This document shows positions 1 to 35,151 of a stretch of 35,151 nt of DNA, in pieces. A model generated the notes under the pieces. That model saw nothing but the letters and a program-made list of their open reading frames with translations, did not search any database and had not been told where the DNA came from. The DNA is from Desulfocapsaceae bacterium (lineage in GTDB: Bacteria; Desulfobacterota; Desulfobulbia; Desulfobulbales; Desulfocapsaceae): the NCBI GenBank assembly GCA_030065655.1, contig JASJDT010000007.1, positions 1 through 35,151 on the forward strand, read 5' to 3'. Both the position numbers and the translations under genes were made by a program. Every line of letters starts with the position of its first letter. The stretch's first letter is position 1.

Positions 1-224
1 ATGGCGGTGATCTCAAACTGATGATAGGCATTGATCTGGTAAGTGGCAGGCAAACCGGCCTGGAAGTGGTCAGCCACAGTGAGACCCCGGGACTTGGCGC
101 CAGGATCGAGGAACCCGGTTTTCGTCGCCAAGTCCCGGGGTCTCACTGTGGCTGACCACTTCCAGGCCGGTTTGCCTGCCACTTACCAGATCAATGCCTA
201 TCATCAGTTTGAGATCACCGCCAT
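1..224. repeat. Perfect inverted repeat, arms 1-99 and 126-224, 26-nt spacer; both arms are rnfG sequence
   Basis: Base-by-base comparison: position i pairs with 225-i for i=1..99 without mismatch. Plus strand 3-125 reads GGDLKLMIGIDLVSGRQTGLEVVSHSETPGLGARIEEPGFR (RnfG sense) and minus strand below 507 reads the same RnfG segment. Confidence 0.97.
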
Positions 225-507
225 AGCCGCCTTTCCCAGTCGTTTCAATGGCAAGCGTGGAAACCTGGTCACCATCTACTATGAAAAATACGGGTATTTC
301 AGTATCACCGGCGCCAATGACAACCTTGTTGTTCAGAACCTCTTCGGCAGGCTTGCCAAAAAGTCTTTCTAACGCCGGGCCACGCACATAGAGGTCGGTC
401 TGTTGTTCAATCCGCGGAGCCAACCCTTGGTCGGCCATGGTAAGCACCGCCGAGCAGATTCCGGCAATCACCGAGAGCACGATAACCATCCGAGCTATTT
501 CAGACAT
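126..507 (-). CDS. rnfG: Electron transport complex subunit RnfG, truncated/chimeric at the contig end
   Basis: MSEIARMVIVLSVIAGICSAVLTMADQGLAPRIEQQ...GKGGYGGDLKLMIGIDL...SHSETPGLG is typical RnfG N-terminal and FMN-binding domain sequence; overlaps the end of rnfD. Residues after SETPGLG in the listed ORF (DENRVPRSW...) come from the inverted-repeat spacer and are not trusted. Confidence 0.88.
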
Positions 508-1495
508 TTTCGCCTCCCTTGACCCGAGGTTTGATCATATCCAATAGTGGAGAGCAGAGATTGGCCAGCAGCACGGCATAGACAATGCCATCGGTATGCT
601 GCGAATACCCCCTGATAAGCATCAATAAAAAACCAGCGATTATCCCGTAGCACAACATAGGAATCCTGTTCACCGGTGAGGTCGTATGATCGGTGATCAG
701 GAACAATCCCATGAACAGCGTTCCGCCGCTGAGGAGATAAAATTGAGGTGAAGCGAAGGTTCCCGGATCAGAAAGATGCAGCAGCGAGGCGGTGACCAGC
801 AGGCCAATGAGGAAACCGGCTACTACCTGCCATTGAATCTCGCGTAACAGTAGTAAAAACAAGCCACCGAACAATATCGGCAGCACCATTGCCTCGGCGG
901 CACCTGCAACTTGGCGGCCAAGCAGCAAATCCAGCCACTGGTATTGCGACTCGGCGGAAGCTCCCAGTGATTTCAGCATGCGCAGAGGTTCAACCATGGT
1001 AACCTGCCAATCAAAATCCTTCAATGCAGCGGTATTGTCCATGCGTCCCGGCCAGGAAAGCTGCAGGATGGCGACGCTGAGAACCACTGGTTGTGCCGGA
1101 AATCCACCAACACCACCAAAAAGCTTCTTCCCGACAATCACCATGAAAAAGCAGCCTGTCAAAATCAGCCACCAGGGAGCGTTCACAGGCAACATGAAGC
1201 CGAGCATGAGACCGTACAGAAGGCTGTTCCAGTTGGAAGTGAGATCACGCGAAGGTGCCAGCCGCTCGGCCACGAGATCGATAACGACGGCAAAGAAGAC
1301 ACAGAGGCCAAAGATCCGTAGTGATGCCGTGCCGAAATAGTAGATACTGGCAGCGATGGCCGGCAAAAGGGCAATCGCCCAGCGTTGATAGACTTGCGCG
1401 ATTCCTGATCCCATCCGGCAGTGGGGGCCGACAGCCACATCGAGCATGCTCGAGTCCGTGGGGCCGGGTTGCTGGTACATTTTTATTTCTTTCAT
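500..1495 (-). CDS. rnfD: Electron transport complex subunit RnfD
   Basis: Polytopic membrane protein with RnfD/NqrB-like segments (GFMLPVNAPWWL, FGGVGGFPAQPVVLSVA, LITDHTTSPVN) between rnfC and rnfG. Start taken at MKEIKMYQQPG; the ORF track start is 1528. Confidence 0.93.
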   Translation of the reverse strand: MKEIKMYQQPGPTDSSMLDVAVGPHCRMGSGIAQVYQRWAIALLPAIAASIYYFGTASLRIFGLCVFFAVVIDLVAERLAPSRDLTSNWNSLLYGLMLGFMLPVNAPWWLILTGCFFMVIVGKKLFGGVGGFPAQPVVLSVAILQLSWPGRMDNTAALKDFDWQVTMVEPLRMLKSLGASAESQYQWLDLLLGRQVAGAAEAMVLPILFGGLFLLLLREIQWQVVAGFLIGLLVTASLLHLSDPGTFASPQFYLLSGGTLFMGLFLITDHTTSPVNRIPMLCYGIIAGFLLMLIRGYSQHTDGIVYAVLLANLCSPLLDMIKPRVKGGENV

Positions 1496-1499
1496 AACC

Positions 1500-2813
1500 T
1501 TACTCTTCGTTCCAGACGTATCGTTCACCGTGGGTCATTTCATGGTTGCAGAAGTGCAGGAGTTGGACGATGGGTCGTTCTGCGGGACACACATACGCAC
1601 ATAAACCGCATTCGTGACACGCCTCCGGACGCAGATTGTGCGTTGAATTAAATTGGCCGAATTCAATCATCCGATTGATGAGGTGCACTTGTATTTTCGC
1701 AGGACAGACACGGGTACAGCGACCGCAGAAAATACAGGGGGCAATTTGGTCGAAGGGTGAGAGATCCTCGGCAATGAGGTAAACACCGCTGTTATAGGTA
1801 AGCGGTGTTAGATCGGAATACTGGGCAATGCCCTTCATGGGGCCACCAACCACGGGACGGGTATAATCGCTTATCTGCAGTCCTTGACTGCCCAGCACAT
1901 GTTTCAACGAGCTGCCCATGGGAAAACGAACGGTGACCGCTTTGTCAATGGCTGGACCGCTTATCGTCAGACATTTCTGGATGAAAGGCGAGATGCCATC
2001 CAAAGCGTCGACCATGGCTAGAATATTCTCGATGTCCTGGACGATTATACCATGGCTGATATAGCTCTCGCGATTCGGTATTCGCCGGCCCAACAGCTTT
2101 GCCACGACCTCTCGCTCAATACGACTCCAATAATCCTGAGACAATGGCGCAATTTTAGCAAATTCAGAAAACCGCTCTTCTGCCCATGACTTAAGTTCTT
2201 CGGGAACAGTAAGCCAAATATCGGCGTCGGGTAACAACATGCGAACTCGCTTGAGGCCTTCAGCGACTTTTTCTGCCTGCTGTTCGAGAAGAAGCTGGGA
2301 GGTGAGAATGGTTGGCTCTTCCTGGACACCGGTGATAATAACAGCTTCCAACCGGGGTAGTGTGGCGATATCACCTGAACCATAATCACGTCCAGATAGG
2401 GTCCAAGGCGCGTTGACACCGGAAGAGCGAATCCGCTCTAGTGCTGCCAACGGATTGGTTAGAGCCACCGGGCCGTCGTCAAACATCTCTTCGGGAGCCA
2501 ATCCTTCCTGACCGTCGTTTTCAATCACAACCGCAGGAGAATGAACACTCTGGGCGGTCCAGGTGGTTGCAATTTCCCTGACCTTACCACTGATACTGGC
2601 AAATGTACTGTTTCCAAGCCGGGAGCGACCGATCACCTGGCCTCGACGGACACTGTCTCCCGCCTTTACCGTCGGCAGGTAATGGATGCGTCCAGGGTAG
2701 TCCAGGGGAATCATAACCCGCTCTGGATCACTAATTTGCCGTATCTCGGGGTCGTAGGCCGGAACCGTAGGCAGCGCCGTCTTGTTTCTGAACAACTTTA
2801 AAAATTTCTGCAT
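1500..2813 (-). CDS. rnfC: Electron transport complex subunit RnfC
   Basis: GRSRLGNSTFASISGKV, VVGGPMKGIAQ, and two 4Fe-4S motifs CIFCGRCTRVCP and CHECGLCAYVCP. Start taken at MQKFLKLFRNK. Confidence 0.95.
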   Translation of the reverse strand: MQKFLKLFRNKTALPTVPAYDPEIRQISDPERVMIPLDYPGRIHYLPTVKAGDSVRRGQVIGRSRLGNSTFASISGKVREIATTWTAQSVHSPAVVIENDGQEGLAPEEMFDDGPVALTNPLAALERIRSSGVNAPWTLSGRDYGSGDIATLPRLEAVIITGVQEEPTILTSQLLLEQQAEKVAEGLKRVRMLLPDADIWLTVPEELKSWAEERFSEFAKIAPLSQDYWSRIEREVVAKLLGRRIPNRESYISHGIIVQDIENILAMVDALDGISPFIQKCLTISGPAIDKAVTVRFPMGSSLKHVLGSQGLQISDYTRPVVGGPMKGIAQYSDLTPLTYNSGVYLIAEDLSPFDQIAPCIFCGRCTRVCPAKIQVHLINRMIEFGQFNSTHNLRPEACHECGLCAYVCPAERPIVQLLHFCNHEMTHGERYVWNEE

Positions 2814-2823
2814 GACTACTTTT

Positions 2824-3459
2824 TTAACGTAAATGACAAGCCGCGCATAACACTTCGCCATCGGCTTCGGTGAATTGCTCCGGTGAATTTTCAAGGTGAC
2901 AGTTAGTACAGCTCGTGTGGTACACCTCCGAAAGAGAACCTGGGGCATGGCATCCCAGGCAGGTATGCTCTTCTATTTCAAGATACTCGTCGTGATCCAT
3001 GATGTCCGGGGAATAACTGTCGTCGTCATGGCACTCCATACAACCTATAAGAGAGGTTTCGCTCTGCTGGACCGCAGGGTGGCACTGCCGGCAGGAGGCG
3101 GCTTGATCGTCATCCGCTATCTGCTCATGACACTGGCTGCAGTCAGTGCCGTGAATCTCTTTAAGTTCGTCATGGCTGAAATCTTCAGCGCCCATATCCT
3201 CGCCGTGGCAGTCTTCGCAGGTTGTTGCCTGGACAGAGCTGTACAATGAATGATGACAGACTGCGCAGGAATCAGCCATTTCATTGTGAGCGCCATGATC
3301 AAAAAGTACAGCCCCAGCCGTATTCCGAAGATATTTTCTGTCCGTTTCCGCCGGTGATTCCGGAATAAAATAGGCGAGAATAACTGCAACTGCTGCAACA
3401 ACAACTACAATTGTCAAGGAGCGTGTCCAATTTCGACGATCCTGCAAACTACCACTCAT
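2824..3459 (-). CDS. Membrane-anchored multihaem (8 CxxCH) cytochrome c associated with Rnf
   Basis: N-terminal TM anchor, then CAVCH, CEDCH, CSQCH, CRQCH, CMECH, CLGCH, CTNCH, CAACH; directly upstream of rnfC on the same strand. Confidence 0.93.
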   Translation of the reverse strand: MSGSLQDRRNWTRSLTIVVVVAAVAVILAYFIPESPAETDRKYLRNTAGAVLFDHGAHNEMADSCAVCHHSLYSSVQATTCEDCHGEDMGAEDFSHDELKEIHGTDCSQCHEQIADDDQAASCRQCHPAVQQSETSLIGCMECHDDDSYSPDIMDHDEYLEIEEHTCLGCHAPGSLSEVYHTSCTNCHLENSPEQFTEADGEVLCAACHLR

Positions 3460-3925
3460 GACTATCCCTTAAAATCAATCTTTCATTATCCTCATCACTC
3501 ATGGTGTACCAGCGGCACGAAGGACGGGTACAACTAATAAGTTTCAACTTTTTCGAGTCGGAGACCGATACATGGATAGCAGCTAATTTGCAGCCGTCCT
3601 GGATGCAGGTATGGCCCGGTTCGATCAATGAAGCACGACAATGTGGGCAACGTACGTCGGCCAGCTCTTCGTCATCGTCAACATGCAGGGTACTTTCTTG
3701 GTCAAGCACATTGAGATAAGCGGCAATCTTACTGATGCCGACCTCGCCCTGATTGTTGACAATCTCCAAGACTGCCTGGTCACCTTCATTCAGACCGGCA
3801 TCACAGTGGGGGCACCAACAGTTTAAGAAGGTGTTATGCTTAATATGGGACCTTTCCATCAGCGGATGAGATTCCCAGACCTCTTCTTCCCAACCAGGTG
3901 GTTTATCGGAATCTTTTTTTGTCAT
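3449..3925 (-). CDS. Zinc-ribbon-like hypothetical protein, first gene of the rnf/cytochrome cluster
   Basis: CPHCDAGL, CPHCRASL and other paired cysteines; 3' end overlaps the cytochrome start. Start assumed at MTKKDSDKPP; the ORF track extends to 3967. Confidence 0.7.
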   Translation of the reverse strand: MTKKDSDKPPGWEEEVWESHPLMERSHIKHNTFLNCWCPHCDAGLNEGDQAVLEIVNNQGEVGISKIAAYLNVLDQESTLHVDDDEELADVRCPHCRASLIEPGHTCIQDGCKLAAIHVSVSDSKKLKLISCTRPSCRWYTMSDEDNERLILRDSHEW

Positions 3926-4101
3926 CGGCAGCTCCGCAATTAAATCAAATATATAAAAATTATACATTTACGTGTAAGACAATCCTATATTATCCTCCAC
4001 GACTCAACCAACATTGAAAACAACCTCGCCAAGGTATCTTATTTTAAAATCTATTCCCACAAAATTCCTCTTTTTTCAGAAAACTTTCGTACTATTTCGT
4101 G

Positions 4102-4296
4102 TTACGTTGATATATTTTTATCACGACAGTTTTTGACACTGCACGGATCGATTAAAATTTTGCCATCTTGCCTTATCGCTCGCAGCTCACCATATTCGAG
4201 AAGCTGGTACACCACTTTTCGGCCCACCCCCAAGAACTTGGCCGCCTGCGGTACGGTAACAAGATCCGATAATATGTGTTCTGTTTTCTGTTGCAT
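4102..4296 (-). CDS. Small helix-turn-helix (excisionase/MerR-type) DNA-binding protein
   Basis: LVTVPQAAKFLGVGRKVVYQLLEYGELRAIRQDGKILI matches the HTH_17/excise pattern. Confidence 0.75.
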   Translation of the reverse strand: MQQKTEHILSDLVTVPQAAKFLGVGRKVVYQLLEYGELRAIRQDGKILIDPCSVKNCRDKNIST

Positions 4297-4527
4297 TGCT
4301 GTATTCCTCTGCTGAATTTTGTCCTAACCCGAATTTCTCCCTCTTATAAAGAAGAAAAGCTGCTGAGAACCAGAAGTTAACCACAAAAAAGAATATTTGC
4401 AGTTGCAGCTCTACAACCATGGTATGCCAAGAGGAAAAAAATATCTCAATAATTTGGGTTATCAGTTCAACAGTTGAAACATGAAGAAGCTGGAGCTATG
4501 CGCAAATGATGGATTCGGATCAGGATT

Positions 4528-4758
4528 CTATTTCATCGCGTCTTGGATGCCTGCTTCAAGTAAATCCGGCTCGGTAAACAGTTTCATTTTTTTCACTCCC
4601 CGTCCATCAACAAAAGTATTGGTATAATGAAGCCCCGTCTTCCTGAGAATCTTTACACCGCTATCCAGCAGGATAAAATGATAGTTAAATACAACATACC
4701 CGAGTCCGAGCAGCAAACAGAGTGTAATAATTTTCTTCAAATAAACCTCCATCGACAA
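4528..4758 (-). CDS. Small single-TM hypothetical protein
   Basis: 76-aa ORF with a hydrophobic segment IITLCLLLGLGYVVFNYHFILL, co-directional with the upstream kinase. Confidence 0.55.
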   Translation of the reverse strand: MSMEVYLKKIITLCLLLGLGYVVFNYHFILLDSGVKILRKTGLHYTNTFVDGRGVKKMKLFTEPDLLEAGIQDAMK

Positions 4759-4822
4759 CTGTTTTGGTTACCTGGATACCCATGCAGAGACCTTTCTCAT
4801 CGGATAAGCAAATAATTGATGA

Positions 4823-6289
4823 CTATTCTCCTTTTTTCAAAGGTAACAAAACGGTAAAAGTTGTCCCCTGTTCGATTTTACTCTCCACACTGATCGAGCC
4901 CTGGTGTGCATCGACGATGGACTTGACAATGGCCAACCCCAGGCCGGTACCATGAATTTCCCGGGTGTTCTTATCCTTAACCCGGTGAAAGCGGTTGAAA
5001 ATCTCAGCAAGGTCCTCCTCGGGAATACCAAAACCGGTATCACTTACCCTGATGACCGCCTGCTCGTTTTCAACGCCCGCTGAAACCGTTATCCTGGCAT
5101 GTTCTGGTGAGTACTTTACCGCATTGGTCAATAAATTGGTGAGCACCTCGTCAAGGCCCTGCTTGTCAGCATTGAGTAGAGGAAGTTCATCCTCAATCTC
5201 AGTAGTTACTTCGATGCTCTTTTCCTCGGCGGCCGCCCTATGAAAACTGACCTGCTCTTCAACAAGATCTCCAAGCTGAAGCTCTTGCATCTCCCGACCG
5301 ACCATGCCCGCCTCAATTCTGGCCAGATCGAGGAGTTCGGAGACAAGTTCTACCAAGTTGTTAATCTTTCCCGAGGCTCTCTCCAATATCTGCCGCTGTT
5401 TATCGGTCACCTCGCCAGCCAGGCCGTCTAGAATAATCTTTATCTGGGCAAGCAGAGAATTCATCGGACTGCGTATCTCATGAGAGACCATGGAGACAAA
5501 ATCTGATTTCATTCGATCCATCTCCTTGTCGGCGGTGACATCGTGAAGAACGGTGGTTGTCCCCAGAATTTGGCCGGCTCGATTACGAAATGGCGAGCAA
5601 TGCATGTTGATAATTTTTTCGCATTCACCGTCTTGCGAAGGAATAGAAATTTCCTGGCACAGTTCGGCAATAGTGTCATCGGGCATCGCCAGGGCCTTGT
5701 CGATACTGGCAATGATGGAATCATTAGTGACTACCTCCTCAACCGTTCTACCCTGCGGTTGTGAACCCATGTAGCCGACCATATTGAGAAATGCCGGATT
5801 AGCCAGCACAATTCTACGGTTATTATCGGTGGTCATTACCCCGTCGAGCAGCCGATTGACCATTACCCGCAATCTTGACTTGGAATCCTGAATATCCTGG
5901 AGGGCTTGGATATATTTTATCGATTTGGCAACAATCGTCCGCAGCTGATCTGGGGTAAATGGTTTGGGGATAAAATCGAAGGCTCCTTTTTTCATGGCTT
6001 CGATGGAATGTTCCACTGTCGCATAACCGGTAATAACTATCACGGCGGTATCGGGATGCTTCTCCTTTAGCTGCGGCAAGACCTCAAGTCCTGAAAGGTT
6101 GGGCATCATCAGATCAAGCAAAATGACATCGTAGTGTTTCTCCTCGATCATGCTCAACCCCAACTCACCGTTGTCGGCCGTGGCCACATCATATCCCTCT
6201 TCCTCAAGCACCATGGTGCAGGCGTCACGAATCCTCTCCTCATCATCGACCACGAGAATCTTTGGTGCTTGTATTTCCTGCATTGTCAT
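4823..6289 (-). CDS. Hybrid sensor kinase, REC-PAS-HisKA-HATPase
   Basis: ILVVDDEERIRDA receiver, PAS, SHEIRSP H-box, NLLTNAVKYS N-box, DTGFGIP and GTGLGLAIV G-boxes. Confidence 0.93.
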   Translation of the reverse strand: MTMQEIQAPKILVVDDEERIRDACTMVLEEEGYDVATADNGELGLSMIEEKHYDVILLDLMMPNLSGLEVLPQLKEKHPDTAVIVITGYATVEHSIEAMKKGAFDFIPKPFTPDQLRTIVAKSIKYIQALQDIQDSKSRLRVMVNRLLDGVMTTDNNRRIVLANPAFLNMVGYMGSQPQGRTVEEVVTNDSIIASIDKALAMPDDTIAELCQEISIPSQDGECEKIINMHCSPFRNRAGQILGTTTVLHDVTADKEMDRMKSDFVSMVSHEIRSPMNSLLAQIKIILDGLAGEVTDKQRQILERASGKINNLVELVSELLDLARIEAGMVGREMQELQLGDLVEEQVSFHRAAAEEKSIEVTTEIEDELPLLNADKQGLDEVLTNLLTNAVKYSPEHARITVSAGVENEQAVIRVSDTGFGIPEEDLAEIFNRFHRVKDKNTREIHGTGLGLAIVKSIVDAHQGSISVESKIEQGTTFTVLLPLKKGE

Positions 6290-6455
6290 GCTTTTTCTCC
6301 TTAGCCCGAATTTTGCGCGAGTCTGGTGGGTTAAAAGAACCTATTTCTCTAGCGGTACAGTTTATGCTCAGGAAAACACTTCAAACATCATCTATAATAT
6401 ACCAATAATGCTGTATTTTATTCTAAAAGACTCTTCTTTTCAGGCAATGTTCGGG

Positions 6456-7982
6456 TTAACCAATGGAATCAAATGGTAGGCCATCTGAATCGGCTAAAGC
6501 GGGCAGCTCCATTATAATCGTCGTTCCCTGTGGTCCCGTTTCCTTCACCTTGATATGTCCCCGGTTTTCCTCAAGAACACCATAGGCCATGCTCAAGCCC
6601 AAACCGGTGCCCTTACCCGGCGCCTTGGTGGTAAAGAAAGGATCGAATACCTTGTTCAGATTTTCCTCGGGGATACCACAACCGGTGTCTGAAACTTCGA
6701 GATACGCTTTACCGGTGCGTGGTTCACCATAGGTTTTCAGGATCAGAGTACCGTTGCCTTCCATAGCGTCAATAGCATTGATGATAAGATTGATTACCAC
6801 CTGATTCAGTTGATTTTTGTCTGCATCAATATAGATGAGATTGTCGGCCAGATCCTTGATGACTTCAACATGTACAAATAGTTTCTGGTCCCTAATCAAT
6901 CCCAGGCTTTCGTTTACTAAAGCATTGATGAGAAAAATATCTCTTTTGGGATTGGTCTGGCGGCTGTAGGCCAGCAAGTTCTTGACAATTTCTTTGCACC
7001 GTTCGGCATCTTCGAGGATGTAATCGAGGTTTTTCTTGTTGGGACTCCCTGCCTCCAGTTTCTCCTGCATGATATTGCCATACATGAGAATGGAGGTCAG
7101 TGGATTATTGATTTCATGAGCAACACCTGCTGCCAGACGACCAAGTGAGGCCATTTTTTCACTCTGGACTACCTGGGCCTGAGCTTCCTTAAGTTTTTGC
7201 TCCACCGCCAACTTTTCCCGCAGATCATTGAAAATAGCAGCTGTGGCTGATTCCTTGCCTTCATCGTAAATGATTGCCGCGGTCATCTCGACCGGAATTT
7301 CCTCACCGTCCCGAGTGCGGATATTCACTTTGGTTATGGGCAGTTTGCCACGTTCACCAAGAGAAGGATCACGCAGTTTACGCATGACTTCACGGGCAAC
7401 TCCTTCAGGATAGAAATCTTCGATATTGACCTCGTCGGCTTCGGCGATGGTGTAACCGAAAAGCTCTTCAGCCGCGCGATTCATCAGAATGATGTTGCCC
7501 CGGCGATCTGCTGCCATAATGCCGGATACGGAGCTCTGCACCACGTTATCGATGAGCTCGCGCATCCCGCTGTACAGTTTCTCAAGGGTTTTGATTTTGG
7601 TGATATCCCGGAAACTCTCGATTATATAGACAACATCACCATTGTCATCCAAAATGGGAGAAAAAACCCGGTCCTCCCATCTCTGCCGGCCCTGGCTGTC
7701 AGTGGTGGTAAACACAATCGACTTACCACTTTTCTTTTTAACGGCATCGGTGAGGGTCGGTTTTACTTCACCTCCTGCTGATGATTGGGTAACTGTTCGA
7801 AAGAGATGCTTGATATCCTCGCTTTTCTGGCCGATGGTTTGCTCGGCATTACGATCGATTTTCTCTTTTAATCGACGATTTACAGCAACTATGGTACCAT
7901 CGGGTGCCAGTATTCTGGTGGGGTATGAAAGTGAATCAAAAATCCGCAGTTGCCAATCATTTTCCGATGTTTTGGTAGCCAT
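6456..7982 (-). CDS. PAS-PAS sensor histidine kinase
   Basis: Two PAS regions, [14 protein letters not shown]-box, [40 protein letters not shown]. Confidence 0.93.
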
Positions 7983-8045
7983 ATATAATCCGTCGATCTA
8001 AGAAGAAGTTACCCCATTTCCGTTGTCAGTAAATTTCAGTTTGCA

Positions 8046-9059
8046 TCAGGATGGTACGGTACAGACTTCAGCAAGGCATTCGGCGGTCTTGCTGCCATCG
8101 CCCTTACCAACCACAAGATGTACGCTGGTGCCGGTACATCCAGATGACAGCAGATTTATACCGCCTTTTTGCAAGGCAACAAAAACTCGCTCGGCAATGC
8201 CGTAGCGATCCTGAAAATGTGGTCCGTGGAAAGAGACCAAGTCAACCTCCTCTTCATTAAAACTACCTAGGCACCTAGAATCACATGCTAAAATGGCGTG
8301 GATTGTCCGTAAAGTGCTCTTTCGCCAACGGTCTTCGATGAGTAATTCGCCATGAAAGACGCTGTTCTCTTGAGTTTGCCCAAGAAGGAGCCGGAATTTC
8401 TCTTCCTGTGAGCCAAGTTTTCGATATTCTTCATTTCCGTATAGCTCTGCGGGCATCTGCCAGCTGATCCGGGTAAGTTTTTGTTGTACATCCATGCCAT
8501 ATATTCGTATTTTCGGCTCCCAGTACACTGCAATGGTCTCCACCGGCTGATCACCTAAGAGCACCACCGGTCGAAGGGGGGTATGATTATCGGGAAGCTC
8601 ACAGCAGGTGAGAATTGCCTCCACAGCCTGATCTAGAAGGAGATATTCGCAATGGATGACAAGTGCGGAGATAGAGGTGCTCACACCATGAAAGGGAATT
8701 TCAGCCTCAATGAGAGCTTGGATAACCCGGGTATAGAGCCCTAAGGCAAATCTGTGAGGAAAAAGGGTTATGGTTCCCATGGAAGGTATGACCCGCCTTT
8801 CTCCTGTTTGCAGCTCCTCCTTTGCCTCCACAGCAAGCCTGGGAAAATCCTCTGCGGCAATACAGAGGGAGGTATAAATTGTGCCGGCTGATTGTACCTG
8901 ATGAAGATGCGGTATGGTTATTTTGGCTTCGGTAATCCGGCGCAGCAGCGTAATGAGTTTTTCAGAGGACTTTGCCGACTCCTGAAAATCAATGTGAACC
9001 AGCTCACCACTCAGCTTGATACCTCCTAATTTGAGCGTATCAACCATGCCGTCCCTCAT
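8046..9059 (-). CDS. ACT-domain-like protein (aspartokinase C-terminal-like repeats without a kinase domain)
   Basis: GPHFQDRYGIAERVFVALQKGGINLLSSGCTGTSVHLVVGKGDGSKTAECL resembles aspartokinase ACT domains; no amino-acid kinase motifs. Confidence 0.65.
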   Translation of the reverse strand: MRDGMVDTLKLGGIKLSGELVHIDFQESAKSSEKLITLLRRITEAKITIPHLHQVQSAGTIYTSLCIAAEDFPRLAVEAKEELQTGERRVIPSMGTITLFPHRFALGLYTRVIQALIEAEIPFHGVSTSISALVIHCEYLLLDQAVEAILTCCELPDNHTPLRPVVLLGDQPVETIAVYWEPKIRIYGMDVQQKLTRISWQMPAELYGNEEYRKLGSQEEKFRLLLGQTQENSVFHGELLIEDRWRKSTLRTIHAILACDSRCLGSFNEEEVDLVSFHGPHFQDRYGIAERVFVALQKGGINLLSSGCTGTSVHLVVGKGDGSKTAECLAEVCTVPS

Positions 9060-9132
9060 GAGTGATGAAAAGCTTGGAGATGATCACCGGATTTTTCATC
9101 AGAAGATCATCCCCATGCCATGAAAAAATGGC

Positions 9133-9516
9133 CTATAGATTATCCTTGACTATCTCCATGAGCTTGTCAAGATCAATGGGCTTGGGAACATAATCGTCAG
9201 CCAGAGTGGTTTTACCACCCATATGCGTATAATTGGTGGAACTGACCGCGTCGGAAACAGCAGTCAGCAAAACCACCACGATGTCTTTGTAATCATCGGA
9301 GTTTTTCAATTCCTCACAGAGAACATAGCCGTCTTTTCGCGGCATCATGACATCAAGTATTATCAGGGCCGGTTTTTCTTCTTTGATCTTCTCAAATGCT
9401 TCAACTCCATCGTAAGCCTTGGCAACCTGAAAATTCTCGCTCTCCAACTTCATGGAGATCATTTCCACCAGATCAGTATCATCATCTACAACCAAAATGA
9501 GTTTCTTGTCGCTCAT
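9133..9516 (-). CDS. Stand-alone CheY-like response regulator
   Basis: LILVVDDDTDLVEM, LIILDVMMPRKDG, VVVLLTA, DDYVPKPID. Confidence 0.92.
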   Translation of the reverse strand: MSDKKLILVVDDDTDLVEMISMKLESENFQVAKAYDGVEAFEKIKEEKPALIILDVMMPRKDGYVLCEELKNSDDYKDIVVVLLTAVSDAVSSTNYTHMGGKTTLADDYVPKPIDLDKLMEIVKDNL

Positions 9517-9594
9517 CAGTTTCTTCCTCCTTAGACCATCACGATTGTCGCTAGTTAGAGCTGCAGTTCCCTAAACACCAAGACTTCAAGGTAT

Positions 9595-10521
9595 CTATAC
9601 CTGTGGTCTGGGATAGAGACCGGCCCTTTTAACTATCTCTTCCACCTTTTCTTCCCACTCAATTGCCATAATATGAAATCCTGCAACTCCTTCAACATTT
9701 TTCAGTCTTTCAATGGCTTCAACGCAGATTTTAATGCCTTCTTCCGGCTGCTCTTCCTTGGGGGTTGCAGCCATACGGTCAACAATTTCCTGGGGTACTT
9801 CCATGCCAGGTACCCGATTTTGCATAAATTTGGCAGCTCCGACCGACTTAATTGGAGTAATACCGGCGAGGATATAACATTTTTCATGCAATCTCCTGGC
9901 CCGTACACCCTCCATCCATTTTTCAAATTTGTCAACATTGAATATACACTGTGTCTGGATAAAGTCAGCACCTGCGTTTATTTTTTTGGCCAGACGCATG
10001 ACCCGCAGCTCAAAAGGATCGGCAAAAGGGTTGGCTGCGGCACCAATAAACATCTTTGGTGGATCTCCCTTCAAATCAGCTCCCCCCTGAAACTTTCCTT
10101 CATCACGCATCTGCTTGACCATCTGGATCAGCTGAACAGAGTCGATGTCATGGACGTTGGCAGCCATGGGATGATCACCGAATTTAGTGTGATCACCGGA
10201 GAGGCAGAGCATGGTATCGATTCCTAGAGAATATGCACCGATTATGTCTGCCTGCATGGCGAGACGATTGCGATCACGAGTAACCATCTGCAACAGGGGA
10301 TGCAGTCCCTGCTGTTTGGTGATAACCGAGGCGGCGAAACTGGACATTCTGACCATGGCGGTCTGATTGTCGGTGATATTGACAGCATCGACGACACCTT
10401 CCAGATATTTGCTCTTTTTCACCACTTCTTCCGGGAGGGCGCCGCGGGGCGGACCACATTCCGAGGTTACTGCAAGATGACCAGCATTTAAGACTTTTTC
10501 TAAATTGCTCTCTGTTTTCAT
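9595..10521 (-). CDS. metF: Methylenetetrahydrofolate reductase (MetF)
   Basis: TSECGPPRGA, VDAVNITDNQTAMVRMS, CRDRNR-type motif VTRDRNRLAMQ, AGADFIQTQCIFNV, LAGITPIKS. Start overlaps the metV stop (ATGA). Confidence 0.9.
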   Translation of the reverse strand: MKTESNLEKVLNAGHLAVTSECGPPRGALPEEVVKKSKYLEGVVDAVNITDNQTAMVRMSSFAASVITKQQGLHPLLQMVTRDRNRLAMQADIIGAYSLGIDTMLCLSGDHTKFGDHPMAANVHDIDSVQLIQMVKQMRDEGKFQGGADLKGDPPKMFIGAAANPFADPFELRVMRLAKKINAGADFIQTQCIFNVDKFEKWMEGVRARRLHEKCYILAGITPIKSVGAAKFMQNRVPGMEVPQEIVDRMAATPKEEQPEEGIKICVEAIERLKNVEGVAGFHIMAIEWEEKVEEIVKRAGLYPRPQV

Positions 10522-11186
10522 TCTGCCAAATCCTCTCTGATTATCTTTCGTGGACCACTCCCGCCACCGGAACGCCAATCCTTTGCCGGGGTAATCTCGA
10601 CAAAACTCTCTTCTTTTCCAAGAGCCTTGAGCCGATCCCAGATCAGCTGCCAGGCACAATCAACATCCTCACTGATCTCGCAATGCCCACCCGCTGAACC
10701 ACCGCATGGGCCATTCATCAGCTGTTTAGCACACCTGGCAATGGGGCAGATGCCGCCGGTTTCACCTAAGAGGCAATTGCCACAGCCCTGGCACCTTTCG
10801 GCCCAGACGCCCTGGCGCTCGGATGCCCCCATGAACTTGGTGTTTACTGCCGGGAAAATCGGTTTATCTTTGTAGCGCATGGCCAGCTGCTGGACACCAC
10901 AACCACAGGCCATGGACACTACCGCATCCACACCGGCAATCATGGAAACGATCTCCTCAACATACTCAGGGTCACATTGTCTCTCCAGGGTGTGCTGGCG
11001 AATGTCGATGGAAATGCCGCTTTTCAACAGAGCCATCTGCAGCCCGGAAGCGAGCAGTCCTACCTCTTTGCGTCCGCCGGCGGCGCAAACCGTTACACAT
11101 TCATTACAGCCTAGCAGAAGAATGCGTTTGTAGGGCTTGACGTATTCTATCAGTTCTTCTAAAGGTTTTCGTTCAGCAGTGATCAT
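10518..11186 (-). CDS. metV: MetV-like methylene-THF reductase C-terminal/zinc-binding domain partner
   Basis: GCNECVTVCAAGGRKEV, MACGCGVQ, CQGCGNCLLGETGGICPIARCAKQLMNGPCGG match the MetV/MTHFR_C family. Confidence 0.88.
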   Translation of the reverse strand: MITAERKPLEELIEYVKPYKRILLLGCNECVTVCAAGGRKEVGLLASGLQMALLKSGISIDIRQHTLERQCDPEYVEEIVSMIAGVDAVVSMACGCGVQQLAMRYKDKPIFPAVNTKFMGASERQGVWAERCQGCGNCLLGETGGICPIARCAKQLMNGPCGGSAGGHCEISEDVDCAWQLIWDRLKALGKEESFVEITPAKDWRSGGGSGPRKIIREDLAE

Positions 11187-11215
11187 CGTGGTTCAATCTC
11201 CTTCTGTTTTAGCCA

Positions 11216-11659
11216 TCAACAGGCCACTTGACCGGTTTGACCGGCGGTGGCGGATTTTATCGGGCTCGGTCCGAGCTCGCGTATTTTCTCAGTGATTGTC
11301 GTAGCGACCTCGGCAAAACGGTATCCCATGCCGGCGGACAGATACACCATTTCCAGCCGCTCCGGTTCAATGCCGATTTCTTCCATATATTTCCGGACAT
11401 ATTCTACTCTTCTCGCAGCTTTAGTGTTGCCACTTTTAAAATGGCAGTCGCCCTCAAGACAGCCTGCAACATAGACTCCATCCGCCCCTTTTTCAAAGGC
11501 CTTGACAATATGCAGGGCGTCAACTTTGCCGGAGCAGGGCACCCGGACGATTTTGACATTGGCGGGATAGGGCAGACGCTGGCTGCCAGCCATGTCAGCT
11601 GCTGTATATGCACAGTAGTGGCAGCAAAAGGCCACAATTACCGGTTCAAAATTCTTCAT
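11216..11659 (-). CDS. mvhD: Hydrogenase/heterodisulfide reductase iron-sulfur subunit, MvhD family
   Basis: VAFCCHYCAYTAADMAG, VRVPCSGKVD, GADGVYVAGCLEGDCHFKSGN. Confidence 0.93.
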   Translation of the reverse strand: MKNFEPVIVAFCCHYCAYTAADMAGSQRLPYPANVKIVRVPCSGKVDALHIVKAFEKGADGVYVAGCLEGDCHFKSGNTKAARRVEYVRKYMEEIGIEPERLEMVYLSAGMGYRFAEVATTITEKIRELGPSPIKSATAGQTGQVAC

Positions 11660-14600
11660 TACGCCTCAGCCTCCAAGCCATCAAAAAGTTTCTCTAATTT
11701 CGCTAAAATCCGGTCGTCCTCGAACTGCATGAGTTGAATGGCCTTGGCCGGGCATTCAGATGCGCAGAGACCACAGCCATGGCATTGGGCCGGATCGATT
11801 TCCGAATAGCCTTCTGCATTGATGAAGGGCACGTCAAACGGGCAGGCTCGAACGCATATGAGACAGGACGCACATTTATCACTGTCCACCCTGGCCGATG
11901 CTGCACCAAGATTGATGGAATCCTGAACAAGCATGGTCTGCGCGCGTGATGCCGCAGCTCTAGCCTGAACCAAACTTTCCCGGATGGACTTGGGCGAATG
12001 AGCCGTTCCGGCAACATAAAAACCGGGCATGGCCAGATCGACAGGCCGCAGTTTGACATGATCTTCGAGAAAATAACCATCATGAGTGCGCTGCAGCTTG
12101 AAGGTCATGGCAAGTTCCTCGGTGGAGTCCTTGTCGGCTATCAGTCCGGTACTGAGACAAAGATGATCTGCTTTTACTTTAAGCTCCATGCCCAGGATCG
12201 GATCATTGAAGGAAATTTCCAGCTTTTCTCCGGCCGCTTGCACCTGAGGAGGTTCCTCCATCTCGTAGCGGACAAAAATAACTCCTTTTGCCCGGGCCTT
12301 CTGATAATATTCCTCCTGGAAACCGTAGGTCCGCATGTCCCGGTAGAGCACAAAAATCCGGGTATCAGGATTAATCTCAGCCAGACGCAGCGCATTTTTC
12401 ACTGCATTCTGACAGCAGATGCGGGAACAATTAGGATTATCCGCGTTGCGAGAGCCAACACACTGGATCATCACTACATTTTCCCAGCGTTTTATCGCGT
12501 CAGGCTGTTCTTCGAGCATGGTCTGCAACTCGATCTGGGTTGAGACGTTGTCATGGCTGTCAAGAAGGTACTCTTCCGGCCGGTTGGGCTGGGCCCCCGT
12601 GGCCATGATAGTTACCCCATGATTGATCTGCCGGTAAAACATCTGCTTGCCCACCTGCATTCCAGTTGAGAACATTCCCGGCATACCATTATGATCGACG
12701 ATAATTGCTCCAGTGATCACCTCTATGAGCTTATGGGCCATCACCTGATCGATGAGTTCGGTGACGAATTGTTGAATATCATCGCCTTCCAGAGTTTTCC
12801 TGAGCTGTTTGGCTACGCCGCCCAGGTTGTTCGACTTTTCAGCGAGATACACCTTAAATCCCTGCTCGGCAAGCTCAAGCGCAGAAGTCATGCCGGTAAC
12901 CCCGCCGCCAACCACCAGAACATCTTTGTTCATGGGTAGGCTGTGCTCGGAAAGCGGTTTGGAAGCAATGGCCCCAGCCACCGCCATCTGAATTAGTTCC
13001 TGGGATTTTGCTGTTGCCTTAACCGGCTTGGCACCATGGACCCAGGTTGACTGATCGCGGATATTGGCCATCTCCAGCAGATATTTATTGAGTCCCGCCC
13101 GCCTGATCAGTTCCTGGAATTTAGCCTCGTGAGTCCTGGGCGAACAACCGCCGATAACCACCCTGTTAATTCCTTCGTCGATAATGGTCTGTTGTATCTG
13201 CTCCATGGATTCCCGGCTGCAGCCATGCCCCTTGGCCTGAGCTACAGCAACGCCCGGGAGTTTGGCTGCGTAGTCGACGAGTTTATCAACATCGGCAACC
13301 GCACCGATATTCTCTCCGCAATCACAGATGAACACACCGACCTTGGCATCTTCACCACTGACATCTCGTTCGGGGATAAGGGCAACCATATCCTTTTCTT
13401 CCTTGGGTGTGGTGGCAATGTCCTTGGCTGCCATGCAGGCAGCAGCACTGGCCTGGACCATGGTCTCGGGGATGTCCTTGGGTTCCTGCAATGTGCCACA
13501 GGTGTAGATGCCCGGCTTGGATGTGACCACCGGATTGAATCCGGTAGTGCGTGGAAAATTCTCATCATTGAGCTCAAGGCCCATGGTTTCCATGAGCGCT
13601 TTGGTATCATCACCCACCTTGAATCCGGTGGCCAGAACGACCATATCAAAATTTTCAGTGATCTTATTTGCATCTCCTTCCAGAGTATAGGAGAGCTCAA
13701 GATCATCTTTTCCTTCTGGTTGGAGAATAGAGTGGGGGCGGCTATGAATGAAGCGGATGCCAAAGTCATTTTTGGCTCTTTGGTAGTAAAGCTCGTAGTC
13801 TTTGCCAAAGGTTCGCATATCCATATAGAAAATCGTGGTTTCAATGTCCTCCTGAAAACGCTCCTTCGTCACCATGGCCTCTTTGAGGGCAAACATGCAG
13901 CAAGCGCTGGAACAATGTGACCCAGCTCCTTTCTGGATGCCTCTCGAGCCGATGCACTGGATCCAGGCTATTTTCTTCGGCTGTTTGTTGTTGGACGGTC
14001 TGAGCAGCTTCCCCTGGGTCGGTCCTGAGGCAGAGAGAATTCGCTCATATTCCAGACTGGTGACCACATCGGCCTTGGTGGCATAGTCAAGATAATCGAG
14101 ATGACTCGGATCAAACAGTTCGGCTCCGGTGGCCAGAACCACTGATCCACATTTAACCTCTCTGTTTCTACCGATGTCATCCGGCTCAATGGCTCCAGCC
14201 GGGCAGATCTTCACCAGTGCCTCAACATCCTCACATTTTTCCAGGTCGATGGAGTATGCCTGGGGTGTGGCCTGCGGGTAGCGCATGCAGGTCGGAGCCC
14301 GGTGGTCAAGTCCGGGGGTAAAACGTACACAATCGGGAAAAGCCTGGTAGCAGTCGCCGCAGGCGGTGCATTTTTCCAGGTTGATATAGCGCGGCGCAGT
14401 CTTCAGGGTTGCTGTGAAATTCCCCTTTTCTCCGCTGACCGCTGTCACCGTGGTTAAGGCGGCAAGCTCGATATGCTTCTGGCGGCCACTTTCAGATAGG
14501 TTCGGCGAGATTGTGCACAGATCGCAGTTATTGGTGGGAAATGTTCGGTCGAGCTGAGTCATCAAGCCACCGATGTTATGGTCTTTGTCCACCAGAATAA

Positions 14601-14706
14601 CATTTTTTTCAGCCTCGGCCAGGTCGAGGGCAGTACGAATACCACCAAGCCCACCCCCTATTACAAGCACCTTATCACTGCTTGGAAGCGTCTTTGATTT
14701 CTGCAT
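11659..14706 (-). CDS. hdrA: Double-module HdrA-like FAD/Fe-S protein (two HdrA-type flavin modules plus C-terminal 2x[4Fe-4S])
   Basis: Two dinucleotide-binding motifs (VLVIGGGLGGIRTALDLAE; VLVVGGGVTGMTSALELAE), two IQCVGSR-type motifs (AWIQCIGSR, MIQCVGSR), CTACGDCYQAFPDC, C-terminal CASCLICVRACP and CHGCGLCASECP. Confidence 0.92.
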   Translation of the reverse strand: MQKSKTLPSSDKVLVIGGGLGGIRTALDLAEAEKNVILVDKDHNIGGLMTQLDRTFPTNNCDLCTISPNLSESGRQKHIELAALTTVTAVSGEKGNFTATLKTAPRYINLEKCTACGDCYQAFPDCVRFTPGLDHRAPTCMRYPQATPQAYSIDLEKCEDVEALVKICPAGAIEPDDIGRNREVKCGSVVLATGAELFDPSHLDYLDYATKADVVTSLEYERILSASGPTQGKLLRPSNNKQPKKIAWIQCIGSRGIQKGAGSHCSSACCMFALKEAMVTKERFQEDIETTIFYMDMRTFGKDYELYYQRAKNDFGIRFIHSRPHSILQPEGKDDLELSYTLEGDANKITENFDMVVLATGFKVGDDTKALMETMGLELNDENFPRTTGFNPVVTSKPGIYTCGTLQEPKDIPETMVQASAAACMAAKDIATTPKEEKDMVALIPERDVSGEDAKVGVFICDCGENIGAVADVDKLVDYAAKLPGVAVAQAKGHGCSRESMEQIQQTIIDEGINRVVIGGCSPRTHEAKFQELIRRAGLNKYLLEMANIRDQSTWVHGAKPVKATAKSQELIQMAVAGAIASKPLSEHSLPMNKDVLVVGGGVTGMTSALELAEQGFKVYLAEKSNNLGGVAKQLRKTLEGDDIQQFVTELIDQVMAHKLIEVITGAIIVDHNGMPGMFSTGMQVGKQMFYRQINHGVTIMATGAQPNRPEEYLLDSHDNVSTQIELQTMLEEQPDAIKRWENVVMIQCVGSRNADNPNCSRICCQNAVKNALRLAEINPDTRIFVLYRDMRTYGFQEEYYQKARAKGVIFVRYEMEEPPQVQAAGEKLEISFNDPILGMELKVKADHLCLSTGLIADKDSTEELAMTFKLQRTHDGYFLEDHVKLRPVDLAMPGFYVAGTAHSPKSIRESLVQARAAASRAQTMLVQDSINLGAASARVDSDKCASCLICVRACPFDVPFINAEGYSEIDPAQCHGCGLCASECPAKAIQLMQFEDDRILAKLEKLFDGLEAEA

Positions 14707-14877
14707 TTCTACCTTCTTCTTTTACGTATTGCTGTGAATTTGGCATAATTCGTCATTAAAGAACGAGTTGCGCACCTCACCTTTGCTTTTTGCTGAGATG
14801 GACTAAGTACGTTCAGTTCTCATCAGCCTGCACACCTCAACGGCCATGCACTTGCCCTGGGCTGCGTGAAAGACTTC

Positions 14878-15750
14878 CTAAACTCCGGCGACATCAAAAA
14901 TTTCCGGAAGCTTATGCTCCCAGCCCAGGGTCTGCACCTTCACGCCCTGAGCTTTACCTTTGAGAGCGGCAATGGTCTCGCCGGCAATCTTGGTACCCTC
15001 AAGCTCCCGGTCAGGTGATTTACGTATCCGCCGGATGAGGTCATCACTGATATTGGCACCGGGCTCACTGTTGGCAATGTACTGGGCTATGGCCAGTGAT
15101 TTAAGCAGAAAAACCGTGGGAATAATGGGTACTCCCAGACCCTTGGCCTTGTCCAGAAAGCCGTCGAAGGCTGCAACATCAAAAACTGGCGGGGTAATGA
15201 TAAAGGAAGCACCCGCTTCAACCTTCTTGCGGGCAAACTCCAATTCTTTTGCCAGCATCTTTTCATCATCCCAGGGAGCAAGGGTACATCCTGCCGTAAA
15301 GGAAGGGATGCCGTCCAGTTCAAACCCTTCCATATCCTTGCCGGAGGAGAGCGAACGCAGTGCACTGAGCAATTCAAACTCATCAATATCATCGACCGTT
15401 TTGGCCTCGCGGTGATCACTTTGACTCATATCTTCGCTGTGGGTGACCACGATATTGCTGATTCCCAGTACATGGGCAGCCATGGCATCACCTTGCAGGG
15501 CAAGACGGTTTTTATCACGGCAGTACATATGCATAATGGTCTCGATGCCTTCTTGACGCATCAGCACTCCGCCTGCCAGTGCACTCATCCTGACAATGCC
15601 GTTGTCCATATCCGGCACGACGATGGCATCAACCCTGCCTTTGATGCGGCGGGCGTCATTGACCAACCTGGCAATATTCACACCTTTCGGGGTGTGCATT
15701 TCCGCCAGTACGGCGAATTCCTTTGTTGATAATTTCTTTTGAAAGCTCAT
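14878..15750 (-). CDS. Second MetF-like methylenetetrahydrofolate reductase
   Basis: VDAIVVPDMDNGIVRMSALAGGVLMRQEG, MYCRDKNRLALQGD, AGASFIITPPVFDV; same family as 9595-10521 but clearly diverged. Confidence 0.87.
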   Translation of the reverse strand: MSFQKKLSTKEFAVLAEMHTPKGVNIARLVNDARRIKGRVDAIVVPDMDNGIVRMSALAGGVLMRQEGIETIMHMYCRDKNRLALQGDAMAAHVLGISNIVVTHSEDMSQSDHREAKTVDDIDEFELLSALRSLSSGKDMEGFELDGIPSFTAGCTLAPWDDEKMLAKELEFARKKVEAGASFIITPPVFDVAAFDGFLDKAKGLGVPIIPTVFLLKSLAIAQYIANSEPGANISDDLIRRIRKSPDRELEGTKIAGETIAALKGKAQGVKVQTLGWEHKLPEIFDVAGV

Positions 15751-15826
15751 GGTTTATTTTTCCTCCAAGTCAGAGATATCGGTTTGCAATTCGCAGTATT
15801 CAATAGTTCGCATTCTGTTCAACGGA

Positions 15827-17149
15827 CTAAAACAGAGCTGATTCGGGATGAAAAACATCGACATCCTTCAAATCTTCTCCGAGATACTCACGCTCATTGG
15901 GTCCGAGTATGCCCAGTGAGAGGCAGATAAGGGTCCAGAGGTGAACCGTGTTATACGCCCCACCAAAATGATGGCCAATATCGTGAACCTGAGCATGACA
16001 GTTGTGACAACCGGTAATACAATAATCCGCACCGGTCTCCATTATTTGATCAAATTTGAACTTGCCGTAGGCCCGCCGTTCCTCCTGAAAGCCGGATTGG
16101 AGAAATCCGCCGCCGCCGCCGCAGCAATAATTGTTAGATCTATTGGGGGTCATCTCAACGACGTTTTCTTCGCCGACAACCTGTTTCACGACATAACGCA
16201 GATCTTCGGCAACGGCTTCACCATAGCCTTTCCGGACAATCTGGCAGGGATCCTGGATGGTGAATTTGATCTTCCTCTCCTTATTCCAGTCGGAGTTGAC
16301 CTTCAGGCGCCCCTCCCGGATCCATTTCGCATAGTATTGATATATTGAAGCTACTTCGAAGTTATGGTCGATGTTGAATTTTTTCAGTCCGGCCCGGACT
16401 GAGAAGGTGATGTGTCCTCACTCCGTGTTGAGAAAGACCTTGCACCCTAGTTCATCGGCCTGTTTTGCCGAAACCCGGGTGACGTGTTCCCAGCATTTAT
16501 TATCGGCGAGAAAGAGGCAATAGTTTTCCGCTGCCCAGCCTTTGCTGCCATAGGTCCAGTCAACTCCGGCCAGATGCAGAATTTTCCAGAGCGGTACCAG
16601 CTCATCGGGCTCGGTCACCGGTTCCCGGGAGTTCTGGTTGAGAAAAAAATGGGCGCCAGGCTTGTCGATCGGCGCCTGCATTACTTTAAATTCGGGCTGC
16701 GCCTCCTGATATTCGGCAAGCACGTCTTCAACGACAAACACAAAATCATCCGGAGCCGTACCCATGGCGCTGTTGGAATCATTCCGCAGGGCCATATCAC
16801 AGGAATCCCGTATTCCCTTGGGTCTTTCGTCGCGAGGCCAGCTGGCCCTGGCATTAAAAACCAACTGGGGAATATCTATTTTCATGGGACAGACATAGAT
16901 ACAGCGCTGACACATGGTGCACATCCATACCCAGTTTGACTTGGTTGCCTCTTCATCCATGCCCATTGCACACATGCGCAGAAACTTGCGCGGGTCCATG
17001 TGCTCAAGTCCAGAAGCGGGACAACCGGAGGCACAGGCGCCACAGGTCAGACAAAGATTGAGATTGCCGCCCTCCGGCAGAATCTCAGCAACCTTGTCCA
17101 TGAAGGAGCCCTGTTTTTTTCCTTTGATTATAATACTGCTTTCTGCCAT
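15827..17149 (-). CDS. Selenocysteine-containing HdrC-HdrB fusion (Fe-S/CCG-domain heterodisulfide reductase-like protein); in-frame TGA at 16418-16420 read as Sec
   Basis: ORFs 16418-17206 and 15827-16189 are in the same frame and the 16190-16417 interval has no other stop: ...CKVFLNTE-U-GHITFSVRAGLKKFNIDHNFEVASIYQYYAKWIREGRLKVNSDWNKERKIKFTIQDPCQIVRKG...NNYCCGGGGG...GADYCITGCHNCHAQ. N-terminus has CLTCGACASGCP and CTMCQRCIYVCP. The UGH position corresponds to the ECGH-type Cys of CCG domains. Confidence 0.88.
16384..16402 (-). promoter_or_regulatory. Candidate bacterial SECIS hairpin just downstream of the Sec UGA
   Basis: Minus strand TCAGTCCGG-G-CCGGACTGA, a perfect 9-bp inverted repeat starting 15 nt after the TGA; the apical loop lies about 23 nt from the TGA. 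Confidence 0.6.
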
Positions 17150-17221
17150 TGATTTCGTCCTTGTACTGTTGTTGCTATCTGGTTTGGCTGCCGATGGTGC
17201 CGACACCCCCTGCCAATTACG

Positions 17222-17458
17222 TCAACTGCGCTTGCGAATACGCATCCGCTCAAACGTATCCGTGTCTGTATGACCCTTGCTTACCAGTATTTCGTACTCC
17301 TCCTGCGGTAAAACCTTGAGCAGATCCTGGCGTATATCCGCATCTATCCCTCGCACTTCCAGAATCTCCGAGGGGCTCATACTACTCAACACCTGGGTCA
17401 CCTTCAATAGCGATATTGAAGAAAGTGAATCCCTGAAATCTATTGTTTTTTTTACCAT
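17222..17458 (-). CDS. TusA-like fold small protein lacking the catalytic cysteine
   Basis: IDFRDSLSSISLLKVTQVLSSMSPSEILEVRGIDADIRQDLLKVLPQEEYEILV aligns by eye with the TusA pattern (LDxRGLxCPxPLLKxxxALxxLxxGexLeVxxxDpxxxxDlxxxlxxxGhell) but has no Cys. The TTG start at 17485 is an alternative. Confidence 0.6.
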   Translation of the reverse strand: MVKKTIDFRDSLSSISLLKVTQVLSSMSPSEILEVRGIDADIRQDLLKVLPQEEYEILVSKGHTDTDTFERMRIRKRS

Positions 17459-17514
17459 TTCTGTCAATATCCAGACAAAGGTCAAAGTCTACGATCTACC
17501 AGGCAGCATATGAA

Positions 17515-17529
17515 GCAACATCTGCGCCA
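17515..17529 (-). promoter_or_regulatory. Candidate sigma-54 (-24/-12) promoter for the tusA-like/hdr/met cluster
   Basis: Minus strand C-TGGCGC-AGATG-TTGC-T against consensus YTGGCACGRNNNTTGCW; about 57 nt upstream of the ATG at 17458; divergent from a sigma-54 activator gene. Confidence 0.65.
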
Positions 17530-17829
17530 GCGTGCAATCAGAAATACTTAAAAATCACATAAGCATTAGTGCCTTAAAAATTCATTACAGCCATAAAAAA
17601 CGAGAAAACGGAAATGAAACTTAAAACCGCTTGGTTAGAACCTGCATCCAAGGCACTTATACCCCCTTGTGGGGTGCTAGTATTGTGGGATAACTCAACG
17701 GATTAGACACCGTGTTTTAACACTGATGCTACAACGTAGGAGTGCTAAAACAAATAGATTTGGCAATGAACTGTTAAATTGTTTAAAGTGTTTAGCTTTA
17801 CAAGTGTTAAGGGCTTAACAGAGGGATAC

Positions 17830-19245
17830 ATGATTGGACGCGAGCTGGAAGGATACTGGAAGACCGTGGTGAACACCATTCGTGACGGCATTATGATCGT
17901 CAACACCAGTGGTGCCATTGTCTCCGTCAATTCCGCCTTTGAGACAATCACCGGATACTCACGTGATGAGATAATCGGAAAATCATGTACGATTCTCCAG
18001 TGCGATATCTGTGAGCAGTCTCGAGCCGATGGAGGCGAGTCATGGTGTGCGCTTTTTCGCTGCGGCGAAGTTGAGCAGCGTAAATGCACCATACGCCGGA
18101 AAGACGGTACCTATTTCCAGGCCCTAAAAAACGGAGCCATCCTCAAAGACCCCGACGGCAGCGTCATCGGCGCCGTCGGCACCATTGCCGATATTTCTGA
18201 AATCGCTGAAAAAGATGACCAGCTTGAGGCTTATCGCCAACAGCTGCACTCGGAGGATGTCTTTCAGGGCATTGTTGGGGTCTCCCAACGGATGCAACAG
18301 GTTTTCGACATGATCAGGAATGCGGCCTCTTCTCAGGCACCGGTGATCATCTACGGCGAGAGCGGTACAGGTAAGGAGCTGGTCAGTCGGGCCATCCACA
18401 ATCTTGGTCCACGCAAGGATAAGGCTTTTATCAAGGTCAACTGTGCCGCCCTGACCGAGTCGTTGTTGGAGAGTGAGCTGTTCGGCCATGTCCGCGGTGC
18501 CTACACCGGAGCCTACAAGGATCGAGTCGGTCGTTTTGAGAAGGCCAATGAAGGGGACATTTTCCTCGATGAAATCGGTGATTTGCCCATCTCCACCCAG
18601 ACTAAACTCCTCAGGGTACTAGAAGAAAAAGTCATTGAGCGGGTCGGCTCAAGCAGCCCGATCCGTACCGATGTCCGTATCATTTCAGCGACCAACCAGG
18701 ACCTTATGGAACTTGTCGAGCGTGGCGTATACCGTAAGGACTTTTATTTCAGGATAAATGTCATACCCATCTTTCTGCCACCCTTACGTCAGCGTGTCGA
18801 GGACATCCCCCTGCTTGCAGAATCTCTATTAAAAAAGATGCTCCTCAAAGAAAAAAAGAACATCAAGGGGATAAGCAAGGACACCATGGAAGTGCTGATG
18901 AGTCATTCCTGGCCCGGCAACGTCAGAGAACTAAAGGGCGCCTTCGAGTATGCGCTGGTTACCTGTCATGAGGAAATAATCCATCCTCACCATCTTCCTG
19001 AAACCATCCATAAACCACAGCGAAGGAGCACCACAACCGGTAAGCGGACCTCCTTCAACATGCAGGAAATTGAAAAGCAGGAATTGTTGGAGGCATTGTC
19101 AAAAACAGGCGGCAATCAGTCGAAGGCAGCAGAATTGTTGGGCATTTCCAGGGTCACCGTGTGGAACCGGATGAAACGCTATGGAATCGATGCCAAGCGA
19201 CTCATCGAAGTGCAGGGCAAAACGTCAATTAACAATGATAAATAA
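17830..19245 (+). CDS. PAS-containing sigma-54-dependent Fis-family transcriptional regulator
   Basis: PAS domain, GESGTGKELVSRAIH Walker A, ESELFGHVRGAYTGA (GAFTGA loop as GAYTGA), FLDEIGDLP, C-terminal Fis HTH GGNQSKAAELLGISRVTVWNRMKRYGI. Start taken at MIGREL; the ORF track starts at 17779. Confidence 0.95.
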   Translation: MIGRELEGYWKTVVNTIRDGIMIVNTSGAIVSVNSAFETITGYSRDEIIGKSCTILQCDICEQSRADGGESWCALFRCGEVEQRKCTIRRKDGTYFQALKNGAILKDPDGSVIGAVGTIADISEIAEKDDQLEAYRQQLHSEDVFQGIVGVSQRMQQVFDMIRNAASSQAPVIIYGESGTGKELVSRAIHNLGPRKDKAFIKVNCAALTESLLESELFGHVRGAYTGAYKDRVGRFEKANEGDIFLDEIGDLPISTQTKLLRVLEEKVIERVGSSSPIRTDVRIISATNQDLMELVERGVYRKDFYFRINVIPIFLPPLRQRVEDIPLLAESLLKKMLLKEKKNIKGISKDTMEVLMSHSWPGNVRELKGAFEYALVTCHEEIIHPHHLPETIHKPQRRSTTTGKRTSFNMQEIEKQELLEALSKTGGNQSKAAELLGISRVTVWNRMKRYGIDAKRLIEVQGKTSINNDK

Positions 19246-19265
19246 TCGCCTGCCCCAACATTGAC

Positions 19266-21923
19266 CTATTTATCGTCAAACACCTTGCGGATAGCTGTGG
19301 CCATATCCGCTTTTATCACCGGCTTGTAGATAAAGGCCTTGACCCCGAGGGCCTCTGAATATTCATCGGAAATTCTGCTGCTATAGCCGGTGCAGAGAAT
19401 AATTGGTATATCCCGACGCACCCGCAAAAGCTCCGTCGCCAGCACATCACCGGTCATCTGCGGCATGGTTATATCGGTAATCACCAGATCGAAATCATCC
19501 GATTTCGCTTTAAACAACTCAAGCGCCTCATAGCTGCTTGTTCTTGAAGTCACTGTATAGCCAAGTGATTCCAACAGACGGCTGGTCATTTTAATAATTG
19601 GTGGTTCATCGTCAATTAGAAGAATGCGTTCGTCTCCCGTGGGCAAGCTTACATCCGTATCTACTTTTTGCTGGTCGAGATAGCCAGTCGTCGGCAGATA
19701 TATAGTGAAAACCGTTCGCTCGTGGGGTTTGCTGATCACACTGACCGCACCGCCGTGATCCTCAACAATGCCCTTGACCACTGCTAGTCCCAACCCCGTT
19801 CCCTCACCGGGTCCCTTGGTGGTGTAATATGGTTCAAAAATTGCCTCTATCTTTTCACGCTCAATTCCAGGTCCGGTATCCGCTACGGTAATCTGGAGAT
19901 ATTTACCAGGTGGAAACTGTAGCTCCTGCAACTGCGGCGATACGTCAATGTTCGTCTCCTCCAGGCTAAGCTCCAGCACTCCACCGCTATCATGCATGGC
20001 GTGAGCAGCATTGGTACACAGATTCATCAGAACCTGATGAATCTGGGTGGCATTCCCATGTACTAGCGCCTGACTATCAAGCTGTGTCTGTATTTCAATA
20101 AAAGTGGGAATGGTTGAACGAACGAATTTCACCACTTCTTCGGCGATGGTCTGAACCCGGATGGGCTTTTTTTCTTCCTCCGATTGTCTGGCAAAAGCCA
20201 GGATCTGCTTGACCAGATCTTTTGCCCGATTACCTGCCGCATACACCTCCTGAAGGTTATCGTGGAGTTGAGAGCCTCTATTTACGTTGGCCAAAGAGAG
20301 TTCGGTGAATCCTAAAATTGAGGAGAGTATATTATTGAAGTCATGGGCAATCCCTCCCGCCAGGTTGCCGATGGATTCAAGTTTCTGCGATTGCATCAGC
20401 TTTTTTTCCAGGAGTAGTTTATCCCTCTCGGCAATCCTCTCCCGAGTAATATCCTGGATGACACCAAATACTTTAACTGGTGCGCCGGTGTCATCTCTTT
20501 CCAATTCGGCAATTGAGCGAATAATTCTAAACGTCGGACCGGATGCCGGACGAATCTCAAATTCCAGGTCATAGGGTTGATCATTTTCAATGAGATCGAC
20601 CAAGGCCTGGTGCACCCTTTCTTTCTCAGGTATGCAATTTTCCACATCCTCTGTAGAGAATTGTTTTGTCTGGGGATCAAATCCATAAATACGCTTGGCC
20701 TGATCGGATTCCCAGAAATTCCCGGAGACAATATCATACTCCCAGTTGCCGACTTTGCTTATCTGTTGCGCCTGCTGGTAGCGCTGAGCATTTTGTTTCA
20801 ATGCCCTCTCGGCCGCCTGACGCTCGTGTATTTCCACACTCAGCTTTCTGTTGAATACGAAAAGTGTAACTATGCCCGCACTGGTAACAACCAGCACGAA
20901 TAGGACGATACCAATAATCCACCAGAGCCTGCTATAGTCTACGATTGCTTCTGGCTCATAGAGAAACCCTTCGAGGGAAAAAGCGGGGTCGATCATACCG
21001 AGGCTGGCGTAGGTGTTTAGAATATGTTTCCACCTCCCGGGATTCATGTGGCCTATCTGGACGAGCTCCGGCCGCATGTTATTGGTTATGGTGGCCGCTT
21101 CAAAGCGCAGATGGTCGCGAGTCTTGGTAATCTGGTAGTTGTTTTGCAATATATCGATGATTTCTTCCGGGTGGTCCACAGCATACTGCCATCCCTTCAG
21201 TGAGGCCTGTAAAAACGTTCGGACCCGCTGGGGACTTCGCTCAACCTCTTGCTCGGTGGTAAACAGACAATCGCTGTAAAAATCGACACCGTAGGTGTAC
21301 GGGGAGATCACCGTTGGTTCGATACTCTGCTGTTTAAGAAACCAGGGCTCGTTAGTGACATAGGCACTCACCGCATCCGTCTTTCCCTCAATGAGATCAT
21401 CGAGGTTATAGGTCTGGTCGAGCCGTTTGAAGGATTGGAGGGGGATACCCTCATTCATGAACATGGCCAGAATGTCGGCATCTTTTTTGCCCGGCAGCAG
21501 CATGACCTTTTTGCCAATAAGGTCCTGCAGGGAGTTGATGCCTCTGTCCCGGCGGGCCAGGAGAATAGAAGGTGAGTGCTGGAGAATAGGGGCCAGAACC
21601 ACGAACGGATTGCCCTCGGCTCGGTGCAGCAAAAGCTCACTGCCGGCAATACCGTAGTCGGCTCGCCCGGCCAGCACCTCTTCCTTGGCAAATTTTCCGG
21701 CTCCGCCTTCGACAATAGTGACGTCGAGTCCGGCCTCGGCATAAATTCCTTTATGCAGGGCCGCGTAATAACCGGCAAACTGAAATTGATGCTTCCAGGC
21801 AAGTTGCAGAACAATCTGTTCCGAGGCTGGAGAAGCAAAGGGTAAAAACAAAGATATGACTATGAGAAAAAAGCCAACCAGCAAACCATCGGTTTTTGTA
21901 AAACATTTCGACCGTATTGCCAT
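19266..21923 (-). CDS. Hybrid histidine kinase with periplasmic NMT1/THI5-like (SsuA/TauA-type) sensor, TM, PAS, HK and REC
   Basis: QIVLQLAWKHQFQFAGYYAALHKGIYAEAGLDVTIVEGG (NMT1/THI5 type), TM segment, PAS, GIAHDFNNILSSI, DTGPGIEREKIEAIFEPYYTTK, C-terminal ILLIDDEPPIIKM receiver. Confidence 0.94.
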   Translation of the reverse strand: MAIRSKCFTKTDGLLVGFFLIVISLFLPFASPASEQIVLQLAWKHQFQFAGYYAALHKGIYAEAGLDVTIVEGGAGKFAKEEVLAGRADYGIAGSELLLHRAEGNPFVVLAPILQHSPSILLARRDRGINSLQDLIGKKVMLLPGKKDADILAMFMNEGIPLQSFKRLDQTYNLDDLIEGKTDAVSAYVTNEPWFLKQQSIEPTVISPYTYGVDFYSDCLFTTEQEVERSPQRVRTFLQASLKGWQYAVDHPEEIIDILQNNYQITKTRDHLRFEAATITNNMRPELVQIGHMNPGRWKHILNTYASLGMIDPAFSLEGFLYEPEAIVDYSRLWWIIGIVLFVLVVTSAGIVTLFVFNRKLSVEIHERQAAERALKQNAQRYQQAQQISKVGNWEYDIVSGNFWESDQAKRIYGFDPQTKQFSTEDVENCIPEKERVHQALVDLIENDQPYDLEFEIRPASGPTFRIIRSIAELERDDTGAPVKVFGVIQDITRERIAERDKLLLEKKLMQSQKLESIGNLAGGIAHDFNNILSSILGFTELSLANVNRGSQLHDNLQEVYAAGNRAKDLVKQILAFARQSEEEKKPIRVQTIAEEVVKFVRSTIPTFIEIQTQLDSQALVHGNATQIHQVLMNLCTNAAHAMHDSGGVLELSLEETNIDVSPQLQELQFPPGKYLQITVADTGPGIEREKIEAIFEPYYTTKGPGEGTGLGLAVVKGIVEDHGGAVSVISKPHERTVFTIYLPTTGYLDQQKVDTDVSLPTGDERILLIDDEPPIIKMTSRLLESLGYTVTSRTSSYEALELFKAKSDDFDLVITDITMPQMTGDVLATELLRVRRDIPIILCTGYSSRISDEYSEALGVKAFIYKPVIKADMATAIRKVFDDK

Positions 21924-22422
21924 TCTTTAGGATTCCCTGGTAGTAAATCAAACCACTGCTCAGCCTGTTTTTTTTAGTCAGGATAAGATGGTCGGCTTAC
22001 ACTGCTGTATTTTGTTTGGCTTTTTATTCTATCCCAAGCAATTAAATTTGATGTTATCATCTGGTTACAGAAAAGTCCAATTCTATCATTTGTCAGGTTT
22101 GATCCCCTTTTTATATCTTTCCCTCTTATTCAATAGGATAGTTGAAAAACTCATTTTTAAAATCGGCAGGGTGAAGAGGTAGACTCTCTATAATAGTGGC
22201 CCAGCTCATTATGAATAAACGATATGACTGCATCTCTTCGTCAACATAATACTGCCAAAAACCATGGACCGATAACGATCATGATCGTACGATTTTTTGC
22301 TATCTTATTGACTTATTCAATTTTTTTCTGGAAAAATCGTGTTATTCACGCATACTATTACAGGGTAGGTGCCTTAATTCATTTAACTGATAACGAAGTA
22401 TTGCAAGCCTGACACTACTTTT

Positions 22423-23559
22423 ATGTCTGATAAAATTCTCTTTGTTGACGATGAAGTACAGATACTCAACTCCATGAAACGCCAGCTGCGTAAACGCTTT
22501 CAGGTTGTAACGGCGGAAAGCGGCCAGGAAGCTCTGGAAATCATGAAGACGGCAGGTCCTTTCAGTGTGATCGTCTCCGATATGCGAATGCCGGTGATGG
22601 ATGGAGTCCAGTTACTGACAACCATAAAGGATATGTATCCGGATACGGTCCGCTTGATGCTTACCGGCAATGCCGATCAGGAAACAGCCATTGAGGCCGT
22701 CAATAAAGGGCAGATTTTCAGGTTTCTCAATAAACCTTGCCCCACGTCGATGCTGGTTACCTCTCTTGCTCTTGCCCAGCGCCAGTACAGACTCATTACC
22801 GCCGAGCGAGAACTGCTTGATAAAACTCTGAAAGGCAGCGTCAAAGTACTGTCCGAACTCCTTAGTTTTACCAGTCCCGCTGCATTCAGCAGCGGCTTGC
22901 GAATCCGCTCGATGGCGGTACAGATTGGTGAAGAGCTGGCGATCGATCAAATCTGGCGGCTAGAAGTCGCCGCCCTGATGTCCCAGATAGGATGTGTGAC
23001 CTTACCTGAGGAAATCATCAACAAGGTGTACGCCGATCTCGAGCTGGATGAGGAAGAAAAGGAAATGTATGGCAACCATCCCCAGGCCGGTGCCAGGCTA
23101 TTCGAGAACATCCCCCGCATGGAAGGGGTCACTGCAATTATCCGAAATCAGTTGAAGGACTACAGCGAGTATGACCAGGAGGACCAGGAAGAGGAGGAAA
23201 TTATCCTTGGCGCCCAGATCCTGCGGGTAATATTTGAGTATGATCGCCTATTGTTTCAGGGAAAAAATCATGGTGAGGCGGTCCATCACCTGCAGGAAAG
23301 AAAAAACGTCTACAACCCGATAATCGTCAAGCGACTTGGGAAAATTAAGAAGACCGGAGAGGCCGCTAGAGTCGTCAGCCTGATGATCAAGGATCTTGCC
23401 ATCGGCATGGTGGCCGAAGATGATATCTATGCCCAAAATGAAACCCTGCTGGCTCCAAAAGGACAGGAACTGACCTGGCCGGTAATCCAAGGTCTGCAGA
23501 ACTTTGCCAAAAAGGTCGGGGTCAAGGAACCTGTCCGCGTCTGGGTGAATAAAAAATGA
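22423..23559 (+). CDS. REC plus degenerate HD-GYP-like response regulator
   Basis: ILFVDDEVQILNSM receiver; C-terminal AALMSQIGCVTLPEEIINK...EMYGNHPQAGARLF has the HD-GYP layout with the HD dyad replaced by SQ. Confidence 0.85.
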   Translation: MSDKILFVDDEVQILNSMKRQLRKRFQVVTAESGQEALEIMKTAGPFSVIVSDMRMPVMDGVQLLTTIKDMYPDTVRLMLTGNADQETAIEAVNKGQIFRFLNKPCPTSMLVTSLALAQRQYRLITAERELLDKTLKGSVKVLSELLSFTSPAAFSSGLRIRSMAVQIGEELAIDQIWRLEVAALMSQIGCVTLPEEIINKVYADLELDEEEKEMYGNHPQAGARLFENIPRMEGVTAIIRNQLKDYSEYDQEDQEEEEIILGAQILRVIFEYDRLLFQGKNHGEAVHHLQERKNVYNPIIVKRLGKIKKTGEAARVVSLMIKDLAIGMVAEDDIYAQNETLLAPKGQELTWPVIQGLQNFAKKVGVKEPVRVWVNKK

Positions 23560-25268
23560 GTACCGAAAACATGGCTGTTTCCGAAAACACAACAACCATT
23601 CTGCTGGCTGAAGACGATGCTGCCGAGCGAAGACTCATCACTCATTTTCTCGCCAGAGAAGACTATTATGTTGTGGAAGCGGCAACTGGTTCAGAAGCGC
23701 TTGATTACCTTCGTGAATTTGAACCTGATTTGATCATTGCCGATCTGCGCATGCCTGAGCTTGATGGTATTGAATTGTTGAACATAGCCAAAGATGAGTT
23801 CAGCGCTATTCCATTCATCATCGTTTCCGGAGTCGGTACCATGGAAGACGTTATCCATGGTCTGCGTCTTGGCGCCTGGGATTATTTGACCAAGCCAATT
23901 CAGCCTCTGGAACTGCTCCTCCACAGTATTAAGCGGGTGCTGGAAAAAGCCGAGCTCTTGAAAAATATGCGTAGCCATCAGGAATATCTTGAAAATATAG
24001 TCCAGCAGCGAACCGCGGACCTGCTTCGCCAGAATAAAAGCTACGCTAGGGAACTCAAAAGACGGCAAAAGATGGAGGAGCAGGCAAGAATTGCTGAAAA
24101 CGAATGGAGACGCACAGTGGATGCGCTTCCTGAAATGATCGCCATCATCGATAAAGACCGGAAGATCACCAGGGTTAACAAGTCGATGCTTACCTTCCTC
24201 GAGAAAACGGAGGCAGAACTCATTGGCCAGTGCTGTTTTCTATGCAGCAGTGAAAGTGCCTGTCTCCACAAAGCCTGCATGAAGAACACCCAGCCGCAAA
24301 CGAAAGAGCTGCGTTTTGATAAGGAGGGAAAAGACCTGGAGCTGAAAATCATTCCCTACAATTCAGTCGACGGAAAATGGCTTGGCTCCATCCACGTATT
24401 CCGTGATATCACGGAAATTAAAAAACAGATAAAGGAACAGAAGTTGCGGCAGTCCAAAGCCCTGCATAGCCAGAAACTCGAATCAGTCGGCCAGCTTGCT
24501 TCAGGTATAGCCCACGAAATCAATACACCCACCCAGTTTGTCAGCTCCAATATAGCCTTCTTTGATGAAGCCTTCGCGGACCTGCAGTCCTCCATCAACA
24601 GCATAGTCAAAGCCTGTTCAGCAGAAATCGTTTCCGCCGAAACTATCTTAACCCAGCTGGAGGAAGCGGACTGGAACTATCTGGAAGAGGAAATACCCAC
24701 CGCTATCCAACAGTCCAAGGAAGGGCTTAACAGGGTGAGTTCCATTGTCCGTGCCATGAAGGAATTCTCACACCCGGGAGATCGTGAAGCTCAAGAAGTA
24801 GATATCAATAACATCATTGAAACCACGGTCACCGTTGCCCGAAATGAGTGGAAATATGTCGCCGATGTTCAACTCGACCTCGATCCGGAACTCCCTAAGA
24901 TATCATGTCTCTCGGACGAGATGGGCCAGGTGATCCTTAACCTGCTTGTCAACAGTGCCCATGCTATAGAAGATAAACTGGGGGAGACTCCGGAAGAAGA
25001 CAAAGGGACTATAACCATAGCCACCTCCCAGCAACCGCCCTGGGTGGTAATCTGCATCTCCGATACCGGTGTCGGTATGCCCAGGCACGTTATCGAAAAA
25101 ATATTCGAACCATTTTTCACCACGAAATCGACAGGTAAGGGCACCGGCCAGGGGCTGGCCATAGCCTATGACGTCATTACCAGCAAACACGGCGGCAATA
25201 TCCAGGTTGACAGTCAGACTGGTAAAGGAACAACCTTCACCATCGAATTGCCACTGTCCGTGAAATAA
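23556..25268 (+). CDS. REC-PAS-histidine kinase
   Basis: ILLAEDDAAERR receiver, [17 protein letters not shown]-box, NLLVNSAHAI, DTGVGMPRHVIEKIFEPFFTTK, GTGQGLAIAY. Confidence 0.93.
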   Translation: MSTENMAVSENTTTILLAEDDAAERRLITHFLAREDYYVVEAATGSEALDYLREFEPDLIIADLRMPELDGIELLNIAKDEFSAIPFIIVSGVGTMEDVIHGLRLGAWDYLTKPIQPLELLLHSIKRVLEKAELLKNMRSHQEYLENIVQQRTADLLRQNKSYARELKRRQKMEEQARIAENEWRRTVDALPEMIAIIDKDRKITRVNKSMLTFLEKTEAELIGQCCFLCSSESACLHKACMKNTQPQTKELRFDKEGKDLELKIIPYNSVDGKWLGSIHVFRDITEIKKQIKEQKLRQSKALHSQKLESVGQLASGIAHEINTPTQFVSSNIAFFDEAFADLQSSINSIVKACSAEIVSAETILTQLEEADWNYLEEEIPTAIQQSKEGLNRVSSIVRAMKEFSHPGDREAQEVDINNIIETTVTVARNEWKYVADVQLDLDPELPKISCLSDEMGQVILNLLVNSAHAIEDKLGETPEEDKGTITIATSQQPPWVVICISDTGVGMPRHVIEKIFEPFFTTKSTGKGTGQGLAIAYDVITSKHGGNIQVDSQTGKGTTFTIELPLSVK

Positions 25269-25295
25269 ATACAACGTCAGGTCTAAGGAGAGGGT

Positions 25296-26513
25296 ATGAA
25301 CAAAAAAGGTGTCCTATTTGTCGACGATGAACCTAACATCCTCTCAGGAATTAAACGCATGCTGCGCTCTCTGCGTAACGAGTACGATTTTAATTTTGCG
25401 GAAAGCGGCAAAGCCGCCCTTGAAATCATCGAGGAAAACAGCATCGATATCGTTATCTCCGATATGCGGATGCCGGGCATGGATGGGGCGGAGTTTCTCA
25501 AGGCGGTAAAGGAGCATCACCCCCAGATTATCAGGATCATGCTTACCGGCCAGGCAGATGAAGAGTCTGTTTTTCGAACCGTCAATGTCGTCCATCAATT
25601 TCTCAGCAAACCCTGTGAGCCGGAACTGCTCAAGGAAATACTGGGCCGCTCCAGTGACTTGCATGATCGCCTGAATAACACCGAATTGAAAAAAATCATC
25701 TCAGGTATCGATCACCTGCCCAGCCTCCCGGACGTCTATGCCAATCTACAAAAGATTTTGAAAAAAGAAGATACCACAGCAGATGATATTGCCAAGGTGA
25801 TCGAAAAAGACATCGGCATGACGGCAAAACTTCTGCAACTGGTAAATTCATCGTTTTTCGGTCTTTACCAGAAAGTCGAAAGTCCGGCTCGAGCTGTTAA
25901 TTTGCTGGGCTTCGACACCATCAGAATACTTGTTCTCGGCGTACAAATCTTTTCTGAGTTAAAAACGAATTCATCACCCATCTCTCTTAGTTTTCTCAAA
26001 GACCACAGTATGATGGTGGGCCAGTGTAGTAAAAAAATAGCTCTTGCGAGCGTGGATGATCCAGAGCTTATCAATGAGTGTTTTCTGGCGGGAATGCTGC
26101 ATGACATAGGTCGCCTACTCCTGCTGGCCAATTGTGCAGAGAGTTATCTGCCGCTGGTGGAAAAAGCCAAAAACGAAGGTACCTTACTCGTGGACGAGGA
26201 GACGCAGCAATTAAAGGCAACACACGGAGATGTCGGTACCTACCTTATCGGACTTTGGGGGTTCAGTGGTAATATTCTCGAGGCAATCAGTTACCACCAC
26301 AACATTTCCGCATACCCAAGAGAAACGTTCTCTCCCGCCTTGGCCGTACATGTCGCCGACGCACTCTACTATAAATTCTACCCACAACATCTTATTGGCG
26401 CTCCCCCAGAAGTCGACCTGGAATATCTTGAAAAAACAGGTTTTGGCGCAAAACTGGCAAAGTGGGAGGAAATTTGCGCTACTGTATTGGAGGACGGTGA
26501 AGATGAAATCTGA
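25296..26513 (+). CDS. REC-HDOD response regulator
   Basis: VLFVDDEPNILSGI receiver; LPSLPDVYANLQKIL...DIGMTAKLLQLVNSSFFG...AVNLLG...FLAGMLHDIGRLLL is HDOD. Confidence 0.93.
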   Translation: MNKKGVLFVDDEPNILSGIKRMLRSLRNEYDFNFAESGKAALEIIEENSIDIVISDMRMPGMDGAEFLKAVKEHHPQIIRIMLTGQADEESVFRTVNVVHQFLSKPCEPELLKEILGRSSDLHDRLNNTELKKIISGIDHLPSLPDVYANLQKILKKEDTTADDIAKVIEKDIGMTAKLLQLVNSSFFGLYQKVESPARAVNLLGFDTIRILVLGVQIFSELKTNSSPISLSFLKDHSMMVGQCSKKIALASVDDPELINECFLAGMLHDIGRLLLLANCAESYLPLVEKAKNEGTLLVDEETQQLKATHGDVGTYLIGLWGFSGNILEAISYHHNISAYPRETFSPALAVHVADALYYKFYPQHLIGAPPEVDLEYLEKTGFGAKLAKWEEICATVLEDGEDEI

Positions 26514-27642
26514 AAAAATACTGTTTGTTGACGACGAACAATATGTTCTCGACGGTATTGTCCGCCAACTCCGTAAGACCTACCCCGTGGTAACGGCCAC
26601 TAGTGGTCGGGAAGCGCTGGAGAAGTTAAAAGATGGTGGCTTTATCGTTGTCGTATCCGACCTGCGGATGCCCGGTATGGATGGGATCGCTTTTTTAAAG
26701 GAAGTACGTCGTCAGTATCCTGAGATTACCAGGATAATACTCTCCGGTGATGCCGACCTGACCACCGCCATAGAAGCCGTCAATAGCGGTCAGGTTTTTC
26801 GTTTCCTCACCAAACCCTGTTCGAGTAACGGTCTGGTCACCACGCTGGCTCTGGCAGTTCGTCAATATCAACTAATTATCAGCGAAAAAGAACTGCTCAA
26901 TGATACGCTCAAAGGAAGCATCAGTATGCTCAGTGAATTGCTGAGTCTCGCTAATCCGAGAGCTTTTAGCAGAGGCCGAAGAATACGGCCAATCGTGAGT
27001 GAAATAGCCTCAAAGATGGGTCTCAAACCATTATGGCAGTTTGAAGTTGCGGCTCTGGTCTGCCAGATCGGCTGTATCACCATCCCCGAAGACATTCTCA
27101 ACAACGTCTCTCGTGCCGAACCTCTTGATGAGAGTGAGGCAAAAATGTATGAAGACCATCCCCGGATCGGAGCTCATCTGCTCAGGAAAATACCGCGTCT
27201 TGAAGGAGTTGCCGAAATCATCGGCAATCAACTTTTACCGTATGAGCATGCAGAAAACGGTGCCTCAAAAGCAGAGTCCAGCAAGAATGCGATAGCTGCT
27301 CAAATAATCAGGACTGCACTTGACTACGACCTACTCACCGGCCAAGGGAACAACCACGAGCAAGCATTAAGCAAGCTTTATGGTACCCAGGGCATCTACA
27401 ATCCCGATATTCTGGCCCATCTCCAAGAACTTAAAGCCCGGCCGCCACATCACCACGATACCGTTGATCTGCTCTTCGATGAACTGGTTCCCGGCATGAT
27501 CGCTGCAGAAGACATTCTTGCCCGAAACGGTTCCAGGATAATAGAAAAAGATCAAGAAATCACCTGGCCCGCCCTTCAGGGTCTTCATAACTTTATCGAA
27601 CATATCGGGGTAAAGGAGCCGATCAAGGTCTGGAACCACTGA
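26503..27642 (+). CDS. Second REC plus degenerate HD-GYP-like response regulator
   Basis: MKSEKILFVDDEQYVLDGI start overlaps the end of the HDOD gene; AALVCQIGCITIPEDILNN...EDHPRIGAHLL with HD replaced by CQ; paralogous to 22423-23559. Confidence 0.85.
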   Translation: MKSEKILFVDDEQYVLDGIVRQLRKTYPVVTATSGREALEKLKDGGFIVVVSDLRMPGMDGIAFLKEVRRQYPEITRIILSGDADLTTAIEAVNSGQVFRFLTKPCSSNGLVTTLALAVRQYQLIISEKELLNDTLKGSISMLSELLSLANPRAFSRGRRIRPIVSEIASKMGLKPLWQFEVAALVCQIGCITIPEDILNNVSRAEPLDESEAKMYEDHPRIGAHLLRKIPRLEGVAEIIGNQLLPYEHAENGASKAESSKNAIAAQIIRTALDYDLLTGQGNNHEQALSKLYGTQGIYNPDILAHLQELKARPPHHHDTVDLLFDELVPGMIAAEDILARNGSRIIEKDQEITWPALQGLHNFIEHIGVKEPIKVWNH

Positions 27643-27734
27643 TCAGTGAGCAGAGGTGCACTTTGATCGTTAATGAATAGACCAGATACCACCTTGGTGC
27701 CAGGCCGCTGGGTAAAAGTTCAGGGCTGATTCTC

Positions 27735-29651
27735 TCATAGCGGCAGGACAAAGCTGAACTTTGTTCCCTCACCTTCTTGTGTATCTACCTTCACTTCACC
27801 ATTGTGATCATCAACAATTGCTCTATGGACCATGGATAAGCCTTGACCCGTTCCCTTTCCCACTGTTTTTGTAGTGAAAAACGGATCAAAGATTTTATCG
27901 ATGATCGATTCGGGGATACCGGTTCCGCTATCATCTACCGTTACCATCACCCCCTTTTCAACCTGCCTTGTGGTAATGGTGATAGTCCCCATTTCCTGCT
28001 GTCCCTGCGCTATTTTTGCGATTATCGCGTGGGCGGCGTTGATAATGAGATTGAGAACTACCTGTTTAATTTGGCCGGAGAAGAGGGGAATAAGCGGCAA
28101 ATTATCGGCAAAGTCGAGTTTCATCTCGGCACAGGTTTTCCACTCATTCCTCGACACTGTTACTGTGCTTTCGATGATCCGATTGAGGTTTTCCGGCTGT
28201 TTTTCTTTGCTGCCCGGATGAGAAAATTCCTTCATGGCCTTGACAACGGTGGAGATACGTTCGAGTCCTTCCAGGGTACCTTGTACCGCCTTACCCGTCT
28301 CTTCCGTTATGTATTCAAGATCAATTTCCTCTTCAAATTCTCGGATATTCCGGGTTTCTTCGGAAAATTCTCCTTTTTCCTGTACTGCCTTGATAAGTGT
28401 CTGATTACGGTTGTTCAGTTCGTTTAAGTCAACAAGCACTTCTTCAATAAATTTGGTATTATCGGTAACATACTGAACAGGAGTGTTGATCTCGTGGGCA
28501 ATCCCGGCAGCCAGCGTACCGATTGCTTCCAGCTTATTTGCTTGCAGCAACTGCCTCTCCATCTCCAATTCTTTGGTTATGTCCCGCTTAATCGCCACAT
28601 AGTTAATGATGTTGCCATCACTGTCTTTGACAGGTGAAATAGTCCCATCCTCTTCGAAGATTTCGCCCTGCTTGTTTCTGTTCTTGAAACGTCCTCTCCA
28701 GACTTTGCCACTTTTAATGGTTTGCCACATGTCCTGAAAAAATTCCCGGTCGTGAAGACTACTATTCAAAATGTTTGGATTTTTTCCTAACGCTTCCTTA
28801 GATGTATAGCCGGTACAGTTTTCAAATGCTGGATTAACATAAATGATCTCCGGAACAGTATTGGTTATGACAATAGCCTCAGCGGTGTTCTCAATGGCGG
28901 CAACCAGTCTGCTCTGCATCGCCTGCAGCTGATCTTTAATGGCTAATTCCTGGCTTAAGGTCTCATTTAACTCGAGCAGCTCGGCCGTGCGTTCCCTTAC
29001 TTTCCGTTCGAGTTGGAGTTGATGGGTCTCCAGCTGCGTTTTTACTTGTTCCAACTCTGCGGTTTGTTTTTTTTGGATCAAATTAAGGTAACCCATATTT
29101 GAAATCTCATTGGCCATAAGCCAGAGAAAATCGAGGATCTTTTCAAACCGCTCGGTGGTCAGTTTCGGCATATCATGAAATGACCGCACCATTTCTTCTT
29201 CATCCGCCCCTATCTCTCGGGAGTATTCCCGTATTCGCCTCTCATCGACCTCGCGAGTGTGGTATTGGCCGGTGAGCCAGTTGGCAATATGTTTACCATC
29301 AACGATAATGGGTGCGGCCGCATCGGTGAAACCACAGCTTAAACATTGTCTATGAAGAGGTTCCATCAACCTGGCTGCTTCAAGACCGAGATTCTTTCCA
29401 GAATTTTTACAGTTTGCCATCCCCTTGGTTGTCGCCCGAACCATGGTACAAACACCACAATGATTGCTTGGTTTGGTTATCGGTGTTCCATCTATTTCGG
29501 TAATGGTGGAGGCAACCCCATTGGCTTCGGCAAAGGAATCCTGAATGAGCTGTAGCTTTTCATGGCTAATGAGGTCTGTCAGGCGGTATGGGAGGTTTTC
29601 CTTTTCTGCTGTCTTGTCTTGCAAAATTTCCGGATAATATTGATTTTTCAT
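27735..29651 (-). CDS. PocR-domain PAS histidine kinase
   Basis: [36 protein letters not shown]...[21 protein letters not shown]...[13 protein letters not shown] is a PocR ligand-binding domain; [24 protein letters not shown]. Confidence 0.92.
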
Positions 29652-29916
29652 GGTCGTCGTGGGTTACAGGTTGATATCCTCTATTTCCAGGTATAAAAGG
29701 GCTTCTCTTTGTTGTATCGTCTTTTTGAGCAATCTCCAAATTTTTTTACTGATCAACTATTGAAGTATTTCTGGATGAAGACCTTTTGAAAAGCTCTCCT
29801 GCTGGCTACTCCCCGACGTGATCAAGTCCAGAAATTGACCCGAATCCTTCTCGCCCTTGGTCCGTCTCCGTGCTACACTATTAAAAAGTCTCTGCATAGA
29901 TATGGAGGAACAGATG

Positions 29917-30903
29917 GTTAATAGTGATCCCATTTATGATGTGATAATTGTCGGTGCAGGCATAGCTGGTCTTACCGCTGCCAGGAAACTGCAGTCGTAC
30001 GGACGCCGCATTTTGGTGCTGGAAAAAAGCAGGGGAGTAGGCGGACGGATGGCCACCAGGCGCTCCGGAGATGCCGCTTTTGATCATGGCGCCCAGTTTA
30101 TCACTGCCCGGGAAAACAACTTTATCAATTGGCTGAACACTCTGGAAGAAAGGGGTGTTGTGGCCAAATGGTTCAGTGGAGAATCCGGTGAAGACAGACA
30201 CCCACGATGGCGCGGTGTTCCGGGAATGAACGCTATGGCCAAGCATTTAAGCAAAGGCATAGATATCAGACTGGAGAGCAAAGTCATTGCCTTGGAGAAA
30301 CAGGGATACGACTGGCATGTTCATTTTCAAAATCATGAGTATCATATTACCTCCACAGCCATTCTCCTCACTCCCCCCGTACCGCAGACTCTCGAATTAC
30401 TCGAATTCCTCCAGCCCAGCATGTCTGAGAAAGCACAAACGTTATTGACTAAATTTACCTACGAACGATGTCTGGCCGTTCTGGCAAGATTAACCGAACC
30501 GACGCATCTCAGTCCACCGGGATTTTTAAGAAAGCCGAGTACCAATATCAGCTGGCTTGCTGACAATCAACTCAAGGGCGTTTCAAAAGTGCCTGCCGTG
30601 ACCATACATGCCACTGCCGACTTCAGCCTGCGCCACTGGCAGGAAAATCGGGAGCACATAACCGAGATGCTTCTCCAGGAGGCCAGCGAGCATCTCAACC
30701 TGAAGATCAAGGACTGTCAAGTCCATGGCTGGAAGTACAGTAAACCGCAATACATCCATGAACTGCGCTCCTTTGAACTTTTTCGGCAACCGCATTTGAT
30801 TCTTGCCGGTGATGCTTTTGGTGGGCCACGCGTGGAAGGTGCCTCACTTTCTGGCTGGGATGCTGCCGAACGTCTCGAAGAAGAAATGCGCAGCAGAGGT
30901 TAA
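29917..30903 (+). CDS. FAD-dependent oxidoreductase (renalase-like amine oxidase family)
   Basis: DVIIVGAGIAGLTAARKLQSYGRRILVLEKSRGVGGRMATRRSGDAAFDHGAQFITAR; C-terminal LILAGDAFGGPRVEGASLSGWDAAE. Start could also be 29902. Confidence 0.88.
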   Translation, partial: VNSDPIYDVIIVGAGIAGLTAARKLQSYGRRILVLEKSRGVGGRMATRRSGDAAFDHGAQFITARENNFINWLNTLEERGVVAKWFSGESGEDRHPRWRGVPGMNAMAKHLSKGIDIRLESKVIALEKQGYDWHVHFQNHEYHITSTAILLTPPVPQTLELLEFLQPSMSEKAQTLLTKFTYERCLAVLARLTEPTHLSPPGFLRKPSTNISWLADNQLKGVSKVPAVTIHATADFSLRHWQENREHITEMLLQEASEHLNLKIKDCQVHGWKYSKPQYIHELRSFELFRQPHLILAGDAFGGPRVEGASLSGWDAAERLEEEMRSRG

Positions 30904-31045
30904 CCCAAACATTGCTCAAAAATAGAATTATTACATACAACAAAGCGCCACTAACATGTCTTATTATGGGTTTATTACCCTTGATAGTGAGTATACCGTA
31001 AGAGAAAAAAACCGTTTTCAGACGTCATGTTCGGTAATATACTGG

Positions 31046-31531
31046 TTAAGGGTTTAGCGCTTCAGTTTCGCATAATAGTTCAGTAATCGCATTGTAAACA
31101 TCCCTAAGGTAGACGACTCCCACCACTTTACCATCCAGGGCAACAACGGGAAGTCTGCGAATTTGCTCGGCCAGTAGTCTGTCTGCACAACGTAGAATGG
31201 AATCATTGGTGCGAATGATTCGCACATCTTCTGTCATGACATCCCTGACATGGAGATTTTTTGTTTTAGCAATACTGGTCTGCCGCAATCCTTCCCATGA
31301 AATTCTGCTGTGATCCTCCTCAAAAAACATTTCCGAGGGGATAATTGCCCTGAGAATATCTGTGGTAGAGACGATACCCGCCAGTTTCTTCTCGGAATCC
31401 AGAACTACGATGGCATTGACCGACAGACCGTGGCCACGCTTGGCCCTGTGCATTATGGTTATTGCTTCGTGCAGTGTCATTTCCGGGGTTAGCCAATAAC
31501 TCAGTGTTTCCATAACGTCGATTACTTTCAT
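31046..31531 (-). CDS. CBS-domain pair protein
   Basis: Two CBS-like repeats (LAGIVSTTDILRAI; VVGVVYLRDVYNAI; VRDVMTEDVRII). Confidence 0.9.
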   Translation of the reverse strand: MKVIDVMETLSYWLTPEMTLHEAITIMHRAKRGHGLSVNAIVVLDSEKKLAGIVSTTDILRAIIPSEMFFEEDHSRISWEGLRQTSIAKTKNLHVRDVMTEDVRIIRTNDSILRCADRLLAEQIRRLPVVALDGKVVGVVYLRDVYNAITELLCETEALNP

Positions 31532-31793
31532 GACTCCTCCTCTTCTCCAGAAATGGTTGTGGATAGTATATTAATGATCAAAAACCATATGTTTTCCCGG
31601 GAAAACCAGCTAGCATATTCAATAGTAGCACAAGCAACCTCTGTTTCAAATATCCTGATACAATATATAATGAATATCTATGTGTGGTCATATGTCTCCC
31701 CACCTATTGACATTTGTCTATTCCTGTCGTTACTTTACAGGTATAATCGTATCGAAATATCAAAATGATTCATCCCATCCTTTGGCAACGATC

Positions 31794-32336
31794 ATGAGCC
31801 ACGACCACTTCCATCATCTTGTTTATGGTACCCTTCATGATTACCTCAACGGTGAGGAACTTACCGATACCGATGATGAACGGATTCGCCAGGATATCAG
31901 TCGATATATGGTGGAAGATCGTGGTTATAACAAAAAAGAACTCATTCCCCGCCTCTACATTGAAACCTTGTTTACTATAAACTTCGTGAGGTCGACTATT
32001 GAGCTTACTGTTGAAATACAAGGAAAATGGTTCATGATTATTCGCTACGGCCCGGGTTCATTAGTGAGCCGGGAAAGATCAGCGATTGCTGCTGCCAGAG
32101 TGCTTCACCCCGACTACCAGATCCCGCTGGCAGTGGTCACCAACGGCCGTGATGCAGAATTAATTGATACAGCCACTGGCAAGATTCTCGGGAATGGGTT
32201 AGAATCGATCCCTGATCGAGTTCAAGCGGAGTCACTGCTCACCACTCTTGAATTTCCTGCCAGACAGAAAGACCCTGAACTGGAACGAGAAAAACGCATT
32301 CTCAATGCGTTCGATGTGGAGCGATGCTGCCTGTAG
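31794..32336 (+). CDS. Type I restriction R-protein N-terminal (HSDR_N)-like stand-alone protein
   Basis: RQDISRYMVEDRGYNKKELIPRLYIE...KWFMIIRYGPGSLVSRERSAIAAARVLHPDYQIPLAVVTNGRDAELIDTATGKIL resembles HSDR_N domains. Start at MSHDHF. Confidence 0.7.
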   Translation: MSHDHFHHLVYGTLHDYLNGEELTDTDDERIRQDISRYMVEDRGYNKKELIPRLYIETLFTINFVRSTIELTVEIQGKWFMIIRYGPGSLVSRERSAIAAARVLHPDYQIPLAVVTNGRDAELIDTATGKILGNGLESIPDRVQAESLLTTLEFPARQKDPELEREKRILNAFDVERCCL

Positions 32337-32469
32337 CCGCATATCCGCGGGAATGAATCAATTATTATCTTTTCCCTTCAGCCAGCTTCCCAAAAGCTGC
32401 TGATAGAACTATACGAAAACAGCAATCCGTTAAAAATTTTACCATATCTCTATCATCCGAGGAACAAAG

Positions 32470-33816
32470 ATGGCTAATCAGGCAGAATGGAACAAGTCAA
32501 GCTGGAAAAATTTCACCGCCCTGCAGCAACCCAACTGGCCAAACGATGAGGAAGTAAAAAAGGTACTTGATAACCTCGCCACCTTGCCACCCCTGGTATT
32601 TGCCGGTGAGATCAGATCACTCAAGGAACTTCTCGCCAAGGCTGTAACCGGCGATGCCTTTCTCCTGCAGGGAGGTGACTGCTCGGAAAACTTCTCTCAA
32701 GTCACCGCCCCGAAGATTCGGGAAACATTGAAGGTTCTTCTGCAGATGGCTATTGTACTTACCTATGCCGGTGGTAAACCAGTTATCAAGGTCGGCCGTA
32801 TTGCTGGACAGTTTGCCAAACCACGCTCTGCGGACACTGAAACCATCGACGGTAAGACCTATCCCTCCTACCGGGGCGATATGGTTAACCAGGCGGAATT
32901 CACCGAGGAGGCCCGTGTTCCCAATCCCAAATTTATGCTCAAGGGCTATAATATGGCCGCTTCGACCCTTAATCTGCTACGTGCCTTCACTCGTGGCGGC
33001 TACGCCGCACTGCACCGGGTCCAGGCCTGGAACCAGGAATTTGTAGTGCAGTCTCCAATGGGCAGATCGTACAATCGGCTCGCCAAACAGATTGATCATG
33101 CCATCCGTTTCATGAATACCATCGGCATACCCACCGATATTCCGCAGGTCAACCAGACTCAGCTGTTCACCTCCCATGAAGCGCTGCTGCTCGGCTATGA
33201 AGAGGCCCTGACCCGCAATGACTCTACCACTGGTGATTGGTATGACTGTTCTGCCCATATGCTCTGGATAGGGGAGCGGACCAGACAGGTTGACGGCGCC
33301 CACGTGGAGTTTCTCAAAGGCGTCCACAATCCTATCGGTGTCAAGATCGGGCCGACCTACGATCTTGAGGAAATTAAACGTCTTATTGACGCTCTCAACC
33401 CTGAAAACGAGCCCGGAAGATTGACCCTGATTACCCGTCTCGGCCTGAAAAACGTGGAGAAGGTGCTGCCACCTCTGCTACGGGAAGCCAAGAGGGAAGG
33501 CTATAATATTGTCTGGAGCTGTGATCCAATGCACGCTAACACCTATACCACTGAATCCGGGACAAAAACCAGAAATTTCAATGACATATTTGCTGAGATC
33601 ACTTGCTTTTTTGAAGCCCACTGGTCGGAGGGCACAACGCCAGGTGGGGTGCATCTTGAAATGACCGGTGAAAATGTTACCGAATGCACCGGCGGAGCCC
33701 GTAATATTATAGATGAAGAATTGGCAAATAACTATCTCACCACCTGCGATCCCCGCCTCAACGCTGAACAGAGCCTGGAAGTGGCCTTTCAAATCGCCGA
33801 GATGATCAGAAGCTGA
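32470..33816 (+). CDS. Class II 3-deoxy-7-phosphoheptulonate (DAHP) synthase
   Basis: FLLQGGDCSENF, VIKVGRIAGQFAKPRS, YRGDMVN, GVKIGPTYDLEE, WSCDPMHANT, GGVHLEMTGENVTECTGG. Confidence 0.96.
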   Translation: MANQAEWNKSSWKNFTALQQPNWPNDEEVKKVLDNLATLPPLVFAGEIRSLKELLAKAVTGDAFLLQGGDCSENFSQVTAPKIRETLKVLLQMAIVLTYAGGKPVIKVGRIAGQFAKPRSADTETIDGKTYPSYRGDMVNQAEFTEEARVPNPKFMLKGYNMAASTLNLLRAFTRGGYAALHRVQAWNQEFVVQSPMGRSYNRLAKQIDHAIRFMNTIGIPTDIPQVNQTQLFTSHEALLLGYEEALTRNDSTTGDWYDCSAHMLWIGERTRQVDGAHVEFLKGVHNPIGVKIGPTYDLEEIKRLIDALNPENEPGRLTLITRLGLKNVEKVLPPLLREAKREGYNIVWSCDPMHANTYTTESGTKTRNFNDIFAEITCFFEAHWSEGTTPGGVHLEMTGENVTECTGGARNIIDEELANNYLTTCDPRLNAEQSLEVAFQIAEMIRS

Positions 33817-33879
33817 AAATTTTGCTTCATCGTGAGGAAGCTGTTCTGCCATTGATTGTTTCCTTAGTCCACCTAGTCA

Positions 33880-33904
33880 GGATTTCTCATGAAGTGAGAA
33901 ATCC
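33880..33904. terminator. Stem-loop between DAHP synthase and degP (10-bp perfect stem, 5-nt loop)
   Basis: GGATTTCTCA-tgaag-TGAGAAATCC; no U-tract follows, so intrinsic terminator function is uncertain. Confidence 0.45.
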
Positions 33905-34058
33905 AGGCTACTGTTCCATCTCCAATTCGTCCCACCTTAAAATTACATTTCGGTAATCTTGCTTGACGACCGGTTGATCGGTCATACATTTACCTCCAGG
34001 AAAAAAGCAGAAATTCAGCTAATTACCACAAAAATCCACTTCTTTAAGGTGACTATTC

Positions 34059-35151
34059 ATGGAAAAAACAATACATATCAATCACCAGGCAGTTGGTCTG
34101 TTGGCTGCCCTGCTGGTTCTCGTTACGCTGATGCTACCGGGCTTGGTAAAGGCGGCCGAAGAAGAAACGGCAATATTACGCCAAACCTCGAAGGCATTTT
34201 CTTCGGTGGTGAAGCAGGCCACACCAGCTGTCGTCCACGTGCAAGTGGAAAAAACCGTGAGATCATCACAGTCTGGTCCGCAATTTAACAACCCCTTTTT
34301 TGAACGTTTTTTTGGACCTGACTTTCAACGCCAGTTTCCTCAGCAACCCAGACGCCAGAAGCAACGCGGTCAGGGTTCCGGATTCATCATCAGCGAGGAT
34401 GGCTATATTCTTACCAATAACCACGTAGTCGCCGATGCTGATACCATCACCGTAACCATGTCTGACAACAAGAAAATCGATGCCAAACTCATCGGCAGTG
34501 ATCCACAGTCCGATGTGGCCCTCATTAAGATTGAAAACGGTATGGATATGCCTGTTCTTCCTTTGGGCGACTCAGATGCCCTAGAGGTTGGTGAGTGGGT
34601 AATTGCCATTGGCAACCCTTTTGGCCTGGAGCAGACGGTAACCGTTGGTGTGGTCAGTGCTAAAGGAAGAAGCAGGGTCGGTATCAACGAATATGAGAAT
34701 TTCATCCAAACAGATGCTGCAATCAATCCTGGCAACTCAGGCGGTCCAATGCTGAATATCGACGGCGAAGTCGTCGGCATAAACTCCGCCCTTTTTTCCC
34801 GTACCGGTGGTTACATGGGTATCGGTTTTGCCATCCCCATCAACATGGTTAAAGCTATCAACGACCAACTACAAAAGCACGGTAAGGTCACGAGAGGATG
34901 GCTTGGTGTGGCTATTCAGGATATCAGCGAGGAACTTGCTGAATCCTTCAACCTCGATGAAGCTCGAGGCATCCTGGTCAGCGAAGTACAAAAAGACTCA
35001 CCGGCAGAGAAATCAGGTGTTGAGCAGGGTGATGTGATCGTTGAACTAGATGGCACCGAGTTGGCCAACGTCAATGATCTGCGTAACAGAATCGCCCTTA
35101 TCATTCCGGGCACAGAAGCCAAGCTCACCGTTATTCGCAACGGAAAAGAAA
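34059..35151 (+). CDS. degP: Do/DegP/HtrA-family periplasmic serine protease, partial (runs off right edge)
   Basis: Absent from the ORF track because no stop lies in the window. MEKTIHINHQAVGLLAALLVLVTLMLPGLVKA signal peptide, NNHVV, SDVALIKI, GNSGGP catalytic triad, start of a PDZ domain (RGWLGVAIQDI). Confidence 0.95.
   Translation, partial: MEKTIHINHQAVGLLAALLVLVTLMLPGLVKAAEEETAILRQTSKAFSSVVKQATPAVVHVQVEKTVRSSQSGPQFNNPFFERFFGPDFQRQFPQQPRRQKQRGQGSGFIISEDGYILTNNHVVADADTITVTMSDNKKIDAKLIGSDPQSDVALIKIENGMDMPVLPLGDSDALEVGEWVIAIGNPFGLEQTVTVGVVSAKGRSRVGINEYENFIQTDAAINPGNSGGPMLNIDGEVVGINSALFSRTGGYMGIGFAIPINMVKAINDQLQKHGKVTRGWLGVAIQDISEELAESFNLDEARGILVSEVQKDSPAEKSGVEQGDVIVELDGTELANVNDLRNRIALIIPGTEAKLTVIRNGKE

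Follow-up and report, generated by a model that had tools for sequence, protein, structure and literature searches.

The window – the whole 35,151-nucleotide stretch of DNA analyzed here – contains a gene module on the minus strand in which open reading frame and domain calls define the order HdrCB (with an in-frame UGA), MetF2, double HdrA, MvhD, MetV, and MetF1. The first gene, hdrCB (15827..17149), encodes a 440 amino acid fusion of HdrC and a CCG protein and is interrupted by a single in-frame TGA at 16420-16418. It is followed by metF2 (14878..15750; PF02219, 84.6 bits against a cut-off of 24) and by hdrA (11659..14706), whose 1015 amino acid product consists of two fused HdrA copies with two FAD modules, the first copy lacking the N-terminal domain. 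The mvhD gene (11216..11659; FlpD/PF02662, 176 bits) encodes an all-cysteine version of the protein and has one base (position 11659) in common with hdrA. Next come metV (10518..11186), which encodes a cysteine-rich protein with a DUF5981 domain (PF12225, 127 bits) that gave only chance-level matches to PDB sequences, and metF1 (9595..10521; PF02219, 147 bits), the two reading frames overlapping by 4 bases. The initial annotation had placed this gene set on one strand with overlaps at mvhD/hdrA and metV/metF; both the set and the overlaps are exact, and its outer ends, 9595 and 17149, are correct to the base. An Rfam search of the whole window returned no match.

Upstream of the module, we identified a candidate sigma-54-like -24/-12 promoter (TGGCGCAGATGTTGCT; 17514..17529, minus strand) that agrees with the pattern at 10 of the 11 positions scored. 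In 8-9 of the 17 relatives scanned, an element like it lies 328-378 bases ahead of the hdrCB start, and these are mostly also carriers of a divergent sigma-54 activator, represented here by a PAS-sigma54-HTH_8 protein (17779..19245, plus strand); a like type of activator adjoins the module in other families. A small open reading frame between promoter and hdrCB (17222..17458, minus strand; 78 amino acids) is TusA-like (PF01206, E=2.8e-5, under the curated cut-off) and lacks the CPxP cysteine; three homologues from relatives also match TusA.

Downstream, on the same strand, a conserved CheY-like response regulator (9133..9516) directly follows the module, and an ACT-like protein (8046..9059), a PAS histidine kinase (6456..7982), and a receiver-histidine kinase (4823..6289) lie beyond it, both kinases being kept in relatives. 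The window also encodes RnfG, RnfD, and RnfC with a class III cytochrome c (70-3459). The initial annotation had taken Rnf in the window to suggest coupling of the ferredoxin/NADH pools to the methyl branch of the pathway. Their presence in the window stands, while synteny lends the proposed link no support: in nine relatives, the ~16 kb that follow the module contain no Rnf gene.

Conservation of the module and its pathway context

Comparing gene order across Desulfobacterota, a check suggested by the initial annotation, revealed the same arrangement in 19 of 19 family relatives (18 complete, one cut by a contig end), as well as in the majority of 42 named loci, which argues that the module is not a chance assembly. 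The order also recurs in 13 further Desulfobacterota families, mostly without an adjacent HdrCB. Relatives encode up to two additional MetVF-HdrA-MvhD modules, so the present module need not be the catabolic enzyme. The HdrA-MvhD-MetV-MetF1 block is kept in three modules that are paralogues of one another, as well as in many families, and in module B of the same genome HdrC and HdrB are separate genes.

An absence of other C1-pathway genes had been named as grounds for abandoning the initial annotation. A search for the remaining Wood-Ljungdahl genes instead identified Fhs and a CODH/ACS operon (CooS, AcsB, CdhD-type subunits, and a pterin-binding methyltransferase) in the genome, and that objection falls. 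ACS is present in 29 of 31 MetF2-positive family members and also in 26 of 29 MetF2-negative members, which implies that the pathway can operate without this module. In 16 MetF2-negative members the nearest MTHFR is instead encoded by one long frame – in the one example examined, an MTHFR fused to a CdhD domain. The two arrangements are thus mutually exclusive in the sampled family members. Cultured organisms that carry both the selenocysteine-containing HdrCB and MetF2 include Desulfofustis glycolicus DSM 9705, Desulfopila aestuarii DSM 18488, and Desulforhopalus singaporensis DSM 12130.

HdrCB and candidate electron routes

HdrCB combines an HdrC part, with two [4Fe-4S] motifs, and a DsrK/TmcB/HmcF-like CCG protein in which the C-terminal CCG site alone is intact. 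Its best profile matches are to TmcB, HmcF, and DsrK rather than to methanogen HdrB. The scores fall far under the three family cut-offs (163.5 of 735, 155.8 of 750, and 104 of 400 bits) and the module contains no membrane partners, placing HdrCB outside these families. HdrB and EtfD are among the top Foldseek matches of a poor AlphaFold model (mean pLDDT 56). HdrCB differs from the standard HdrB plus HdrC pair, a difference that we counted against the reading preferred below.

The in-frame UGA corresponds to residue 244 and is invariant in the window and 19 relatives, with cysteine never found at this position in the 20 orthologues. Residue 244 aligns with a cysteine in a paralogue from the same genome (L190) and with the DsrK ECGH cysteine. 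A SECIS-like hairpin was predicted at the UGA codon (16373..16420, minus strand) in 20 of 20 sequences. Just 3′ of the UGA lies the most synonymously constrained stretch of hdrCB, codons 250-255, where the mean top-codon fraction is 0.97 versus 0.60 elsewhere (highest of 170 codon windows). The conserved in-frame UGA, the cysteine homologue, and the RNA constraint point to HdrCB as a selenoprotein and support the annotation of a fused, selenocysteine-containing HdrC-HdrB. A search of the genome assembly, which is 84.5% complete, returned no full-length SelB above the cut-off; contig C67 has a short stretch that matches the C-terminal end of SelB.

The tightly packed gene set probably encodes a complex that connects one step of the Wood-Ljungdahl pathway with several electron carriers. 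Complexes of this general type are known in acetogens; what this lineage consistently adds is a subunit that contains selenium and a second copy, in altered form, of the folate enzyme. From the observed gene content, conservation, selenocysteine codon, residue changes, and pathway genes, we infer that the proteins assemble into one complex, in which direction it runs, how it is coupled, and what HdrCB and MetF2 do in it. We favor, with some reservation, the view that this is a Desulfobacterota version of the type IV methylene-THF reductase complex known from Moorella, one that would couple methyl-/methylene-THF both to NAD(H) and to another carrier. MetF1 and MetV would be the place of methyl-/methylene-THF interconversion. 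By way of two FADs, the double HdrA and MvhD would shuttle electrons among MetVF, NAD(H), and a carrier of low potential, for instance ferredoxin. HdrCB may provide an additional redox port, with one intact site for a CCG cluster and a selenol at the position of the DsrK cysteine. In this sulfate reducer, which has CODH/ACS, the complex most likely runs oxidatively, from methyl-THF to methylene-THF. Electron transfer from a -200 mV donor to NAD+ would then need help, for example from confurcation with reduced ferredoxin or from delivery of electrons to a higher-potential disulfide.

A related possibility, which we do not consider probable, is that HdrCB is a true disulfide reductase/oxidase. 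Electrons from methyl-THF would pass through HdrA-HdrCB to the disulfide of a DsrC-kind protein. This would tie the C1 pathway directly to the reduction of sulfite, and the third partner would be NAD(H) or ferredoxin. The intact C-terminal CCG site, the profile matches, the selenocysteine at the DsrK ECGH position, and a DsrK gene in the genome are consistent with this route, and a DsrC-type disulfide has been postulated for FlxABCD-HdrABC in the available text of PMC5296606. Against it, HdrCB scores far below the cut-offs of all three matched families, no DsrC gene was seen among annotated neighbors, and HdrCB is absent beside the module in many other families.

Another reading, which appears unlikely, dispenses with bifurcation: the Hdr part would be a linker that joins MetVF with either ferredoxin or an electron chain in the membrane, one of the hypotheses put forward for acetogens. 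The available portions of PMC8578096 and PMC8760232 describe this option, and the former states that bifurcation was not demonstrated for the Moorella complex. However, the two FAD sites and the MvhD/HdrA arrangement match those of known bifurcating HdrA complexes, the module lacks a membrane subunit, and Rnf is not syntenic in relatives.

MetF1 and MetF2

Residues E28, D120, K172, and Q183 (E. coli numbering) are present in 34 of 34 MetF1 homologues from modules A and B, and MetF1 thus retains the MTHFR catalytic residues E28, D120, and Q183. MetF2 keeps E28 and an RDxNR motif and has mostly lost the other two: position 120 varies among E, A, and T in family sequences (glutamate in most broad-set sequences), and position 183 is proline in 20 of 20 family and 17 of 26 broad-set sequences. 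The fold is predicted with high confidence (AlphaFold pLDDT 93), and the top Foldseek PDB matches are all MTHFRs.

The initial annotation had treated the second MetF as inserted. That MetF2 is a local insertion is ruled out: it belongs to a separate MTHFR clade whose members accompany HdrA-MvhD in 13 or more other families of Desulfobacterota, and here it is present in two modules that are paralogues of each other. The passages found in the literature searched describe no second MTHFR in such modules.

Judging from its residues, MetF2 is probably a conserved additional MTHFR-fold subunit that has likely lost standard methylene-THF turnover. We tentatively suggest that it represents a new kind of subunit – an MTHFR without folate turnover that has been retained throughout the Desulfobacterota and would act in Hdr-coupled methylene-THF reductases either as a flavin relay or as a gate that senses folate – within a complex where the HdrCB selenol would join the C1 pathway to a thiol/disulfide carrier. 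It seems improbable that MetF2 is instead an enzyme for a different one-carbon or pterin substrate, with the module serving two C1 reactions. The intact fold, the retained E28 and RDxNR motif, and the conservative change of D120 to glutamate in most broad-set sequences would suit such an enzyme; the replacement of Q183, the variability of position 120 in the family, and the lack of a candidate substrate gene in the cluster argue against it. It is very improbable that the substrate of the Hdr complex is an unrelated sulfur compound and that MetVF is just co-regulated: a TusA-like reading frame precedes hdrCB in part of the family, but its product lacks the catalytic cysteine, and the gene overlaps and the conservation of the HdrA-MvhD-MetV-MetF1 block oppose this reading.

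Comparison with known systems

The closest parallel is MetFV-HdrABC-MvhD of Moorella thermoacetica, a type IV MTHFR (Mock et al. 2014, via the parts available of PMC5861303, PMC8760232, and PMC9012536). According to these sources, both systems combine metF, metV, mvhD, and a double, two-FAD hdrA in one cluster of a Wood-Ljungdahl organism, and the gene content here – adjacent MetVF-type metV and metF together with HdrA and MvhD – supports the Moorella-type assignment proposed initially. The doubling of HdrA had been listed as a difference. Since the Moorella HdrA is likewise two fused copies (PMC9012536) carrying two FAD (PMC5861303), it is no novelty. Ferredoxin coupling could not be shown with the purified Moorella complex, as reported in the available text of PMC8578096 and PMC8760232. 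Where the type IV complex has HdrC and HdrB as two proteins and a pair of CCG sites, the present module has a fused, DsrK-like, selenocysteine-containing HdrCB with one intact site; it also differs from Moorella as described in these papers by an additional MTHFR-fold MetF2 ahead of hdrA and by a sulfate-reducing host.

Among Desulfobacterota, metF-HdrABC in Seep-SRB1g (PMC10553843) and putative bifurcating Met homologues described from Proteobacteria, e.g., Desulfobacca (PMC6085437), similarly place MetF beside Hdr genes with a predicted coupling of methylene-THF, NADH, and ferredoxin; the passages found in these sources mention neither a selenocysteine-containing HdrCB nor a second MTHFR clade. 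HdrCB shares two [4Fe-4S] motifs and a CCG domain with DsrK/TmcB/HmcF of sulfate-reducer membrane complexes, including the DsrK of this genome with ECGH at the corresponding site, and differs from them in its selenocysteine, its lack of adjacent membrane partners, and its low family scores. Selenium in Hdr/Mvh proteins of sulfate reducers has precedent in the HdrA, HdrD, and MvhD of Desulfobacterium autotrophicum HRM2 and Desulfococcus multivorans (PMC2702500, PMC5109826), loci that the passages found do not describe as MetVF modules. Relative to Moorella, the module offers two handles not reported there – an invariant selenocysteine at what may be the second redox port, and an MTHFR subunit that is conserved yet non-canonical – and bears on the coupling of methylene-THF reductase to energy conservation, both in acetogens and in sulfate reducers with a reversed pathway.

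Gene order and genomic setting

We identified a six-gene module on the minus strand of the window comprising hdrCB (17149-15827, a fused HdrC and CCG protein with one in-frame TGA), metF2 (15750-14878), hdrA (14706-11659), mvhD (11659-11216), metV (11186-10518), and the metV-adjacent metF1 (10521-9595). The initial annotation found the right module and named it well – Pfam and NCBIfam agree with all six names, each at the position reported, and hdrA and mvhD overlap by one base and metV and metF1 by four, as it described. A divergent PAS-sigma54 activator lies upstream. Downstream are a CheY-like regulator, an ACT-like protein, two histidine kinases, and then, on the minus strand at 70-3967, an Rnf cluster: RnfG, RnfD, and RnfC come after genes for a class III cytochrome c and for a 172-aa protein with no Pfam match. 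Between a sigma-54-like promoter and hdrCB sits a short ORF (17222-17458, minus strand) for a TusA-like protein that lacks the CPxP cysteine; it is present in about ten relatives, largely ones that also have the divergent sigma-54 activator. At 19266-21923 (minus strand) lies a gene for a hybrid histidine kinase whose N-terminus bears an NMT1/THI5 substrate-binding domain.

The order HdrCB-MetF2-HdrA-MvhD-MetV-MetF1-regulator is identical in 19 Desulfocapsaceae relatives (18 complete, one ending at a contig edge), and the downstream kinase and regulator genes are likewise conserved. Named relatives comprise Desulfopila, Desulforhopalus, Desulfofustis, Desulfoprunum, and many Desulfobulbaceae and Desulfocapsaceae MAGs. 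Most of the 42 named loci show the same gene order; the HdrCB gene (71-72% identical) is inverted in two, and at three of the most divergent HdrCB was not found in the stretch examined. No Rnf genes lie within about 16 kb downstream of the module in nine relatives. The nearness of Rnf in the window is therefore not a conserved feature, and the link initially drawn to it fails in that form.

The genome assembly, 84.5% complete, consists of 286 contigs totalling 3.84 Mb. It encodes Fhs and DsrK, and its CODH/ACS operon contains genes for CooS, AcsB, two CdhD-type subunits, a methyltransferase that binds pterin, and a RACo-like activator. With Fhs and this operon present, the proposed Wood-Ljungdahl role is thus not contradicted by a lack of other C1 genes.

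The second MTHFR-fold protein

Across Desulfobacterota, MetF2 homologues directly precede HdrA-MvhD in many further families, usually with MetV-MetF1 next (the MetF2-HdrA count is 13 families, including three loci with HdrC and HdrB between the two). Maximum-likelihood analysis placed MetF2 together with MTHFR3, an MTHFR of a second module, in one clade (97/93). MetF1 and the MTHFR portion of a long fused protein fall outside it – though the root is unreliable, as the E. coli and fused_L009 branches are long. MetF1 retains Glu28, Asp120, Lys172, and Gln183 (E. coli numbering) in 34 of 34 sequences. MetF2 retains Glu28 throughout; within the family its position 120 carries Glu, Ala, or Thr, and all 20 sequences have Pro at 183. 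In a broader set (n=26), 23 have Glu at 120 and 17 have Pro at 183. The change at 120 is less certain than that at 183 because the alignment there can slip by one position. MTHFR3 mostly has His and Gly at these sites. Structure prediction for MetF2 gave a confident fold (pLDDT 93), and every one of its 50 best PDB matches is an MTHFR. Based on the clade, the residue changes, and the predicted fold, we conclude that MetF2 is a real, conserved MTHFR-fold protein with an altered folate site.

MetF2 is encoded by 31 of 60 family genomes. ACS is present in 29 of these 31 and in 26 of the 29 genomes lacking MetF2. For 16 of the MetF2-lacking genomes, the nearest MTHFR homologue is a single long frame of about 850-940 aa (one, at 512 aa, is shorter and probably cut), and in several MetF2-negative genomes such frames lie near AcsB. 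The one long frame examined (L034:1480-3876, from a MetF2-negative family member) has MTHFR at residues 7-299 and a CdhD domain from 599. MetF2 is absent from all 16 genomes with the long frame, which suggests that Hdr-coupled modules replace the fused MTHFR in the same pathway – the counts being of genomes from few genera rather than of independent events.

A candidate selenocysteine in HdrCB

The best profile scores of HdrCB are to TmcB, HmcF, and DsrK, each well below cut-off, and it has a single intact CCG site. Its TGA is kept in the window, in all 19 relatives, and in 36 of 36 named loci covering the position (genomes partly the same as among the 19). Cys occupies this position in a same-genome HdrCB paralogue (61% identical) and in DsrK. 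Shortly 3' of the TGA, codons 250-255 form a predicted hairpin and are the gene's most synonymously constrained stretch (0.97 versus 0.60). TGA retention, Cys in homologues, and the constrained hairpin together constitute strong evidence for selenocysteine. The Cys paralogue (L190/L198, contig C206 of the same genome) adjoins a FAD_binding_2 flavoprotein fragment.

Paralogous modules, mechanism, and the Moorella system

The family also has a second module, MTHFR3-kinase-HdrC-HdrB-HdrA-MvhD-MetV-MetF-regulator, which in the window's genome is split over two contigs (loci L007 and L008) and has an MvhD that reads through a TGA. A gene for HgcA, the mercury-methylation corrinoid protein (L007:5629-6822, contig C109; 432 bits against a cut-off of 275), is divergent to its MTHFR3, an arrangement shared by one same-genus member (L061:112-1302). 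A third module, HdrA-MvhD-MetV-MetF without MetF2, occurs in all five relatives examined (L209-L213), four of which have no HdrB/HdrC match nearby. A further double HdrA (1028 aa) at L199:2863-7463 (contig C221) adjoins an HdrCB-like protein that starts with a helix-turn-helix domain. With three paralogous modules in the family, redundancy is the chief reason for caution in crediting the window's module by itself with the catabolic role.

Because the organism is a sulfate reducer, we infer an oxidative pathway direction. Methylene-/methyl-THF lies at about -200 mV and NADH at -320 mV (PMC5861303), so methyl-THF could not easily drive NAD+ reduction by itself. To oxidise acetyl units in this way, a sulfate reducer would need confurcation with reduced ferredoxin, which HdrA-MvhD would fit, or a higher-potential acceptor, which HdrCB with its candidate selenocysteine and DsrK-like site would fit.

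Two claimed differences from Moorella do not hold as initially put. Both halves of the window's HdrA are HdrA-like, and the HdrA2 profile match in the first half starts at position 132, so this half lacks the N-terminal domain. PMC9012536 describes a comparable double architecture for Moorella HdrA, making the doubled HdrA common to both systems rather than a difference. Nor is the second MetF a local insertion, since MetF2 homologues stand beside HdrA-MvhD across the phylum. For the Moorella complex, PMC8578096 and PMC8760232 indicate that bifurcation was not demonstrated. The module is a variant of this already known Moorella-type system; what remains of interest is the phylum-wide, altered MTHFR protein and the invariant candidate selenocysteine in a DsrK-like HdrCB.
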